DNA of 64,000 bases. It comes from Fischerella sp. CENA71. Lineage in GTDB: Bacteria > Cyanobacteriota > Cyanobacteriia > Cyanobacteriales > Nostocaceae. Each line of letters starts with the position of its first letter. Position 1 is the stretch's first letter. The DNA lies in NCBI GenBank assembly GCA_024239075.1, contig JANBVI010000025.1:34011-98010 (forward strand), given 5' to 3'. The notes under the pieces are model-generated. The model was not told where the DNA came from. It did no database searches and worked only from the letters and a program-made list of their open reading frames with translations. The translations under genes were made by a program, and so were the position numbers. Below are positions 1 to 64,000 of the stretch, piece by piece.

Positions 1-816
1 CAAGATTTCATGTATACCTGGTAAAGTGCAGGTTTGAGTTCCTGTTCTGTTGCAAATATCGATTATTTCCCGAATAACTTTTCCCGCAACTGTAGGCATG
101 GCAATGATAACTTTATGGATGTGTAGAGACTTTACAGCATCAGGAATTTTGTAGCGATCGCCAACTACAGGTATGCCGCGGATGCGTGCGTGTAATTTAA
201 TCGGATCATCGTCAATGAAAGCAACAGGATAAAAACAGAGTTGAGGATTCCTTTGCATTTCTTGCACTAAAGAAACCCCTGCATTCCCAGCACCAATTAT
301 CAGTATTCGTTCCCGTGAGTTAAATAATCTACGCCCTTGCCATATCCTTTCTGCAACCCTCATACTAAAGCGTAACATCCCAATGAAAATACATGAAAGT
401 AATCCATCAATAAATGGTAGTGATTGGGGAAGTTTTTTGAGGGCAATATACGGTATGTAGTAAATAATATGAAATGAGAAAGTTTGAATGACAACTATAG
501 CTGTCACTAACACAGCTATATAAGTTAGTTCCTCAATACTGGCATAACGCCAATAACGCCTATAAAAACCAAAATACCAAAAAATACTCAGTTTTACTAT
601 TAAAAAAATGCTTATAGCGTTTACTATGTCTGGTGTGTATCCTTCTAAAAAAAATTGTCCATCTAAACGCAAGCAAAGAGCTAATAATGGTGTAATTAAA
701 AAAATAATAATATCAAAAACCAAAAAGTGCCGATTTCTCAGGCTCAGAAATTTACGCACTAAAATATTCAATAATTTCTGTATTAAATAGTGAGAAGCTA
801 GGAATAGAAAATTCAT
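1..816 (-). CDS. FlaA1/CapD-family NDP-sugar epimerase/dehydratase, N-terminal part (runs off the window edge)
   Basis: The frame is open from an ATG at 816 down to base 1, giving 272 codons with no stop, so the C-terminus lies outside the window. Residues about 25-160 are hydrophobic with several membrane helices. They are followed by a Rossmann-type start, ILIIGAGNAG, and then FIDDDP, GIPVVGD and VIIAMPT. This arrangement matches membrane-anchored polysaccharide biosynthesis enzymes of the CapD/WbpM/FlaA1 family, which modify nucleotide sugars for capsule or exopolysaccharide. The catalytic SDR domain, which would decide between epimerase and dehydratase, is not in view. A truncated or CoA-binding-only relative therefore cannot be excluded. 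No gene lies within 2.7 kb upstream. Confidence 0.85.
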   Translation of the reverse strand, partial: MNFLFLASHYLIQKLLNILVRKFLSLRNRHFLVFDIIIFLITPLLALCLRLDGQFFLEGYTPDIVNAISIFLIVKLSIFWYFGFYRRYWRYASIEELTYIAVLVTAIVVIQTFSFHIIYYIPYIALKKLPQSLPFIDGLLSCIFIGMLRFSMRVAERIWQGRRLFNSRERILIIGAGNAGVSLVQEMQRNPQLCFYPVAFIDDDPIKLHARIRGIPVVGDRYKIPDAVKSLHIHKVIIAMPTVAGKVIREIIDICNRTGTQTCTLPGIHEIL

Positions 817-2171
817 ATCTTTAAAAACCTCTAGCGCACTTTTAACAAGTTTATGGGCTGGATATCAAAAATTTTGGATTTATTTATGCGGTAATGTAAG
901 TTTGCTGGCTCTGTATTATCAAGAAATAATTGGTAATCAATAAATACAATAACTAATTAGAATATTGTTGTTTAATATTTAATCTAATGATTTTTGACTT
1001 TTTTGGAACTATTGCTAGTTTTAATGCAAAAAATATAAAATTCCAAGTATTTAAGTTAGTCAATACTATCTAACTAAGCATGACTAAAAAATCATTATTT
1101 AATTAAATTTGAAATTTTAGATAAGGAAATGGAAGATGATAAACAAAACTTTAATTTTATATGCTGAACTTACATTTTCTGTTGTCAAAAATGATGATTT
1201 ATCAATTACAGTTTATGCTATCAAGGGTTGATTACCTGCTAACTTTAATAACTTAAATCAGCAGAATAAACTTTGGTAGACATTACAGACACCGCACTCT
1301 GAAAATAGACAGTCAAAACTATTTTGCAAAAAGAGGAAATATTAAATCTTTGATGTGTTGGTCTATGAACAGAAATAATTTATCAACACTTTTCAAGATT
1401 ATCATAAAAATCTTTGGCTGTTTATTGGAATCAGTATTTTTTTGATGAGCGTGTTTTTCGCTAAACAGCTTGTATTATTTGTTTCTAGAATAGAAAACTA
1501 GATTTATTTTAAATCTCTACTTTGCTTTAAAAAAATACATATACAAAGGCTTTTCAGCAATCGCAATAAAAAAGTTATATTTAATTTCAGCGATCGCACG
1601 TAAAATAATTTTTATATTATTGACTCTAAACTGTTTAGAATTATTTCTCTCATTAAGAGCTTTGCCCAAATATTTATAGTATATTTAAATACTGGCTAAT
1701 TCAAATTTATTTATAGTCAAAATAAGGCGTTCATGAAAAAAAAGTAAGTATTAAAAGGATAACAACAAGTAATCTTAGTCAGTCTTAGTGTAAAGATTAC
1801 TTAGAAAGCCCACCTAATATATATTATTTGTTTATATAACATAGAGATCAAATAAAACAAGAGAAATCAGCTGTCACAAGCTAATAGTTTATTATTTATA
1901 GATTTATCTGCTCTACCTAAATAAAAAGCAATATAACTTTGTTTAATTGAATGCAAATATCATGAATTGCATTAATAAATTTTCACTTTATCTTAATTTT
2001 ACAACTATACTAAGAGAGATTTTTCATCAAAAGTTTCTATGTAAATTATTTGATATAACTATATGTTTATTTTTCTAAATTTTACTTGATTGTTTTAGAT
2101 TTTTATGATTCTTTTTTTTTGCTTCATGGAGTTATAACAATAAGCATATTATATTCTATATTTCAAGTTTT

Positions 2172-2199
2172 ATGCAACTTTTATGCAACTACATGCAAC
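2172..2199 (+). promoter_or_regulatory. Array of three phased ATGCAAC motifs
   Basis: ATGCAAC occurs at 2172-2178, 2183-2189 and 2193-2199, with start-to-start spacing of 11 and 10 bp, about one helical turn. Direct repeats with this spacing are typical of sites for OmpR/PhoB-type response regulators. The binding protein is unknown. Confidence 0.45.
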
Positions 2200-2263
2200 A
2201 TTTAATGTGATAGATATCTAGTACATAGAAGTAGAAATAATTTTGTTTATTTCATGAGTTATT

Positions 2264-2340
2264 CTCCTATCAAGTTCGATTTGTACGTATATTATGCTAT
2301 TGAGATACTTCAATGCAACTCATATGCAACATTTATGTTA
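2264..2340 (+). repeat. Direct repeat copy A with two phased ATGCAAC motifs
   Basis: This copy shares the core TATTATGCTATTGAGATACTT and the flanks TCCTATCAA and ATATGCAACATTTAT with copy B, exactly 220 bp downstream. ATGCAAC is at 2313-2319 and 2324-2330, again 11 bp apart. The repeat could carry a promoter, with the motifs just upstream of an AT-rich hexamer. Confidence 0.6.
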
Positions 2341-2483
2341 TGGCTTGAAAACGCAAAGAAGCTCAGTAGTGCAGCTTGGTGTAAAATCGTAGGGTTTTTA
2401 AGGAACTAAATTAGCAAAGCTGAAATTTTTATTCAAAAGATTCTGTGTTATTGATTTGAAGCTTTTGATATTTTTAATATTTT

Positions 2484-2560
2484 GTCCTATCAAATTTGAT
2501 TGTTACCTATATTATGCTATTGAGATACTTAATTGGAACTTATATGCAACATTTATACAA
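2484..2560 (+). repeat. Direct repeat copy B with ATGCAAC motif
   Basis: This copy aligns with copy A over about 77 bp. The first ATGCAAC is degenerate (TTGGAAC at 2533) and the second (2544-2550) is intact. It is followed closely by TACAAT, which resembles a -10 hexamer. Confidence 0.6.
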
Positions 2561-3572
2561 TAGATAAAGACCAGGAATAACTAACGCTAAAAAAGACAAG
2601 ATTGATATTGCTCTTTTGATATAGAGAGGGAAATGATTACTAAAGATTGCTATGCAATAACTTCTTTACTCGATCAGAACTAAAAGCTAAATGACTACTC
2701 TGTAAGTTTGTAAAAACTAGCGTAATTGTATGATAGCAAAATTGAGTATTTCAGATAAAATCAAAGAATGGCAAATTTTTGAAGATATTTTTCTTAGTAA
2801 TTGCTGCACTTCGACTTATTCTTGGCGATCAACTGGTAAATCAGTAGTTCTAAATCGAAATTGCTGTTTAAATTACATTGACACTTCTACAAGATTAAGT
2901 TCAACTTTTTACAAATGTGTGAGTGACAATCTTTATATTTTATAGTATTTTTTAGAACATACATCTAATCTCTAGTTAACTGTGTTTGTGTTTTTATATA
3001 TTTTCATACATTAATATTGACCTGATAAATTCTTGATTAAAGGTTACACAACTGGCACACTATTTTCAGTTTTTAGTGAAGAAGTTAATTTTCATAATCA
3101 GAGCTAAAGTCCTTACTACAAACCAAAAAAGAGACTTGTATTGACTCCTGCGTAAGCCCTATTGATCTTGATGGCTTTACGAACAAATACCACAATCCAA
3201 CCCATCAAAAATTATTTTACCGATAGATAATATTTGACAGGTCTTTTGTGATGCCTGTAGTATCATTCCTAATCTAAATTTATAGAAATCAAAAATCAGT
3301 ACTTGTACTGATTTATCTATCTGCGTAATTCTATTAACATTTATCTACGAACAAAATTTTAATTTTAAATATAAGTGATAGAGATAACAGTATCTTTTCT
3401 AACTTTTAATCAATGCTAATGAAAGTATTTCAGAAGGAGCGGGGAACAAATAACGGGGAAATGGGAAAATAAACTGTACTAAGTTCTGTTCAACAATTAA
3501 ATAAGAATTCTATATGTAAGTAATAAATTTAATTGTTTAGCTGACTTTAAGATAAATAAAGGAGAATCCAAG

Positions 3573-3848
3573 ATGAACAAGGTTCAATTAGCTTTGGTTA
3601 TTAGTTACCTATTGATGACCTGCTATTTCTTAGTGAACTGGTTAAAGTTTCATTTTCGTCATCCTGCTAATTCCCCCGAAGATACGTTTTTATCTTTAGT
3701 CATGTTGGCGATCGCTATTTTCTCCTGGCCGCTGGTTATTCCCATGCACTGTTTACAAACCTTCAAAACAAGACAACTTGAATTTAGCACTGCGCTTCCT
3801 GTGCTGGTTGCAATCTCTGCATTTGGATTAGTGTTTTATATGATCTAG
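3573..3848 (+). CDS. Small membrane protein of unknown function
   Basis: This 91-residue protein has two or three hydrophobic segments, roughly residues 5-25, 43-63 and 73-91, and a basic loop after the first. The start is well supported by AAGGAG nine bases before the ATG. I do not recognise a named family. The composition and codon use look like a genuine cyanobacterial gene. It stands alone, with the long AT-rich desert upstream and the convergent HtrA-type protease gene downstream, so context gives no function. Confidence 0.7.
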   Translation: MNKVQLALVISYLLMTCYFLVNWLKFHFRHPANSPEDTFLSLVMLAIAIFSWPLVIPMHCLQTFKTRQLEFSTALPVLVAISAFGLVFYMI

Positions 3849-4046
3849 CATCGCTACCTTGGAAGTCACGCACTCAAAAGTACTGTGTTTGATGGTTTTG
3901 GCGCTAGTGGTTAAAAGTATAAATAAATTTACCTTAAGTAAGTCAGCACAAAATTGTAGTGACAACAAAAAAAGGCACACAAGGATCTGTATTTGTCACA
4001 CAGAGTACATAGTATATCCAAGTGTACCTTCTGTCGTTAAATTTCT

Positions 4047-5312
4047 TTAATTCATCGCAGTGGGAAATGCACCTGGTTGTACAGCTAAATTGACAGTTTG
4101 ACCTTGACGGCGTAATTCTATGCGTAAGTTTCCGCCGATTTGGCTATTATCTACTGCTTTTTGGATGCTACTAGCATCTTTTACAGTTTCACCATTGAGT
4201 TTTTGAATGACATCACCAGCGCGTATACCTGCTCTTGCAGCTGGTGAATTAGGCATAACTTTCACAACTAATACGCCTTGATCTTCATTGACACTTAAAT
4301 TACTGTTGGGATCTGAGTTGAGGTTCTGCTTTATCTCTGGTGTCAATCCGATCATTTGAATGCCTAAATAAGGATGTTGGGCTTCTCCTGTAGCAATGAG
4401 TTGATCGGCTATGCGTTGAGCTGTGTTGATGGGAATGGCAAATCCGATTCCTTGCGCTCCTTGAATAATAGCTGTATTCATGCCAATTACTTGACCACGA
4501 TCATTTAACAAGGGACCACCAGAGTTACCAGGGTTAATTGCTGCGTCTGTTTGAATATAGTCTACTCGTTTATCACTGGCACCAATTAAACTGCTGTTAC
4601 GTCCGGTAGCACTGATAATTCCTGTGGTGACGGTATTATCTAATCCCAAGGGATTACCGATCGCGATCGCTAATTGTCCTGGTTGTAATTGCTCAGAATT
4701 GCCCATTGTTAAGGTTGGCAGGTTATTTGCCTGAATCTTAACAACTGCTATATCAGTCAATTCGTCTTTACCCAATACCTTTCCGTCAAAGCTACGTCCA
4801 TCTGTGAGTGTCACCTTTACCGTGTCTGCACCATCAACGACGTGAGCATTAGTAAGGATGCGACCATCACCACTAATAATAAAACCTGAACCAGTTCCAC
4901 GTTCTACTCGTTGTTGTGGAGATGATGGTAGTTGTCCCCCAAAAAAGCGCCGGAAGAAGGGGTCGTCAAATTCCTCTGGTATGCGAGTTTTTACGGTTCT
5001 AGAAGAATCAATTCGTACGACTGCCGGACCAACTTTCTTAACAACATTTGTGACAAAGTTCGGATCGTTGTTTACTGGTAAGGGTAGAGCAGCATTAGCT
5101 GGAGTTACTGCCAAATTACTTGCATCCTTAGACATCTGCTCGTGGTTATTAGCCACATATCCGCCAGCAAGGGTCATTCCAGAACCGAGCAATACTAGCG
5201 ATAAATTCACAGCTGCTCTGTGCCAAGGTGTAATTCGACGGGGTTTTTCGGTGGATGAATACGAGGAAAAGTTGTTTGATAAATTGTCGCGATCGCGTGG
5301 TTCTTGTAACAT
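4047..5312 (-). CDS. HtrA/Deg-family serine protease (HhoA/HhoB/HtrA type) with one PDZ domain
   Basis: This 421-residue trypsin-fold protease carries the Deg catalytic triad: His157 in TNAHVV, Asp187 in TDIAVV and Ser264 in GNSGGPL. A single PDZ domain covers about residues 310-410 (YLGIQMIGL, GVLVVKVMPNSPAARAGIRAGDVI). A cytoplasmic N-terminus is followed by a membrane anchor or signal segment at about 33-53, so it acts in the periplasm or thylakoid lumen in protein quality control. Cyanobacteria keep three paralogues, HtrA, HhoA and HhoB, and I cannot tell which this is. The stop at 4047-4049 directly abuts a short intergenic spacer. The gene is single and convergent with the small membrane protein. 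Confidence 0.93.
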   Translation of the reverse strand: MLQEPRDRDNLSNNFSSYSSTEKPRRITPWHRAAVNLSLVLLGSGMTLAGGYVANNHEQMSKDASNLAVTPANAALPLPVNNDPNFVTNVVKKVGPAVVRIDSSRTVKTRIPEEFDDPFFRRFFGGQLPSSPQQRVERGTGSGFIISGDGRILTNAHVVDGADTVKVTLTDGRSFDGKVLGKDELTDIAVVKIQANNLPTLTMGNSEQLQPGQLAIAIGNPLGLDNTVTTGIISATGRNSSLIGASDKRVDYIQTDAAINPGNSGGPLLNDRGQVIGMNTAIIQGAQGIGFAIPINTAQRIADQLIATGEAQHPYLGIQMIGLTPEIKQNLNSDPNSNLSVNEDQGVLVVKVMPNSPAARAGIRAGDVIQKLNGETVKDASSIQKAVDNSQIGGNLRIELRRQGQTVNLAVQPGAFPTAMN

Positions 5313-5831
5313 TTTTTGTACGAAGTATCTCTAAAAGGTACTTCCAATCTAGATACTGATTGTGAAGTTTTTGTTGCACAAATATGGCACTGATGTGAAA
5401 TTTATTTGAATTATGCCAACTTAATAAATGCGAGATGCTCTCTTTATTCAACAGGAGCCAAATAAATATCTTTTGCAAAAATATCAATAGCTTCGATCAT
5501 CTTACCAGTAATATTTAGACCTTTTGCACAAATATTTTTGATCCCACCCTATCATTGAAATTTGTTTCCATCCCCCACATCTCTATATCTGCGTGTAACA
5601 CTTAATTCTCACCGAAACTTCTCCGAAGTCAAATAAATATGCTTAAATTAACTTATAAGACAATCTCGCTTTTATGCCCAGGCACATTCGTTGATTCGGG
5701 GATGTGACCATAAAATTTTTTTGTTATACTCCCAATAACAGGATTTATTTTCGGTTGAGAATTTCGTTTTGATTTTTAGAAGCGTCTCTCCGAATCTAAC
5801 TCTCTACAGCAAATGATTTGGGAGATGCCCT
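5313..5831. other. Divergent intergenic region between the protease and RNA-binding protein genes
   Basis: This 519-bp region contains no gene. It must hold the minus-strand promoter of the HtrA-type gene and the plus-strand promoter and leader of the RRM gene. A TATACT at about 5725 preceded by T-rich DNA is a plausible -10 for the RRM gene and would leave a leader of roughly 100 nt. Long leaders are known for cold-induced cyanobacterial rbp genes. The promoter assignment is inference. Confidence 0.4.
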
Positions 5832-6152
5832 ATGTCTATTTATATCGGTAACTTATCCTATCAGGTTAGGGAAGAAGACTTGAGGGAAGTTTTTGCTGAA
5901 TATGGTACAGTTAAGAAGGTTCAGCTACCTACAGATCGTGAAACCGGACGTCTGCGTGGTTTTGCTTTTGTCGAAATGCAATCAGATGAAGAAGAAGAGC
6001 GTGCTATTGAAGCTTTAGATGGTGCTGAATGGATGGGAAGAGATTTAAAAGTTAACAAAGCTAGACCTCGTCCAGAAAGAAGTGCTCCAAGAAGTTATTC
6101 TTCTGGTGGTGGAAATTGGGGTAACAGCGGCCGCAGCAATCGTCGTTACTAA
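5832..6152 (+). CDS. rbpA: RRM RNA-binding protein with Gly-rich tail (Rbp family)
   Basis: The 106-residue protein is a single RNA-recognition motif. RNP2 is IYIGNL (3-8) and RNP1 is RGFAFVEM (42-49). A short tail rich in Gly, Ser and Arg begins at about residue 82. This is the layout of the cold-inducible RbpA group of cyanobacteria, which bind RNA and affect mRNA fate. The next gene is rpsU, the order known for rbpA1-rpsU in Anabaena. A stem-loop with a T-rich tail between the two suggests partial termination. The family member number cannot be assigned. Confidence 0.93.
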   Translation: MSIYIGNLSYQVREEDLREVFAEYGTVKKVQLPTDRETGRLRGFAFVEMQSDEEEERAIEALDGAEWMGRDLKVNKARPRPERSAPRSYSSGGGNWGNSGRSNRRY

Positions 6153-6184
6153 TACTAGTATAAAAATTTTTAAATTTTAGAGTC

Positions 6185-6235
6185 TCCAGCAGATCAAAAA
6201 AATGAATCTGCTCTGCTGGAATACTTTTCTTTTTT
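6185..6235 (+). terminator. Stem-loop between rbpA and rpsU, probable attenuator
   Basis: TCCAGCAGA (6185-6193) pairs perfectly with TCTGCTGGA (6212-6220) around an 18-nt loop, and a T-rich run follows (6224-6235). It lies between two same-strand genes known to be cotranscribed in Anabaena, so it probably reduces rather than blocks read-through into rpsU. Confidence 0.7.
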
Positions 6236-6271
6236 GATGCAAAGTATCCACCCATACGAGGAGTAATCACA

Positions 6272-6466
6272 ATGACGCAAGTAGTATTGGGAGAAAATGA
6301 AGGGATTGAATCAGCGTTGCGGCGATTCAAGCGCCAAGTTTCCAGAGCTGGTATATTTCAAGATATGAGGAAAAACCGTCACTTTGAGACTCCATTAGAA
6401 AAAGAAAAGCGCAAAGCGATTGCAAGACACAAACAACGCCGTAATGGTGGTTCTCGTCATAGGTAA
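6272..6466 (+). CDS. rpsU: 30S ribosomal protein S21
   Basis: This 64-residue, very basic protein matches bS21: the N-terminal half contains [15 protein letters not shown], followed by [12 protein letters not shown] and an Arg/Lys-rich end. S21 binds the 30S platform and helps start-site pairing with the Shine-Dalgarno sequence. CGAGGAG precedes the ATG at about -9. Its place just downstream of rbpA, separated by a stem-loop, fits the cyanobacterial rbpA1-rpsU unit. Confidence 0.96.
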
Positions 6467-6488
6467 AGTTTTTTCGTAGAGACGTTAT

Positions 6489-6522
6489 AGATCCCCGAAT
6501 TCTTTAGAAAAATCGGGGATCT
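6489..6522 (+). terminator. Stem-loop after rpsU
   Basis: AGATCCCCGA (6489-6498) pairs with TCGGGGATCT (6513-6522), a perfect 10-bp stem with a 14-nt loop. There is no clear T run on either side. It lies between convergent genes and could end transcripts from both. Confidence 0.5.
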
Positions 6523-6544
6523 GAACAATAAGTCAATCCAAAAT

Positions 6545-9500
6545 CTAAAATTGAGTGACTGCTAAAGCGCCAGCGATCGCTGAAGCAACTAGGGAAGCAA
6601 AAGCAGTATTAAATAACCACCATGCAGCATCTGCAACCGCTTTTCGCGTTTCTTTTGCTTGCTTTTTGGTTTGTTCTTTGAGTGTAGCAAGACGTTTATT
6701 AACTTCTTCTTGGATACGTTCAGCACGGTGAAGAACGCTATCTCTTGTCGCTTCAATTCGATCAATAATCTGATTAGCTTGCTCTTGAGAAATATCCTCA
6801 CGAGAACTGAGGATCGCAACTAGGGTATCACGATCAAATTGACTGAGGCGATCGCGTAACGCTTCTAATCCCATTTGGGGATCATCAAACAATTTGGCAA
6901 AGTCTTGCTGAATCGCTTCATAATTTAGTTCGGGACGATCCAGGGAATTAAGATAGTTGCGGACTCTAGCAAAAATTCCATCAACTATTGATTGTAATCT
7001 ATGCTGGAGTTGCTGGTATTGTTCGACAATCGAGTTGCGAACAGATTCGATTTGATCCACAATTCGGTTAGCTTCAGCTTCTGAAATATCCTCACGTTGG
7101 GATAGTAGCGCCACAAGTGTTGAACGGTCGATTTTGGTTAGGCGATCGCTTAAACTCCCAACTCCTGTGCGGGGATCATGCAGCAATAATTGTAAATCTC
7201 GTTTGATACCCTCCGGGTTGAGTTCTTCTTTATGGGTGTTCCGCAGGTAGTTTTCGAGATTAGCTTCAAAATCCACAACTTGTTTAGTAGTGCGGCTTGC
7301 CAAGCGGCGTGGCGCTCTGACAATCTTACCAATAGCTTGTTGTACCTGGTCAATAATACGATTGACGTCTTCTTCACTCAAGTCTCCTCGCTGAGTCAGC
7401 AATTTGACTAAAGTTTCTCGATCCACCTGCGAGAGGCGATCGCGTAAAGCCAAAGCACCTTCTTGGGGATTTTCGAGTAATTTTTCTAAATCTTGCTGGA
7501 TACTTTCTGGGTTGAGTTCTTCCAAATTAGTATCGCGAAGATATTGTGCGATCGCTCTTGCAGTTTGTGCGTATTGTTCTTTGGCTTGATCAGCTAATTT
7601 TTGCGGTGTTTGCAGGATATTATCACGTACTTGTTCCAAATTATCGAGGATCTGGTTGATCTGCTCTTCACTCAAATCTTGTCGTTGACTCAGTAATTTT
7701 ACTAATGTATCGCGGTCAAATTGCGATATTCTTGCTCGTAAAGCCGAGATTCCTGCTTGCGGATCTTCTAGCAAGGTTCTAAAGTCGCGCTTGATACCTT
7801 CTGGGTTGAGTTCCTCTTTGTTAGTGTTCCGCAGATAATCTTCTACCCTTTGTCGCAGTTGATCAGCTTGTGTTCTTGCTTGTTCTTGCAGTTCTGTAGC
7901 TCGATTCAAAACGCGATCGCGAGTGCTTTCGAGTTGATTAACAATATTATTTGCTTCTTGTTCGTTGATATCTTCACGTTGCTGGAGTAGCTGCACCAAT
8001 GTATCACGATTGAATGGGGAAAGGCGCTGACTTAATTCTTCAAAATCAGCTTCTGGATCTGCCAACAATGTGGCAAAATCTCGCTCAATACCTTCTGGAT
8101 TTAGTTCTTCTTTACTCGTAGAACGCAGATAATTTTCAATGCGCGTACGCACATCTTGGGATTTTTCCCGTGTTTGAGCTTGACGGACTGTTTCTAAAAC
8201 TTCCTGGCGAATATTTTCCAGTTGTTCAGAAATTTCCTTGATTCTTGCTTCGCTAATATCATCGCGTCTTGAAAGCAAACTAGTCAGATACTCTGGATTA
8301 ATTTCCTCTAATTCGCGGCGGACTGTTCCAGGATCTGCATTTGGATCATAGATGACATTTTTGAATTCATCTGCGATCGTAATCCGATTGAAATGCCAGG
8401 GTAAAGAATACAAGATGTAATCTTCCACATCTGCCTTAGTAGTATTGTAAGTTAGTCCTGGTAATCTTTGAGCTATTTGTTCGTTTGCTTGCTCTCTGAG
8501 TTGTTTCAATTGGGAAGTTATTTTCTCAACATCAACCTCCTGAACTTTGTCTTTTAAATCTTCCAGTTGATGGCTGATTTTATCTACATCTATTTCAGAA
8601 AAGTCTACTCTATTGAGAATAGCAGGCACAGCAGCAGTTAAGCCATATTGAATAGCTTGCTTCATTACACCATTACTTTGCTTTCCATTACCTCCACCTG
8701 CTGTCACCAATTCCTGAATTCGTTCACCCAAGTTTTCAGATTTCAATTCTTCGGGACTTGCTTGTTTGAGCAAGTTAATTACCTGTTGCGTCGGATTTCT
8801 GCGATTTAAAACTTGTTCCCAAGCTGCTTGGAATTGATCGGCAATTTGATTAATATCTGCTTTGGAAAAATCTGTGCGCTTACTGATTAAATCGACAAAA
8901 GTCTGGCGATTAATATTTTGTAGTAAATCACTATTAGCCACAGATTGTAAATCGGAATCACGCAGCAGCTTGTCAAATTGCTCACGAATTTCTTTGAGAT
9001 TTAATTGTGGTAATTGTACAGAAGCTAAAGAAGTTTGTAATTTATTGCGGATGCTATCTGGATCAAAACCTGATGTTAATTCCCGGCGTACTGCGGCTGT
9101 AATATCTTCCGCAGTCGCAACCATTTGACTTTTCGCTACGTTAGAACCAATAGCAGTACCTGCTACACCCATCAGTCCTTGTAAACCAGAATTCACAGTG
9201 CTGATCACAGAACCAATTAAAGAACCGACTGCATTTGAACCGAGCCACATTAAGATTGAAAAGTAGGCAGACCAAATGACTACACCAATAATAGCTCCGA
9301 AAAATGCACTACTGATAAAACTCAGTTTCACTGCTAGAAAAGAAGCACTAAATAATGCAATAGTTGCAGTTATTAGCGCCCACCAACCTACTTTAGCTTC
9401 TACTTTGCGAATCGCACCTCCCAAACTTTCTGATTCATCAGCATCTAAATCGACTCCCGATGAAATTCCTATAGCTACAGAAAAGTTCGTTAATAGTAAT

Positions 9501-9670
9501 TGGAAAGCAAAAGCCATGACTAATCCTGCTAGGAATGCTACCAAAAACTTTGGGCCAGAAAAAATAAGAGTTGCTTCGTCTGGAATGACTACCGCCTGAG
9601 CAAAATTAATCGGTACTAATCCAAAATCCAAGGGACACCATTTCAGAGGCAATTCTGTAATGGTAAACAT
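6545..9670 (-). CDS. Large membrane protein with six tandem ~80-residue helical repeats, function unknown
   Basis: From the ATG at 9670 the protein has 1041 residues. I prefer this start to an in-frame GTG at 9703 because GAGG sits eight bases before it. The N-terminal 180 residues hold about four membrane helices with a Gly-rich stretch. A long hydrophilic part follows, with at least six tandem repeats of about 80 residues. Conserved marks are YLR-T-KEELNPE-I--D, LL-DP, RLSQFDRDTLV-LL-QREDIS and NQI-DQ-E--RD. The C-terminus has an amphipathic coiled-coil-like stretch and one more membrane helix. The layout suggests an envelope-anchored structural or scaffolding protein. It resembles proteins annotated only as hypothetical in other cyanobacteria, and no catalytic motif is visible. 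Confidence 0.85.
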   Translation of the reverse strand: MFTITELPLKWCPLDFGLVPINFAQAVVIPDEATLIFSGPKFLVAFLAGLVMAFAFQLLLTNFSVAIGISSGVDLDADESESLGGAIRKVEAKVGWWALITATIALFSASFLAVKLSFISSAFFGAIIGVVIWSAYFSILMWLGSNAVGSLIGSVISTVNSGLQGLMGVAGTAIGSNVAKSQMVATAEDITAAVRRELTSGFDPDSIRNKLQTSLASVQLPQLNLKEIREQFDKLLRDSDLQSVANSDLLQNINRQTFVDLISKRTDFSKADINQIADQFQAAWEQVLNRRNPTQQVINLLKQASPEELKSENLGERIQELVTAGGGNGKQSNGVMKQAIQYGLTAAVPAILNRVDFSEIDVDKISHQLEDLKDKVQEVDVEKITSQLKQLREQANEQIAQRLPGLTYNTTKADVEDYILYSLPWHFNRITIADEFKNVIYDPNADPGTVRRELEEINPEYLTSLLSRRDDISEARIKEISEQLENIRQEVLETVRQAQTREKSQDVRTRIENYLRSTSKEELNPEGIERDFATLLADPEADFEELSQRLSPFNRDTLVQLLQQREDINEQEANNIVNQLESTRDRVLNRATELQEQARTQADQLRQRVEDYLRNTNKEELNPEGIKRDFRTLLEDPQAGISALRARISQFDRDTLVKLLSQRQDLSEEQINQILDNLEQVRDNILQTPQKLADQAKEQYAQTARAIAQYLRDTNLEELNPESIQQDLEKLLENPQEGALALRDRLSQVDRETLVKLLTQRGDLSEEDVNRIIDQVQQAIGKIVRAPRRLASRTTKQVVDFEANLENYLRNTHKEELNPEGIKRDLQLLLHDPRTGVGSLSDRLTKIDRSTLVALLSQREDISEAEANRIVDQIESVRNSIVEQYQQLQHRLQSIVDGIFARVRNYLNSLDRPELNYEAIQQDFAKLFDDPQMGLEALRDRLSQFDRDTLVAILSSREDISQEQANQIIDRIEATRDSVLHRAERIQEEVNKRLATLKEQTKKQAKETRKAVADAAWWLFNTAFASLVASAIAGALAVTQF

Positions 9671-9941
9671 AAATATTTCCCTCACTTTCACTTCATTACA
9701 CACTTCCTTTTGTCCTGGAAATGTGATTACTTCTTCACCCTAGCTAGTAGTGTTTGAAACTGGTACTTCCTCTGGATATAAACACTTCTACCCAAAGTAT
9801 GATTCAAAAAATTTAAAATCAACGTGAGCGATTAGTAAAAATCATAAATGTTCTTTGTTAATTCCTGCTTTTTCTGTTAAATTTATGCTGATTTCCTAGT
9901 AGTCAAGCTGAATTTAATAAAAGAAACCAGGGCTAAAAATC

Positions 9942-10538
9942 ATGGACAAATTTATCAACACTACCAAGAAATATTTTTTCTCTGTAATATTTTTAGCAAT
10001 AGCTGCTAGTCTTGGCAGTTGTAGTTCTAATTCTACTGATGAAGCTAAGTTAAACATCACAACATCGCCAACTCCCAACAGCAAAACAACTGCACCCGCT
10101 ACACAATCACCAACTCAAAGTACAGCTAGGCTTAACGCTCAACCCAACAGTGAATCACCTATCACAGATAAGATAGAAAATAAGACAGATAAAACTGTGA
10201 ATGTCACTCTATACACCAGTGATGCACAATGTCAAGAACTTGTCCCCCAAAAAACGACAGTTCCAGCACAAGAACCTGTGACAGGCGCGGTAGGTAAAAT
10301 TTTAGATCAACGGGATAACGGTGACTTTAGCTTTTCTGGATATCGAGTCAATATCAAAAATGGTGTTGCTACAGTAGATTTACGACTCACCCCCAATTCC
10401 CAACGTCAAATCACTTCTCTATCGAGTTGTGAACAATTTGCTTTATTTGGTAGTCTTCGTAAAACTCTCACAAGTAACCCTCAATGGGGAATTAAAGATG
10501 TTCGTTTCACCGAGCAAGGCAAAGAAATAGTGTTATAG
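9942..10538 (+). CDS. GerMN-domain lipoprotein
   Basis: This 198-residue protein begins with a hydrophobic signal segment ending in a lipobox-like LGSC (about 24-27), then a Ser/Thr/Pro-rich linker to about residue 80. The C-terminal domain (about 88-198) starts VNVTLYTSDAQC and includes VNIKNGVATVDLRL and SLRKTLTSNPQWGIKDVRFT. This matches the GerMN domain found in sporulation and cell-envelope lipoproteins of many bacteria, including non-sporulating cyanobacteria. Its role here is unknown. It is probably a membrane-anchored protein facing the periplasm. It is divergent from the large repeat protein. Confidence 0.8.
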   Translation: MDKFINTTKKYFFSVIFLAIAASLGSCSSNSTDEAKLNITTSPTPNSKTTAPATQSPTQSTARLNAQPNSESPITDKIENKTDKTVNVTLYTSDAQCQELVPQKTTVPAQEPVTGAVGKILDQRDNGDFSFSGYRVNIKNGVATVDLRLTPNSQRQITSLSSCEQFALFGSLRKTLTSNPQWGIKDVRFTEQGKEIVL

Positions 10539-10666
10539 ATGCGTTTACCATTTGATTACTAGTGGCAGTGTTGAGTCAAAATTATGATGAGTATAAAAGA
10601 CTCGTTGACGAGGTTCATATCCAATACTGCTCGGATAAGACAAATAGATTGACATTTAAACCCACC

Positions 10667-10690
10667 AGAGACGCGCCATGGCGCGTCTCT
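10667..10690. repeat. Perfect 24-bp palindrome built on GACGCGCCATGGCGCGTC
   Basis: The two 12-bp halves are exact reverse complements centred on CCATGG, and the element is far more GC-rich than its surroundings. Highly similar palindromes occur as dispersed repeats in filamentous cyanobacterial genomes (from memory). It is probably a mobile or repeat-derived sequence rather than a terminator, since no T run follows. Confidence 0.75.
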
Positions 10691-10784
10691 ACATGGCCCA
10701 AATTATGACGAAAAATCCTTAACCGAGAAATATTGGGTTCATATCAGGTTCGCTTGATTACTTATAATTCCCAAAGAACCCCAC

Positions 10785-10823
10785 CCCCCTAAGAGCATGC
10801 TTTTAGGGGGGATCTATGTTTTT
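10785..10823 (+). terminator. Intrinsic terminator, probably for the GerMN gene
   Basis: CCCCCCTAA and TTAGGGGGG (10785-10812) form a 9-bp stem. The inner AGCATGCT nearly extends it, with one mismatch. TGTTTTTT follows on the plus strand. hisZ also ends nearby on the other strand, so it may serve both. Confidence 0.75.
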
Positions 10824-10833
10824 TACATTATCT

Positions 10834-12045
10834 TTAATTATTCGACTCAATCGTTGTTGAGCCATCAGCTTTTACCCAAGCAATTTGAGCAATAGAGCGA
10901 TCGCGTGCATATTGACGAATTATTTCCGCGTCTTGTCCTCCTAATTCCATTTCTACACGCACTAAATGAGTAGAATTACGGAGTTTTTCAGCATAGGCAA
11001 AAGCCGCATCATATGCATTATGATTTTCTGCGACAACTAACCAATTACTCGCAGGTGTTGTTTGCGGTAATTGCTGAGAATAATCAAGAGCTTGGTATAA
11101 ATCTTCAATAAATAAAGCAAAACCAATACCCGGAATATTATTACCTTGGGGATGATACTGTCCTAATAATTGGTCATAACGACCACCACGCCCTAATACT
11201 CTTGCTCCTGACCCGGTATCACTCACAACTTCAAAAGAAATGCCAGTATAGTAGTCAAAAGTTTGAATCAGGCTCAAATCCAAAATTAATGGGAATTTTG
11301 ACCGATTTTCTAATAACTCCACCAAAGATTTGAGGTTATTCACCGCCTTTTGTTGGGGAGCATCTAAATCCAGGCTACTAATTTTCTGTAAAACATCACC
11401 ACTGTTTCCACGCAAATCGAGGATAATTTTGGCACGGGAGCGTAATTCTTCAGTTAGGGGTAAATTGTCGATCGCAATTCGGTCAAGATGAGCGATCGCA
11501 TAACGGACTTGGTTACGTACATTAGCGGGAAATACCTCTAATAACGATTGGGTAATTCCAGCTTCGCCTAAAATTAAATGCCAGTGGTTAATTGAGAGTA
11601 TTTGCAAACAATCTGCTAGCAAAAGCACCACTTCTGCATCAGCAAGTAAGCCACCAGCACCTAATAACTCTACTCCAGCCTGATAAAATTCCTGTGGTTG
11701 ATTGCGCCGATAATCCGAGGAGCGTTGAAAAACATTGGTATTGTAGTATAAACGCTGGGGATAAGTAACACCCGCCATGCGAGTGACGGCTGTACGAGCA
11801 ATTGAGGCTGTCAGTTCGGGACGTAACCCCAATTCTTCGTTTTCGGCATTTTGCAATTGAATCACAGTTGAGCGTTGAATTGCACCCCCCGCCATCAGCG
11901 TATCTATCCGCTCTAGGGTTGAGGTGATAATTCTGTGGTATCCCCAACGGTGAAATACCTGCTGTAGCCTATCTTCTATCCAGCGTTTTTGAGCCACATC
12001 AAGGGGTAAGAGATCCCTAGCTCCCGCTGGTGGTTGATACACCAT
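10834..12045 (-). CDS. hisZ: ATP phosphoribosyltransferase regulatory subunit
   Basis: This 403-residue protein is related to class II histidyl-tRNA synthetases. The start PPAGARDLLP, the motif-2 region ELGLRPELTASIARTAVTR and the FDYYTGISFEV, GRGGRYDQLLG and GIGFALFIEDL stretches follow the HisRS catalytic core. The C-terminal anticodon-binding domain is short and divergent. At about 400 residues it fits HisZ, which joins a short HisG to form the first enzyme of histidine biosynthesis. It overlaps the upstream J-domain gene by one base (TAATG), so translation is probably coupled. No other his gene is in the window. Confidence 0.92.
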   Translation of the reverse strand: MVYQPPAGARDLLPLDVAQKRWIEDRLQQVFHRWGYHRIITSTLERIDTLMAGGAIQRSTVIQLQNAENEELGLRPELTASIARTAVTRMAGVTYPQRLYYNTNVFQRSSDYRRNQPQEFYQAGVELLGAGGLLADAEVVLLLADCLQILSINHWHLILGEAGITQSLLEVFPANVRNQVRYAIAHLDRIAIDNLPLTEELRSRAKIILDLRGNSGDVLQKISSLDLDAPQQKAVNNLKSLVELLENRSKFPLILDLSLIQTFDYYTGISFEVVSDTGSGARVLGRGGRYDQLLGQYHPQGNNIPGIGFALFIEDLYQALDYSQQLPQTTPASNWLVVAENHNAYDAAFAYAEKLRNSTHLVRVEMELGGQDAEIIRQYARDRSIAQIAWVKADGSTTIESNN

Positions 12046-12980
12046 TATTTTTTCTTCCCACCAAACAAACCACCAAAAAGACCGCCACCTCCAGATTTAT
12101 CTGGTTGTTTAGCCGCAGCAGATGAAGTCGCCGCCGCTTTTGCACTACCGGGTTTTTGACCCGACATTTGTTCAATTTTGCGTTTCCCCTCCAACGCTGT
12201 TTCGTTTTTGGGGTCTAATTGCAAGGCGCGGTCAATATGAACTTTTGCCATCGTGGTTCGATTTTGCCTTAAATAGACCATTCCGATCAAGCTATGGCAA
12301 TGACTATTATTTGGCTCAAGCTTGAGAGCATCTCGTAATTCTACTTCTGCTTGGGTAATTTGATTTTTGGCAATTAAGTCTTGGGAACGACGGATATATT
12401 GAAGAATTACGGCTGAGTCTTCTTTGGGTGGTTCAGGTTGGGGTGCAGTGGCTTTGCTTACTTTCGGTGATACAGCTTGTAATGGCGATGTAGCAATAGG
12501 TTTACCCGGATTCCGCATTAAATAAACCAAGTTTAACTCGCTGACTAAACCAATGATTTGCACCACTTGCTCTAAAGAGTCGTATTGAGTTTCAGCAATT
12601 TTGGCGATCGCAACTTTATAAGCTTGTTCTACATTGGGCGCATTTACTAGCTGTTTTGCTACATCGGTAGTTAGTTCCAAAGCCGCAGATTCTTGTAATA
12701 AACGCTTACCCATTTGCGACAGAACAATGACATATTCTGTATATTTTTTTTCTTGAGATAGTTTCTCGTAAGCAGGGTTAACCAACTTGGACAAAAAATC
12801 GCTTGCTAGCTGTTTTTCTGTGCTACTAAACGCAGAAGAGCTATCCGGGTGCAGATGCCAAGCTATTTTCAAATAACGTTTGCGAATCTCCTTAATATTT
12901 GCATTAATTGGCACACATAAAATTGCGTGGTAATCTATGAAATCATATTTAAACAGTCCTTGGTCTATTTTGAATGACAT
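12045..12980 (-). CDS. J-domain protein with TPR repeats
   Basis: This 311-residue protein has a J-domain at about 15-80 with HPD at 44-46 (WHLHPDSS), so it can probably stimulate an Hsp70/DnaK partner. Two TPR units follow at about 205-270 (AEVELRDALKLEPNNSHCHS and AKVHIDRALQLDPKNETAL). The C-terminus is Ala/Lys-rich and ends GGLFGGLFGGKKK. There are no zinc-finger or client-binding domains of a full DnaJ. The stop overlaps the hisZ start, so the two form a translationally coupled pair. The link between a co-chaperone and hisZ is positional only. Confidence 0.88.
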   Translation of the reverse strand: MSFKIDQGLFKYDFIDYHAILCVPINANIKEIRKRYLKIAWHLHPDSSSAFSSTEKQLASDFLSKLVNPAYEKLSQEKKYTEYVIVLSQMGKRLLQESAALELTTDVAKQLVNAPNVEQAYKVAIAKIAETQYDSLEQVVQIIGLVSELNLVYLMRNPGKPIATSPLQAVSPKVSKATAPQPEPPKEDSAVILQYIRRSQDLIAKNQITQAEVELRDALKLEPNNSHCHSLIGMVYLRQNRTTMAKVHIDRALQLDPKNETALEGKRKIEQMSGQKPGSAKAAATSSAAAKQPDKSGGGGLFGGLFGGKKK

Positions 12981-13177
12981 AGAGCAGTTTTATACTAATA
13001 ACTATGTGATTATTACTAATTTATATTGTGGCTTCAGCTTATCCGCAAGAGTTAGAAATATTCAGTACTAATCTTTACAACGTCAATCAGTATTTCCTGT
13101 TCGCTTTTGAATTTACAGCTGATAAAAATTTTTAGTTGTTGGTTGGTTAAATTTTCCCCCTTCTCCCCGATCCCTGA

Positions 13178-13993
13178 TCACCGATCCCCGATCCCCTGAG
13201 ATTGAACTTGCAGGAGTTCTTGACTTAGACTGTCGTGAAGATGTCCATTTGTCGCCAAAATTCTACCTGACTCAATTTTGACAGGAGTGCGATCGTAAGC
13301 AGTAACTTTTCCGCCAGCTTCACGCACTATAATTATGCCTGCTGCTATATCCCAAGGAGAAAGACCTCTTTCCCAGTAACCGTCAAGACGTCCACAGGCG
13401 ACATGAGCTAAATCTAGGGATGCTGAACCACTGCGTCGTACTCCTTGGGTAAGATGGGTAAGATGACAAAATTCTGCGTAGTTGTTATCAGAAGTTTCAC
13501 GACGATCATAAGCAAATCCCGTCACCAGTAGACTCTTACTTAATTCAGAAGTGTCCGAAACTTGGATCGGACTGCGGTTACGGGTTGCACCCATATTTTG
13601 AGCTGCACGAAATAATTCATCGTGAAAAGGATCATAAATAACGCCTACTTGGGGAACACCATTGATCAGTAACCCGATAGAAACAGCGAAAAATGGGTAT
13701 TGATGAGCAAAGTTTGTTGTACCATCTAAAGGATCGATCGCCCACAAAAATTCATTGTTTTGATTTCCCAGTTTTCCAGATTCTTCTGTGAGAATGGCAT
13801 GATTAGGAAAGTGACGACCCAAAGCTTGTAAAATAACTTCTTCAGAAGCTTTATCAGCAACAGTAACTAAGTCCCCAGGGCGTCCTTTTTCGGTAATTGC
13901 ATCTTCTACCTTACCCAAGTAACCTTGCAAAACCGCACCAGCAGCCAGCGCCGTTTCTGTGGCAATATCTAGAAAAATTTGTAAATTAGTCAT
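13178..13993 (-). CDS. Inositol-monophosphatase-family phosphatase (SuhB-like)
   Basis: The 271-residue protein has the metal-binding signatures of the IMPase family: Glu70 in LTEESG, Asp87 and Asp90 in WAIDPLDGTTNFAH, and Asp215 in SPWDIAAG. These coordinate the Mg ions that hydrolyse inositol-1-phosphate or related sugar phosphates. IMPase-fold enzymes also include histidinol-phosphate phosphatase HisN. Because hisZ lies 1.1 kb away on the same strand, a HisN role is worth keeping open, though the sequence alone does not show it. The start codon lies inside an array of 7-bp repeats that fills the space to the divergent ureG. Confidence 0.9.
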   Translation of the reverse strand: MTNLQIFLDIATETALAAGAVLQGYLGKVEDAITEKGRPGDLVTVADKASEEVILQALGRHFPNHAILTEESGKLGNQNNEFLWAIDPLDGTTNFAHQYPFFAVSIGLLINGVPQVGVIYDPFHDELFRAAQNMGATRNRSPIQVSDTSELSKSLLVTGFAYDRRETSDNNYAEFCHLTHLTQGVRRSGSASLDLAHVACGRLDGYWERGLSPWDIAAGIIIVREAGGKVTAYDRTPVKIESGRILATNGHLHDSLSQELLQVQSQGIGDR

Positions 13994-14045
13994 TGGTCAT
14001 TTGTCATTGGTCATTGGTCACTTGTCATTAGTCCATAGTCAATGG
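13990..14045. repeat. Array of eight 7-bp repeats (TCATTGG type)
   Basis: Eight consecutive heptads can be read in register: TCATTGG, TCATTTG, TCATTGG, TCATTGG, TCACTTG, TCATTAG, TCCATAG and TCAATGG. This is a short tandemly repeated repetitive sequence of the type described in heterocystous cyanobacteria. It supplies the ATG of the phosphatase gene on the minus strand and a spurious upstream ATG for ureG on the plus strand. Confidence 0.85.
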
Positions 14046-14080
14046 TTAAGAGTCAACTACTAACAACTAACAATAAAATT

Positions 14081-14677
14081 ATGAATGCTTTTCGAGTCGG
14101 AGTTGCTGGTCCTGTTGGTTCAGGAAAAACAGCTTTAGTCGATGCTTTATGTAAGGCGATGCGTGACAAATATCACATTGCGGTGGTGACGAATGATATT
14201 TATACACAGGAAGATGCACAGTTTTTAGTACGTTCTCAGGCTTTAACGAGCGATCGCATCATCGGTGTAGAGACTGGCGGTTGTCCTCATACTGCTATCC
14301 GTGAAGATGCTTCGATGAATTTAGCAGCAGTTGAACAATTAGAAGCACGTTTTTCTAATTTAAACTTAGTCTTTTTAGAAAGTGGTGGCGATAATTTAGC
14401 GGCAACTTTTAGCCCCGAATTAGTAGATTTAACAATTTACGTTATCGATGTTGCTGCTGGCGATAAAATTCCCCGTAAAGGCGGCCCTGGTATTACCAAG
14501 TCTGATTTATTGGTGATTAATAAAACCGATTTAGCTCCCTACGTTGGTGCAGATTTAAGCGTCATGGAACGAGATGCAAAAAAAATGCGCGGCGACAAAC
14601 CCTTTATTCTCACAAATTTAAAAACAAAATCGGGTTTAGCAGATGTGATTGAATTTGTGACTAAAAATATTTGTTAA
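14081..14677 (+). CDS. ureG: Urease accessory GTPase UreG
   Basis: This 198-residue SIMIBI-class GTPase delivers nickel to urease together with UreD, UreF and UreE. The P-loop GPVGSGKT is at 10-17. Further family marks are [15 protein letters not shown], the nickel-binding [32 protein letters not shown] and the guanine-specificity NKTD. I chose ATG 14081 because the upstream in-frame ATG at 14042 lies in the 7-bp repeat array and would add 13 residues absent from the family. No other ure gene is in the window, so it is separated from its partners or lies at the edge of a split set. Confidence 0.95.
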
Positions 14678-14740
14678 GTGCTTGATAGCTTAATACGTCC
14701 AAAGTCAAAAGAATTCTTTATTTTGAATTTTGAATTTGTA

Positions 14741-15232
14741 TCAATCTGTCCCAGACCAACTCCAAGTCGGATTCCCATTACTCACACCTTTTTTAGTGAT
14801 ACTAGGCGTAAAACTGTTAACATCTCGTTTACCAGTCATATCTAAAATCAAGAATACTTTGCCACCATTAAACCTGATTCGCAAGTGGGAAGGAGAATTG
14901 TAGTCTTCGTTGTCATATTTAACAATACCACCACCTGCGACACATTGCCGATAAGCTGGTTTGAGGTTTGCTACCCAAGTGACACTAAACAAATCTGAAG
15001 AGGCGATCGCAAACGGCCCAGCAAAAGCACCTAATTTTGCCTGACCATTATTTGTGTATCCTCCTTCGTAGTAAGGAGCATTTTGTTCTGTCACAACTAC
15101 TTTCTCAGGACAGTTTTTTTCAGGTGCATCAACAGATTTAAAAACACCTAATTCTACCTGCGAGGCTTGGGCTGAAATGGTTGGGACTATACTAATAATA
15201 GCAGTTAATAAATACAGGACTTTGTAATTCAT
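14741..15232 (-). CDS. Secreted protein of unknown function
   Basis: The 163-residue protein begins with a clear signal peptide (YLLTAIISIVPTISAQA, cleavage at about residue 22). The mature part contains three cysteines and a Gly/Asn-rich stretch, with GKVFLILDMTGKRDVNSF near the end. I do not recognise the family. The first half has a VDAPEKNCPEKVVVTE segment and a GGYTNNGQAKLGAFAGPFAIAS segment that look like surface strands. It is probably a small periplasmic beta-rich protein. It is convergent with ureG and follows the DUF5684-like gene on the same strand. Confidence 0.7.
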   Translation of the reverse strand: MNYKVLYLLTAIISIVPTISAQASQVELGVFKSVDAPEKNCPEKVVVTEQNAPYYEGGYTNNGQAKLGAFAGPFAIASSDLFSVTWVANLKPAYRQCVAGGGIVKYDNEDYNSPSHLRIRFNGGKVFLILDMTGKRDVNSFTPSITKKGVSNGNPTWSWSGTD

Positions 15233-15358
15233 TTGTAGTTGGTCTATCTAAATAAACTTGTTTTCAGGTATATAAATGAGACTTAATTTTCCAATAAACT
15301 ATAAACCTGGTATTTTGACATCCAGGTTAAGAACTTGCTATTTTAACATCTGATGAAG

Positions 15359-15757
15359 TTAACCAAAAGCAAACTGGTACAATATCACAAAGTTAACAAT
15401 AGGAATAATCATCAATAAAACTAACCAAGGATTCTTACCCAGCTTTTTCACAATATTCACAAAGGCAATGATCAAGAAGACAGCAGCAACAATATTCACC
15501 AAAGGAATAAAGAGTCCAATAACCCACCAGGGAGACTGATCACCAGCCTTGTACATAATCCAGTTATTCAGAATCGGAACCCAGGCAAACCAAGCATTTG
15601 GTTCTCCTAATTTTTGATATATATTGTAGAAGCAATAAGAAGCGAAAATATAAGCAGCAATCCCAATAATAAAGCCAATAAATCCTTCAGCACCACCAGA
15701 GCGGCTAGACTGAGCAATAAGGTAGATAAAACTCAAATTCTCTGTTTGGAAAAGCAT
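15359..15757 (-). CDS. Small integral membrane protein, DUF5684-like
   Basis: The protein has 132 residues and about four membrane helices. The stretch YQKLGEPNAWFAWVPILNNWIMYKAGDQSPWWVIGLFIPLVNIVA is typical of the DUF5684 group of bacterial membrane proteins, with the later KLGKNPWLVLLMIIPIVNFVILYQFAF. The function of this family is not established. Several aromatic and Pro residues at helix ends recur in the two halves (WVPILNN, LIPLVN, IIPIVNF), which suggests internal duplication. It is followed by the secreted protein gene on the same strand, with 126 bp between them. Confidence 0.75.
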   Translation of the reverse strand: MLFQTENLSFIYLIAQSSRSGGAEGFIGFIIGIAAYIFASYCFYNIYQKLGEPNAWFAWVPILNNWIMYKAGDQSPWWVIGLFIPLVNIVAAVFLIIAFVNIVKKLGKNPWLVLLMIIPIVNFVILYQFAFG

Positions 15758-16010
15758 TATTTATCCTCTAAATAAATTTTAAAAATTAACAATTGTAGTT
15801 GTTTAGCTGTTTTAACTTAAAACACAGACATTCAGGTAATATTTTCAACAAAAATTAGCTTTTATGTAAACAAAATGATACAATATTATTACTTAAGTAA
15901 TAAGTATAAATAATTAACAAATATTTAATATCTATTAATCACTCTTTAGTGGTACGAGTACCCAAATTCCACTAGGTGGAATCAATCGAAAATCGAAAAT
16001 ATAAAATCGA

Positions 16011-16976
16011 ATGACTCATCATATTCTGAAAGCAACTCCAAACACCGTACATCTGGGTGGTTTTTCACATGAAATTGCACCAGCATTAATAATTGAATCT
16101 GGTGATACAGTAGATGTGGAAACTTACACTGGTTACTATATTTACAAACAAGCACCAGCAGAATTTCTCACTCCAGAACTTGTTGACATTTGCCAAAACC
16201 TACCACCAGAAAGAAAAATAGCAGGTGGACCACATTTGTTAACAGGGCCTATTTATATACAAGGAGCAGAACCAGGAGATATTTTAGAAGTAAAATTGGC
16301 AGCAATCAAACCTAGTTTACCTGTTGGTTTCAATGCTATTCGGACGGGATGGGGAGTGTTACCACATCAATTTAATGAACCTGCTTTGAGATTTATTCAT
16401 CTAGATTTAGAAAATAATGTTGCAGAATTTCCTGTAAATAGTGGGATTAAAATACCCCTGAAACCTTTTTTTGGTATTCTTGGCGTTGCTACTCCCGAAA
16501 CACAACGTTCCTCTATTCCTCCTGGTTGTTATGGTGGTAATATCGACAACTGCGAGTTGCAAGCAGGTTCAAGAATATTTTTACCAGTTTTTGTTCCTGG
16601 TGCTTTATTTTCTATCGGTGATGGACATTCAGCCCAGGGAGATGGTGAAGTTAATGTCACCGCCATAGAAACATCTATGAACGGGACAATTCAACTCAAA
16701 ATTCGCAAAGATTTACAAGTAACTGCACCTATCGCTGAAACTGCTACTGATATTATCACAATGGGATTTGGTGAGACTTTGGATGCAGCCTTAGAACAAG
16801 CTTTAAACAACATGATTGATTTTCTGGTAGGTTTTACAAAAATATCACCAGAAGACGCTTATGTATTATGCAGTTTAGCAGTGAATTTTCGCATTACTCA
16901 AGTTGTCAACACTCCCCAAAAAGGTGTGCATGGAATGTTATCAAAAAATGTTTTTGTAAATGGAATAAATTTATAA
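16011..16976 (+). CDS. Acetamidase/formamidase-family hydrolase
   Basis: This 321-residue protein follows the FmdA/AmdA fold. The N-terminal half has TGPIYIQGAEPGDILEVKL and the C-terminal half GCYGGNIDNCELQAGSRIFLPVFVPGALFSIGDGHSAQGDGEV. The GDGH and QGDGEV motifs are the family's metal-site signature. Such enzymes hydrolyse formamide or short amides to ammonium and carboxylate, though substrate cannot be read from sequence. A TauE/SafE-like membrane protein follows 28 bp later on the same strand and may be cotranscribed. Note that ureG is close by, giving a loose nitrogen-scavenging theme. Confidence 0.9.
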   Translation: MTHHILKATPNTVHLGGFSHEIAPALIIESGDTVDVETYTGYYIYKQAPAEFLTPELVDICQNLPPERKIAGGPHLLTGPIYIQGAEPGDILEVKLAAIKPSLPVGFNAIRTGWGVLPHQFNEPALRFIHLDLENNVAEFPVNSGIKIPLKPFFGILGVATPETQRSSIPPGCYGGNIDNCELQAGSRIFLPVFVPGALFSIGDGHSAQGDGEVNVTAIETSMNGTIQLKIRKDLQVTAPIAETATDIITMGFGETLDAALEQALNNMIDFLVGFTKISPEDAYVLCSLAVNFRITQVVNTPQKGVHGMLSKNVFVNGINL

Positions 16977-17004
16977 TTTACTAATCCGAATAATTTATGA
17001 TTTT

Positions 17005-17376
17005 ATGTCTAATATACTCATTCAATTGTTAATCATTGGGCTTGTGGCTGGTGTAGCTGGCGGGATGTTTGGTATTGGTGGCGGTGCGATTATGGTTCCT
17101 GCAATGGTACTAATCATGAGCATGGATCAAAAATTTGCTACTGGTACTTCTATCGCTGCTCAAATCTTGCCGATTGGTATTTTAGCCGCCATAGTTTACT
17201 ACCGTAACGGTAATCTTAATATCAAATATGCTGTGATTATTGCTGTTGGTTTGATAATTGGTAATTTTTTTGGGGCTTTATTTGCCAATCAGCCATTTAT
17301 TAGTAGTGAATTAATGAAAAAGCTGTATGGCATATTTTTGCTACTAATTGGTTTGCGATATTTGCTTTTTAGATAA
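17005..17376 (+). CDS. TauE/SafE-family membrane protein, half-length
   Basis: The 123 residues form four membrane helices with the family's Gly-rich start, GLVAGVAGGMFGIGGGAIMVPAMVL, and TGTSIAAQILPIG. Full TauE/SafE transporters have about 250 residues made of two such halves. This is a single half, which would need to dimerise. Short forms of this kind are common and frequently unassigned in function; sulfite or organo-acid export is known for full-length relatives. It lies 28 bp after the amidase-like gene and may share its transcript. Confidence 0.85.
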   Translation: MSNILIQLLIIGLVAGVAGGMFGIGGGAIMVPAMVLIMSMDQKFATGTSIAAQILPIGILAAIVYYRNGNLNIKYAVIIAVGLIIGNFFGALFANQPFISSELMKKLYGIFLLLIGLRYLLFR

Positions 17377-17575
17377 TCAAGATATAGCATTTAGAACTTA
17401 CGCAAAAAACCTCACAAACTCTTATTTTTCCGTGTACTCTGCGTCCTCTGCGGTTCATTTTTCCGTTACCTGTGCGTAAGTACTGGCATTATAACGATAA
17501 ACTTAAAGGAAAGTGATGCGAGCCTTGCTATCACGCATCGGCTGATAACATGATGCGTGATGTTTTAATAGTTAC

Positions 17576-17659
17576 ATTGCGATCGCATCAGGTCGCATTA
17601 AAATTGTATCGAGTCGCATTGCGATCGCATCGGATTACATTAAGATTGTATCGAGTAAA
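17576..17659. repeat. Two tandem copies of a 42-bp unit containing GCGATCGC
   Basis: Copy 1 is 17576-17617 and copy 2 is 17618-17659. Both start ATTGCGATCGCATC and share the motif ATTGTATCGAGT. Each holds one HIP1 octamer. Confidence 0.8.
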
Positions 17660-17697
17660 CTACCTACACTGCTGACGGTACAGTGTAGGTAGTTTAC
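17655..17697. repeat. Perfect 17-bp inverted repeat with 9-nt loop
   Basis: 17655-17671 pairs exactly with 17681-17697 (core CTACCTACACTG / CAGTGTAGGTAG), with loop CTGACGGTA. There is no T run, so a simple terminator is unlikely. It lies about 70 bp upstream of the binding-lipoprotein start and may act as a leader structure or be a repeat element. Confidence 0.8.
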
Positions 17698-17765
17698 TTG
17701 CATCTACTACTCATTTAGTACTACAAAGAGAAATATTTTTAACACAGTGCAAATCAGCGATAAAT

Positions 17766-18908
17766 ATGGATCGTCGTCAGTTTATCAAGTACACTTCTCT
17801 TGCGGGAGCTAGTTTTACATTTGCTGCTTGTTCTGGAGACAAATCTAATAATCCAGAAGAGACTTCGCCCTCTGGAACATCACCTGTAGCAGCGAATGAA
17901 CCTTTGAAGGTAGGATTTGTGTATGTAGGGCCTGTGGGTGATTTCGGATGGACTTATGCCCATGATCTTGGCCGTAGAGAAATGGAAGCAAGTCTGCAAG
18001 GTAAAGTCAGGTCTACTTTTGTGGAAAATGTTAATGAAGGTGCTGATGCTGAGAGGGTAATTCGTCAACTGGCGTTAGATGGTAACAAGTTGATTTTTAC
18101 AACTTCTTTTGGTTACATGAATCCAACCATTAAAGTTGCCAAAGATTTTCCTGGTGTTTATTTTGAACACTGTACTGGCTATAAACGTGTTGCAAATGTC
18201 GGTACTTATTTGGGACGCTTTGAAGAAACACGTTACTTGACTGGGATGATTGCAGGTAAGATGACCAAATCCAATATCATCGGTTTTATCGGAGCATACC
18301 CAATTCCAGAAGTAATTCGTGGTATCAGTGCTTTTACTCAAGGACTACGAGCGGTAAACCCCAAAGCAAAAGTGAGAGTGGTGTGGGTACAAAGTTGGTA
18401 CGATCCAGCCAAAGAAAGAGAAGCAGCACAAGCTTTAATCAGTTTAGGTGCAGATGTCTTGACACAGCATACTGATTCTGCTGCTCCTGTGCAATTAGCA
18501 GAAGAAAAAGGTATTTTTGCATTTGGCTATAACACCGATATGAGTCGGTTTGGTCCCAAAGCACATTTAACATCAGCTATTAATAAATGGGGTAAATTTT
18601 ACACAGATAAAGCTTTGGCTGTCATGAATGGGACTTGGAAGTCTGAAGATGTTTGGTTTGGCATTGGTCAGGGTATGGTAGATATTTCACCCTTGAATTC
18701 GACAGTTCCTCAAGATGTACAGCAATTGGTAATGGCGAAACGGGATGAATTTATTAAAGATATTGCTCATCCTTTTGATGGTCCGGTAAAAGATCAAAAG
18801 GGTAAGGTACGAGTGCAGAAGGGTCAAGTTTTGTCAGATAAAGAACAATTAGCGATGGATTGGTATGTAGAGGGAATTGAAGGCTCAATTCCGAAAGCGG
18901 AATCTTAA
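17766..18908 (+). CDS. BMP-family (PnrA-like) substrate-binding lipoprotein
   Basis: This 380-residue protein has a twin-arginine-like start (MDRRQFIKYT) and a lipobox AAC at about residue 21, so it is exported and lipid-anchored. The mature part matches the BMP/PnrA family: KVGFVYVGPVGDFGWTYAHDLGRREME, FTTSFGYM, YLGRFEETRYLTGMIAGKMT, IGFIGAYPIPEVIRGISAF and VLTQHTDS. Relatives bind purine nucleosides for an ABC importer. No permease or ATPase gene is adjacent, so partners must lie elsewhere. The gene is convergent with the FHA kinase, eight bases apart. Confidence 0.93.
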   Translation: MDRRQFIKYTSLAGASFTFAACSGDKSNNPEETSPSGTSPVAANEPLKVGFVYVGPVGDFGWTYAHDLGRREMEASLQGKVRSTFVENVNEGADAERVIRQLALDGNKLIFTTSFGYMNPTIKVAKDFPGVYFEHCTGYKRVANVGTYLGRFEETRYLTGMIAGKMTKSNIIGFIGAYPIPEVIRGISAFTQGLRAVNPKAKVRVVWVQSWYDPAKEREAAQALISLGADVLTQHTDSAAPVQLAEEKGIFAFGYNTDMSRFGPKAHLTSAINKWGKFYTDKALAVMNGTWKSEDVWFGIGQGMVDISPLNSTVPQDVQQLVMAKRDEFIKDIAHPFDGPVKDQKGKVRVQKGQVLSDKEQLAMDWYVEGIEGSIPKAES

Positions 18909-18916
18909 TTTTGTAA

Positions 18917-20668
18917 CTACCAAGTAGTATGGTAATTACGTGCAGTTTTTTCACAAGGCTGAATTTCATCTCCAAATACCCAACCTTTTGTACCATCAGC
19001 AAGTTGAACTTTGACAAAATCTCCCCTTGCTTGGAGAAATAAAACTTTTTCACCAAGATTGAGTTGTTTCAATGCACCAACTTCTGTTTGTGGTTCGGGA
19101 CGCAAATTTGCCAATAATTTGCCGCCAGAGGGAGATACAAGACGACACATTTTTGGTTCTTGTGAGATGAAATTTTGTTGAGAATTACCTCTGCTTAAGT
19201 TGACAGTGTTCAATACTATTACACCTGCGATCGCACTCATGAAAACTGCCGTACCTGTTTTAAATGGTGGCCGTTGTACTTTTTTGGGTACTAGTGAAAT
19301 GCTACTAGCATAAGGCTGGGAGACAGGTTTTACGACTTCTTCAGATTTTTTGAATTGAGATACTCTGATTGTCTTAAGTACAGGTTGTTGTGATGCTAAT
19401 GTAATTGCAAAACGTTTAGCATATTCTATTGGTGTGTAACCCTCACCATACTCTTTACAACTAATATCTTTAATCCTAAAATCCTGTTTTCCCAAACGTA
19501 TATGACTACCAATGTCAAGAGATATTTCTCCAGCTAAAAGTAACTGTCCATCAACAATAGGAGGATTTTGTTGACGCAAATTTCGCAAATAAAATTTCTG
19601 CTTTTCGATATGAAAAAATATTTCTGCGTGTAGTCCAGATATTGTTGGATCTGGTAAAACAATATCGCACTCTTGAGGATTGCGACCGATGCGAATTTTT
19701 CCTATATTTTTACTGGCTTGATTTTCTAGAATTGTGCGATATTTAATTTGCCCTTCTTCTATCCACTCGATTGTTAATTGATGTAATTTGGTGCTATTAA
19801 TTTCAGATTGACTATCAACTTCTGATGTTTCTGTCTCAGTAAAACTCGCTAATAATTCTCTTAGTGCTTGCAGTGCCTCAGTCGCGCTTTGATAACGATC
19901 TTTAAAATGATAGCGCGTCATCTTGGTGAGGATATCAGCAAATTCTGGAGTCACAGAAGCGAGTTCTTGCCAAAGTATTTCTCCTGTATCCGGATCATCT
20001 TGGAGTGTGTGCGGATGTACTCCTGTTAATGCTTGAATACCCATCATTCCCAAAGCATAAATATCACTGCTGGGACGAGGTACACGCCGGATTTGTTCAG
20101 ATGGCATATAACCACGAGTACCAACGATCATTGTCATGTTTTGCTTACCTGATCCAATCATCGTTTGATTTCGCAATTGTTTAATTGCCCCAAAATCAAT
20201 TAAAACTAATTGATGATCACAAGCACGCCTAATAAGATTGTCTGGTTTAATGTCGCGATGAATTACTCCTTTACCATGAACAAATTCTAAAATACTCAAT
20301 ACTTCGATGAGCATTTTAATCGTTTGTTTTTGGCTCCATTTTTGTCCAACAAAATATTCTTTACTCAGAGTATGACCATCAATAAACTCTTGAACTAGGT
20401 AAAATTGTTGGTCTTGTTCAAAGTATGCTAAAAGTCTTGGTATTTGGTCATGATTACCTAACTGTTGCAGGGTTTCGGCTTCTTTGAGAAATAGCCTTCT
20501 GGCAAGTTCTAAAGATTCTGAGTCCGTACTAGTAGTTTTAAGATGTTTGAGGACACACTTAGGTTTTCCAGGGAGGTGTATGTCTTCAACAATATAAGTT
20601 TGACCAAAGCCCCCCTCTCCTAATACTTTAAGGACTTGATAATGTCCTGCGAGTAACTGACCAATCAT
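18917..20668 (-). CDS. Ser/Thr protein kinase with FHA and SH3-like domains
   Basis: The protein has 583 residues. The kinase domain (about 10-275) has the Gly loop GEGGFGQTY, Lys in CVLKHLK, HRDIKPDN and DFG, with activation segment VGTRGYMPSEQ. An FHA domain follows at about 320-400 (IRIGRNPQECDIVLPDPTISGLHAEIF), which would bind phosphothreonine. One membrane helix lies at about 470-490, and a bacterial SH3 domain at about 510-570 (NLRPEPQTEVGALKQLNLGEKV and KGWVFGDEI) would face the periplasm. The layout suggests sensing in the envelope and signalling inside. Two more kinases occur in this window, the first sharing its GGFGxT-type Gly loop and LKHLK-like Lys region. Confidence 0.94.
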   Translation of the reverse strand: MIGQLLAGHYQVLKVLGEGGFGQTYIVEDIHLPGKPKCVLKHLKTTSTDSESLELARRLFLKEAETLQQLGNHDQIPRLLAYFEQDQQFYLVQEFIDGHTLSKEYFVGQKWSQKQTIKMLIEVLSILEFVHGKGVIHRDIKPDNLIRRACDHQLVLIDFGAIKQLRNQTMIGSGKQNMTMIVGTRGYMPSEQIRRVPRPSSDIYALGMMGIQALTGVHPHTLQDDPDTGEILWQELASVTPEFADILTKMTRYHFKDRYQSATEALQALRELLASFTETETSEVDSQSEINSTKLHQLTIEWIEEGQIKYRTILENQASKNIGKIRIGRNPQECDIVLPDPTISGLHAEIFFHIEKQKFYLRNLRQQNPPIVDGQLLLAGEISLDIGSHIRLGKQDFRIKDISCKEYGEGYTPIEYAKRFAITLASQQPVLKTIRVSQFKKSEEVVKPVSQPYASSISLVPKKVQRPPFKTGTAVFMSAIAGVIVLNTVNLSRGNSQQNFISQEPKMCRLVSPSGGKLLANLRPEPQTEVGALKQLNLGEKVLFLQARGDFVKVQLADGTKGWVFGDEIQPCEKTARNYHTTW

Positions 20669-21459
20669 ATTGTAAAGATGATGAAAATTTTAATCTAAAT
20701 TTGCTTCATGGTTTAATTATTTAAGTTGTTTCCTCCCCCTATTTTTTAAAATTTATGTCCAATTAAGATTGAAAATTGCCAAGCCAGATGCGAGTGATTC
20801 GTCTTCATATTTGTATTTATCAGACATTTTTTACTGATACTTCGACATAAATAAAAAGCCTGGTCAATTAATGAATAACAAATCTATAGACTTTATGTTG
20901 CCAGTTTGGCAATTATGAAAAAAATGCTTTTTTATTTAAATTTAATATTTGTTTTTTGCTGATTTCATAGACTTATGATACTTTTATTTCATAATTTCTG
21001 CTGTTTTTGCTACTGAAATTGAACTTGGCAAATTTTTAATTTCAAAACAGCAAAAAAATCAATTGCTAGTTTTAAATAGAGGAATCTAGTTTGGTTAATG
21101 AACTGATTATTTGAGTCAGGGAACAGGGAACAGACTGAAATTATGTAAGCGCAGAGTGCAGGCTACGCCAACAAAAATTAAATAGAATCCTATCTTTGCT
21201 GTGATTAGCGATCGCTTAAAATTAGGTTATCAAGATAACACAACTTAGTCTCAGAAACCCTCTATCAAGTAGTAGAGATAATTAAGTTACAATGACTACA
21301 TTGTCGCAGCGCTGGTTCGTATAACATGATAAAAAAAGCAGTGTCCCTCTAAACTTCAGACACTGCTAATGATGAAAAAACGATAATAAAGACTGGGAAT
21401 TAGGCATCAAGCATCGGTATTTATCCTCTCCCTTGTCCCCTTTCCCCATTCCCTAAAAA
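20669..21459. other. Intergenic region between kinase and GH65 genes
   Basis: This stretch of about 790 bp is AT-rich with no gene on either strand. It holds the terminator of the GH65 gene, and fragments of dispersed repeat DNA such as GTGCAGGCTACGCC near 21160. The kinase is transcribed away to the left, so its end of this region is probably its promoter. Confidence 0.5.
21331..21367 (-). terminator. Intrinsic terminator for the GH65 gene
   Basis: On the minus strand, AGCAGTGTC (21367-21359) pairs with GACACTGCT (21345-21337) around a 13-nt loop and is followed by seven T residues. It lies about 95 bp past the GH65 stop. Confidence 0.88.
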
Positions 21460-23658
21460 TTAAAGATCAAACTCATATATCTGATTACGCCATTTCAGCT
21501 TAAAGTGCAAGCGCGTCCAATTAGCTGGAAGATTAGGACAAGCGATCGGACCAAATTCTGTCATCCGCACGCCAGCAAACCCAAAGACGACTGCTTGCCA
21601 AACTCCGCCTGCACTAGCTGCGTGAATACCTTCATGGGCATTACGCCGCACGTCTGCTAAATCTACCATTGCTGCTCGTGTAAAGTGAGTGTAGGCTTCT
21701 GCACTTTGATTGAGGTCGCAAGCCAAAATAGCATGAATCGCTGGGCCAAGCGAAGAACCGTAAGTATGATCGGTGCGGGGGCTGTAGTAATCCCAGTTGG
21801 TTTGTAATGTTTGGCGATCAAAGCGATCGCGTAGCAGATACATGAGCATTAATACATCTGGCTGCTTGAGAATCTGCTTTTGGCTAGTCGCTTCTACACC
21901 CAACAATCCTTGCATGGATGTAGTACGCGGTTCGTAGTCAGCCAATTTGACAGACTCTAAGTTATAGAAGCCTTCAAATTGTTCGATCAAGCCAGTTTGT
22001 AAATCCTGGTTAACGTAGATATGTTTGGCAATCTTCGCCCAAAGTTGTCTTTGTTCTGGTTGCAAGTCAAGTTTTTCTGCCAGTTGTGCTGCGGTGTCGG
22101 GATCAGATTTCAATAGCCAATCCCACAGTTTCAAGGCTGTTTGCAAGTGCCACTGTACTAATAAATTAGTAAAAGCATTATTATCGATGCGATCGTGATT
22201 TTCATCTGGGCCTATGACATCACGAAGATCGTAACTTTGGCGTTCTTGATTCCACTCTACCCGGCTTTCCCAGAAAACTGCCGTATCTAAAATCATTTCT
22301 GCGCCATAGTCGCGCATCCATTGATCATCACCTGTGGTTTGCCAGTATTGCCAAGCACCGTAAGCAACATCGGTATTGATATGAACTTCAATATCACCAC
22401 ACCAGATTCGGACTTGTTCGCCATTAGCATCTGGAACCCAACGCGGAGTGACTTCATCACCTGTACCAGCACTTTCCCAAGCATAAAAAGCTCCTCTGTA
22501 TCCCATTTCTTGGGCTTTGCGTCGCGCCCCACGTAGAGTATGGTAGCGGTAGTTGAGCAAGTTCCGTGCCAAGTTTGGTTGGGTGTGAATCAGTAAGGGG
22601 AGAATAAAGATTTCTGTATCCCAAAAGATATGTCCGCTATAAGCGAAGCCAGAAAGGGTTTTGGGAGGAATACTAACTCTGTCGTCATGGCGAGGGGCGA
22701 CGGCGAGTAACTGAAACAGATTGTAACGAACACTCAACTGAGCTAGGCGATCGCCTTCAATGATCACATCACTATCTTGCCACACTTGCTCCCAAGCTGT
22801 AATGTGAGCTGCTAGCAAAGTTGAATAGCTGGGTGCAGCCACTAGCCTAATGATTGCAGCTTCTGACGGAGTTGCTATTTCTCGTGAGGTGTAGAGGGCG
22901 ATAATTTTTTCGAGGGTAACAGTTTTATCTGGTATTAGTGATAATTTAGTTGCAAGTGTAGGGCTATGCTGATCAAGCTGATGCACACTCACCGTAGCAG
23001 TTTCTTCACCTTCTACCACAAGCTTTGCTGCCATTCCTAGTTCAATAGCGGAATGTAAAGTCTGACTGTGTAGCCAGATCATATTATCTAGACCGCCTTG
23101 TTTCAAGGTTTGCCAGTGTTTGACACCTTGGGTATGGGGTTCCGGCTGAAATCCAACTTCTACCTCAACTTCACCTTCAAAGTCTACAGATGTAATCTGA
23201 CATCTGATTGCTAAAAAGTGTTGACTTGCTAGACTTACAAATCTTTCAAAATGAAATTCTAAGGTATGTCCCGCCGGACTGCGCCAGCGTACATCCCGAC
23301 TTAATATACCCAAACGTAAATCAAGACGACGTTCGTAGCTGAGAATTTCACCACAATCCAGGCGGAATCTTTCTCCAGCCACTTTAATAGTTAAAGGTAG
23401 CCAGTTAGGACAGTTTACCAGTTCTGTGGAGGCGATCGCCACGTCATCATACACCCCATGAATCATGGTTGCTGGACAATCTTGGGGATACCCTTCCTCA
23501 AATGTACCCCGTGTTCCTAAATATCCGTTGCTGAGGGTGAAGACTGTTTCTTGATGATGTAGTTGAGTGGTGTTAAACTCTGTCTCAACAACATTCCAAT
23601 CGCTAGAGTCAATTAGTTGCTGATTTAGTTGGGAATTTTCAATGCTCAAGTCTAGCAT
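21460..23658 (-). CDS. Glycoside hydrolase family 65 disaccharide phosphorylase (kojibiose/trehalose/maltose type)
   Basis: The 732-residue protein has the GH65 order: an N-terminal beta-sandwich (NGYLGTRGTFEE, 44-55), a linker, then an (alpha/alpha)6 barrel. FWDTEIF is at 345-351, and the catalytic acid is probably Glu486 in DVIGPDENHDRIDNNAFTN. Phosphate-site-like residues follow in TYGSSLGPAIHAI and HEGIHAASAGG. These enzymes phosphorolyse alpha-linked glucose disaccharides to beta-glucose-1-phosphate. Substrate (trehalose, maltose or kojibiose) cannot be fixed by eye. No beta-phosphoglucomutase gene, its frequent neighbour, is adjacent. A terminator follows. Confidence 0.92.
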   Translation of the reverse strand: MLDLSIENSQLNQQLIDSSDWNVVETEFNTTQLHHQETVFTLSNGYLGTRGTFEEGYPQDCPATMIHGVYDDVAIASTELVNCPNWLPLTIKVAGERFRLDCGEILSYERRLDLRLGILSRDVRWRSPAGHTLEFHFERFVSLASQHFLAIRCQITSVDFEGEVEVEVGFQPEPHTQGVKHWQTLKQGGLDNMIWLHSQTLHSAIELGMAAKLVVEGEETATVSVHQLDQHSPTLATKLSLIPDKTVTLEKIIALYTSREIATPSEAAIIRLVAAPSYSTLLAAHITAWEQVWQDSDVIIEGDRLAQLSVRYNLFQLLAVAPRHDDRVSIPPKTLSGFAYSGHIFWDTEIFILPLLIHTQPNLARNLLNYRYHTLRGARRKAQEMGYRGAFYAWESAGTGDEVTPRWVPDANGEQVRIWCGDIEVHINTDVAYGAWQYWQTTGDDQWMRDYGAEMILDTAVFWESRVEWNQERQSYDLRDVIGPDENHDRIDNNAFTNLLVQWHLQTALKLWDWLLKSDPDTAAQLAEKLDLQPEQRQLWAKIAKHIYVNQDLQTGLIEQFEGFYNLESVKLADYEPRTTSMQGLLGVEATSQKQILKQPDVLMLMYLLRDRFDRQTLQTNWDYYSPRTDHTYGSSLGPAIHAILACDLNQSAEAYTHFTRAAMVDLADVRRNAHEGIHAASAGGVWQAVVFGFAGVRMTEFGPIACPNLPANWTRLHFKLKWRNQIYEFDL

Positions 23659-24168
23659 GACAAATAAAGCCTAAATTTAGAGTTTTGCGTTGGTTGGTAT
23701 GCAATAAAATTGTGAAAATATTGGGGGTTAAACAATTTTGGATTTTTGATTGACCTCAACCTAAAATCCCAAGTTGACATGCTCAAATCAGTTCTTCAGT
23801 TTTCCCCAACGTCTAGACTATTCTAAAAACTAAACAGAGAAAAATGACGTGCAACTGAAAAATCGCGTTCCCCTTTTCATCTCCCCATAGAGAGATTTTC
23901 GTATGTTTTTACTTGAAAAAATTATCAGCAGAGAAAAATAATATTAATTTATACAATCACAAATAAATACAAGTAAATATATATTTATTAATCAAATTCT
24001 GTAACTTCTTTTTCAGACTCAAATCAGTCAAAATCTTTGTTTATCTATTTATATCTCTTTTAGAGATAGCAATATTTATCTATGAAGTTGGATTTAAGCA
24101 ATTAAAATATTTACTCACTAAAACTAAAGTTTTTTATTTTCCTGATTTGCTGGCGATATGGTATGCAA
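23659..24168. other. Intergenic region
   Basis: About 510 bp lie between the GH65 start and the lipase stop. The DNA is AT-rich and no gene or clear structure was seen. The side next to the GH65 gene should carry its promoter. Confidence 0.5.
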
Positions 24169-24813
24169 TTAACTTGATTGTAAATATTGTGTAGGTTGTG
24201 TAGCGATCGCTGGCACTGGTTGTATTAATGCTTCTGCAACTGCTGACAAACTTCTGACATCGGTGAGCATCCACGCATGGCTCATCACTGGTACAATCAC
24301 CTCTCGACCCACTGGCATTTGTGAACTATTGCTGGGGATAATCATCAAATCATAAGGCGTCCAAATTGAGGTAAAATTGATCTGTGAAAGCATATCAGCG
24401 TCCTGATTCAAATCTTGTAACAAAGCACTATCGGGACGCATCTGTACACAGCCTAGACCTGAATTACAGTAGGCAACCCAAGTGCCATTATGTGGTGAGG
24501 AAATGGTAACAAAGCTCTGTACTCTCTTTATTCCACCTAGTCGTTGAACATAGTAACGACTTACAATTCCACCCATACTAAAGCCTACTAAGTCTATTGG
24601 TTGCTCTGGCGCAAAGGTAGCATCAACAAAGTCAGCAACTTGCTGTGCTAAACTGTCAAGGCTACCATGACCAGTGTTGGGAAGCAAATCTAGGTCATAT
24701 ACATTCCAACTCCTTTGTCTGAGATAAGAAATCATTTTGTCAAACACTCGACCTGTGTCAAAAATGCCATGCACCAATACTACGGGATTTCGTTTGTGAG
24801 TTAATTTGTCCAT
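24169..24813 (-). CDS. Alpha/beta-hydrolase, triacylglycerol-lipase type
   Basis: From the ATG at 24813 the protein has 214 residues; the longer frame begins at a TTG. The oxyanion-hole strand VVLVHGIFDTG is near the N-terminus. The nucleophile elbow is GFSMGGIVSRYY, with Ser as nucleophile, and a likely catalytic His is in MSHAWMLTD. ISSPHNGTWVAY is typical of the lipase class 2/LipA group. There is no signal peptide, so it is cytoplasmic. The substrate is probably a lipid or ester. It is not in an operon. Confidence 0.85.
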   Translation of the reverse strand: MDKLTHKRNPVVLVHGIFDTGRVFDKMISYLRQRSWNVYDLDLLPNTGHGSLDSLAQQVADFVDATFAPEQPIDLVGFSMGGIVSRYYVQRLGGIKRVQSFVTISSPHNGTWVAYCNSGLGCVQMRPDSALLQDLNQDADMLSQINFTSIWTPYDLMIIPSNSSQMPVGREVIVPVMSHAWMLTDVRSLSAVAEALIQPVPAIATQPTQYLQSS

Positions 24814-25423
24814 TGGCAAAATCAGGGTTATACAATTTTGGATTTTGGATTACTCTGTCGAGAAGCCGCACTTCGTGCGTCTATGGATTTTGAATTGTGG
24901 ATTAGGAAACTCTTTAAATTGGTGTTACATCGAATCTAGAAAAAATCTAACTGAGCATTATTACTATCCCTATGTTAGCTATGACACTCTCTCGACTGGT
25001 TTAAATGACTTCTAAATCAAAGGAGGATATGGGAAGAAATGGAGGACATGGGCAAGTTGAATTTAAGACCTGACATTTACATATAATGAAAGTGTAAGTT
25101 AAGTTTTGTTAAACTTGCTTTCAGAATGTTGCTCTCATATCCACAAAAATTTAATAATTGAATTTGAGTATCAACTATCCCAAATACTTGAGATAAAAAA
25201 TTTATAGAGGTACTCAGGGTATCGTTCCTTGTTCTTGAGCATTTGTATAAAACAAATGAAAGCTTTGCTGTAGTTGGTTTTTAAGCTTTAAGACGAGCTT
25301 AATCAAATTATTGATTATAAATAATGAGGTAAAGCTAGTAACAACTCTAAGAATTGTAATAATTTTCTCTAATTTTTAATAAAAGTACTCAAATTTCAGG
25401 TATAAAAGACAGGAGTAATTGTA
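24814..25423. other. Divergent intergenic region
   Basis: About 610 bp separate the lipase and the Ala/Lys-rich protein gene. It includes repeat DNA with GAGAAGCCGCACTTCGTGCG near 24859, a short GAAGCCGCACTTC-type hairpin sequence. It otherwise shows AT-rich DNA that should hold promoters for both genes. Confidence 0.5.
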
Positions 25424-26023
25424 ATGTTCGGTTTTATCAAAAATTTAATTAGTGGAATTATGAAATTCATCACTGGGCTTTTTCCTGGCAAGAAAAAAGA
25501 TAATGGTTTTTATCTGGAATTGAAGGAAGAAGCTGAAAATACACCACCAGTCGCGGCGGCTAAAGCTGCTGCTGACAAAGTTGCTAGTGCAGCTAAGAGT
25601 GCAGTCGGTAAAGTTGCTGAGTTGACTGAGACTGAAGCAGATAAAGCCGTTGCTGAAACTAATGGTGCAAAATCACCAGCAGCAGTTGCAGCTGCTCCAG
25701 AAACATCTAACGGAGCATCTAACGGAGCAAAAGAAGTTAAGAAGCCTTCTCGTAAAACTTCAATTAAGTCAGCGAAAAAAGCTAAAGCAGAAGCTAAACC
25801 TGAGCCTGCGAAGATTGAGCTAGTACAAACTGCTGAGGGTGTGACAGTCGAACCAAAAGAAGACAAAGCACCCGCACTTAAAGCACAGCCCGCAGAGACA
25901 ACCTTCGCACCCAAGTACTTGATACCAACTAATACAAATGGTCGTCGTCGTCCTGGAGCGAATATGAATTCCTTCCTAGAGATGGCGCGTCAGGTAAAAA
26001 CCCCTCCTAGCAAATCAAAATAA
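25424..26023 (+). CDS. Ala/Lys-rich protein with amphipathic N-terminus, unknown function
   Basis: The 199-residue protein opens with an amphipathic or membrane-binding helix (MFGFIKNLISGIMKFITGLF). A long low-complexity middle follows, rich in Ala, Lys and Glu (about 45-155). It ends with a conserved-looking block, FAPKYLIP to NMNSFLEMARQVKTP. CAGGAG precedes the ATG at good spacing. I do not recognise a named family; similar proteins seem restricted to cyanobacteria. The disordered basic middle and hydrophobic start suggest a membrane-surface protein, but that is inference. A strong terminator follows. Confidence 0.8.
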   Translation: MFGFIKNLISGIMKFITGLFPGKKKDNGFYLELKEEAENTPPVAAAKAAADKVASAAKSAVGKVAELTETEADKAVAETNGAKSPAAVAAAPETSNGASNGAKEVKKPSRKTSIKSAKKAKAEAKPEPAKIELVQTAEGVTVEPKEDKAPALKAQPAETTFAPKYLIPTNTNGRRRPGANMNSFLEMARQVKTPPSKSK

Positions 26024-26031
26024 GTAGGTCG

Positions 26032-26052
26032 TCATTGGTCATTTGTCATTGG
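26032..26052. repeat. Three 7-bp repeats (TCATTGG type)
   Basis: Heptads TCATTGG, TCATTTG and TCATTGG stand in register just after the stop of the Ala/Lys-rich gene. They are the same repeat type as at 13990-14045 and, in reverse, 61099-61147. Confidence 0.8.
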
Positions 26053-26135
26053 TAAGGGTTTAATGCGTGTTTGCTTTTGGTAAATCACGTTGTGCTTATT
26101 TGCACGTTTATATAGACAAAATTAGATTTTAAGTG

Positions 26136-26164
26136 TAGTAGGTTTTTTACCTACTATTTTTTTT
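26136..26164 (+). terminator. Intrinsic terminator
   Basis: TAGTAGGT (26136-26143) pairs with ACCTACTA (26149-26156) around five T residues and is followed by eight T residues. It ends the Ala/Lys-rich protein transcript just before the convergent rsmE stop. Confidence 0.9.
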
Positions 26165-26181
26165 GTTTGTGCTATGCCAGT

Positions 26182-26922
26182 TTATAATTCATGAGCAGCT
26201 GATACTAGGGATAAAGCTACAATTGGCGCAGTTACAGCCCTGAGAATACGCCTTCCTAGAGAAACAGGTTGGAAGCCAGCCTGAATTGCTATCTCAACTT
26301 CTGTGTCCGTCCATCCTCCTTCGGGACCAGTGGCAATTACAATTGTCTTTTGGGAACTCAAATTACTTAAATCACTTATCCGATATTCTTGGTTTTGCAA
26401 GTAACTGAGCAAATGCGGATAATTGCCACGTGCTTCGCAGATATATTTCTGGTCAGTGACAAAAGATAAACTACTAGTAAAAGATACTGGCTCTAGAATT
26501 GTAGGTACTGTGGTACGCTCTGATTGTTCAGCAGCTTCTTTCGCTATTCGTCGCCAGCGTTCTAATTTTTGGGGACTGGGATTTAGCAAAGTACGATCGC
26601 TCACGACTGGAGCAAAACAAGTTACACCCAACTCAGTACAACACCGGACAATTTCATCAAATCCATTTCCTTTTGGCAAAGCAATGATCAGGGTTACAGC
26701 TACAGGTAGCTCGGTTTCTACGGTGAGTGATTGTAAAATATTTGCTTCCGTATCTGCTAGCTGTGCCAACCACCATTTACCCATCCCATCCATAGCGATA
26801 AAGCGATCGCCCGACTGAAGACGCAACACGCGACAAAGATAATGCTGTTGTTCAGCAGTTAGAGTGATGTGTTGACTATGGAATTGAGAAGAGGCGATCG
26901 CGATTCGTTGTAGTTGTGCCAT
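26182..26922 (-). CDS. rsmE: 16S rRNA (uracil1498-N3)-methyltransferase
   Basis: This 246-residue SPOUT-class methyltransferase has an N-terminal PUA-like domain (HYLCRVLRLQSGDRFIAMDG). The C-terminal knotted SAM-binding domain is marked by GPEGGWTDTE and SLGRRILRAVTAP. It methylates U1498 in the decoding region of 16S rRNA. Length fits the family. It is divergent from the PBP4-type gene, with about 65 bp between starts. KGNGFDEIVRCCTELGV also matches the conserved linker of RsmE. Confidence 0.95.
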   Translation of the reverse strand: MAQLQRIAIASSQFHSQHITLTAEQQHYLCRVLRLQSGDRFIAMDGMGKWWLAQLADTEANILQSLTVETELPVAVTLIIALPKGNGFDEIVRCCTELGVTCFAPVVSDRTLLNPSPQKLERWRRIAKEAAEQSERTTVPTILEPVSFTSSLSFVTDQKYICEARGNYPHLLSYLQNQEYRISDLSNLSSQKTIVIATGPEGGWTDTEVEIAIQAGFQPVSLGRRILRAVTAPIVALSLVSAAHEL

Positions 26923-26987
26923 TGCGAAACAGACTTTTCCATCAAGTATAGTTTTTTAAGAAATCAAAATTGCCCAAATTCAAATTA

Positions 26988-28460
26988 ATGTCTAAAAAAT
27001 CTTCTTGTGTTTTTCTACTGTTGTTTTTTGGTATCCACATCAGTATCAACCAGCAACTTGCACAAGCACAAACACCGACACCAACAGCACCACCAACTCC
27101 TCCTCAAACAATTTGTCCAGCCCAGCTGAAAACTACTATCGATGCTGTCACCAAGCGTCCCCTCTTCAGTCGAGTACGCTGGGGAATTTTAATTCAAAAT
27201 CTTGGCTCAAACCAAACACTCTACAGTCAAGATGCCGAGAAATATTTTACCCCTGCTTCTAACACCAAGTTGCTAACCACCGCTGCCGCATTGCAACAAC
27301 TGGGTGAAAATTATCGCTTTCGCACATCTATATATAGAGGTAGCAATAATTTTTTGTATGTTGTGGGTAGAGGAGATCCGAGTCTCACTGACACCCAATT
27401 AACAATACTGGCAAAACAGTTAAAACAAAAAGGTATTAACCAAATTCAGCAATTAGTTGTAGACGATCGCTATATTCGCGGTGATCTTGTTCCTTCGAGT
27501 TGGCAATGGGAAGATATATACTCAGATTACGGCGCACCAGTCGGCAGTTTTATTCTTAATCAAAACACTTTTAACTTCAAGCTATTACCACAAACATTAG
27601 ATAAACCTACACTCATTTCATGGACGGATGCAAACGAAGCTAGACAGTGGCGGGTAATTAATCAATCTGTGACAACCGGACAAAATCAACCAATCTCCAT
27701 TAATGTTACCCGCGAATTATCAGGAAATGTATTGCGAATTCAAGGACAACTTGCAGCTAATTCTCAACCTTATTTAGTAACTTTACCAGTAGTTGACCCC
27801 AATTATTACTTTTTACGCCGGTTTCGCAGTGCATTAGCAGCAGAGAAAATCACTTTGGGAAAAACATCAGTAGGAATTAATGCTAGTACTCAACAAGAAG
27901 TAGCAGCTGTACAGTCCCCGCCTTTATCTCAATTGTTAATAGAGACGAATCAGAATAGTAATAATCTTTATGCTGAAGCATTATTGAGAGCATTAGTAAG
28001 CAAAAAACCTGTGCTTCCCAATCAAACCACAGCAGATGCAGCATTAGAAGTTTTGCAAACAACTTTAACTCAGATGGGAGTCAATTCTACTGGTTATGCG
28101 TTAGTAGATGGTTCCGGTTTATCTCGCAAAAACTTAATTAGTCCAGAAGCATTGGTACAAGCTTTGCAAGCAATGGCAAAATCACCTCAAGCATCTGTTT
28201 TTCGTGCTTCCTTACCTGTTGCAAGTGTGAGTGGAACTTTAAAAAATCGTTTTCAGAATACACCAGCAGCAGGAATTGTCCAAGCGAAAACAGGAACTCT
28301 TACTGGTGCTATTTCCCTTTCTGGCTATATAAATCCACCAAAATATAACCCTTTGGTTTTTAGTATTATCGTCAATCAAACTGAACAACCTGCCAGCATT
28401 GTACGCAAAGCTATGGATGAAATAGTTGTGTCGTTAGCACAATTGCAACGCTGTCAATGA
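26988..28460 (+). CDS. dacB: D-alanyl-D-alanine carboxypeptidase/endopeptidase, PBP4 (DacB) family
   Basis: I take the ATG at 26988 (490 residues), with a signal peptide ending near AQA; an in-frame TTG lies six codons upstream. The family's active-site motifs are present: SNTK (Ser91 and Lys94), SNN about residue 327 and KTGTLTGA near 440. PBP4-type enzymes trim D-Ala from peptidoglycan peptides or cut cross-links in the periplasm. A Pro/Thr-rich linker follows the signal sequence. A 20-bp inverted repeat lies just after the stop. Confidence 0.93.
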   Translation: MSKKSSCVFLLLFFGIHISINQQLAQAQTPTPTAPPTPPQTICPAQLKTTIDAVTKRPLFSRVRWGILIQNLGSNQTLYSQDAEKYFTPASNTKLLTTAAALQQLGENYRFRTSIYRGSNNFLYVVGRGDPSLTDTQLTILAKQLKQKGINQIQQLVVDDRYIRGDLVPSSWQWEDIYSDYGAPVGSFILNQNTFNFKLLPQTLDKPTLISWTDANEARQWRVINQSVTTGQNQPISINVTRELSGNVLRIQGQLAANSQPYLVTLPVVDPNYYFLRRFRSALAAEKITLGKTSVGINASTQQEVAAVQSPPLSQLLIETNQNSNNLYAEALLRALVSKKPVLPNQTTADAALEVLQTTLTQMGVNSTGYALVDGSGLSRKNLISPEALVQALQAMAKSPQASVFRASLPVASVSGTLKNRFQNTPAAGIVQAKTGTLTGAISLSGYINPPKYNPLVFSIIVNQTEQPASIVRKAMDEIVVSLAQLQRCQ

Positions 28461-28469
28461 CACAAGTTC

Positions 28470-28523
28470 GTAGTAAGGACTTTAGTCCTTGTTTAATAGG
28501 AAGAGGACTAAAGTCCTTACTAC
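28470..28523. repeat. 20-bp perfect inverted repeat (GTAGTAAGGACTTTAGTCCT type)
   Basis: 28470-28489 pairs exactly with 28504-28523 across a 14-nt loop. The same element recurs at 44786-44851, and as a half at 3104-3120. No T run follows, so it is a dispersed repeat first and a terminator only possibly. Confidence 0.85.
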
Positions 28524-28606
28524 AAATATTCGGAAATTAACGTATAAGTTAAGTATAAATAATAGTTTGATTTCACATACAGTAAGCATAAAAATAGGAT
28601 GGCAAA

Positions 28607-30178
28607 ATGGGTAAATTGGCATTGCTAATAGGGGTTAGCGAATACAAATCAAATGTATTACCTCCATTATCTGGTGTTGTGAAAGACATCGAAGCAATGC
28701 AGCGTGTTTTGCAACATCCAGAAATAGGCAAGTTTGATCAAGTCACGCAAGTGATTAACAAAGATGCTGCGACGATACAGTATGAAATTGAACGATTATT
28801 TACGGAAAATCGTCAAAAAGATGACTTAGTATTACTGTATTTATCTGGACATGGGTTTAGAGATGAAAAGGGATTTCTTTACTATGTGAGCCACAACACC
28901 AAAGTCAACGAACACAAACATGTGTTTACTGGCACTGCGGTAGCTGCTAGATTTATTCAAGAACAGTGTATGAACCGCAGTCAATCTCAGCGCCAAGTAG
29001 TGATTTTGGACTGCTGTTTTAGTGGTGCATTTGCTGAGGGGATGAGTGCAAAAAATGCGGTGCGAATCATTAATATTGATATTGCTGCTCAATTGGGTGG
29101 TGAAGGTAGAGCGGTGTTAACCTCTTCGACAGCTACACAGGTTTCTTTTGAAGATCAAGGAGGCGGGGTTTACACTCAATATTTAATTGAAGGGATGGAA
29201 AAAGGAGCAGCTGACACTGATGACGATGGTGTGATTACAGTTGCAGAATTACATGAGTATGCTAAACGCAAAGTGCAGGAAGCCAAACCGGCGATGAAAC
29301 CAGAAATCTATGCAGTTCGCGAAGGTTATACAATTCATTTAGCTAAGGCGCCATTAGGTGATCCGAGATTAGAATACCGCAAGGAAGTTGAGAAATGTGT
29401 CAGGAAGGATGGTACTTTCTCGGTAGTGGGACGTAGGATTCTAGATCGTAGGCAAAAAGAATTAAAGTTAACACCAGAAGAAGCAACTGTAATCAAAGAA
29501 GAAGTTCTCAAACCGTTTCGTGAATTTCAGCAAAGTTTGCAGGAATATGAGCAGGTTTTAGTTGAGGTATTACAGGATGAACCTGTTTTAAGTGATGAGA
29601 CTTGTGAGGAGTTGAGACGGTTACAGCAAATTCTCAAACTGCGAGATGAGGATATTGCAGCGATGCATCAAAGTTTGGATATTAAACGAACATTACCTGA
29701 TGAAGATGACCTCAGTTCGGAAAAAGGTATAGACTACACCAAGCTACGCGATTTGCTCAAAGCACAAAAATGGAAAGATGCTGATTATGAAACTTATCTG
29801 GTAATGATTCAGGCTGTAGAGAAGAAGGAAAATGATTGGTTTCTAGCTGATGAATTGTTGAATTTTCCCTGCACAGACCTTCGTACAATTGATCAACTTT
29901 GGATCAAATATAGCAATGGACACTTTGGCTTCAACGTTCAGAAGAGAATTTACTTGGAAGTCGGTGGTATATCCGACGGTAACTATTACGAAGAAGCCTG
30001 GAAAAAATTTGGCGATCGCATAGGATGGAGAGTGAAAGGAAACTGGATATCCTACTCACAAATCACTTTTAACACCTCAGCACCAGAGGGACATCTCCCT
30101 CGACACCTTCCTTTTTCCTGGTTTTCTTCAGACTGGAGTCGAGGCTTATTTTCTCGCATCGAGACTTGTAAAATTTAG
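28607..30178 (+). CDS. Orthocaspase (caspase-like C14 protease) fused to a GUN4 domain
   Basis: The protein has 523 residues. A p20-like caspase domain (about 1-245) has catalytic His82 in YLSGHGF and Cys137 in ILDCCFSG. An EF-hand-like loop DTDDDGVITVAEL (203-215) might bind Ca. A helical linker (about 255-370) leads to a GUN4 domain (about 376-523): DYTKLRDLLKAQKWKDADYET, WLADEL-like WFLADELLNF, GHFGFNVQ and HLPRHLPFSWF. GUN4 binds tetrapyrroles and activates Mg-chelatase in its stand-alone form. The fusion therefore suggests a protease gated by tetrapyrrole or by a similar ligand, which is inference. Both catalytic residues are kept, so it should be active. Confidence 0.93.
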   Translation: MGKLALLIGVSEYKSNVLPPLSGVVKDIEAMQRVLQHPEIGKFDQVTQVINKDAATIQYEIERLFTENRQKDDLVLLYLSGHGFRDEKGFLYYVSHNTKVNEHKHVFTGTAVAARFIQEQCMNRSQSQRQVVILDCCFSGAFAEGMSAKNAVRIINIDIAAQLGGEGRAVLTSSTATQVSFEDQGGGVYTQYLIEGMEKGAADTDDDGVITVAELHEYAKRKVQEAKPAMKPEIYAVREGYTIHLAKAPLGDPRLEYRKEVEKCVRKDGTFSVVGRRILDRRQKELKLTPEEATVIKEEVLKPFREFQQSLQEYEQVLVEVLQDEPVLSDETCEELRRLQQILKLRDEDIAAMHQSLDIKRTLPDEDDLSSEKGIDYTKLRDLLKAQKWKDADYETYLVMIQAVEKKENDWFLADELLNFPCTDLRTIDQLWIKYSNGHFGFNVQKRIYLEVGGISDGNYYEEAWKKFGDRIGWRVKGNWISYSQITFNTSAPEGHLPRHLPFSWFSSDWSRGLFSRIETCKI

Positions 30179-30183
30179 CATAT

Positions 30184-30266
30184 AAAAAATCCTCCTGTAT
30201 TAACAGGAGGGAGCAATCTTACGCTAAGAATATCAGGATAGGCATTGGATACCTTGATAAAACATA
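30184..30266 (-). ncRNA. Candidate small RNA B of a tandem pair
   Basis: On the minus strand a TATGTT hexamer (30266-30261) is followed about 60 nt later by a perfect 8-bp stem, CCTCCTGT/ACAGGAGG (30191-30210), and a T6 run, giving an expected RNA near 70 nt. The region from TATGTT upstream matches unit A at about 25 of 32 positions, and CTTAGC-TA-TTGCT (30228-30212) is also shared. No open frame is present. Confidence 0.5.
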
Positions 30267-30304
30267 GCGGATGCAAGTAAGGAAACTATAAGTATTTTCT
30301 CTCA

Positions 30305-30457
30305 ATAAAAAATATCCCTCCTAAACTGTATAGAAGGGATATTGTCCAGCCTTGCCTGTAGTAAGCAAAACTAGGCTAAGGAATAAGTAAAATGTAATCA
30401 AGCAACAAGTCAAGATATCATGTTAATAACATGATTTGATAATCCTTAATTAACATA
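30305..30457 (-). ncRNA. Candidate small RNA A of a tandem pair
   Basis: The same order as unit B, 191 bp upstream on the minus strand: TATGTT (30457-30452), CTTAGC-TA-TTGCT (30380-30364) and a 9-bp stem AATATCCCT/AGGGATATT (30311-30343) followed by T6. It contains an extra 19-nt palindrome at 30418-30436. The expected RNA is about 140 nt. Two promoter-like and two terminator-like parts in the same order argue for duplication of one RNA gene. Confidence 0.5.
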
Positions 30458-30604
30458 GTGGATCAAAATAAGAAAGTTATAAGATTTTTATAAAGGGTGG
30501 AAGTAATATTGTTGATACAGCGAAGAGTTTTTAATAATCGAAATATTTTGCAATATATTTTAATTTTTCTTAAAATATTTTCAGGTATGTCAATTAATTA
30601 AAAG

Positions 30605-31093
30605 ATGACTATGCGATCGCCAAGCACTCAGTCTCACAAATCTCTTGAAGCTACGCCGTCATGGGAAATCAAGTTACTGTACGATGGTCAATGTCCGCTA
30701 TGTTTGCGAGAGGTCAACTTCTTGCAAAAACGGGATGCAGGTCGAGGTTTAGTAGCATTTGTGGATATTGCAGATGATGATTACAACCCTGATGCACATG
30801 GCGGTATTGACTTTGAAACGGCGATGGGACGAATTCACGCTGTGCTTCCTGACGGTACTGTGATCAAAAACGTGGAGGTTTTTCGGCGAGTTTACGAAAC
30901 TCTAGGGATGGGTTGGGTTTATGCTGCAACTAAATGGCCCATCATCGGCCCAATAGTTGATAAATTATATGGAATTTGGGCTGATTGGCGACTTGCTTTA
31001 ACTGGAAGACCTGATCTAGCAACTATTATTGCTGAACGCAACCAACGGCTTGAGTGCAAATCTGAGGAACGTTGTCAGATGACTCAAGGCTAG
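30605..31093 (+). CDS. DCC-family (DUF393) thiol-disulfide oxidoreductase-like protein
   Basis: The 162-residue protein has the family's signature near the N-terminus, LLYDGQCPLCLREVNFL, with a CPLC pair in a thioredoxin-like fold. MGRIHAVLPDGTVIKNVEVFRRVYE and a hydrophobic WPIIGPIVDKLYGIW follow. Members are thought to carry out dithiol-disulfide exchange, but substrates are not known. The first 20 residues are extra, and a second in-frame ATG lies two codons in. The gene stands alone, downstream of the small-RNA candidates on the opposite strand. Confidence 0.88.
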   Translation: MTMRSPSTQSHKSLEATPSWEIKLLYDGQCPLCLREVNFLQKRDAGRGLVAFVDIADDDYNPDAHGGIDFETAMGRIHAVLPDGTVIKNVEVFRRVYETLGMGWVYAATKWPIIGPIVDKLYGIWADWRLALTGRPDLATIIAERNQRLECKSEERCQMTQG

Positions 31094-31245
31094 TTTTAGA
31101 GATTGAATAAGTGCATGTGAAAATATCAGTTTTTATTTTCCGAAATTCACAAAACAAGTTTGGTAGTTATATACAACGCTTAACGATCTATAGTTAACTC
31201 CTTATAAATAACCCATGGGCAATATAGCCCGACTCTTTTCTCAAC

Positions 31246-31275
31246 AAAAAACCCAGTCATGTGACTGGGTTTTTT
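31246..31275. terminator. Strong bidirectional intrinsic terminator
   Basis: AAAAAACCCAGTCA (31246-31259) and TGACTGGGTTTTTT (31262-31275) form a perfect 14-bp inverted repeat, so each strand ends in a GC stem with a T6 tail. It lies between the convergent DCC gene and site-2 protease gene. Confidence 0.93.
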
Positions 31276-31295
31276 GCTAAAGAAGAACCAGAAGA

Positions 31296-32420
31296 TTATG
31301 CAGGGTTTGCTTGCATTCTATTTTGCAACAAGTTGATGATTGCAGCTTTCTCTAAAATTCCGACTAGTACGCCATTTTCACGAATCACAGCTAGTGTAGA
31401 TAATCTTTGTTGTTCGAGTCGCTGTATAACTTCTAGTAGGGGTTGGTCAGATTGTACGGTGCTAGAAGCCTCGATTGGTTGCATAATGTCTCTAACTTGA
31501 GTTACTGACCACAATCCCGTAGGAACCGATCGCAGATTATCAACATTGATTGTTCCTAATAATTGTCCGTTGTCATCTGTAACTAAGAAGCGACGCCAGT
31601 TTTGCCATTTGAAGAATCGTTCATCGACAAATTCTCTGAGGGTAAGATGAGCAGATACAATTGGACTATCGAAAGTGACTACATCTGCGGCTGTTAATCC
31701 TATCAGTTGTTCTTGCACCCTGGCAAATTGAGCAGCGTTACCAGCATTTTGCAGTAAGAAGAAACCGATTAACAAGTTCCAGAAGTTAGCAAAACTACCA
31801 AATAATATTAGTGGTAGTAAACCAGAGGCGATCGCTATCCAACCAAAGATTTGCCCAACTCGGCTGGCAAAAACTATACCTTTGTAAGGATTGCCCGTAA
31901 TTTTCCATACAATAGCTTTCAGTATATTGCCCCCGTCTAAAGGCAAGCCAGGAATGAGGTTAAATAGCGCTAATGCTAAATTTACAGTAGCAACTACAGC
32001 CAGAATCGCAGCTAGTGGTCCAGATACCCCAGTCCCAAAACCAATAACTGTAAAGATACCGAATAAAACTAAGCTAACTAGAGGGCCAGCGATCGCTACC
32101 CAAAAAGCTTCAGCCGGAGTCTTCGATTCTTTTTCTAAGCTTGCTAACCCACCAAATATAAATAGTGTGATTGATTTGACATCAATTCCTTGACGAATGG
32201 CAACAAAGCTATGTCCCAATTCATGAGCAACCACAGAGCCAAATAATAGTAGCGCTGTCATCAATCCTAGTAGCAAAGCTAATCCCCCACCTAACTGGGG
32301 AAATTGTGCTGCTAGTCCACCGCTATAGCTCCAAGTTACTAAACCCAACACTAAAAACCAGGATGGATGGATGTAAAAGGGAATCCCAAAGAGGTTGCCA
32401 ACGCGAATTGTGTTATTCAT
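31296..32420 (-). CDS. Site-2 protease (M50) with two CBS domains
   Basis: This 374-residue membrane metalloprotease has HELGH (His66, Glu67, His70) in the second helix pair and the third zinc ligand Asp162 in GLPLDGGNIL, as in the Rv2869/SpoIVFB-like group with a CBS pair. About six membrane helices cover residues 10-225. Two CBS modules fill about 240-365 (VTFDSPIVSAHLTLREFVDERF, VRDIMQPIEASSTVQSDQPLLEVIQRLE), and these usually bind adenine nucleotides. Such proteases cut single-pass membrane proteins, often anti-sigma factors. Target unknown. No sigma or anti-sigma gene is adjacent. Confidence 0.93.
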   Translation of the reverse strand: MNNTIRVGNLFGIPFYIHPSWFLVLGLVTWSYSGGLAAQFPQLGGGLALLLGLMTALLLFGSVVAHELGHSFVAIRQGIDVKSITLFIFGGLASLEKESKTPAEAFWVAIAGPLVSLVLFGIFTVIGFGTGVSGPLAAILAVVATVNLALALFNLIPGLPLDGGNILKAIVWKITGNPYKGIVFASRVGQIFGWIAIASGLLPLILFGSFANFWNLLIGFFLLQNAGNAAQFARVQEQLIGLTAADVVTFDSPIVSAHLTLREFVDERFFKWQNWRRFLVTDDNGQLLGTINVDNLRSVPTGLWSVTQVRDIMQPIEASSTVQSDQPLLEVIQRLEQQRLSTLAVIRENGVLVGILEKAAIINLLQNRMQANPA

Positions 32421-33130
32421 GCTGTTTACCTTTGATTTCAGCCACCAGAGGTTTTTATCCCTCTGTATGGTTTTATAGTAACGAAATATTAAGCAATTTT
32501 AATCTTAGTAACTGTAGTGGTGTCCGTCCTTGTTGGTGCGGTTTTGCGACTTTAGAGAAGGAAAGGGAGATACGGGGGACAACGGAGAGAATAATCCCTC
32601 TTTTGTTACTACGAGGAGAGAAAAATAATGCTTCTACTCTGAACCTTAGATACAAGAATGAATTGTGCGATCGCATTCCCTGATTGTCATTTAAATCCTT
32701 TTATTGAAAAAAGGACTAAAAATAGGGGTTTCAGATTATTCTCTGCCGAAGGTAACAAAAGAGGGATAATACCCAATACCCATTGACTATTGACGACTCC
32801 TGTTTAATTTGTGCTGACTTACTTGTGTGTCTAGATTTTTTACCCAGATAGAATGGTCAGAACTAAAACTACAAATATTTTGTAGTATTTACTTTAGTTT
32901 TTATTAAAAAAATAAAAGATTTGTAATCGTATTTTATAAATACACTACGCATTAATTTCATAAATTGTCATATGAGCTATTGGCTAAACAAAATTTAAAA
33001 TTAATTAGGTATTAAAATTTAATTTTTATAAGATTTGTATTTGTTCCAGACTACTACCTATCTCAGTTCATATACTGGTTTTATCCACCATAGTTTGTTA
33101 TGTTGTGCATGTTGCACTAGGAGGCCCACA
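32421..33130. other. Intergenic region of about 710 bp
   Basis: No credible gene is present; open frames here are short and compositionally unlike proteins. ACCCAATACCCATTGACTATTGACGACTCC near 32770-32803, given here only as a location, is a degraded 7-bp-type repeat. The part next to 33130 is very AT-rich and leads into a good ribosome-binding site. Confidence 0.5.
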
Positions 33131-33331
33131 ATGGTTCACACATATGAGGTCTTTGTTGATATTAAGGAATATAGCGACCAGATAAGTACTAGTTTTCAAC
33201 GCGGAACAGAACGTTACGAGATCGATGCAGAGTCAAGAGAAAAAGCGGATGGTATGGCATTTAAGCAGGCTAAGACTGACCATCCAAAAGGTACTGAATA
33301 TGATGTGAGAGTAACCAGATTACTCAGATAA
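33131..33331 (+). CDS. Small protein of unknown function
   Basis: From the ATG at 33131, preceded by AGGAGG, the protein has 66 residues and begins MVHTYEVFVDIKEYSD. It has a beta-rich start and a basic, charged middle (RYEIDAESREKADGMAFKQAK). It is probably a small soluble protein of an alpha-beta fold. I do not recognise the family. The longer frame starting at 33035 lacks a ribosome-binding site. A plausible terminator lies about 185 bp downstream. Confidence 0.75.
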   Translation: MVHTYEVFVDIKEYSDQISTSFQRGTERYEIDAESREKADGMAFKQAKTDHPKGTEYDVRVTRLLR

Positions 33332-33515
33332 AACGAAATTTGAATGGAACGCATTATTAATCGGAAGCAGCATAGTGATATATACGCTGCCGTTAAAATA
33401 AAATCCTCTACATTCCGAAATTACAGGATATTTACCTTGTAGCTTCCACATAGCACGAAATCCTCGCTGCTATTTAGTGTAAATCTCCTAATTCCAAAAC
33501 TCTATACTCAATCTC

Positions 33516-33545
33516 ACCACACTGTTAATACGGTGTGGTTTTATT
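33516..33545 (+). terminator. Intrinsic terminator
   Basis: ACCACACTG (33516-33524) pairs with CGGTGTGGT (33531-33539), with one G-T pair, and a T-rich tail follows. It points along the plus strand and overlaps the stop of the convergent acetyltransferase gene. Confidence 0.75.
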
Positions 33546-34109
33546 TGCGAAATTAGTCTTAGCTTCCTGCCATTCTCGTTTAAGAATAGAATACAGGTTC
33601 AAGTCATCAAATTTTCCTCTAACAAATGTATATTCTCGTTTCACACCTTCAAACTGCATACCAACTTTTTCCAAAACCCTAATAGAAGCAACGTTTTCAG
33701 GTAAACAAACTGCTTCAATACGGTTCATTGCTAAGTTGATAAAACTAAAGTCAATAATCTGCTTTACAGCCTCAGTCATCAAACCTTTACCCCAGTATCT
33801 TCTGTTGCTCGCATAACCTAACTCTGCACGAGCATTTTTAAGACTGTAATCACCTAAGCCGATTCTACCAATCATCTTATTCGCATTTTTTAATTCAATT
33901 GCCCAAGCAAAAATTTCTCCTTTGTCATATCCTTCTATGACTTCGGTTAAATCTTTGAGACTGTCTTCGATTGAATGAAATGGAAGCCAAAGACCCAAAT
34001 TAGCGATTTCAGGATCTGAAGCATATTCATACATATCAACTGCGTCTTGCATACAAAGTTTTCGCAGTCTCAAACGTTTGGTTTCGAGGGTAGGAAGCTG
34101 TTTCAGCAT
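33525..34109 (-). CDS. GNAT acetyltransferase, RimJ/RimL type
   Basis: This 194-residue protein has the GNAT layout for ribosomal-protein or small-molecule acetylation with acetyl-CoA. LETKRLRLRKLCMQDAVDMYEYASDPEI opens it, followed by IGRIGLGDYS, RAELGYASNRRYWGKGLMTEAVKQII and NRIEAVCLPENVASIRVLEKVGMQFEGVKREY. The acetyl-CoA loop is RRYWGKG. The start codon overlaps the stop of the truncated glutamate-cysteine ligase frame by seven bases, so its translation may depend on that remnant. Substrate is unknown. Confidence 0.9.
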   Translation of the reverse strand: MLKQLPTLETKRLRLRKLCMQDAVDMYEYASDPEIANLGLWLPFHSIEDSLKDLTEVIEGYDKGEIFAWAIELKNANKMIGRIGLGDYSLKNARAELGYASNRRYWGKGLMTEAVKQIIDFSFINLAMNRIEAVCLPENVASIRVLEKVGMQFEGVKREYTFVRGKFDDLNLYSILKREWQEAKTNFANKTTPY

Positions 34110-34351
34110 ACCAATTTCAAATTGTTGAGATATTCTTTTGCTAGTTCTGTGCCAGTGTAAGCTGGAGGCGTGTTAATCTCCACCATGCATTTGACGAATT
34201 CCGGGACAAAATACCTAGGATTGCAACCTTGAGCTTCTGCCATCAAATGACAACCTTGTAAAAATTCATCAGTGCGATCGCTGATCACACCCTCTTCGTC
34301 TACTAAGAAAAACTCTTGCTCAAGACCAATGCGACGTTCTGTGACATTCAT
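34103..34351 (-). pseudogene. N-terminal fragment of a GCS2-family glutamate-cysteine ligase-like protein
   Basis: The 82 codons begin MNVTERRIGLEQEFFLVDEEG and continue with FVPEFVKCMVEINTPPAYTGTELAKEYLNNLKL. This is the N-terminal part of the carboxylate-amine/glutamate-cysteine ligase (GCS2) fold, with the ATP/metal-binding Glu residues of RIGLEQEF. Full proteins have about 380 residues, so three-quarters of the enzyme is missing. After LNNLKL it diverges and stops (VC-stop), and the acetyltransferase ATG overlaps. A deletion or recombination joined the acetyltransferase to this remnant. It cannot be an active ligase. Confidence 0.78.
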
Positions 34352-34856
34352 TTTGCAACCGCTTTAGCCTCCACGACTAAATAATACCATTTTGGGTATT
34401 GCGCTTTCAGCAAGGGATACCTTCGTTCGCAGCTTTTCAAAACGAATATTTAGATTTTGGATGGTAAAATTCCGATTCTATTTGTGTTGTTAGTGTTTAT
34501 TTGTGACAAATATTTTGCAAATTGCCATGTTCTAATAATTGTTATTTGTCATACAAAAAAAATACGTGTTATGGCTTGAAAATATACTCATTTCAAGTAT
34601 AAAAATCAGCAAATAAATAATTTGCAATCATGATGAAAACTCCTGGAATAGCCTATTTGTGAGAACTATATATGAATTTTTGCTATCTTTTTTTTCAATC
34701 ATTATAAATACAATGTTTTTGGTATAGAAAAATACTCAAATAATAAATTTTAGTTTTCATTTTAATTGTAAATATTTGTAAATATTTTTTGTTTGAGAAC
34801 TTGTGTATTACATGTCACACTTTATTCTAATAAAGGTGTAATTCCCTAAATAACTA
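34352..34856. other. AT-rich intergenic region
   Basis: About 500 bp with no gene or clear structure. It should carry the promoter of the truncated ligase/acetyltransferase pair on the left and of the SnoaL-like gene on the right. Confidence 0.45.
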
Positions 34857-35537
34857 ATGAGTAACGCTCAATCTACGGATCTACCTCTTTGGGTACAAGA
34901 CAGAGAAATTGTTCTTGCGAATGATGAAGGAGTAGAATGGCGAGATGGACAACGTCCAGATTATTCCTATACAAACCAATTTCTGCACAAAGAAAGTAAA
35001 TTTCAGCATCCAGAAGGTTCTTTAGAAGCGATCGCTCAAAATTTAGTCAGAACTTTTGAGATGGAAGCATCTCATAAAACAAACCCTAAACAATGGCTTG
35101 CTATTGTTACTGATAAATTTAGAATGAGTAGCAATGGTGGACAGCAATATACAGCGGAAGAAGTATCAAAAGAAGGAACCTATAACCTCTTTATCGGGGA
35201 AACTGAGCAATATAGTGCCAAATCAGAAACTTTTGAATCTTCATTCCAGTTATTCCACCAAGCTTTTCCCAATGGCTTTTTGTGGGAACTAATGGAAGTA
35301 CTATCGGGACCACCTAATGTTACTTTTAAATGGCGGCATTGGGGTACATTTAGTGGCAGTTATAAAGATTATGCTCCCACTGGTGAAACGATTGAAATTA
35401 TCGGAGTCAGTATTGCCCGTGTCACAGAAGACTTGAAGATCGAGTCTTTAGAGCATTATTTCGATAATACTGCTTTTCTGCAAAAATTAACTGCTGGCGG
35501 TTGTCCTTTCCACTCTCAAAATCAAGGCGATCGCTAA
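34857..35537 (+). CDS. SnoaL-like / NTF2-fold protein
   Basis: The 226-residue protein has an N-terminal part (about 1-60) of unknown type. An NTF2/SnoaL-like domain follows: FQLFHQAFPNGFLWELMEVLSG, then FKWRHWGTFSGSY, GETIEIIGVSIARVTEDLKIESLEHYFDN. This W-x-G-T-F and I-G-x-S-x-x-R pattern is that of polyketide-cyclase-like SnoaL proteins. The family includes both enzymes and non-catalytic binders, so the activity is not known. It ends with GGCPFHSQNQGDR, and the Cys could be functional. No biosynthetic genes are nearby. Confidence 0.75.
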   Translation: MSNAQSTDLPLWVQDREIVLANDEGVEWRDGQRPDYSYTNQFLHKESKFQHPEGSLEAIAQNLVRTFEMEASHKTNPKQWLAIVTDKFRMSSNGGQQYTAEEVSKEGTYNLFIGETEQYSAKSETFESSFQLFHQAFPNGFLWELMEVLSGPPNVTFKWRHWGTFSGSYKDYAPTGETIEIIGVSIARVTEDLKIESLEHYFDNTAFLQKLTAGGCPFHSQNQGDR

Positions 35538-36116
35538 TGTTAATCTAATTTGACCGAAGAAAGGCAGAGGGTAGAAAATAATAGACAATAATTCTTCCCT
35601 CTGCCAAAAAGCCTATTTGAGAGCAGGGTTTTAGCACTATTATCTGCCCGTTGGCACAGTTTTCCCCCAGAATAGGGCTTGGTCATTTTTGATTTGGATG
35701 TCGTTAAAGTTATGAAAAAGCTTAAAATCATAGAGAATTTGTATATTAAAAAAAACTGATATATAGATGTTTGTTAATGCGGTATAAATATTTCGTTTGT
35801 AAAAAATAAAACTATATATTTTATTTTTAGCTAAAACCACTCTAAATCTCTGATTTTGTTTCTAAATAGTAAAATAATGCTCAAAAATAGCGATTTTTCA
35901 AGACTGAAATTACAGATTAAATCAAGTAAAAATACTTAAAAATCAACTTTATCGCAATATATAGTAGTAACAATAGCTTCAAATCTAGCCATTAAGAACA
36001 TGCAATAAAATTTTTAAAGATCTTCTTAAATAAGTTTCTTAAAAAGACTTTTTTTGTAAAAATTAATAGAGTTATCGCCCAATAACGGGCATGTAAATTG
36101 CGTTTAGGTGAAGCTG
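35538..36116. other. AT-rich intergenic region
   Basis: About 580 bp, no convincing gene. It shows long A/T runs and no strong hairpin. The promoter of the downstream kinase should lie here. Confidence 0.45.
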
Positions 36117-38054
36117 ATGCTCTTCGGCAAAGTTCTCCGGAATCGCTATAGAATCATTAATAAGCTGGGAAGCGGCGGATTTGGTGATACCTTTCTTGCC
36201 GAAGACATGGATTTACCTGGTAATCCCCAATGCGTTGTTAAGCATCTCAAAACTCGCAACCCTAATCCAGAAATCTTGGAGATTGCCAAAAGGCTATTCA
36301 ACCAAGAAGCAGAGATTCTGTATCGACTAGGTAAGCGTCATGAGCAAATTCCAGAACTTTTAGCTCATTTTGAAGAAAATGAGGAATTTTACTTGGTACA
36401 GGAATTTGTAGATGGACACGATCTAACTACAGAGATTATTCCTGGTAAACAGCTCAGTGAAGCTCAAGTACTAAAACTCCTACAAGAAATACTAGAAGTA
36501 TTGGTGGTTGTCCATGAACATGGCGTGATTCACCGAGATATAAAATTGCAAAATATCATGCGTCGTCAAGATGGAAAAATCGTCTTGATTGATTTTGGCT
36601 CCGTCAAAGAAATTAAAAGTTTGGCAACCAATACTGAAGGTGAGGTAAACTCAACCATTGTCATCGGTACACCAGGCTACATTCCAAACGAACAAGCCAA
36701 TGGTAAACCAAGACTGTGTAGTGATGTCTATGCAGTGGGAATGCTAGGAATTCAAGCATTAACAGGGATACAACCACGCAAGCTAGACACTGATCCTTTA
36801 GATGGAGAAGTGGTTTGGCGTAATTTGGTTAATATTAGCAATGACTTGGCGAATGTTTTAACCAAAATGGTGCGTTGTAACTTTAAAGAGCGATATCAAA
36901 CAGCAGCAGAAGCCTTGCAAGCACTCCAAGCACCATCGTCACCACCGTCAACAATACAGCAAATACCGCCAGCTAAAGTTAAAACTTCATCTAGTTCATC
37001 GTCTCCTAAACCCCAGACTCAAGGAGTTAGAACTTTGGGGTTATTTAGTCTGATTGGGGTTGGGTTTAGTTTAGTGATTATTGGGGAGCGTTTTTTACCA
37101 TTTTCTTGGCAGGAAAATCAACCAACCAAAACCACCAATCCAGGAGTCGAAACGATCAAAAACAAGCCACAAGCTTTACCATCAACACCAGCGAATAAAC
37201 GCAGCAAAAATTTCTTTACCACCTCGCCGACAATTTCACCATCGATGTTCACACCGCAGCGTGAATCTAATCAGCCTGTTACCGCACCAACCCCATCTCC
37301 ATCCCCAAGCAAAAACAACACAAAATCATCTCCACCTGTTCTGAAGGAAGAAATTAAACTATTCACACCACCTCTAACTGAAAGCGAATCACAACCATCT
37401 CCGACTCCAAGTAAGGAGGAAATTCAACCATTTACTCCTCCACCTCCAACCGAAAGTGAGTCCCAAACACCCCCCCCACCAACCCAGGAGGAAGAGGAAA
37501 TTCAACCCTCTACGCCTCCAACACCTGAAAGTGAATCACAACCATCTCCAACTCCAACTAAGGAAGAAATTCAACCATCTACGTCTCCGACACCCGAAAG
37601 TGAATTACAACCATCTCCATCTCCAATCGAGAGTAATCCACAACCTACTACACCCGTAACTGAAGAATCAAAGCAACAAATGATGATTGTACCTGCTACA
37701 CCCAGCACTGAAGAGCCAAAGCAACAAATGATGATTGTACCTGCTACACCCGTAACTGAAGAGCCAAATCAGCAGATGACAATTGTACCTACTACACCTG
37801 AAACTGAAGAATCAAATCAGCAAAAGACGATTGTACCTACTACACCCGTAACTGAAGACTCTAAGCAGGAAAAAATGATTGCACCTGCAACGCCCGTAAC
37901 TGAAGAGCCAAATCAGCAGATGACAATTGTACCTACTACACCTGAAACTGAAGAGCCAAATCAGGAAAAAATGATTGTACCTGCAACACCTGTAATAGAA
38001 GAGCCAAATCAGGAAAACATGATTGTACCTGTTACACCTGTAGCAGGGGGGTAA
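36117..38054 (+). CDS. Ser/Thr protein kinase with Pro-rich repeat tail
   Basis: I take the ATG at 36117, with AGG eight bases before it, instead of the GTG at 36108. The 645-residue protein has a kinase domain (about 8-275) with GSGGFGDTF, Lys in CVVKHLK, HRDIKLQN (Leu in place of the usual Pro) and DFG, so it should be active. A membrane helix (about 310-325) follows. The outer part is Pro/Ser/Glu-rich, with ~24-residue repeats, then eight 16-residue repeats (TPVTEEPNQQMTIVPT type). Such repeats suggest a flexible cell-wall-spanning stalk. It is related to the FHA kinase at 18.9-20.7 kb. Confidence 0.92.
   Translation: MLFGKVLRNRYRIINKLGSGGFGDTFLAEDMDLPGNPQCVVKHLKTRNPNPEILEIAKRLFNQEAEILYRLGKRHEQIPELLAHFEENEEFYLVQEFVDGHDLTTEIIPGKQLSEAQVLKLLQEILEVLVVVHEHGVIHRDIKLQNIMRRQDGKIVLIDFGSVKEIKSLATNTEGEVNSTIVIGTPGYIPNEQANGKPRLCSDVYAVGMLGIQALTGIQPRKLDTDPLDGEVVWRNLVNISNDLANVLTKMVRCNFKERYQTAAEALQALQAPSSPPSTIQQIPPAKVKTSSSSSSPKPQTQGVRTLGLFSLIGVGFSLVIIGERFLPFSWQENQPTKTTNPGVETIKNKPQALPSTPANKRSKNFFTTSPTISPSMFTPQRESNQPVTAPTPSPSPSKNNTKSSPPVLKEEIKLFTPPLTESESQPSPTPSKEEIQPFTPPPPTESESQTPPPPTQEEEEIQPSTPPTPESESQPSPTPTKEEIQPSTSPTPESELQPSPSPIESNPQPTTPVTEESKQQMMIVPATPSTEEPKQQMMIVPATPVTEEPNQQMTIVPTTPETEESNQQKTIVPTTPVTEDSKQEKMIAPATPVTEEPNQQMTIVPTTPETEEPNQEKMIVPATPVIEEPNQENMIVPVTPVAGG
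37650..38033 (+). repeat. Eight tandem 48-bp coding repeats
   Basis: Within the kinase gene, the DNA encodes eight exact-length 16-residue units. Consensus is T-P-V/E-T-E-E-P/S-N/K-Q-Q/E-x-M/T-I-V-P-A/T. All units keep the frame, so copy number can vary without disrupting the gene. Confidence 0.9.
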
Positions 38055-38206
38055 GCTTACCCACAAATGGAAGCTGGTGGGCTTGAGTCGCACAGCGACA
38101 CACTGCGCGAACGTACACGCTCCAAAACAAAGATTTTCTTTCAGTAGCCCTTAGAAACTAACAATCTATAGGATTGAACGACTAGCCTGTTAATCGTTGT
38201 TTAACT

Positions 38207-38824
38207 ATGAAACCAGATGAGATTGAAGCAGTATTGCAAACAGCCTTTAATCGCTGTGAAATAGCTAACTGCCCTCTCACTGATATGCAAAAACAGATTT
38301 TACTGCAAGTACTAGAGCAAATTCCAGGAAACTCTGATCTAGAATTGTCAGACCAATCTAACCCATTAGATGAGTTAACACCGCAAGAGTTACAAGCTTT
38401 TATAAAGTATATTAAAGCACAAGATAAACAAGACTTTTCATGGAAAGTCCAGTTACTAAATGACTGGCTACGTGAAAATAACTCTGGAGAGGTACAATTT
38501 ATCCGCGATCGCTACGGTTTACAATGGCTTAACCGCATTCAGCCTTATCATTTTAATCAATATTCTTCTGAAGATATATTAAAGTTAAAAGTGGGCGATC
38601 GCATTGAAGTCTGCAATGCACTTTGGGAATGGGTACAAGACGATGGCCCTTGTCCACGGGAATGGTTTCCTTGCCTTGTCATTCAAGTTGATGAAATTCA
38701 CAATGGCAATGGATCTTGTATTAATTGCATTGTTCGCTTTAATAACGGTGCTGAATATGAAATTCAGGGTATTTACGAGTGGAATCGGTATAATTGGCGC
38801 TGGCTAAAGGGTGGCGACTTCTAA
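38207..38824 (+). CDS. Cyanobacterial protein of unknown function
   Basis: The 205-residue protein has a helical N-terminal part (about 1-100, with LTPQELQAFIKYIKAQDKQDFSWKVQLLNDWL). The C-terminal domain (about 120-205) begins LKVGDRIEVCNALWEWV and contains WFPCLVIQVDEI and CIVRFNNGAEYEIQGIYEW, a small beta-barrel-like pattern. I do not recognise a named family. It lies 152 bp after the kinase on the same strand, and might share its transcript. Confidence 0.75.
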   Translation: MKPDEIEAVLQTAFNRCEIANCPLTDMQKQILLQVLEQIPGNSDLELSDQSNPLDELTPQELQAFIKYIKAQDKQDFSWKVQLLNDWLRENNSGEVQFIRDRYGLQWLNRIQPYHFNQYSSEDILKLKVGDRIEVCNALWEWVQDDGPCPREWFPCLVIQVDEIHNGNGSCINCIVRFNNGAEYEIQGIYEWNRYNWRWLKGGDF

Positions 38825-38946
38825 TCGAGAAGGCTTTACCTACACTACTAGTAAAAGACGGGATTTTGACAGGTTTAGAAGTTATCTTCAACCCATAATG
38901 TTTAATAATGAATGGTGGAAATGTTGAGATTTATTAAGTTAACATT

Positions 38947-39444
38947 ATGAAGTCTTGGCGAGTATTAGCTGCCTTCATCTTAGCTATAGTACTGCTGTTG
39001 TTTCCCCTCTCAGCAGAAGCAGCAAAATTTTCTAGCAGCCGTTTTGCAGGCTACAAACCAATGAGTAACGCAGATTTTTCTGGTCAAACCTTAATAGGCG
39101 AAGAGTTTTCCAAGGTAAAGTTAGATCAGGCTAATTTTAGCAAAGCTGATTTACGGGGTGTTGTTTTTAATAGTGCATACTTAGAAAAAGCAAATTTGCA
39201 TGGCGCTGATTTTACCAATGGCATTGCTTATCTAGTTGATTTCCGGGATGCTGATTTAAGTGATGCAATTTTTACAGACACAATGTTGCTCTATTCCACT
39301 TTTGATAATGTTGACATTACAGGTACGGATTTCACTAATGCAGTTTTAGATGGCCCTGAGTTGAAAAAACTCTGTGCTAAAGCAAGTGGTGTAAATTCTA
39401 AAACGGGTGTGTCTACGAAACAGTCTTTAGAGTGTAAGTCATAG
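38947..39444 (+). CDS. Exported pentapeptide-repeat protein
   Basis: The 165-residue protein starts with a signal peptide (VLAAFILAIVLLLFPLSAEA, ending about residue 26). It then has about 15 pentapeptide repeats of the A(D/N)LXX form: ADFSGQTLIGEEFSKVKLDQ, ANFSKADLRGVVF, ANLHGADFTNG, DADLSDAIFTD. These fold as a right-handed quadrilateral beta-helix. In cyanobacteria such exported proteins are generally thought to sit in the thylakoid lumen or periplasm, with unknown function. Two cysteines near the end could form a disulfide. It is 122 bp after the previous gene. Confidence 0.88.
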   Translation: MKSWRVLAAFILAIVLLLFPLSAEAAKFSSSRFAGYKPMSNADFSGQTLIGEEFSKVKLDQANFSKADLRGVVFNSAYLEKANLHGADFTNGIAYLVDFRDADLSDAIFTDTMLLYSTFDNVDITGTDFTNAVLDGPELKKLCAKASGVNSKTGVSTKQSLECKS

Positions 39445-39807
39445 TTGTCAGTTGGTGGTTATTGATTGTTGGTTGTTGGAACAATCAACACCAACAATTA
39501 ACCCACTCACAACTTTAATCTGACTCATTAATTCAGTGTATCCACTTATCTGATTACAAGAATTAGTTAACTGCTGCTGAGTTTCAGTGAAATTTCTCAT
39601 ACTTATTATGTCATAAATATGTTAAACCAGTCTTACTAGTATTTACATATTTGTATGAGATGATTTTGTCTAATTTTTAGAATTATTTATTTTAGGTTTC
39701 ATATTAAATAAGCAACTTTCAATCACCATAAATTTTTCTTATATAATAACGTAATAGATTGATACATTATTTTTTATTTTATTTAAGCCTGGGAAAGCAC
39801 TTATTTT
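39445..39807. other. Intergenic region with small hairpins
   Basis: The 363 bp hold no gene. A nested hairpin is present at 39465-39498: ATTGTTGG pairs with CCAACAAT, and inside it TTGTT pairs with AACAA. It may end the upstream transcript, but there is no T run. Confidence 0.5.
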
Positions 39808-41442
39808 ATGTTGCAAAATCAAGGTAATCACAAGACTATAAAAAAAACAGAATTAGATGCTTATATTGGTAAGTTACTCAACAATCGTTATCTCGTCAGA
39901 GATTTAATCGGTAAAGGTGGAATGGGTAGAGTCTACCTCGCAGAAGACATTACAAAAGGTGGTATATCAGTAGCAGTTAAGATTTTGTCAATGAATTTGG
40001 CTCATCAGCAATTGTCTCAACGTTTCGCTAAAGAAATTTTCATTGGTGCTCAACTTGGGCGAAAAAGTAAACACATAGTTCGAGTATTTAGTTATGGTGT
40101 GACTAAAGACCAAATTCCCTATTATGTTATGGAGTATCTACAAGGGAAGAATCTCAAAGAAATTCTTAAAAATGAGTCTTTTAAAATCTCAAATTTTTTA
40201 GGAATTTGTTATCAAATTTGTTTAGGTTTACAATGCGCTCATCAAGGTGTAAGTATTAAAGGGGAGATTTTTCCAGTCATTCACCGAGATATTAAACCCG
40301 AAAATATATTTATTATCGAAAATAATCAAGATGAGTGTGTCAAAATTTTAGATTTTGGGATTGCTAAATTTTTAACTGATCGTTCTGGTAGGACACCGAC
40401 TGAGTCTTTCATTGGCAGTTTACCTTATTGTTCTCCAGAGCATATGGAAGGATGCAAACTCTCAGATGTGCGTTCTGATATCTACAGCTTGGGAGTGTTA
40501 ATGTTTGAAATGTTAACGGGTAAACATCCATTTCAAATCAAAAATAATTCTTTCGGTGAATGGTATCAAGCTCATCGCTTTGAAATACCGCCGCTGTTTG
40601 AAGAGTTAGTACCTCAAATGAATATACCCAAGGAACTCAAAAAATTAGTCATGAGTTGCTTGGCGAAAGAAGTAAGCGATCGCCCCGCCAATGTCAACCA
40701 AATATTATTAAGCTTAGAAAAGTTACAACGTAAATCTAATAACCTTGTTGTTGAGAATAAGAGAAATATTCAAACTCAGGAATCATTACAGTTAATACCT
40801 GTAAGTTCATTATCAGAAAAAATTTGTTTACAAAAGACTTGGCCTAACAATCAACCAATAGCTCCAATTTGTTTTCCACATTTACTACTCACACAACAGG
40901 GAAATGTGCCTACTTTCTGGGCAATGTTATCTCAAAAAGAAATAAATAAAATTTTACACAAACATAATTCTACAGAATTTGTTTTTCAAAAAACATTATA
41001 TCCAATGGTGTTATGGATCACAGTTTTATCTGATGCTCAAGTTGAATTGACAAGATGGTTATCTTGTTTTTTAGATTTAAAAGAGCCTCAAGCACAAAAA
41101 ATAGTCCAAAGTTTAGCGAATACTGGCTACTATCATCTACTTTTTTTTGCGTTGGAAGATCCTCAAGTCTGCGTTACCGTTATCACTTTAACTCTCACCG
41201 CCAGTCAATGTCAGCAACTAAGAGACTTCTTAGAGCATAGCCAAAATTTCAAGACTCTGATTTCGCCTAGAGAAAGCAAAACTATTCTGAAAACAGAATA
41301 TGAAAAAATTAAACCACGAATTCTGCATAAACTACTAAAAAAGCTCAAGCGAGAAAAATCTATTGTTAAATATTGGTTATTTAAGTTACTTGGTAAATAT
41401 TTCAATTTATTTACAAAGAACAGTAGAGAGCAATCCCGATAA
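39808..41442 (+). CDS. Ser/Thr protein kinase (Pkn2/PknB-like)
   Basis: The 544-residue kinase has domain 17-300, with GKGGMGRVYL, Lys in AVKIL, HRDIKPEN, DFG and the activation segment GSLPYCSPEHMEG. It is of a different subtype from the other two in this window. The C-terminal 200 residues have no recognised domain, and no membrane helix is evident, so it is probably cytoplasmic. It ends with a Lys/Arg-rich tail. It is 365 bp from the previous gene. The targets are unknown. Confidence 0.93.
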   Translation: MLQNQGNHKTIKKTELDAYIGKLLNNRYLVRDLIGKGGMGRVYLAEDITKGGISVAVKILSMNLAHQQLSQRFAKEIFIGAQLGRKSKHIVRVFSYGVTKDQIPYYVMEYLQGKNLKEILKNESFKISNFLGICYQICLGLQCAHQGVSIKGEIFPVIHRDIKPENIFIIENNQDECVKILDFGIAKFLTDRSGRTPTESFIGSLPYCSPEHMEGCKLSDVRSDIYSLGVLMFEMLTGKHPFQIKNNSFGEWYQAHRFEIPPLFEELVPQMNIPKELKKLVMSCLAKEVSDRPANVNQILLSLEKLQRKSNNLVVENKRNIQTQESLQLIPVSSLSEKICLQKTWPNNQPIAPICFPHLLLTQQGNVPTFWAMLSQKEINKILHKHNSTEFVFQKTLYPMVLWITVLSDAQVELTRWLSCFLDLKEPQAQKIVQSLANTGYYHLLFFALEDPQVCVTVITLTLTASQCQQLRDFLEHSQNFKTLISPRESKTILKTEYEKIKPRILHKLLKKLKREKSIVKYWLFKLLGKYFNLFTKNSREQSR

Positions 41443-42162
41443 AAAAATCACCACCAAGCATGAAAATGGGTATTGGGGAAGGTAGGGAAGGAGCAACGGG
41501 GGTCGGGCATGGGGCATACAAGTCAAAAGTCAAAAAGTTCTTAATGCGTGAATTTTGTAGACGCAAAGCAGTGAACCAGTGCGGTGGACGGGTTTCCCGG
41601 CATAAAGCACCTGGTGGGGCTACTTCCACGCCTGTCGCTACGGGCCTACCGTTCAGCGAAGCTGTTCCCGAAGGATAGGCATGCGTGAATTTTGAATTGT
41701 TTTGTCTCCCTTCCCTTCTCCGCGCCTCCTTGTCTCCATATCCTCCAAAAGGAGGATGCGATCGCTTTGGCAATTTTGATGTGTATAATTCAGATCAATC
41801 GTCACCATAGTATTTTTCTTTTACTTTGAGACTTGACATTTTTTCCATGATCTATATTAGGTCTGCTAAGAGTACGCAAAGAAAATACACAGGAGAAAAT
41901 TTGATTTGAAGGTAATATGTCGTATCATAGATTTAATGTAATCATAACTATTTGAAAAAAAATATATAAGAAATTTTTACAGTAACTATCGTTGAATTGT
42001 CTAGGTAAATAATTCCATTTTGAGAACTATAAGGATAATCTATTTTTAACAAGATTAAACAAATATAAATTTGTTTAAACTCCCATCGCGACGTTGTCTG
42101 GAGGTAACGGTTGTGTTTTTACAGCCGCTATTTGGTTTTGCTGCAAATTTAGAGGTGAGTTA
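41443..42162. other. Intergenic region upstream of the CO2-uptake NDH-1 cassette
   Basis: No gene was seen in about 720 bp. The left part holds a ~123-bp dispersed repeat (41558-41680) and G/C-rich repeat DNA. The right part (41800-42160) is AT-rich and should carry the promoter of the NDH-1 cassette. The open frame on the plus strand before ATG 42163 starts upstream of the AGAGGTGAG ribosome-binding site and is not real. Confidence 0.6.
41558..41680 (+). repeat. Dispersed ~123-bp repeat, copy 1
   Basis: It runs from TAGACGCAAAGCAGTGAACC to CGAAGGATAGGC and contains GGGTTTCCCGGCATAAAGCACC and CTACCGTTCAGCGAAGCTGTTC. An inverted near-copy lies at 49839-49966. On its right it is followed by TTTTGAATTGTTTTGTCTCCC, which also follows copy 2 on the same strand. 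Confidence 0.85.
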
Positions 42163-44028
42163 ATGACTCAGTTCCTGCTTGAGACTGTTTGGTTAGTACC
42201 TTTATATGCCTTAGTCGGTGCGCTTTTAGCTGTGCCTTGGTCGCCGGGAATTATTAGGCGTACGGGGCCAAGACCAGCAGGTTATGTCAATTTAATCATG
42301 ACATTTTTAGCGTTTCTTCACGCTACTTTGTCATTTCCTGCTACTTGGAACCAGCCTGCTTATCAGGTATTTATACCTTGGTTAAATACTGCGGGTTTAA
42401 ACCTTACCATTGATTTAGAAATATCTTCGATCAGTGTGGGCGCAATGATCGTAGTTTGTGGCTTAAATTTGCTAGCACAGATTTATGCCATTGGCTACAT
42501 GGAAATGGACTGGGGTTGGGGACGTTTCTATTCTTTGTTGGGATTATTTGAAGCAGGACTATGCGCTCTTGCTTTATGCAACAACTTATTCTTTAGCTAC
42601 GTCATTCTGGAAGTCCTGACTCTAGGAACCTACTTACTAGTTGGGTTGTGGTTTAGCCAACCTTTAGTAGTCACTGGTGCGAGAGATGCGTTCTTAACTA
42701 AACGGGTAGGCGACTTATTCCTGTTAATGGGAGTACTCGGAATCTGGCCTCTAGCGCACACTTGGAATTATACAGAATTAGCCGAGTGGGCGGCTAATGC
42801 TAATGCTAATGTAAATCCAACACTAATTGCACTAGTAGGTTTAGCATTAATTGCTGGACCAATGGGTAAGTGCGCCCAATTTCCCTTGCATCTGTGGTTA
42901 GATGAGGCAATGGAAGGGCCTGTCCCCAGTACAATTTTGCGTAACTCGGTGGTGGTTGCTAGTGGCGCTTGGGTGCTAATTAAACTACAACCTGTTTTTA
43001 GTTTGTCGCCGATAGTTTCTATGGCGATGATTGGTATCGGTGCAATCACAGCAGTCGGTGCTTCGTTCATTGCGATCGCTCAAATTGATATTAAACGCTG
43101 TTTGTCTTATTCTGTCAGTGCCTACTTGGGTTTAGTATTTATCGCTGTAGGTACACAGCAAGACGAAGCCGCACTGTTGTTAGTACTTACCCATGCTATA
43201 AGTGCAGCTTTGCTGGTGATGAGTACAGGTGCTGTGATCTGGAACAGTATTACTCAAAATGTCACTCAGTTGGGTGGACTATGGTCACGTCGTCCCATAT
43301 CTGGATTAGCCTATGTAGTAGGTATTTTAGGGTTAATTGGTTTTCCTCCCTTGGGTAGCTTTTGGGCTTTGTTGAAATTAGCAGATGGACTGTGGACAAC
43401 AAAACCTTGGCTGATTGGAATTGTCATAGCAGTCAATGCTTTAACAGCTTTTAGTTTAACCAGAGAATTCTGTCTGATTTTTGGTGGTAAACCCAAGCCA
43501 ATGAGTGAGCGATCGCCCGAAGTTAGCTGGCAAATGGCGTTACCAATGATGATTTTGCTGGGCTTTACCTTACATCTTCCTTTAATTTTGCAAAGTTTAT
43601 CACTCTTACCGAGTTGGGCTGAACTAAATAAAGATGTTGCACTTCTTTTAATTTGGTCAAGCATTTTTGGTTGCAGTATTAGTGGTGCAATTTATCTGGG
43701 CAATGTACCAAAACCAATTCGCCTACCTTGGAAAGGTTTACAAGATTTAATTGCCTACGACTTTTACACTCCCAAACTCTATCGGATGAGCATTGTTTTG
43801 AGTGTTGATCTGATTTCTAAACTCGCCGACATTGTTGATCGTTTTGTCGTTGATGGCATTGTTAACTTGGTTGGTTTAGCCTCCATTGGTGGTGGCGAAA
43901 GTCTCAAGTATAGTACCTCTGGACAAACCCAATTTTATGCCTTCACTGTCCTTTTAGGAGTCGGAGTCTTAGGAATATTCGTCACCTGGCCCTACTGGGG
44001 AAATCAATTTTTAGACATGGTGTTTTAG
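42163..44028 (+). CDS. ndhF: NDH-1 subunit NdhF, CO2-uptake type (NdhF3/NdhF4)
   Basis: The ATG at 42163 follows AGAGGTGAG with ideal spacing; the longer frame is spurious. The 621-residue protein has about 14-16 membrane helices and the antiporter-like core: LEVLTLGTYLLVGLW, GKCAQFPLHLWLDEAMEGPVPST and DIKRCLSYSVSAYLGL. The opening WLVPLYALVGALLAVPWSPGIIRRTGPRPAGYVN is typical of the F3/F4 forms of NDH-1MS/MS' rather than respiratory NdhF1. The complex sits in the thylakoid membrane and couples electron flow and proton movement to CO2 hydration. The order here is ndhF, carbonic anhydrase, ndhD, cup. F3 versus F4 was not resolved. Confidence 0.93.
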   Translation: MTQFLLETVWLVPLYALVGALLAVPWSPGIIRRTGPRPAGYVNLIMTFLAFLHATLSFPATWNQPAYQVFIPWLNTAGLNLTIDLEISSISVGAMIVVCGLNLLAQIYAIGYMEMDWGWGRFYSLLGLFEAGLCALALCNNLFFSYVILEVLTLGTYLLVGLWFSQPLVVTGARDAFLTKRVGDLFLLMGVLGIWPLAHTWNYTELAEWAANANANVNPTLIALVGLALIAGPMGKCAQFPLHLWLDEAMEGPVPSTILRNSVVVASGAWVLIKLQPVFSLSPIVSMAMIGIGAITAVGASFIAIAQIDIKRCLSYSVSAYLGLVFIAVGTQQDEAALLLVLTHAISAALLVMSTGAVIWNSITQNVTQLGGLWSRRPISGLAYVVGILGLIGFPPLGSFWALLKLADGLWTTKPWLIGIVIAVNALTAFSLTREFCLIFGGKPKPMSERSPEVSWQMALPMMILLGFTLHLPLILQSLSLLPSWAELNKDVALLLIWSSIFGCSISGAIYLGNVPKPIRLPWKGLQDLIAYDFYTPKLYRMSIVLSVDLISKLADIVDRFVVDGIVNLVGLASIGGGESLKYSTSGQTQFYAFTVLLGVGVLGIFVTWPYWGNQFLDMVF

Positions 44029-44071
44029 TCTTGCTTTGTTTGATTAACTTTGGTGTTGGAGGAGCATTTTC

Positions 44072-44770
44072 ATGAGTGGTATTGTTTCAAGAAGAAATTT
44101 ACTGAAGCTAGGCGCAGGAGCAGTAGGTACAGGAGTATTAACAGCTGGAGTTGGCTCGGAATTATTTTCTCCACCAAAAGCAATTGCCGAGAATAATATA
44201 TCTCCTGATCAAGCATTAAAACAACTCCTAGAAGGTAATAAACGATTTGCTGAAAGAAAACGTCAAAACCCACATCAAAGTTATACACGTCTAGCAGAAG
44301 TCGCTAAAGGTCAAAAACCCTTTGCTTCTATTCTTAGTTGTGCAGATTCTCGTGTTCCTTCAGAAATTATTTTTGATCAAGGATTCGGAGATTTATTTGT
44401 CTGTCGTGTAGCTGGTAATGTTGCCACACCAGAAGAAATTGGCAGTTTAGAATTTGGCAGCTTAGTATTAGGCACAAAAGTAATCATGGTCGTGGGTCAT
44501 GAAAAATGTGGTGCGGTAGATGCCACAATCAAAGGCGCTCAAGTTCCAGGCCAAATTGGTAGTTTAATAGCTGCGATTAAACCTGGTATAGAACAGTCAA
44601 AAAATCAACCTGGAGATAAGTTAGAAAATGCTTGTAAAGCCAACATTTTGGCTCAAATAGAAAAACTGAAAAAATCGCCAGTTCTTGCACAATTAATTCA
44701 AGAAAATAAACTCAAAATTGTCGGTGGATACTATGATTTAGATACTGGTAAAGTCACCATGGTCAGTTAG
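44072..44770 (+). CDS. Tat-exported beta-class carbonic anhydrase
   Basis: The 232-residue protein has a twin-arginine signal, SRRNLLKLGAGAVGTG, with a cleavage region before AENN at about residue 40. The mature enzyme has all beta-CA zinc-site residues: Cys90, Asp92 and Arg94 in SCADSRVPSE, His143 and Cys146 in VVGHEKCGAV. It interconverts CO2 and bicarbonate, here outside the cytoplasm, in the periplasm or thylakoid lumen. GGAGGAG precedes the ATG, and it lies 43 bp after ndhF, so it is clearly in the NDH-1 cassette. EcaB of Synechocystis is a similar exported beta-CA; orthology is not shown. Confidence 0.92.
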   Translation: MSGIVSRRNLLKLGAGAVGTGVLTAGVGSELFSPPKAIAENNISPDQALKQLLEGNKRFAERKRQNPHQSYTRLAEVAKGQKPFASILSCADSRVPSEIIFDQGFGDLFVCRVAGNVATPEEIGSLEFGSLVLGTKVIMVVGHEKCGAVDATIKGAQVPGQIGSLIAAIKPGIEQSKNQPGDKLENACKANILAQIEKLKKSPVLAQLIQENKLKIVGGYYDLDTGKVTMVS

Positions 44771-44785
44771 CAATTCACTAGGTTT

Positions 44786-44851
44786 GTAGTGAGGACTTTA
44801 GTCCTCTATGAGCGCTGTATTCGCTCAATAAAGGACTAAAGTCATTACTAA
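44786..44851. repeat. Inverted repeat, second copy of the GTAGTRAGGACTTTAGTCCT element
   Basis: 44786-44805 pairs with 44832-44851 with two mismatches, and the 26-nt loop itself holds GAGCG/CGCTC. It is between the carbonic anhydrase gene and ndhD and could affect mRNA stability in the cassette. Confidence 0.8.
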
Positions 44852-44948
44852 AAACTTTGAATTGACCTTATAGACAAAGAAGCTTTTACCTCATCTAAAT
44901 TATTGATTGGCATCAACGTCTGAAAACATCTATTTACTATCCCAAATT

Positions 44949-46448
44949 ATGCTCAGTGTTTTAATTTGGCTCCCGATTTTTGCGGCTGCTATTATCGCCT
45001 TATTACCTGGAAGTATTTCTGCTAATCGTGTGCGTTTAGGAGCATTGTTTGCTTCTGGAACAGTACTGTTGTGGAATCTTTTCCTCTTACTCAAATTTGA
45101 TATCAACAATCCAGGGATGCAGTTACAAGAGTATCTCCCTTGGAATGAAACGCTTGGTTTAAACTATCAACTTGGAGTAGATGGACTTTCTATCTTACTC
45201 CTGGTCTTAAATAGCTTGCTCACTTGGATTGCAATTTATAGCAGTAGTCAGCAAACAGAACGTCCCCGACTTTTTTACTCTCTAATTTTGTTAGTGAGTG
45301 GTGGAGTAGCAGGTGCATTTTTAGCAGAGAATTTACTGCTATTCTTCCTATTCTACGAATTAGAATTAATTCCCTTTTACCTACTAATTAGTATTTGGGG
45401 TGGGCAAAGAAGGGCATATGCTGGTATTAAGTTTCTGATTTACACAGCTGTTTCCGGTGCATTAATTCTGGCTAGTTTCTTGGGTATTGTCTGGCTGACT
45501 GGTTCCACTAGCTTTAACTACGATGCCATTTCTACTCAAACTTTATCGGCAGCAATGCAAATAGTTCTCTTAGCCGGAATTATACTCGGCTTTGGGATCA
45601 AAATTCCTTTGATTCCCTTGCATACTTGGCTACCAGATGCTTATGTTGAAGCTTCCGCACCGATCGCCATTCTGCTTGGTGGTGTATTGGCAAAATTAGG
45701 AACCTACGGAATATTGCGGTTTGGAATGGCGTTGTTTCCCGATGCTTGGAGTACGATCGCACCAACTTTGGCAATTTGGGGCGCAGTCAGTGCGATGTAT
45801 GGAGCAGTAACAGCGATCGCTCAAAAAGATATCAAGCGCATGGTAGCATATAGCTCCATCGGTCACATGGGTTACATTCTCCTCGCAGCGGCTGCTAGTA
45901 CACCCCTCGCCCTAGTTGGTGGTGTTGCCCAAATGGTTAGTCACGGTATTATTCTCGCTATTCTCTTCCATTTAGTCGGAGTTGTAGAAGCTAAGGTGGG
46001 AACCCGCGAGTTGGATGTTCTCAATGGTTTAATGAGTCCCGTACGCGGTTTACCTCTGATCAGCGCCTTACTAGTTTTAGGCGGTATGGCTAGCGCGGGT
46101 ATTCCTGGGATGACAGGATTCATTGCTGAATTTATCGTTTTCCAAGGCAGTTTCTCTATCTTCCCCATCTCTACCCTATTATGTGTAGTTGCCACAGGTT
46201 TAACAGCCGTTTACTTCGTCATCCTCCTCAACCGTACCTGTTTTGGTAAACTCGACAACAACCTCGCCTACTATCCACGAGTTCAGTGGCACGAAAAAAT
46301 GCCAGCCTTGATTCTGTCAGCTTTGATCTTATTCTTAGGACTACAACCCACTTGGTTAGTGCGTTGGGCTGAACCAACAACAACAGCCATGGTTGCAGTG
46401 ATTCCACCCATCGAAAAAGTAGCCACACCACAAATAGCTGTGAAATAA
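44949..46448 (+). CDS. ndhD: NDH-1 subunit NdhD, CO2-uptake type (NdhD3/NdhD4)
   Basis: I take the ATG at 44949 (499 residues, MLSVLIWLPIFAAAIIALLP), which fits the family better than the TTG at 44907. It has about 13-14 membrane helices and the antiporter-like motifs YELELIPFYLLISIWGG (the functional Glu region), PLHTWLPDAYVEASAPIAILLGGVLAKLG and DIKRMVAYSSIGHMG. With NdhF it forms the distal membrane arm that carries CupA or CupB. It is 178 bp after the carbonic anhydrase and 155 bp before the cup gene. D3 and D4 could not be told apart. Confidence 0.93.
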   Translation: MLSVLIWLPIFAAAIIALLPGSISANRVRLGALFASGTVLLWNLFLLLKFDINNPGMQLQEYLPWNETLGLNYQLGVDGLSILLLVLNSLLTWIAIYSSSQQTERPRLFYSLILLVSGGVAGAFLAENLLLFFLFYELELIPFYLLISIWGGQRRAYAGIKFLIYTAVSGALILASFLGIVWLTGSTSFNYDAISTQTLSAAMQIVLLAGIILGFGIKIPLIPLHTWLPDAYVEASAPIAILLGGVLAKLGTYGILRFGMALFPDAWSTIAPTLAIWGAVSAMYGAVTAIAQKDIKRMVAYSSIGHMGYILLAAAASTPLALVGGVAQMVSHGIILAILFHLVGVVEAKVGTRELDVLNGLMSPVRGLPLISALLVLGGMASAGIPGMTGFIAEFIVFQGSFSIFPISTLLCVVATGLTAVYFVILLNRTCFGKLDNNLAYYPRVQWHEKMPALILSALILFLGLQPTWLVRWAEPTTTAMVAVIPPIEKVATPQIAVK

Positions 46449-46603
46449 AGGTTAATGGTTAGTAGATAGTGGTTAACCAATTCAAAATCTCAGAAATTCC
46501 AGTTTTGAACCAGAAAGTTCTTGTTTGAAACCCACTCCCTACATACCCCGCACCCCCCACACTCCCCATTTCTCCTATCCCCTATTTATCAAAAAAGGAA
46601 AAA

Positions 46604-47926
46604 ATGGTACAAACTCCAGATAGAGCAGCTACTAAATTACCGCCTTCTAGTCATGAATTTGCAGAAATCATTCATCGTTTAGAAGCTGGCGGTTCAATGT
46701 TACCAGATACGCCAGAAAACCTCATGCAAATTATCGGTATTTATAAAGCCTATGCAGTACCGATGGATTTCTATTGGCGTGATCTACTTTATATTGCTGA
46801 ACAGGTATTTTTAGATCCGCTTCCCTTTTTCAAATACTTTATTTCTCAGGAGTATTTAGAGCGCCATAATCATTATGCAGGTGATGATGCTGACTTGCGA
46901 ATTTGGCGGGGTGAAGCAACAGCCCATCCAGAACTTTTGGCATTTATGGAAAAGGGTGAAACCTTCAAAATGCCAAAATTACTTCATCATTTGTTTCACG
47001 ATCGCGTCAACATGGAATTTGCCGAAGCTTGTATGCGCGCAATGCTTTGGCACCGGAAAATGTATGCGCCAGTAAATCAATTTGATGCTTATCTGGATAG
47101 TGAAGAATATAAAGCCAATGCCGATCGCGCAATTAAGGCATACTTCCAAGGTAATCCCTTAATGTTGGGACTTTATAAACTGTTTCCAGATATGTTTTTG
47201 GAACAGTGTCGCCAGATGTCTTATTATGCAAACCTGGGTTTGTTCTGGGAAGTCATGGCACCAGTTTTCTTTGAAATGTCAGACATCTACGACGAAGGCG
47301 GATTTAAAGGTGTCCCCGATGCAATGAATTTTTTAGTCAATGGAATTTTTGCGATCGCCGGGCGTCCCATTTACCACCATGTTTATATCAGGGGTGAATG
47401 TTACGAAATTATCCCCAAGTCCAAGGGTTTTACCTGGCTTTATGAAGCCGCATTACCTTATGTAGAAGCAGTTTTCTATCGTACTGCTCCCTTCAGAGGC
47501 ACAAAATCATACAATGCTCAAGCCAGACAAGTCCCTGAAAAACAAGAAGATTTCCACTACGGTATTTTATATGCCGATGTCTTTCCTGTAGGAACTGCGG
47601 GCATTCCACCCACACTTTTAATGCAAGATATGTTGCATTTCTTGCCCCAATATCTTCTAGATTATTACAAAAATTATTGTCGGGGTGAAGATGATATGTT
47701 GATTCAGTTGGGAATTTCTTTCCAACGATCAATGTACAACGTTACCTCTGCTGTCATTCAAGCTTTACGAACTGCACTTTTATATCCATTAGATGATCCA
47801 AATCCCAAACATTTACAAGCAAATCGAGAATTTTTTGAAGCACAATTAAATCGTTTTTGTCGCCCTGAATATAACATGCGTGATGCTGCCCGTATACGCC
47901 AAATTCAGCGACAAGATTATAGATAG
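46604..47926 (+). CDS. CO2 hydration protein CupA/CupB (ChpY/ChpX)
   Basis: The 440-residue soluble protein is the signature subunit of CO2-uptake NDH-1. It contains YKAYAVPMDFYWRDLLYIAE, NHYAGDDADLRIWRGEATAHPELLAFMEKGE and KLLHHLFHDRVNMEFAEACMRAM. His129 and Arg134 have the five-residue spacing of the zinc-site His/Arg reported for Thermosynechococcus CupA. It hydrates CO2 to bicarbonate on the cytoplasmic side, on top of NdhF/NdhD. No fasciclin-domain cupS gene follows, unlike many ndhF3-ndhD3-cupA clusters, which slightly favours the constitutive CupB system. GGAAAAA precedes the ATG. Confidence 0.94.
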   Translation: MVQTPDRAATKLPPSSHEFAEIIHRLEAGGSMLPDTPENLMQIIGIYKAYAVPMDFYWRDLLYIAEQVFLDPLPFFKYFISQEYLERHNHYAGDDADLRIWRGEATAHPELLAFMEKGETFKMPKLLHHLFHDRVNMEFAEACMRAMLWHRKMYAPVNQFDAYLDSEEYKANADRAIKAYFQGNPLMLGLYKLFPDMFLEQCRQMSYYANLGLFWEVMAPVFFEMSDIYDEGGFKGVPDAMNFLVNGIFAIAGRPIYHHVYIRGECYEIIPKSKGFTWLYEAALPYVEAVFYRTAPFRGTKSYNAQARQVPEKQEDFHYGILYADVFPVGTAGIPPTLLMQDMLHFLPQYLLDYYKNYCRGEDDMLIQLGISFQRSMYNVTSAVIQALRTALLYPLDDPNPKHLQANREFFEAQLNRFCRPEYNMRDAARIRQIQRQDYR

Positions 47927-48140
47927 CTTGGTTAGAGAAGACAAGGAGGACTTATCAATTAAAAATGAAAAATTAAAAATTAAAAATTGGTAAGAGGGAG
48001 ATGGGAGACAAGAAAGTGATTTTTCTCCCCACACTCTCCACACTCCTCATTTTCTATTCTGTGTTCCCTCTTCCCTGCGATACAAGACGATTAGAGTCAA
48101 ACTAGTGCAACCTAAGAGTAGTGTAGATATTTAGTAAATT

Positions 48141-48533
48141 ATGGACGCTGCTAAACGCCTTGCTACTCTCAATCGCATTCGTAAACTTAGCCGACTGATG
48201 GATACATCTATACGTATTCCTTTGATCGGATTTCGCATTGGATTAGACCCTATAATTGGTCTAGTTCCCGGTGCTGGTGATTTAATCAGTACAGCATTTT
48301 CAGCCTATATTATATATTTAGCTACTCGCTTTGGTATACCACGCCAAGACCTAACCAAAATGATTTTCAATGTTGGTTTAGAAGCAGTCGTTGGTACAGT
48401 ACCTTTAGTAGGTGATTTATTTGATGCTTTCTATAAGTCCAATATTCGTAATTTGGCAATTTTAGAGCAACATTTAATGGTAGTTGAACCAGAACTAGAA
48501 GAATTAGAAGAATTGGTTTCAATTAAATCTTAA
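48141..48533 (+). CDS. DUF4112 membrane protein
   Basis: The 130-residue protein matches DUF4112: LSRLMDTSIRIPLIGFRIGLDPIIGLVPGAGDLIS and then GLEAVVGTVPLVGDLFDAFYKSN. It has two membrane segments and a C-terminal acidic tail. The repeated P-L-x-G-x-x-x-D pattern shows an internal duplication. Function is unknown. It lies 215 bp after the cup gene, with repeat-like DNA between, and is probably a separate transcript. A hairpin with a T-rich tail follows. Confidence 0.85.
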   Translation: MDAAKRLATLNRIRKLSRLMDTSIRIPLIGFRIGLDPIIGLVPGAGDLISTAFSAYIIYLATRFGIPRQDLTKMIFNVGLEAVVGTVPLVGDLFDAFYKSNIRNLAILEQHLMVVEPELEELEELVSIKS

Positions 48534-48563
48534 CTCTTAAAATGTACATTTTATTATCATGAG

Positions 48564-48620
48564 ATAGGACTAATATTTTGTTTAAAAAAATCAAATACTA
48601 GTCCTATATTTATTTTTTTA
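48564..48620 (+). terminator. Probable intrinsic terminator between convergent genes
   Basis: ATAGGACTA (48564-48572) pairs with TAGTCCTAT (48599-48607) and a T-rich run follows (to 48619), overlapping the CadD-like stop. The loop is long (26 nt) but AT-paired inside. Confidence 0.6.
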
Positions 48621-49272
48621 TCAAACTTAATAAGGTAAACGTACCTCTTTCATACATAATATACAAACCTAAAGCAATTAGTACAAAAGGTACAATAGCA
48701 CTACCATAGCGACTTAATATAGAAGCTATTGTTACTTGCCGAGCTAATAGATAAGCTACGACACACCAAACGCCAACCATAATAAAAAAGACTGCCAGAG
48801 TAATTAGTAAACTACTAAAATTAATACCAGCAAACAATGGAATATAAATACCAATATTATCACCGCCATTAGCAAAAGTGATTGCTGCAACTTTATAGGT
48901 TTGAGGACTGATCAGACTAGAAATAAAAGATAACAGAGGATTAGTAGTTCTAGATGATGTGAAATCACTCGTCACTGTTTGGATCTCTACTCTTTCTGTT
49001 TCTTGACTGAATAATTGTTTAATTCCAATTGCGATCGGTAGTATTCCCAATAAGCCTATCCAGGCTCGTGGTATCACTAAACCACCAAAGAACCCTGGTA
49101 AACTAGCAATAATAATAAAGGTGAAACCAAGATATTGACCGACAAAAATATGCCGACGCCGAAAATAAGTATTTATCTGGGAAAAAAACAGCAATAAAAT
49201 GAGGATATCGTCAATATTAGTAGCGGCAAAAGCAATTATGCTCTCAGTCAAAATGCTGATAATTTTATTCAT
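48610..49272 (-). CDS. CadD-like cadmium-resistance family membrane transporter
   Basis: The 220-residue protein has about six membrane helices with the family's TNIDDILILLLFF near the N-terminus. FANGGDNIGIYIPLFA lies in the second half. CadD proteins export Cd2+ (and perhaps other cations), and are about 205 residues in Gram-positives. A His/Arg-rich loop FRRRHIFVGQYLG follows the second helix. The two N-I/D-D motifs are probably paired in a repeat. In cyanobacteria the substrate is untested. No ArsR/CadC-type regulator is adjacent. The HTH gene 0.7 kb away is a different family. Confidence 0.85.
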   Translation of the reverse strand: MNKIISILTESIIAFAATNIDDILILLLFFSQINTYFRRRHIFVGQYLGFTFIIIASLPGFFGGLVIPRAWIGLLGILPIAIGIKQLFSQETERVEIQTVTSDFTSSRTTNPLLSFISSLISPQTYKVAAITFANGGDNIGIYIPLFAGINFSSLLITLAVFFIMVGVWCVVAYLLARQVTIASILSRYGSAIVPFVLIALGLYIMYERGTFTLLSLIKK

Positions 49273-49660
49273 GCGAAATTGTCAGTGATAATCATTTAGT
49301 GAATATATAGATTTATTATTCATACATCTTGCTCAATAAATTGGTTTGTGTAGCCGTAATTACGAATATCGCCAGCTATTTTTCTGGGATGGTCTAGTGT
49401 TCGACTAAGGTTTCCCACATCAAGTTTTGATTGTACGCCTGTGTATCCTTCGTCCACCGTTAGCACCGCAACCTCATTTCGCTGTTCGTCAAGATATTGA
49501 TTCAATGAGGGTAGCTATCAACCGCTAGTATCGTGAGTGATTCTTTTGAGTTTAGCTTTTATCCTTTGACCACTTTTTCAGATTGAAATTATGATGATAT
49601 GATGCTACAATGGCAAAGGCGTAGCTATAGTTTCGCTATAAACAAGTATAAATCTCTTTT
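49273..49660. other. Intergenic region with a short uncertain frame
   Basis: About 390 bp precede the tRNA gene. A minus-strand frame of 61 codons (49320-49505) starts with TTG and reads GYTGVQSKLDVGNLSRTLDHPRKIAGDIRNYGYTNQF in part, which looks protein-like. It has no ATG, and it may be the tail of a lost gene. The TATAG/CTATA hairpin at 49626-49640 lies just before the tRNA. Confidence 0.45.
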
Positions 49661-49745
49661 GGAGAGGTGGCAGAGCGGTTGAATGCGGCGCACTCGAAAT
49701 GCGTTTTAGGGAAACCTAACGGGGGTTCGAATCCCCCCCTCTCCG
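49661..49745 (+). tRNA. tRNA-Ser (CGA)
   Basis: An 85-nt cloverleaf with a long variable arm, as in serine tRNAs. Acceptor stem GGAGAGG pairs with CCTCTCC, discriminator is G. The D-arm is GGCAGAGCGGTTGAATGC, the anticodon loop holds CGA (49695-49697), and the T-arm reads GGGGGTTCGAATCCCCC. CCA is not encoded. Confidence 0.96.
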
Positions 49746-49838
49746 TTAAGTAATCATATGATTTATCATTGGGCATTGGCCAATAAATTAAAAGTTCTTT
49801 ATTTTGACTTTTGACTTACCCTGCGGGAAGCCGCTTAC

Positions 49839-49966
49839 CTACCCTTCAAGAACAGCTTCGCTGAACGGTAGGCGCGTAGCGACTTCACAGAAGTAGCCCT
49901 CCGGGTACGCCAGGTGCTTTATGTCGGGAAACCCTAGTCGAGTACTGGCTCACCGCTCTGCGTCTA
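49839..49966 (-). repeat. Dispersed ~128-bp repeat, copy 2 (inverted relative to 41.6 kb)
   Basis: Its reverse complement aligns with 41558-41680 nearly end to end, including GGGTTTCCCGACATAAAGCACC and CTACCGTTCAGCGAAGCTGTTC. A ~20-bp flank following it (TTTTGAATTGTTTTGTCTCCC) is on the same strand as at copy 1, so the central part is inverted between conserved flanks. Confidence 0.85.
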
Positions 49967-50012
49967 TGACTTTTGAATTGTTTTGTCTCCCTTGTCCCTT
50001 TCCTTGGTTTCC

Positions 50013-50246
50013 TTACTCGCCAAATTTTACGCCTAAATCAACGTTAAGCACTCGCTCTATTTTTCTGAGAGTATCTTCAGGTAAAGCATCTCGCACTCTT
50101 TCCGCTTCAATATCATGCCAGTAAGCTCGGCTCATTTGAGCTTCGCCTGCTAAAACTTCGACTGAACGTCCATCAGCTTTTCTTGCTTGTCTAATTTTTG
50201 CTCCTAGTCCTTCGACTTCAACGTCTGTGTAGCGTCTGATTTTCAC
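50013..50246 (-). CDS. XRE-type helix-turn-helix regulator
   Basis: I take the GTG at 50246 (77 residues, MKIRRYTDVEVEG) with AGGTGG upstream; a GTG at 50255 is also possible. The protein is little more than an HTH domain: LGAKIRQARKADGRSVEVLAGEAQMSRAYWHDIEAE, then LRKIERVLNVDLG. It resembles short Cro/C1-like repressors or antitoxins. Its promoter (50282-50310) carries a palindrome in the spacer, which suggests autorepression. No toxin gene is next to it. Confidence 0.85.
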   Translation of the reverse strand: MKIRRYTDVEVEGLGAKIRQARKADGRSVEVLAGEAQMSRAYWHDIEAERVRDALPEDTLRKIERVLNVDLGVKFGE

Positions 50247-50691
50247 TGTATCCACCTATAGATATTGTCGATTTTCTTTTTAATATAAATCATCGTACGA
50301 TTATTGACAAATGCCATACGATGTTTTACTATAGAAAGTATAGAGAAAGCGCTCCCGGTCTAAACAACTGAAAGCGCCTCTGTATATCCAGAACTGTTTT
50401 TTACATTTGGCGCAGGCTGCGGCGATATCGTGTAATCGCCGCCACTTGGAAACTTCTCCACCCCGATTTTTCTAAGACATCTTTGTAGTTAATGATTGTC
50501 TCTGGCACGCGAAGCGATCGCACTATACCTTAATACATTTTCTGTCTCCAAAGTCAATCATGCTGTCGTTATTTACTTCTGTTATCCCCTCTGAGTCTGC
50601 CTTACAGCAATGTTAAGAAAAATGCAGGTGATGGATAGCCACAAGCGGGGAGGGGGAAAATTCTATGCAGCTTCACAAAGAATTGGTATCA
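50247..50691. other. Intergenic region
   Basis: About 445 bp. Aside from the HTH gene's promoter/operator near 50280-50323, it holds GC-rich segments (50340-50530) that form no gene. It also carries a TGGCACGCGAAGCGATCGC stretch with a HIP1 octamer. No RNA gene was recognised. Confidence 0.45.
50282..50310 (-). promoter_or_regulatory. Sigma-70-type promoter of the HTH gene with palindromic operator
   Basis: On the minus strand TTGTCA (50310-50305), a 17-bp spacer and TATATT (50287-50282) form a near-consensus promoter. The spacer holds the palindrome ATCGTACGAT (50292-50301). A related half, CATCGTATG, lies just upstream (50315-50323). This fits an autoregulatory operator. Confidence 0.75.
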
Positions 50692-51123
50692 CTATTCATT
50701 GATAACTGATAACTGATTTAATTGACTTTGCAAATATTTACCCCATTCTGCGGCTAAAGGAATTTCTGTAAAAGGAACTCGCACAGAATTTGCAGATTCA
50801 GGAAATACAAATTCTAACTCAATCGTCCGACCTTTTTCTGGTATTTGCTGCATATCAACAGTTTTATCGTCCACCAAAAGGTGTATTTGTTGAACATGCT
50901 CCAAAGAAAATGTTTCTAATTTAATCGGGCCTTTTGGTGTTGGTTTTCCCCAAGTAATTGAGTTACCTTTTTGACCGAGTACCGCATAAATATCGTACTT
51001 CGCCTTATCAAATTGCTCTGCCCAGGTTCGATAAGCTTCAATTTTTTGATATTCTTGAGAACCTTGCCAAGCTAACCAGAAAAATGCTGCTAACAGAGGT
51101 AGCCACAATAGACCGTGTTCCAT
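50692..51123 (-). CDS. Membrane-anchored protein of unknown function
   Basis: From the ATG at 51123 the protein has 143 residues. It begins MEHGLLWLPLLAAFFWLAWQG, one membrane anchor. The rest is soluble: YDIYAVLGQKGNSITWGKPTPKGPIKLETFSLEHVQQIHLLVD, then LEFVFPESANSVRVPFTEIPLAAEWGKYLQ. The pattern resembles a small beta-rich domain on the cytoplasmic or periplasmic side. The longer frame to 51273 would add a Lys/Phe-rich stretch unlike a protein. I do not recognise the family. It is divergent from the subtilisin gene. Confidence 0.75.
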   Translation of the reverse strand: MEHGLLWLPLLAAFFWLAWQGSQEYQKIEAYRTWAEQFDKAKYDIYAVLGQKGNSITWGKPTPKGPIKLETFSLEHVQQIHLLVDDKTVDMQQIPEKGRTIELEFVFPESANSVRVPFTEIPLAAEWGKYLQSQLNQLSVINE

Positions 51124-51332
51124 GATGGATTTTAACTCTAAAGTCAAAAAGAAAGAACTTTTGGAGAAAAAGTTAAAGGAACAAGAATCAAAGAAAATTC
51201 CTTTTCTATTCCCCCTTAACTTTACCTCTTTCACTATTTTCTTATGTGTAGCTATGATGCGAAATACAGTCACCTAGCAACTGTATAAGTTATCGTAATG
51301 AGCATACTGGCAAAAAGCGGTGATGACTTGAT

Positions 51333-53159
51333 ATGAGAAAGGTTTTATTTTTGTGCTTGTTTGTCATCGGGCTGAGTGCTGCGGTGTTTGGTTTCCTAAA
51401 TTTTCAGGGACTAGCAGCAAAAGGTGAATTTGAGACGATTGTGCTGGATTTTCGCGAAAATATTCCCAAAGAAGAATTGCAACAGGATTTACAAGCGATC
51501 GCTCAACAATACAATGTCACACCCCGATTAGACAATCAATTCTCCGCCAAGGATAATGTCTATATCATCGAAGGCGATAAAAAGCGACTCAAAGAATTGC
51601 GGAAGTCTAAAATTGCCTCAGCAACGGAATTTATTGAGCCTAACTATATTTATAAAATTCCCAAATTAGATAAAGACAGAGTACCAGATGAGCAGTTTAG
51701 CACTGGTGCTAGCGATCCTAATGACCCAATGTACAGCAAGCAATGGCATTTGCACAACATCGGTGTTGTCGGTGCGTGGAGAGAAACTAAAGGTAGTGGC
51801 GTCACAGTCGCAGTCATAGACACTGGCGTCACCAAAGTGCGTGACTTAGAAGAAACCAAGTTTGTCAAAGGCTACGACTTTGTCAACGACACAGAAGAAG
51901 CCAAAGACGACAACGGACACGGTACTCACGTGGCTGGTACGATCGCTCAAGCTACTAATAACAATTATGGTGTAGCCGGAGTTGCTTACGAAGCTAGTAT
52001 CATGCCTTTAAAGGTACTCAGTGCCTATGGTGGTGGTACTGTTGCTGATATTGCCGAAGCGATTAAATTTGCTGCTGATCATAACGCCAATGTCATTAAC
52101 ATGAGCTTGGGTGGTGGTGGTGAAAGCCATCTCATGAAAGATGCGATCGAATATGCCCATAAAAAAGGTGTCGTAATTATAGCAGCAGCAGGGAACGAAA
52201 ACCAAAATTCTGCCGCATATCCAGCCCGTTATCCCCACGTCATCGGCGTCTCAGCCTTGGGGCCAGATGGCGAAAAAGCTCCCTATTCTAACTTTGGCGC
52301 TGGGGTAGATATTTCTGCTCCTGGTGGTAGTGATGCGGGTAAAGTTTTGCAAGAAACTATCGATCCTGAAACTGGTGAAGGCGTGTTTCTAGGTTTACAA
52401 GGAACAAGTATGGCTGCTCCCCATGTTGCGGGTGTCGCTGCACTCATCGAAGCTGCTGGTGTCAAAGAACCAAATGAAGTTTTGCAAGTCCTCAAAGAAT
52501 CAGCCAGAGTGATTGGGGAAGATAATTTAAATTACTATGGTGCAGGACAACTAAGTGCTGAAGCCGCAGTTCAACGCGCCGTACGTGGACAAATTAGCTT
52601 CCAAGACTTTTTCCGTTGGTTGCGGGATAATGGCTATTTCAACCCCGGTTTTTGGATTGATGGTGGTGCAGTTGCATTATTACCCAAGATTTTGATGGTG
52701 TTAGGCTCTTATCTACTGGCTTGGTTTTTACGGGTTTATTTCCCGTTTACCTGGGGTTGGAGTTTATTCAGTGGTTTAGTTGCAGGTAGTTCTGGATTGT
52801 TTTTCCTCAAATCAATCTACATTTTTGACTTACCGCAATGGCCTTTCCGCTTGTTGGGTAGTTCCATACCCGAACTCGGTAACACTATTCAAGGAACCAG
52901 CGCCTTAAACCCCTTATTTGCTAGCGTACTCATTCCCCTAGTGTTAGTACTATTACTCCTCGGACATCCGCAATGGAAATGGTTTGCGATCGGTTCATCC
53001 TTGGGTGTCGCCGCTTGTTTAGGAGTGAGTGCGGTATTAGATCCGGCTGTTTGGGGTTTAGGAAGTGGAATGTTAGCTCGCAGTTTCCTAATAATTAATG
53101 CCTTACTTTGTTTTGGTTTAGCTCGTTTAGCCGTAAGAAACGAAGAACAATCAGCATAA
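51333..53159 (+). CDS. Subtilisin-type (S8) serine protease with C-terminal membrane domain
   Basis: The 608-residue protein has a signal peptide (about 1-28) and an I9-like propeptide region (about 35-110). The S8 catalytic triad is Asp163 in VAVIDTGV, His196 in NGHGTHVAGT and Ser359 in GTSMAAPHVAG. The C-terminal 170 residues hold about five membrane helices (from FWIDGGAVALLPKILMVLGSYLL on), which is unusual for subtilases. The active domain should face the periplasm or lumen, held by the membrane part. All catalytic residues are kept, so it is probably active. The substrate is not known. Confidence 0.92.
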   Translation: MRKVLFLCLFVIGLSAAVFGFLNFQGLAAKGEFETIVLDFRENIPKEELQQDLQAIAQQYNVTPRLDNQFSAKDNVYIIEGDKKRLKELRKSKIASATEFIEPNYIYKIPKLDKDRVPDEQFSTGASDPNDPMYSKQWHLHNIGVVGAWRETKGSGVTVAVIDTGVTKVRDLEETKFVKGYDFVNDTEEAKDDNGHGTHVAGTIAQATNNNYGVAGVAYEASIMPLKVLSAYGGGTVADIAEAIKFAADHNANVINMSLGGGGESHLMKDAIEYAHKKGVVIIAAAGNENQNSAAYPARYPHVIGVSALGPDGEKAPYSNFGAGVDISAPGGSDAGKVLQETIDPETGEGVFLGLQGTSMAAPHVAGVAALIEAAGVKEPNEVLQVLKESARVIGEDNLNYYGAGQLSAEAAVQRAVRGQISFQDFFRWLRDNGYFNPGFWIDGGAVALLPKILMVLGSYLLAWFLRVYFPFTWGWSLFSGLVAGSSGLFFLKSIYIFDLPQWPFRLLGSSIPELGNTIQGTSALNPLFASVLIPLVLVLLLLGHPQWKWFAIGSSLGVAACLGVSAVLDPAVWGLGSGMLARSFLIINALLCFGLARLAVRNEEQSA

Positions 53160-53300
53160 CAAGGGATATTGGAAGACACGGAGACAACAAGACGCGGTGA
53201 CACGGAGAATTTTGTAAAAATTCTTGGATCAGCCTTTTCAAGGTGGGTAAAAATCCTCACGAAAATTACCAATTTTTGGGCTTGTCACCTTTGTGTTTTA

Positions 53301-53350
53301 GTGTCTTGGTGTTTCAAAAATCGATTTTTTAACCATTTAAGACACCAAGA
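53301..53350. repeat. Dispersed palindromic repeat (TGTCTTGGTGT type), copy 1
   Basis: TCTTGGTGT (53304-53312) pairs with ACACCAAGA (53342-53350). A preceding stretch near 53165-53200 is rich in GACACGGAGAC-like repeat DNA. Related copies lie at 54131-54175 and 59043-59101. Confidence 0.75.
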
Positions 53351-53471
53351 AAAGTACATCACACCTTGAAAGGGCTAGTTCTAAATTCTCTTCTTGTCCC
53401 CTTCTCCTCCTTGTCTCTCGTGTCCTTCTTGTCCCCGTTCCCCTTTTTCTCAGAACAAAGGAGTTTTACCA

Positions 53472-53699
53472 ATGAGCATCACAGTCACAGGAACAGTAGA
53501 ACGCCGCGATATTGGTACTGGCGCTTGGGCATTAGTAAGTAATGATGGTACTACTTACGAAATTCTTAGAGGTGCTGATAAAAGCTTACTCAAAGCCGGA
53601 CAAAAAGCCAAAGTCACAGGCGAAGTCCGCGAAGATGTCATGACGATCGCCATGATTGGCCCTGTCTTAGAAATTAAATCTTTTGATCTGCTGAATTAG
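53472..53699 (+). CDS. Small OB-fold-like protein of unknown function
   Basis: From the ATG at 53472, preceded by AAAGGAG, the protein has 75 residues. It reads VTGTVERRDIGTGAWALVSNDGTTYEIL, LLKAGQKAKVTGEVREDVMTIAMIGPVLEIKSF. This pattern of strands with a G-x-V-x-G-x-V turn suggests a small OB-fold barrel. The upstream part of the frame is low-complexity and is not coding. Its 3' end overlaps the convergent thioredoxin-like gene by 26 bp. Confidence 0.75.
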   Translation: MSITVTGTVERRDIGTGAWALVSNDGTTYEILRGADKSLLKAGQKAKVTGEVREDVMTIAMIGPVLEIKSFDLLN

Positions 53700-54003
53700 A
53701 ACCTAAAACTCCTTGCAGACGGCTTCTAAATTCACCTTTAGGATGGCCCCCTTTGACCTCGCCCACAATCTGATATTCTCCTTCTGGAGAATCACAAATA
53801 ATGTAGGTAGGCCATCCCATCTCTGATTTATCTGGATACTGCGTCAATAGAATCTGACGATACTTACGGTAAGTAGCAGTATCCTGCATTTTGACATCAA
53901 TAAATTCTAAACCCAGTTCCTCTGCCACTTTTTTGTCATAAAACGACATCTTGTGGCAAATTCCGCAGTCTTCACTAGAGAATTTAATAACAGCTAAAGG
54001 CAT
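53674..54003 (-). CDS. Thioredoxin-fold protein
   Basis: From the ATG at 54003 the protein has 109 residues; the longer frame begins at a TTG. The N-terminal strand and active site are VIKFSSEDCGICHKMS, with CGIC in place of thioredoxin's CGPC. A later MGWPTYIICD supplies the cis-Pro. It is therefore a thioredoxin-like disulfide-exchange protein of the cytoplasm. GEVKGGHPKGEFRSRL near the end resembles thioredoxin's C-terminal helix. It overlaps the convergent OB-fold-like gene. Confidence 0.87.
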   Translation of the reverse strand: MPLAVIKFSSEDCGICHKMSFYDKKVAEELGLEFIDVKMQDTATYRKYRQILLTQYPDKSEMGWPTYIICDSPEGEYQIVGEVKGGHPKGEFRSRLQGVLGSNSADQKI

Positions 54004-54440
54004 GGGGCTGTGCAATTACGTAAGCATAATCTCAGATTATAAAAGTATCACACCAATTCAACAATTTACAAGAAAAGTTATAAATTGTAGCCTTGGAGGT
54101 TGCCTTGTCATACTTTTCTTTGTGTCTTCGTGTCTTGGTGGTGAAAAAATAAATCTTAATTTACAAGACACCAAGTCGAATCGCAAACAATCAGCCCATG
54201 TGTTTAACAGATCGAGAAAGACTACTAAGACTTAAGTCAAATTTAGTAAGCAAAATGCCATATTAAGTTCTCAAAATACTTGATCACTTTCTCATTTCGG
54301 TAATTTAGCCAATCATTCAGAGCGATCGCACTCATAGCAAAAGCCATTAGAGATTTGCTTGATATCTACCTACTATTGAATAGATATGCGTAACAATAAG
54401 GTATCAACTAATTCTCGTAACACTTGGCACAAAACTCATT
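54004..54440. other. Intergenic region
   Basis: About 440 bp with no gene. It contains the second copy of the TGTCTTGGTG palindromic repeat (54131-54175) and a HIP1-like GCGATCGC near 54322. Confidence 0.55.
54131..54175. repeat. Dispersed palindromic repeat (TGTCTTGGTG type), copy 2
   Basis: CTTGGTG (54134-54140) pairs with CACCAAG (54169-54175). It shares the TGTCTTGGTG core with the copies near 53.3 and 59.1 kb. Confidence 0.75.
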
Positions 54441-55220
54441 ATGAAGCGTTACTATTTTTCTGGAGTTATTCATCCTGAAAGAGCAGCGTTAACTGTTCAA
54501 GAAGTCGGATTTAAAATTGGTAAGCTTGATGGAAACTCTTGTTTAACGCTAAAGTTCAGTATCGTGTGCAATCAAATAACGTGTATTGTTGAATGTGATT
54601 CAGATGATGAAGATATATTTTCGCTGAGAAATCTTGTCAAGTCGAGCATAGAGACAGTAATTAGTCTTTTAGGATTTCTTAAAGGTTACGCATACGATAT
54701 TGAAATTACTAAAGTGTTTGATGAAGAATGCAGTTTTTGCTGGGTTTTTGGCATAGACTTACCATCTGTGGAGAATATCTATTCAAGCTTTAATAAGGAT
54801 ATAGAGAAGCTAAACGAAGCAATCAACTCAATTGGTCACCTATGTCTAATGAAAGAAGGGATTTATATTGCAAGATGTCTTAATGATTTGAGAATGTCGA
54901 TGCGGTACTTGGACGATAGTGCGTTTTACTGCTTCAGGGCTATAGAAACCATAAAACAATATTTCGGCGACATCATGGGTACTGAAAAAGATGGCGAGCA
55001 ATGGCTAGCCATGAGGAATGCTATTGGGGGAGAAAAAGAATATCTTGATTTTGTTAGAAAACTAGCATTTCCTGCTAGACATGGTGTTCCAACGATAATT
55101 ACAGATGAGGATAGAGGGAAGATTTTCACTATCACCTGGTCTGTTGTTGAACGTTTTATTAACTATCGGTTAGAACAGTTATCGTTTTCTTTTCGTTTAT
55201 CGTCAGACACGTCGATGTAG
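54441..55220 (+). CDS. Protein of unknown function
   Basis: The 259-residue protein is soluble. It begins MKRYYFSGVIHPERAALTVQEV and contains IVCNQITCIVECDSDDEDIFSLRNLV near the start. The middle (about 150-210, SMRYLDDSAFYCFRAIETIKQYFG and DFVRKLAFPARHG) is helical, and the last 40 residues contain WSVVERFINYRLEQL. It might be an accessory-type helical protein such as those around restriction or defence genes, but I see no motif proving that. Codon use looks similar to its neighbours. It is convergent with the large P-loop gene. Confidence 0.7.
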   Translation: MKRYYFSGVIHPERAALTVQEVGFKIGKLDGNSCLTLKFSIVCNQITCIVECDSDDEDIFSLRNLVKSSIETVISLLGFLKGYAYDIEITKVFDEECSFCWVFGIDLPSVENIYSSFNKDIEKLNEAINSIGHLCLMKEGIYIARCLNDLRMSMRYLDDSAFYCFRAIETIKQYFGDIMGTEKDGEQWLAMRNAIGGEKEYLDFVRKLAFPARHGVPTIITDEDRGKIFTITWSVVERFINYRLEQLSFSFRLSSDTSM

Positions 55221-55239
55221 TTGACGATATTGAGAGCGG

Positions 55240-57552
55240 TTACACCCCCACCTCATCAGAAACCACTGACACACAAGCATGAACCAAAGGTAACAACGAG
55301 CCTAATTGCTCTTGTCCATTCACAGCTAAATCACTATGACACAAATAAACTCTCTCGGACACACGGGAAAGCAAATCTGCCAAAATCCGGCGTAGGCGTT
55401 GTTCTTCTGCCAATTGTTCATCTTCTGCTGTCCAAGGTTCGCCTAATCTGTCCCGGAGAAACAAAGGCGCACCAAACAAAGTTGCTGCACCACCCTTAGC
55501 CCAGAGCGGTGAACTCGCATCCAACCAAAAATGCCAATGATGAGAACGCCGACTTGATCGATATTGGAAGATAGTAGCTAAAGTTACAGCCTTGGCTGCT
55601 GTTCCCATCGGGCGCATAGGGTAAGGATTAGCGGTGATTGTGCCGCGCTGTAGTAATTGCATAAACTCGGCAATCGTATTTTGTGGTAGTTCTCCCCCTA
55701 ATCGAACAGAGGGAATCTGCCGTAATCTAGTATCAATTTCCCAATAATGTTGAGCAGTCTCCAGTAATTCCCGCAGGGCTGCTAGTTGATCATAGGCGAG
55801 ATTACTACCATCCCACAAAAAGCGCTGAATTGCTCGATCTAACAAAGAAATTGGATTAGGAATCAAACGTAATTCCTGTTGCGATCGCTGTTCCTCTAGC
55901 CACTTGACAATCTCGTTGTAGGCTGTAGTCGCTGCATAACCAAGTCTATCCCACCGATCAAAGGCTGTCACAGGTAACAAATTCGGGCGTTCTGGGTGGG
56001 GTTGAAAACAGTAGTCTGCAATTAAACCAGCGCGTACCGGATCAATGGTGGGAACAGAAGAGGACGCGGGGACACGGGGACGAACTGATGCGGGAGAAGA
56101 TGAAGACGCGGGGAATTCATCAAAAAGACTCTCCGCGTCACCGCGTCTCCCTCTCTCCGCGTCTTCTGTCTCCGTGTCTTCAAAACCGTCACGAGAAGTA
56201 TCTCCCCTACTCAGCACTACCAACATTTCTGCGACTGCATCCCGGTCTACCAAACGCCCTAATCCTGGATACACTAGTGCCAAAACGGTAAGTAATGCGC
56301 GGATAATCGGAGAAGCAATCAGGGGACGTTGATCGTTGAGCGATTTTACTAAAATGTTTTGCTTGGTAAGAATTTCTGTGAGAGTATAGCGAGCGATCGC
56401 ATCCAAACCGGGTGCAATCACTGCTACTTGCTCTGGTTGTACTAATCCTTGTTTAATTGCCTGTACAATCACTTCGGCTGTTTGTCGCAGCAATTGAGCG
56501 CGAGATGTGGCTTGAATCGATTGCACAACTTCCGGTAAGCTCAATAGCGTCATTGGTTCTGTAATAATTTCGACCATCGGTGTTGTCAGTCTGTCAGCCA
56601 GACTATCATCAGGTGAGGCAGTTAAGGTTTCTTGCTGACAGTATGCTGCTAACTCTCGCATATAATTGGGGTCTGCTCCTAAACCCAGACGCACAATTCC
56701 ATCAGGATTATAAGTAAACGCTCCTACTGCTCCATCATTTAAGAGCAACTCAAATAAGTGACGCGCCACAGCTGGGTAATCTTGCACATCATCAGCCAAT
56801 ATCCCCTGATAGCGTTGTATGAGCTTTTGTTGGTAATGCGGATCGGTTAACAGGTATTGATTGTAAAGTTCTATAATAATTCCGTAGGAAAGTAAGCCTC
56901 TCTCCAAACACCAGTTACGCCAATCTAGCAGCAAAGCCGACAAAAATTCTGGTTCTAAATTGGTGTCACTGTCCTCTGGTGCGAGTGCGACTGCTAAAAC
57001 CTTACTAATATCTTCTACTGCTGTGCCACTAGAAGCAGCCAATTGTAACAAGTCCAAGATGCGACGTACCAAACGGTACTCATTGGTGCCTGCACGGCGT
57101 AAAATCTCTTCGTTTATGTAGGGACGCCAGAGTCTAGTTGCTAATTCTTGTTCGGTTTCTGGACGCAATCTCACAGGAAATTGTGCCTTTAACTTTAAAG
57201 ATTGCACCAATAAGGGCCAAAATAAAATTACCTCATCTTGAAAAAAGCCTAAAGGAGTTTTACAGCGTACAGGATATTTCCCTGTGGTTGCCATGACAAT
57301 CTCATCTGCTAATTCTCGCCGATTATCGTCATTAGCAGCCAAAATTAAAACAGATCCTTCTGTTCGATGAGGATACAGCCGTTTTGGTAGGCGATCGCCA
57401 TTTTTGAGTATAGGTTTTTTAGTATAAAATGATTCTTGATCATGATTTTCATCTTGCATCCAGCGAGCAAACTGTTCCACCAACCGAGCAGTTTTGCCAC
57501 TGCGACTCATACCAACAATCCAAACAGAATGAGAAAACATAACCGTTTTCAT
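55240..57552 (-). CDS. P-loop, AddB/UvrD-like recombination-type protein, with a low-complexity insert
   Basis: The 770-residue protein has a Walker A, GMSRSGKT (14-21), and LILAANDDNRREL as a helicase motif Ia-like strand. ILADDVQDYPAVARHLFELL (251-270) replaces a DExx motif by DDVQ. QVAVIAPGLDAIARY and NDQRPLIASPIIRALLTVL follow in the second half. This is the outline of AddB-like or SF1-type proteins, often annotated recombinase-family in cyanobacteria. Residues about 450-501 are a low-complexity insert (rich in Asp/Glu/Arg then Ser/Pro) encoded by repeat DNA. Whether the protein acts as a helicase or nuclease is not shown; no clear nuclease motif was seen. Confidence 0.72.
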   Translation of the reverse strand: MKTVMFSHSVWIVGMSRSGKTARLVEQFARWMQDENHDQESFYTKKPILKNGDRLPKRLYPHRTEGSVLILAANDDNRRELADEIVMATTGKYPVRCKTPLGFFQDEVILFWPLLVQSLKLKAQFPVRLRPETEQELATRLWRPYINEEILRRAGTNEYRLVRRILDLLQLAASSGTAVEDISKVLAVALAPEDSDTNLEPEFLSALLLDWRNWCLERGLLSYGIIIELYNQYLLTDPHYQQKLIQRYQGILADDVQDYPAVARHLFELLLNDGAVGAFTYNPDGIVRLGLGADPNYMRELAAYCQQETLTASPDDSLADRLTTPMVEIITEPMTLLSLPEVVQSIQATSRAQLLRQTAEVIVQAIKQGLVQPEQVAVIAPGLDAIARYTLTEILTKQNILVKSLNDQRPLIASPIIRALLTVLALVYPGLGRLVDRDAVAEMLVVLSRGDTSRDGFEDTETEDAERGRRGDAESLFDEFPASSSSPASVRPRVPASSSVPTIDPVRAGLIADYCFQPHPERPNLLPVTAFDRWDRLGYAATTAYNEIVKWLEEQRSQQELRLIPNPISLLDRAIQRFLWDGSNLAYDQLAALRELLETAQHYWEIDTRLRQIPSVRLGGELPQNTIAEFMQLLQRGTITANPYPMRPMGTAAKAVTLATIFQYRSSRRSHHWHFWLDASSPLWAKGGAATLFGAPLFLRDRLGEPWTAEDEQLAEEQRLRRILADLLSRVSERVYLCHSDLAVNGQEQLGSLLPLVHACVSVVSDEVGV
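56050..56204. repeat. Repeat-derived insert inside the P-loop gene
   Basis: The DNA is rich in GACGCGGGGACACGGGG- and GACGCGGTGACGCGG-like units, as in the intergenic repeat near 53175-53205, and does not resemble the surrounding coding DNA. It keeps the reading frame and adds about 52 residues. Confidence 0.7.
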
Positions 57553-57625
57553 GGGAATTTGTTAAGATACCTCGTACGTTAAATTAAGGTTAAAAATACC
57601 AAAACAGGCTGGATGATTGCCTAAG

Positions 57626-58936
57626 ATGAATAACTCAGGTTTAGGTCAAAAAATATACTCTTTTCTGTGGGCGGCATACGAACGGTACTTGCGGACACCA
57701 GAACGCTCTTTGAATAAAGCATATGATGCTGCTCTCAAAATCAAAGAAATAGAAAATGAGCATTTTAATGGTAACAAAATTGACTCCAATTCAATGGCAT
57801 ATAGTAGCAGCGTCATTGATTATTTTGAGTCAGACCTCAAAAAAGAATTAAAAATCATTAGAATGAGGCTAACAGAGTTTAGAGCCAGTCGTTATTTCTT
57901 AAATGAGCGAAATCAAAAGGCGATCAGAAAACTAGGTATCGAGTCTCTTGAATCTTCAATAATTTTAGATAAGCTCAGATTTATTGATGGAGTCATCGCA
58001 AAATACAATAGCTTTGACGAAGAAATTATCCCTCAAGATCGTGTTGCCAAACCCATAGATGTACCAGCAAAATCTATAGTAGTTCAACCAAGACAACCCG
58101 ATATTCTCAGAAAAAAAGTAGATAAAGAAGCACGGGGAAAAACAGATACAACAGGTGTATTACCTCGTTCAATATTTAATACCATTAATCGTCTCCAAGC
58201 AGAATTAGATCCACAAGCAGAGCAGGATGTTATTCAAAATTTTCGCACAGCCCAAAAAAGAACCATAATCTCCGTTCGATTTATATTATTATTAATAATC
58301 GTACCAATCCTGACTCATCAACTATCAAAAGCTTTTCTGGTTGGACCGATTATTGAGCATATCAGAGAACCTGAGCAAGCAGTTGTCTTCCTCAACGAAG
58401 AAATGGAAGAAGAAGCACTGCTACAATTACAAAGATTTGAAGAAAAAATTAAGTTTGAAAATCTTCTTAATAATGTTAGTCCACCGATAGAAAATATAGA
58501 AACACAATTGAGGGAAAAAGCCGAAGAAATTGCCGGAGAATTTCGTCAAGAAAGTGCAAATGCTCTCAAGAATGTCTTTGCAGATATTTTATCTGTAATT
58601 GCATTCGTATTTCTTTTACTGATGAGTAAAAGAGAAATCGCTATTCTCAAATCTTTCTTTGATAATATTGTTTATGGTCTCAGTGACAGCGCCAAAGCAT
58701 TTATCATCATTTTGTTCACAGATATTTTTGTGGGATTCCACTCTCCTCACGGTTGGGAAGTGATTCTAGATGGAATCTCTCGTCATTGGGGTTTACCAGC
58801 AAATCATGATTTTATCTTCTTATTTATTGCAACCTTTCCAGTGATCTTAGATACTATCTTCAAATACTGGATTTTCCGCTACTTAAATCGGATTTCACCT
58901 TCTGCGGTTGCAACTTATCGTAATATGAATGAGTAG
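57626..58936 (+). CDS. pcxA: Proton extrusion protein PcxA (CotA/CemA family)
   Basis: From the ATG at 57626 the protein has 436 residues. The N-terminal 210 are soluble and helical. The C-terminal half has four membrane helices and matches the CemA/PcxA core: VRFILLLIIVPILTHQLSKAFLVGPI, ILSVIAFVFLLLMSKREIAILKSFFDNIVYGLSDSAKAFIIILFTDIFVGFHSPHGWEVILDG and FPVILDTIFKYWIFRYLNRISPS. PcxA supports light-induced proton export and helps CO2 and nitrate uptake, which fits with the CO2-uptake NDH-1 cassette 10 kb away, though they are not one operon. It is divergent from the P-loop gene. Confidence 0.95.
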   Translation: MNNSGLGQKIYSFLWAAYERYLRTPERSLNKAYDAALKIKEIENEHFNGNKIDSNSMAYSSSVIDYFESDLKKELKIIRMRLTEFRASRYFLNERNQKAIRKLGIESLESSIILDKLRFIDGVIAKYNSFDEEIIPQDRVAKPIDVPAKSIVVQPRQPDILRKKVDKEARGKTDTTGVLPRSIFNTINRLQAELDPQAEQDVIQNFRTAQKRTIISVRFILLLIIVPILTHQLSKAFLVGPIIEHIREPEQAVVFLNEEMEEEALLQLQRFEEKIKFENLLNNVSPPIENIETQLREKAEEIAGEFRQESANALKNVFADILSVIAFVFLLLMSKREIAILKSFFDNIVYGLSDSAKAFIIILFTDIFVGFHSPHGWEVILDGISRHWGLPANHDFIFLFIATFPVILDTIFKYWIFRYLNRISPSAVATYRNMNE

Positions 58937-59042
58937 AAAAAGTTAGTGTTTCATACTTAGTTAATGCTTAAAAGTATAGTCCTTGAAGCTGGATAAAAAA
59001 AGACCATTATCTGAGTTGAAAAGAAATATTTATTCTTCGTGT

Positions 59043-59101
59043 CTTAGTGCCTTTGTGTTTAAAAAACAATATCTTAAACACCAAGATACAAAGACACTAA
59101 G
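59043..59101. repeat. Dispersed palindromic repeat (CTTAGTG/CACTAAG), copy 3
   Basis: CTTAGTG pairs with CACTAAG and, inside it, CTTTGT (59051-59056) with ACAAAG (59088-59093). It belongs to the same intergenic family as the repeats near 53.3 and 54.15 kb (shared words CTTTGTGTCTT and ACACCAAGA). Confidence 0.75.
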
Positions 59102-59156
59102 AAACTGACTCTATGGGCGCATAGTTAGTTGTGCGCCTCAACCACTAACATTTACC

Positions 59157-60428
59157 ATGCAAAAAAAACTTGCTGCTCTGTGTTTTAGTTTGTCTGTTGT
59201 ACCATTAATTTTTTTTGTACCGATACAATCTTTAAATTATAGGGAACTCAGTCCACCAGAATGCCGACTAAAAAAGTGGGAACTACCAATTTCTCTAAAA
59301 TATTCTGATACACAACAAACCTCACCACTACCTTTGTTATCCTTGCAACGGCCTTTATTTCCTTGTTGCGAGGCTGATCAGTCTTGTCTAGATGAACAAA
59401 TATGGGGTGAAAACGCTAAATCACCAGACAAAAAAGGACTATTAATGGCTGTCGATCGCAGTTTGCAATACTTGCAAACAAAATCAGCTGCTACTGCTTA
59501 TCAAAGATATAAAGTACCTGGTATTACCCATCAACGGGTTATCAAAAGTTTGAGACGCTTCCGCCAACTTTTATTAACATCCAAATCTGCTGCTGAATTA
59601 AATGCAGCGATCGCCAAGGAATTTGTTTTTTACCAATCTATTGGTAGAGACAGCAAAGGTACAGTTTTGTTCACTGCATATTATGAACCGCTTTACTCTG
59701 CTAGTCGCACTCCGACAGCAGAATATCGTTATCCAATTTATCGCTTACCTCCCGATTTCAAATCCTGGAGTAAACCTCATCCCACGCGGTTAGAACTAGA
59801 AGGAGCTGATGGTTTACAAAGTGAAAAAGGTAAACTACGGGGACTGGAATTATTTTGGTTTCGCGATCGCCTCGAACCATATATCATCCAAATTCAGGGA
59901 TCAGCGCGGTTGCAACTTCCTGATGGTACACAAACAACAGTTGGCTACGCTGGTAATACAGCTTATGAATACAAAAGTATTGGTCGCGAACTAGCAAATG
60001 ATGGCAAATTACCCTTAGAAGGGATAACAATGCCGAAAATTCTTGACTATTTTCAAAAATATCCCCAAGATTTAAACGTCTATATTTCTCGTGATCCTAG
60101 CTTTGTATTTTTTCAAGAAAATCATGGTGCGCCAGCAACGGGTTCGATTAGTGTACCACTTGTTGCTGAACGTTCAATCGCTACAGATAAATCCCTCATG
60201 CCTCCCGCTGCTTTAGCCTTAATTCGTGCTGATTTTCCTTTTATAGAAACCAATGGCAAAATAGAACGTCGTATTGTGAGTCGTTACGTTCTCGATCAAG
60301 ATACCGGAGGCGCGATTAAAGGAGCTGGTAGAGTGGACTATTTTTTGGGTACAGGGAAACAAGCAGGCTATCGCGCAGGCGTCACTGTTAGTAATGGACA
60401 ACTATATTATTTGTTACTCAAACCGTAG
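59157..60428 (+). CDS. mltA: Murein transglycosylase A (MltA, 3D domain)
   Basis: The 423-residue protein has a signal peptide (about 1-28). The MltA core is marked by VLFTAYYEPLYSASRTPTAEYRYPIYRLP, FWFRDRLEPYIIQIQGSARLQLPDGT and VGYAGNTAYEYKSIGREL. The C-terminal 3D domain holds SVPLVAERSIATDKSLMPPAALALI and DQDTGGAIKGAGRVDYFLGTG, in which the conserved Asp residues (DQDTGG and GRVDYF) include the catalytic one. It cleaves the glycan strand of peptidoglycan to 1,6-anhydro-muropeptides, in the periplasm. It is 220 bp after pcxA, with a repeat between. Confidence 0.93.
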   Translation: MQKKLAALCFSLSVVPLIFFVPIQSLNYRELSPPECRLKKWELPISLKYSDTQQTSPLPLLSLQRPLFPCCEADQSCLDEQIWGENAKSPDKKGLLMAVDRSLQYLQTKSAATAYQRYKVPGITHQRVIKSLRRFRQLLLTSKSAAELNAAIAKEFVFYQSIGRDSKGTVLFTAYYEPLYSASRTPTAEYRYPIYRLPPDFKSWSKPHPTRLELEGADGLQSEKGKLRGLELFWFRDRLEPYIIQIQGSARLQLPDGTQTTVGYAGNTAYEYKSIGRELANDGKLPLEGITMPKILDYFQKYPQDLNVYISRDPSFVFFQENHGAPATGSISVPLVAERSIATDKSLMPPAALALIRADFPFIETNGKIERRIVSRYVLDQDTGGAIKGAGRVDYFLGTGKQAGYRAGVTVSNGQLYYLLLKP

Positions 60429-60598
60429 TTTCGGAGTCGGGGGAATCTGAGCAAACTGGCTAATAACAAATGACGAATTTTGCATAAATCGGAAATACCA
60501 CACCTTCCATTTGTGTATATAAGTATGTTCCTAAGAAGTGGGATTCACTATGAAAATCTCATCATAGGCTAAATTGGTCGGTTAATCGGGAGTTGAAA

Positions 60599-61048
60599 GT
60601 GATCAAGATTATATTTGATGCTGACCTAATACTAGAAGCTTTAATGAATCGTAACGGTTTTGGAGAAGAAGTTAGTAAATTATTAGACAAAGTACATCCC
60701 ATGATTCAGATGTACATCACAGATATTGGGTGGCAAAAAATATACACTTATGCCAGCCGCTTACGAGATAATAAAGTAGCAGAAATAGTAGTCGATTGGT
60801 TAAAAGAAAAAATTAAAATTTGTCATGTCGATCAAACTGTTCTCCAACAAGCACGCACTTCAAACTTAGAGGATTTTGAATCTGCTGTTGAACTTAGCTG
60901 TGTGACTTATGAAGAACTAGATGCAGTTGTTACCCATAAACTCAGTGATTTTACCCAAGCTCATCATAAATATTACGTTTGGTCTGTAGCAGAATTGTGG
61001 ATACGCGCTAACTTAGAAAGTCAACTACAAACAACCAGATTTGGCTAG
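60599..61048 (+). CDS. PIN-domain-like protein
   Basis: I take the GTG at 60599, with GGGAG six bases before it; a TTG lies two codons upstream. The 149-residue protein has the PIN pattern, IIFDADLILEALMN, at the N-terminus, then DFESAVELSCVTYEELDAVVTHKLSDF, with Asp/Glu residues in the places of the metal-binding acidic cluster. PIN proteins are often ribonuclease toxins, but no antitoxin gene is adjacent and the family here may have another role. Downstream lies a CCAATGA repeat array. Confidence 0.72.
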   Translation: MIKIIFDADLILEALMNRNGFGEEVSKLLDKVHPMIQMYITDIGWQKIYTYASRLRDNKVAEIVVDWLKEKIKICHVDQTVLQQARTSNLEDFESAVELSCVTYEELDAVVTHKLSDFTQAHHKYYVWSVAELWIRANLESQLQTTRFG

Positions 61049-61098
61049 CGAAGTAAGTCTAAGTCAGTTGTAAAACAAAAACATCATTGAAACCCTTA

Positions 61099-61147
61099 CC
61101 AATGACCAATGACCAATGACCAATGACCAATGACCAATGACCAATGA
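61099..61147. repeat. Seven tandem CCAATGA heptads
   Basis: Seven identical CCAATGA units run in register from 61099 to 61147. This is the reverse complement of the TCATTGG repeats near 14.0 and 26.0 kb. It lies between the PIN-like gene and the stop of the next minus-strand gene. Confidence 0.93.
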
Positions 61148-61156
61148 CAACCCTAA

Positions 61157-61735
61157 CTACTTCTGGGGAGATGATCGCTGTAAGCCCTGTAATCGAATCG
61201 TTGCTTCTTCGATTTGTTTCTGCAACAACGTCAGATTTGCTTCCATTGTTTTTTTGTGAACTTCCAGTAACTCCGTTTCTTTACGCAAACGAGACATTCT
61301 CGCATTATGGTCTTCGGTTCGCCCTGGTTGGTAAATCACACCAAGATAAATCGTCACATTGGAAGCATCTAAAGTATTCACACCTGCGGAAAGATTAAAG
61401 CCAAAGTCATTTTCAGTATTGACGTAGGCATTGGGAACATAATTGAGAGGATAAATATTGGGATACTTAATCGTGTTAGAGTTATTGTTATTCGAGGAAG
61501 TATTAGAGTTAGTTACAGGAATCTGAGGACTCGACTGCAATATTTGATTGAAAGATGAATCATTGCCCACAGTCGATGACTGATTACTATTGGCTGTCTG
61601 GGAATACGCAGGGTAAAGATTTAAAGCTTCTAGAAGCAATACCACTAAAGAAGCAGAAATAAGTTTTAAATAATTATTTGACACCAACAGTAGCAAGCCC
61701 TTAATCATCTTGTTAAGATTTTTTTTGCTCAGCAA
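61157..61735 (-). CDS. Exported protein with coiled-coil C-terminus, unknown function
   Basis: The 192-residue protein has a long signal/membrane segment (about 22-45, ISASLVVLLLEALNLYPAYSQ). A Ser/Asn/Thr-rich linker leads to a middle block (IKYPNIYPLNYVPNAYVNTENDFGFNLSAGVNTLDASNVTIYLGV). Residues about 143-190 are charged and coiled-coil-like (RMSRLRKETELLEVHKKTMEANLTLLQKQIEEA). I do not recognise a family. It is the last of five minus-strand genes for small exported proteins (61.1-63.9 kb), and could be a surface or anchor part of that set. Confidence 0.75.
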   Translation of the reverse strand: MLSKKNLNKMIKGLLLLVSNNYLKLISASLVVLLLEALNLYPAYSQTANSNQSSTVGNDSSFNQILQSSPQIPVTNSNTSSNNNNSNTIKYPNIYPLNYVPNAYVNTENDFGFNLSAGVNTLDASNVTIYLGVIYQPGRTEDHNARMSRLRKETELLEVHKKTMEANLTLLQKQIEEATIRLQGLQRSSPQK

Positions 61736-61855
61736 AGCGTGACAGAAACAAACAAATACTCAAGAATACGCCAAAATATTGACGTAATCAGCATTATTCT
61801 CTTCTGCTTTCTGCCTTTATGCAAGAGGCTTGCTATATTAATTTACTGTGTAGTG

Positions 61856-62344
61856 CTAATGCACACTTAAATTTAAAGTGTAATTTAAAACGCCATTTCC
61901 ACTTGTTTGCTGAGAGGAAGTAATACCAGGACCACTCAATTCTACAGTGATTCCAGATGATGCAGGAGCATAGCGTCCCGAAATTTCAACTACATGCTCT
62001 CCAGGTGATAGTAAAGGTGATAGATTAATTTCCGCTTGGCTACCATTAAGCCGTTTCACAACTTGACCATCGAGAATAACGTCACCATTTAATTGGCTAC
62101 CGGAAGTATTAATTCGCAAAATGTGGGGTTGACGAAGATCAGTAGCACTCAAATTGACTGAACTTGTTTGGTATCCAGAAGAATAGCTAGACTGCTGATT
62201 AAAAGTGCTGGAGTTTCTCATATCATCACTATTGCTGTCCACATGAACAGAAGAGGTTTGGATGCTGACGAAATTCTGAGCTAATGCTGCGGAAATTGTC
62301 GCGATCAAAGCTAAACAGCAGGCCAGAAATAATAGCTTTTTCAT
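61856..62344 (-). CDS. Exported protein of unknown function, PEGA-like beta-rich
   Basis: From the ATG at 62344, MKKLLFLACCLALIATISAALAQ is a signal peptide; the longer frame is unlikely. The 162-residue protein has a Ser-rich segment (TFNQQSSYSSGYQTSS) and a beta-rich C-terminal part: LNGDVILDGQVVKRLNGSQAEINLSPLLSPGEHVVEISGRYAP. This last part looks like a PEGA-type or carbohydrate-binding surface domain, but with low confidence. It is in the run of five exported-protein genes. Confidence 0.75.
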   Translation of the reverse strand: MKKLLFLACCLALIATISAALAQNFVSIQTSSVHVDSNSDDMRNSSTFNQQSSYSSGYQTSSVNLSATDLRQPHILRINTSGSQLNGDVILDGQVVKRLNGSQAEINLSPLLSPGEHVVEISGRYAPASSGITVELSGPGITSSQQTSGNGVLNYTLNLSVH

Positions 62345-62586
62345 GGCTGAGTGTGGGTAACAGCAGGTATATAAATCACCTATCTGCTTGAATGCTGGTA
62401 CAAAACTTGGGTTGAAATCAAGTTGCAAAAAAACTGGATCTTTAACAATAGAGCGATCGCACTTAACTCAAACCTATCGTAAAAAACCCAGTTTATACTT
62501 TAATCAAAACATTAATTAATCCGAAGCTCTTTCACCAGAAGACTTCGGAAAAGTTAATATTTAAATTCGTGTCTTGTTGAACACTT

Positions 62587-62997
62587 TTATCGTTGGGGAA
62601 CACCAACACCATTAAGAAAGTTTGGATCAGCAGCAGGGTTGTATACATTTACTGGAACGTGAACTTTCACACCAACATCTCCTTTACCAGGGGTGTTACT
62701 GGTTGCACCACCACCAACAACTTGAGTGCTATTGCGGTTTTGCTGAGTAGGATCACTACCATTTTGGACTTGAGTTCCTACATTAGTTACACTGTTACCT
62801 TGGCACTCTTCTCCAAACTGTTGATCAGTATTATTGTTTTGTTGACCTGGTTGTTTGGAACCGTTAATTCCTACTTGTACTGAGACGTCAGTTGCAACAC
62901 AGCCTAATGCCGAAGCAGGACGAGTTAAAGCCGGAACGAAAAGAGGAGATGCTACTGTTAGTGAAAACAAACCCAGAGAAAGAAATTTGAAATTCAT
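62587..62997 (-). CDS. Exported Asn/Gln-rich protein
   Basis: The 136-residue protein has a signal peptide (about 1-30, LGLFSLTVASPLFVPALTRPASA). The mature protein is strikingly rich in Asn, Gln, Gly and Thr: VQVGINGSKQPGQQNNNTDQ, CQGNSVTNVGTQVQNGSDPTQQNRNSTQVVGGGA. A short conserved block VHVPVNVYNPAADPNFLNGVGVPQ ends it. Two Cys (in LGCV and EECQG) might form a disulfide. The composition is that of functional-amyloid or curli-like subunits. It lies next to another such gene. Confidence 0.78.
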   Translation of the reverse strand: MNFKFLSLGLFSLTVASPLFVPALTRPASALGCVATDVSVQVGINGSKQPGQQNNNTDQQFGEECQGNSVTNVGTQVQNGSDPTQQNRNSTQVVGGGATSNTPGKGDVGVKVHVPVNVYNPAADPNFLNGVGVPQR

Positions 62998-63017
62998 GAT
63001 AATTTTAACCTCTTGAA

Positions 63018-63398
63018 CTATTTACAGGTAGATGTGGTTGTAGAACTATAGGTACGGTTAGATCCGTTGACAGAGCTTTGCACACTTTGTTGTGACCAAG
63101 TTCTGCCGGTACAATAGCTCCGTGTGTTGTTAGGAACTTTAACGGATTGAGGGATTTTGACAGTCGGAACAGTGTAGATACCATTTTTTTGAACACGTAC
63201 CCCAGAATTAGGTAAGCGGAGGGGGTAAATACCTGTTGTTGGTCTGGTATTGTTTCTAATCGTGACACCGTTATTTGAATCGATTATTACCCTACTATTT
63301 CCGTTTTGGATATCAATGTCTCCTGCTGTGGCTATTCCGGCAGGTAATACCATCAGCGCAGAGAGTGCAAGTATAGAAATCGAACGTTTACCAGGCAT
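63018..63398 (-). CDS. Exported protein of unknown function
   Basis: The 126-residue protein has a signal peptide (about 1-25, ISILALSALMVLPAGIATAG). The mature part begins DIDIQNGNSRVIIDSNNGVTIRNN, a beta-strand-rich stretch with Asn repeats, then a Thr/Pro/Val-rich middle and a Ser/Thr-rich end with two Cys (SYCTGRTWSQQS to STTTSTCK). No family is recognised. It lies between two Asn/Gln-rich exported proteins on the same strand and is probably cotranscribed with them. Confidence 0.75.
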   Translation of the reverse strand: MPGKRSISILALSALMVLPAGIATAGDIDIQNGNSRVIIDSNNGVTIRNNTRPTTGIYPLRLPNSGVRVQKNGIYTVPTVKIPQSVKVPNNTRSYCTGRTWSQQSVQSSVNGSNRTYSSTTTSTCK

Positions 63399-63569
63399 GG
63401 CGTGAATACCTCACATATCAGAAAAAACCGATTTTTTGCTTTACCAGGAGTTCGGCTAACCTTGGTCTTAACTGAATTGACGTTGCTTGAATCAAATAAT
63501 GGCCGTACTGCTCTGAAATAATAGACAACGCCTCATCACTTAAGCTTATGTAGGCTTGTACGATTAACT

Positions 63570-63914
63570 TTAACGACAGTAGCCGTTAGCAATCTTCAGT
63601 GCGTCTTGAACAGAAAGCTGGTTGGCATTATTTACAACTGTGTTGTACTCACCAACAGCAACTCCAGTTTGTTGGATATTTTGGTTGGAAACCTGTACAT
63701 TACCACCAGGTCTACAATAACCATTACCTACGCTGTTTGAGTTTTGGATGCTCTGCTGATTAGCGTTGTTAACAACTGTATTACCGCGACCAGTTGCAAC
63801 ACCAACTTGATCAATATTTTGCTGATTACCTTGAATATTTTGAGCAAAAGCAGCAGAAGGAGCTATAATCAGAGCAGTAACTACTAAACTAAAAGTTTTA
63901 ACTTTATTAAACAT
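63570..63914 (-). CDS. Exported curlin-like repeat protein
   Basis: The 114-residue protein has a signal peptide ending at AFAQ (residue 25). It has two tandem repeats of about 39 residues. Repeat 1 is about 30-68 (NQQNIDQVGVATGRGNTVVN and NANQQSIQNSN, ending NGYCR) and repeat 2 about 76-114 (SNQNIQQTGVAVGEYNTVVN, NANQLSVQDALK, ending NGYCR). The alternation of Gln/Asn-rich strands with small turns resembles curlin (CsgA) repeats, which stack as a beta-helical amyloid. Each repeat ends in Cys, unlike CsgA, so disulfide links are possible. Homology with CsgA is not proved. Confidence 0.8.
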   Translation of the reverse strand: MFNKVKTFSLVVTALIIAPSAAFAQNIQGNQQNIDQVGVATGRGNTVVNNANQQSIQNSNSVGNGYCRPGGNVQVSNQNIQQTGVAVGEYNTVVNNANQLSVQDALKIANGYCR

Positions 63915-63958
63915 ATCTGTTTACCTCTTGTGTTGTTGTGTGTTTTTGATTTTGACGG

Positions 63959-63987
63959 GGCGTTGCTTAACTAAGTTTGGCAACGCC
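63959..63987. repeat. Inverted repeat upstream of the exported-protein cluster
   Basis: GGCGTTGC (63959-63966) pairs with GCAACGCC (63980-63987) around a 13-nt loop. It lies about 45 bp upstream of the first gene of the cluster and could be the end of an unseen upstream gene or a leader structure. Confidence 0.55.
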
Positions 63988-64000
63988 GCTTGATTTGAGC

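Follow-up and report, generated by a model that had tools for sequence, protein, structure and literature searches.

The window, that is, the whole stretch of 64,000 nucleotides that was analysed, carries four genes on one strand, in the order ndhF3, a gene for a beta-carbonic anhydrase (CA) with a Tat signal, ndhD3 and cupA. The features of this cluster are as follows:

42163..44028, forward strand: ndhF3, antiporter-like NDH-1MS subunit (ORF, family model, 6tjv match)
44058..44064, forward strand: GGAGGAG, probable ribosome-binding site for the CA gene (sequence)
44072..44770, forward strand: Tat-signal beta-carbonic anhydrase, 232 aa (ORF, PF00484, alignment)
44782..44855, forward strand: strong hairpin in the CA/ndhD3 interval
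44907..46448, forward strand: ndhD3, antiporter-like subunit (ORF, family model, 6tjv match)
46604..47926, forward strand: cupA, CO2-hydration protein (ORF, family model, 6tjv match)

The gene order on a single strand had been proposed by an earlier, sequence-only reading of this DNA, and the ORF coordinates agree with it; the same applies to the 43-bp spacing and the GGAGGAG, given that the ndhF3 stop codon ends at 44028 and the ATG of the CA gene is at 44072. The two other gaps are of 136 nt (CA/ndhD3) and 155 nt (ndhD3/cupA). In family model searches NdhF scored 1008 bits (TIGR01960), NdhD 896 bits (PRK07363) and Cup 757 bits (TIGR01964). The TTG start listed for ndhD3 (44907) may be too far upstream, and the real start is perhaps the ATG at 44949, which corresponds to residue 15, where the alignment with the NdhD family model begins. 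Downstream of cupA, where cupS would be looked for in an NDH-1MS cluster, the first ORF with 80 aa or more encodes a DUF4112 protein.

The four genes are probably co-transcribed as a single operon. The strong repeat hairpin between the CA gene and ndhD3 could uncouple the transcripts, which counts against our best explanation; one of its arms is present at 35 sites of the genome, hence the element is not operon-specific. Matches to transcription signals were at or near chance level and were given no weight: an RbcR-type motif with one mismatch at 41856 was at chance level (21 such matches in the window, with 23.5 expected), and sigma-70 promoters (22 found, and 17.2 in shuffles) and terminators (7, and 5.6 in shuffles) were near the shuffle level.

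Identity of the NDH-1 complex and of the carbonic anhydrase

The Cup protein of the window matched the CupA chain of the NDH-1MS structure (PDB 6tjv, chain P) over its full length with 723 bits, whereas the other Cup of the genome reached 348 bits. By this comparison the protein is CupA, and the alternative that it is CupB was discarded; the earlier "cupA/B" was thus right about a Cup gene, and its A/B ambiguity is removed. Since the Cup is CupA, the cluster is that of the low-CO2-inducible complex NDH-1MS (NDH-1_3), an identity that the sequence-only reading had passed over, as it had the related CAs of sbtA and cmp-type clusters described below. The window NdhF and NdhD matched chains F and D of 6tjv with 735 and 624 bits, respectively. 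In our reading of the alignment, H129 and R134 of the window CupA are equivalent to the zinc ligands H130 and R135 of 6tjv CupA. NdhF3 has R37, Y41 and E114 at the positions that Schuller 2020 assigns to the CO2 channel and CupA site, but these residues are not specific to NdhF3, because the other NdhF of the genome carries them too. The same three genes, with the named active-site and channel residues, are found here as in the known NDH-1MS, and the difference is the exported CA, which is unmentioned in the portions available to us of the literature on the 6tjv complex.

The CA scored 137.5 bits with the PF00484 model (cut-off, 25.7), and residues C90, D92, R94, H143 and C146 aligned with those of 2a5v. 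The zinc ligands C90, D92, H143 and C146, all of which had been named from the sequence, lie within the motifs SCADSRV and GHEKCGA. Judged by family score and site, the protein is a beta-carbonic anhydrase with predicted activity. CcaA, the carboxysomal beta-CA (PDB 5swc), belongs to the same Pfam family, PF00484; the window CA as CcaA was rejected, with 53 bits to 5swc vs 341 bits for a paralogue of the same genome. Three further non-Tat PF00484 paralogues of the genome (L001-L003) have no twin arginine.

The N-terminus of the CA contains SRRNLLKLG, in which the twin-arginine stretch SRRNLLK spans residues 6-12, and the likely signal cleavage, judged by eye, is after AIA at residue 39. There is no lipobox in the window CA, its first Cys being residue 90. 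We infer from these features that the protein is exported via Tat. The AlphaFold model had a mean pLDDT of 46, obtained with a shallow alignment. Cyanobacterial Tat signals do not separate the thylakoid lumen from the periplasm, so the signal of the window CA is compatible with either site.

Distribution and inheritance of the arrangement

The order ndhF3-CA-ndhD3 was found in at least 19 of the 291 genomes of the class, distributed over 7 families, so that the synteny sought in related genomes does exist; among these 19, cupA is on a separate contig in one genome and the ndhF3 match is split into three pieces in another. At the level of named loci, a CA gene precedes ndhD3 in 36 of 80, one of which has ndhF3 beyond the contig end, and in 48 of the 48 loci tested the CA gene has the same orientation as ndhF3 and ndhD3. 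The position of the CA in the cluster is more than chance or a quirk of one genome. All 55 rows of operon CAs (52 after three duplicate genomes were taken out) carry RR among residues 1-30 and have normally spaced zinc residues, and a lipobox-like motif was seen in 1 of the 55. At the level of sequence, the synteny holds and both the export signal and the active site are preserved, so that neither a lack of synteny nor an inactive CA, two of the grounds for refutation named by the sequence-only reading, is indicated. The claim of a "fixed place" inside the NDH-1 operon, however, was too strong: the CA is missing from the slot in 42 of the 80 loci, all from close relatives, and some 20 changes are needed to explain its presence and absence along the cluster tree. 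Because the slot is empty in so many loci, NDH-1MS evidently works without the CA in many strains, a point against our best explanation.

When the CA tree was compared with the cluster tree, the operon CAs formed essentially one lineage, largely congruent with the cluster. The trees had 15 of 45 splits in common (shuffled mean, 0.2), 1 of the 12 strongly supported CA splits conflicted with the cluster tree, and the CA and cluster distances correlated with an r of 0.76, a value reached in none of 2000 permutations.

Related Tat beta-CAs were found in sbtA-PII-CA clusters, one of them in the window's own genome, and in cmp-type ABC operons. These clusters likewise hold a CA of the same Tat family next to carbon-uptake genes, but the partner is a gene of the bicarbonate-importer type rather than NDH-1MS, and the operon CA clade is distinct from most of the sbtA- and cmp-linked CAs. 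In one family, two CAs related to the operon CA are encoded elsewhere than in the slot, and one of them adjoins sbtA. Among ten scanned neighbours of CAs outside such contexts, no carbon-uptake gene was found, except for a lone NdhD-like gene at L204. A hybrid histidine kinase recurs near the CAs of L188 and L204.

Probable side of the membrane and proposed role of the enzyme

Two lines of published work give the two-sided idea precedents. EcaB (Slr0051) of Synechocystis PCC 6803 is reported to be an exported beta-CA with a twin arginine and CA activity (Sun et al. 2019, via PMC10096703, PMC9283085 and PMC11360081), and the same three reviews describe it as mostly thylakoid-associated, also detected in the periplasm, and able to bind CupA/CupB; a CO2 channel in NdhF3 that opens from the lumenal side was proposed by Schuller 2020. 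The window CA resembles EcaB in class and twin arginine, but it lacks the putative lipid-attachment site ascribed to EcaB, and the locus tag slr0051 is outside the Synechocystis ndhF3 operon (sll1732-1734), which is given as ndhF3/ndhD3/cupA/sll1735. L122 and L127, the two lipobox-bearing cmp-linked CAs seen, served as candidate EcaB orthologues in place of the Slr0051 sequence, and both fall outside the operon clade in the trees.

Our preferred reading, to which we give a probability of about 0.4, is that NDH-1MS, the CO2-uptake complex of low-CO2 conditions, has in the CA an exported partner, encoded in the same cluster and most likely lumenal. Once made from the NDH-1MS gene cluster and exported by Tat, the CA would most likely reside either within the thylakoid lumen or at the side of the complex that faces it, and would there maintain the equilibrium between CO2 and bicarbonate. 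When the lumen is acidic, as it is in the light, a condition reported to favour bicarbonate dehydration, CO2 would be favoured at the mouth of the non-polar NdhF3 channel; it would then reach CupA, whose zinc site lies on the cytoplasmic side, and be hydrated there to bicarbonate. Gene order with its conservation and co-inheritance, the twin-arginine motif, the intact zinc site, the CupA and NdhF3 identities and the named channel residues are observed, and co-transcription, export, the lumenal site, an association with NDH-1 and the reaction direction are the presumed parts of this scheme. The two-sided system advanced from the sequence is thus partly backed by synteny, export signal, intact site and precedents, but not in its membrane side and partner, as a Tat signal fits the periplasm too. 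CAH3 of Chlamydomonas, described as producing CO2 from bicarbonate in the lumen, offers an analogy of function alone: it is of the alpha class, eukaryotic, serves the pyrenoid and is no relative of the window CA.

The strongest competitor, which we regard as a serious though doubtful one, is that the CA resides in the periplasm and shares no more than its regulation with NDH-1MS. It would then have no physical tie to the complex and would equilibrate CO2 with bicarbonate outside the plasma membrane on behalf of every uptake system. The Tat signal is compatible with this, as is the finding of EcaB in the periplasm as well, and the relatives in sbtA-PII-CA and cmp-type clusters indicate a periplasmic ancestral site, because sbtA and cmp-type products are described as plasma-membrane bicarbonate importers. 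Against it stand the position inside the ndhF3-ndhD3 pair and co-inheritance with it, the separation of the operon clade from most of those relatives, and the report that the bulk of EcaB is on thylakoids. It is unlikely that a lumenal CA serves the reverse need, in which it would not feed CupA but hydrate leaked CO2 or, as has been suggested for the algal CAH3, use up protons of the lumen. In favour of this, a CA catalyses both directions, CAH3 is a precedent, and according to the literature EcaB turns CO2 into bicarbonate and aids redox balance at high pH, in high light or at low CO2. Against it, an acidic lumen is reported to favour the opposite direction, and no recognised gene of the water-oxidising complex was found among the ORFs listed at 38000-52000 (80 aa or longer). 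A chance insertion kept by hitch-hiking with no functional link, to which the patchy presence of the CA might point, is very improbable and already disfavoured by the same slot in 7 families, essentially one CA lineage with congruent trees, and an export signal and active site that are intact in every one of the 55 rows.

More broadly, and somewhat more tentatively than for our preferred reading itself, the exported beta-CAs may be a family specialised by partner, with an NDH-1MS clade, an SbtA clade and at least one cmp-type clade, in which the NDH-1MS clade would be the lumenal supplier of CO2 to the NdhF3 channel and the complex would draw CO2 from the lumen as a two-sided carbon pump.

Significance

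The sequence-only reading had not recognised the position of the CA inside an NDH-1 operon as described, and no description of a CA inside the ndhF3-ndhD3 cluster was found in the open-licence PMC literature, of which partial text was available. Three articles on carbon-concentrating mechanism (CCM) gene order (PMC10536570, PMC9120777 and PMC5472144) do not mention it in their accessible text, and a CCM survey, in the part available, overlooked it in PCC 7702. In the same literature the source of CO2 for NDH-1MS, cytoplasm or lumen, is reported as unsettled, and the physiological roles of external CAs are described as unknown. An exported CA encoded in the CO2-pump cluster of several distantly related cyanobacteria suggests that it works across the membrane, feeding or guarding the pump. 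A CA with an export signal between ndhF3 and ndhD3, co-inherited with them, is genetic evidence that the chemistry on the far side matters, and related strains that carry the gene and others that lack it provide a natural experiment. Exported CA lineages tied to particular uptake systems would give external CAs a role, and this pattern bears on the transfer of carbon-concentrating mechanisms into crops.

The window cluster and its complex

The order read from the sequence alone, ndhF, a Tat-signal beta-carbonic anhydrase (CA), ndhD and cupA/B on one strand, was confirmed.

42163-44028, plus strand, ndhF3
44072-44770, plus strand, CA
44782-44855, hairpin repeat
44907-46448, plus strand, ndhD3 (start perhaps at 44949)
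46604-47926, plus strand, cupA

The intergenic gaps ndhF3/CA, CA/ndhD3 and ndhD3/cupA are 43, 136 and 155 nt, respectively. The window Cup matched the CupA chain of 6tjv, the NDH-1MS structure given in PMC6981117, over its full length (723 bits), and the window NdhF and NdhD likewise matched 6tjv; the second Cup of the genome (contig C55) scored 348 bits against the same chain, with partial coverage. Residues R37, Y41 and E114, named as the CO2 channel entry in PMC6981117, were found in the window NdhF and also in the genome's other NdhF, so that alone they cannot discriminate the two complexes. None of the five PF00484 matches of the genome (contigs C25, C27, C42, C45 and C76) was on C55, the home of the second ndhF-ndhD-cup set.

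The window CA carries SRRNLLKLG at its N-terminus, a putative AIA cleavage site judged by eye to be probable, and the beta-CA site residues C90, D92, R94, H143 and C146; it has no Cys upstream of C90 and therefore no lipobox. The closest solved structures were 2a5v and 1ym3 (118 bits). Among the 55 rows of CAs encoded in the cluster, here called operon CAs (52 without three duplicates), RR in the first 30 residues and CxDSR plus HxxC at normal spacing were present in all 55, and a lipobox-like motif in one.

The hairpin between the CA and ndhD3 has 28-nt arms (folding z of -6.2 for the whole gap), and 35 genomic sites matched one arm with at most 2 mismatches (none in the backwards control). 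It would count against a tight coupling of the CA and ndhD3. A DUF4112 gene lies 3′ of cupA (48141-48533), likewise in the Fischerella relatives L006, L007, L008 and L010, and 4 kb further on in L009; the remaining 75 of 80 named loci had no match in the DNA examined.

Conservation and history of the slot

The 80 named loci are the best relatives of the window CupA in named genome contigs. The CA precedes ndhD3 on the same strand in 36 of them, and follows ndhF3 in 35 of those 36, with ndhF3 beyond the contig end in L052; ndhF3 directly adjoins ndhD3 in 42 (gap of 39-657 nt), and two are interrupted by contig ends. Carriers include Fischerella, Westiellopsis, Chlorogloeopsis, Scytonema, Brasilonema, Tolypothrix and several Nostoc, among others; other Nostoc and one Scytonema are without the CA. 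By CA and CupA searches and flanking DNA, ndhF3-CA-ndhD3 was found in at least 19 of 291 class genomes from 7 families, the window's genome counted, a lower bound from listed best matches and a subset of neighbourhoods; a CupA match at E 1e-100 or better was found in 243 of the 291. Three of the 19 are the genomes of named loci L082, L059 and L049. In one of the 19, G231, cupA is on a separate contig, and in another, G256, the ndhF3 match is split in three pieces. All three genes were present in 39 of 40 further regions around CupA genes, and the CA lay between ndhF3 and ndhD3 in none of these 39, as expected because the 40 were picked for lack of an adjacent CA match.

Two variants carry CAs that fall in other clades of the CA tree. 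In L103 a divergently oriented CA gene lies 0.6 kb upstream of ndhF3, and in L102 a CA flanks the NDH-1_3 genes on either side. The L102 row (G020:C15:5000-24000) reads, on one strand, ndhF-ndhD-cup, sbtA, PII-like, CA, ndhF3-ndhD3-cupA, CA; its first ndhF-ndhD-cup set is of NDH-1_4 type, with a Cup 44% identical to the window's. In L103 (one genome), a CDP-alcohol phosphatidyltransferase gene (10548-11150) lies between ndhD3 and cupA.

On a quick, unrooted IQ-TREE of 83 CAs, 52 of them operon CAs, the operon label needed 2 changes (shuffled mean 25.2). A single group held 48 of the 52, with L021 and L078 unplaced beside it, and two operon CAs of family f5 grouped with two CAs located elsewhere. 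On a quick, unrooted FastTree of ndhF3, ndhD3 and cupA from 130 loci (48 with the CA and 82 without; loci with truncated genes and three duplicates left out, five identical rows remaining), CA presence required 20 changes versus a shuffled mean of 39. For the 48 loci, the CA and cluster trees had 15 of 45 splits in common, against 0.2 after shuffling. Of the 12 CA splits with strong support, one conflicted with the cluster tree, and the distances correlated (r of 0.76; 0 of 2000 permutations as high). The simplest reading of these trees would be that the CA had one main origin in the slot, was passed on together with the cluster and was lost many times; whole-cluster transfer is a possible alternative.

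Other contexts of Tat beta-CAs

In a second context, an sbtA-family transporter and a PII-like gene (~104 aa) are followed by the CA, as on C76 of the window's own genome (L218:4334-6344); this row also occurs in many loci, e.g., L184, L186 and L203. In a third, the CA lies within or after cmp/nrt-type ABC genes (L199, L104, L120, L119, L122, L127, L179 and L209). SbtA was labeled by PF05982 plus similarity, PII-like by a match to 5d4n, and Cmp by PF13379/PF00528 plus similarity, a label that covers cmp and nrt alike; we infer that the PII-like gene is SbtB. In the CAs of L122 and L127 the Tat signal is followed, as judged by eye, by a lipobox-like motif, and these two CAs may be of EcaB type.

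Forty regions were picked before the contexts were known (the next best CA matches plus the C76 copy): sbtA lay <1 kb from the CA in 22, a cmp-type gene <1 kb in 3 and a lone NdhD-like gene beside it in 1, and 14 had no such context, L193 among them being interrupted by a contig end. Context labels tracked the CA tree, with 11 changes for 117 CAs versus a shuffled mean of 52.8, in a non-random sample, since operon members are over-represented; of its 57 NDH labels, 3 are divergent neighbours, two of these beside a lone NdhD-like gene. One CA clade had no carbon-uptake context, and the sole recurrent gene among ten scanned neighbours, eight from that clade, was a hybrid histidine kinase (L188 and L204). 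In genus g97 (L113, L204 and L188) the CA is downstream of this kinase, scanned in L188 and L204 and matched in size and place by an ORF in L113; in L113 and L204 a lone antiporter-like gene, assigned to PF00361 by the scan of L204, also lies divergently next to the CA.

The side of CO2 supply

According to three reviews (PMC10096703, PMC9283085 and PMC11360081), EcaB of Synechocystis is active, mainly thylakoid-bound and interacts with CupA/CupB, and whether cytoplasm or lumen is the CO2 source is disputed. Schuller 2020 (PMC6981117) put forward a CO2 channel that would start on the lumenal side and lead via NdhF3 to CupA, a proposal that contradicts the older view according to PMC13249358. 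A CA with its gene between ndhF3 and ndhD3 and its site of action in the lumen would be consistent with the lumenal supply model. The location of the CA is the chief doubt about this fit: Tat export serves periplasm and lumen alike, and CAs related to this one accompany plasma-membrane transporters. The two-sided system proposed in the sequence-only reading is supported in part, its cluster-embedded CA with an export signal more firmly than the side on which that CA would act.

PMC5472144 describes the genes of each NDH-1 complex as grouped together and reports a survey of 12 alkaliphiles, Cyanobacterium PCC 7702 (NZ_KB235926) among them, that yielded no EcaB orthologue. Contig KB235926.1 of this strain (L023) has a CA between ndhF3 and ndhD3, 74% identical to the window CA, of which we found no mention in the accessible text of PMC5472144; the statement on orthologues may stand, because the survey query was the Synechocystis sequence. 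No description of the ndhF3-CA-ndhD3 arrangement was found in the accessible text of the open-access papers searched. The arrangement brings together two known elements, an exported EcaB-like CA and NDH-1MS, and with it the question of which side supplies CO2 becomes directly testable.
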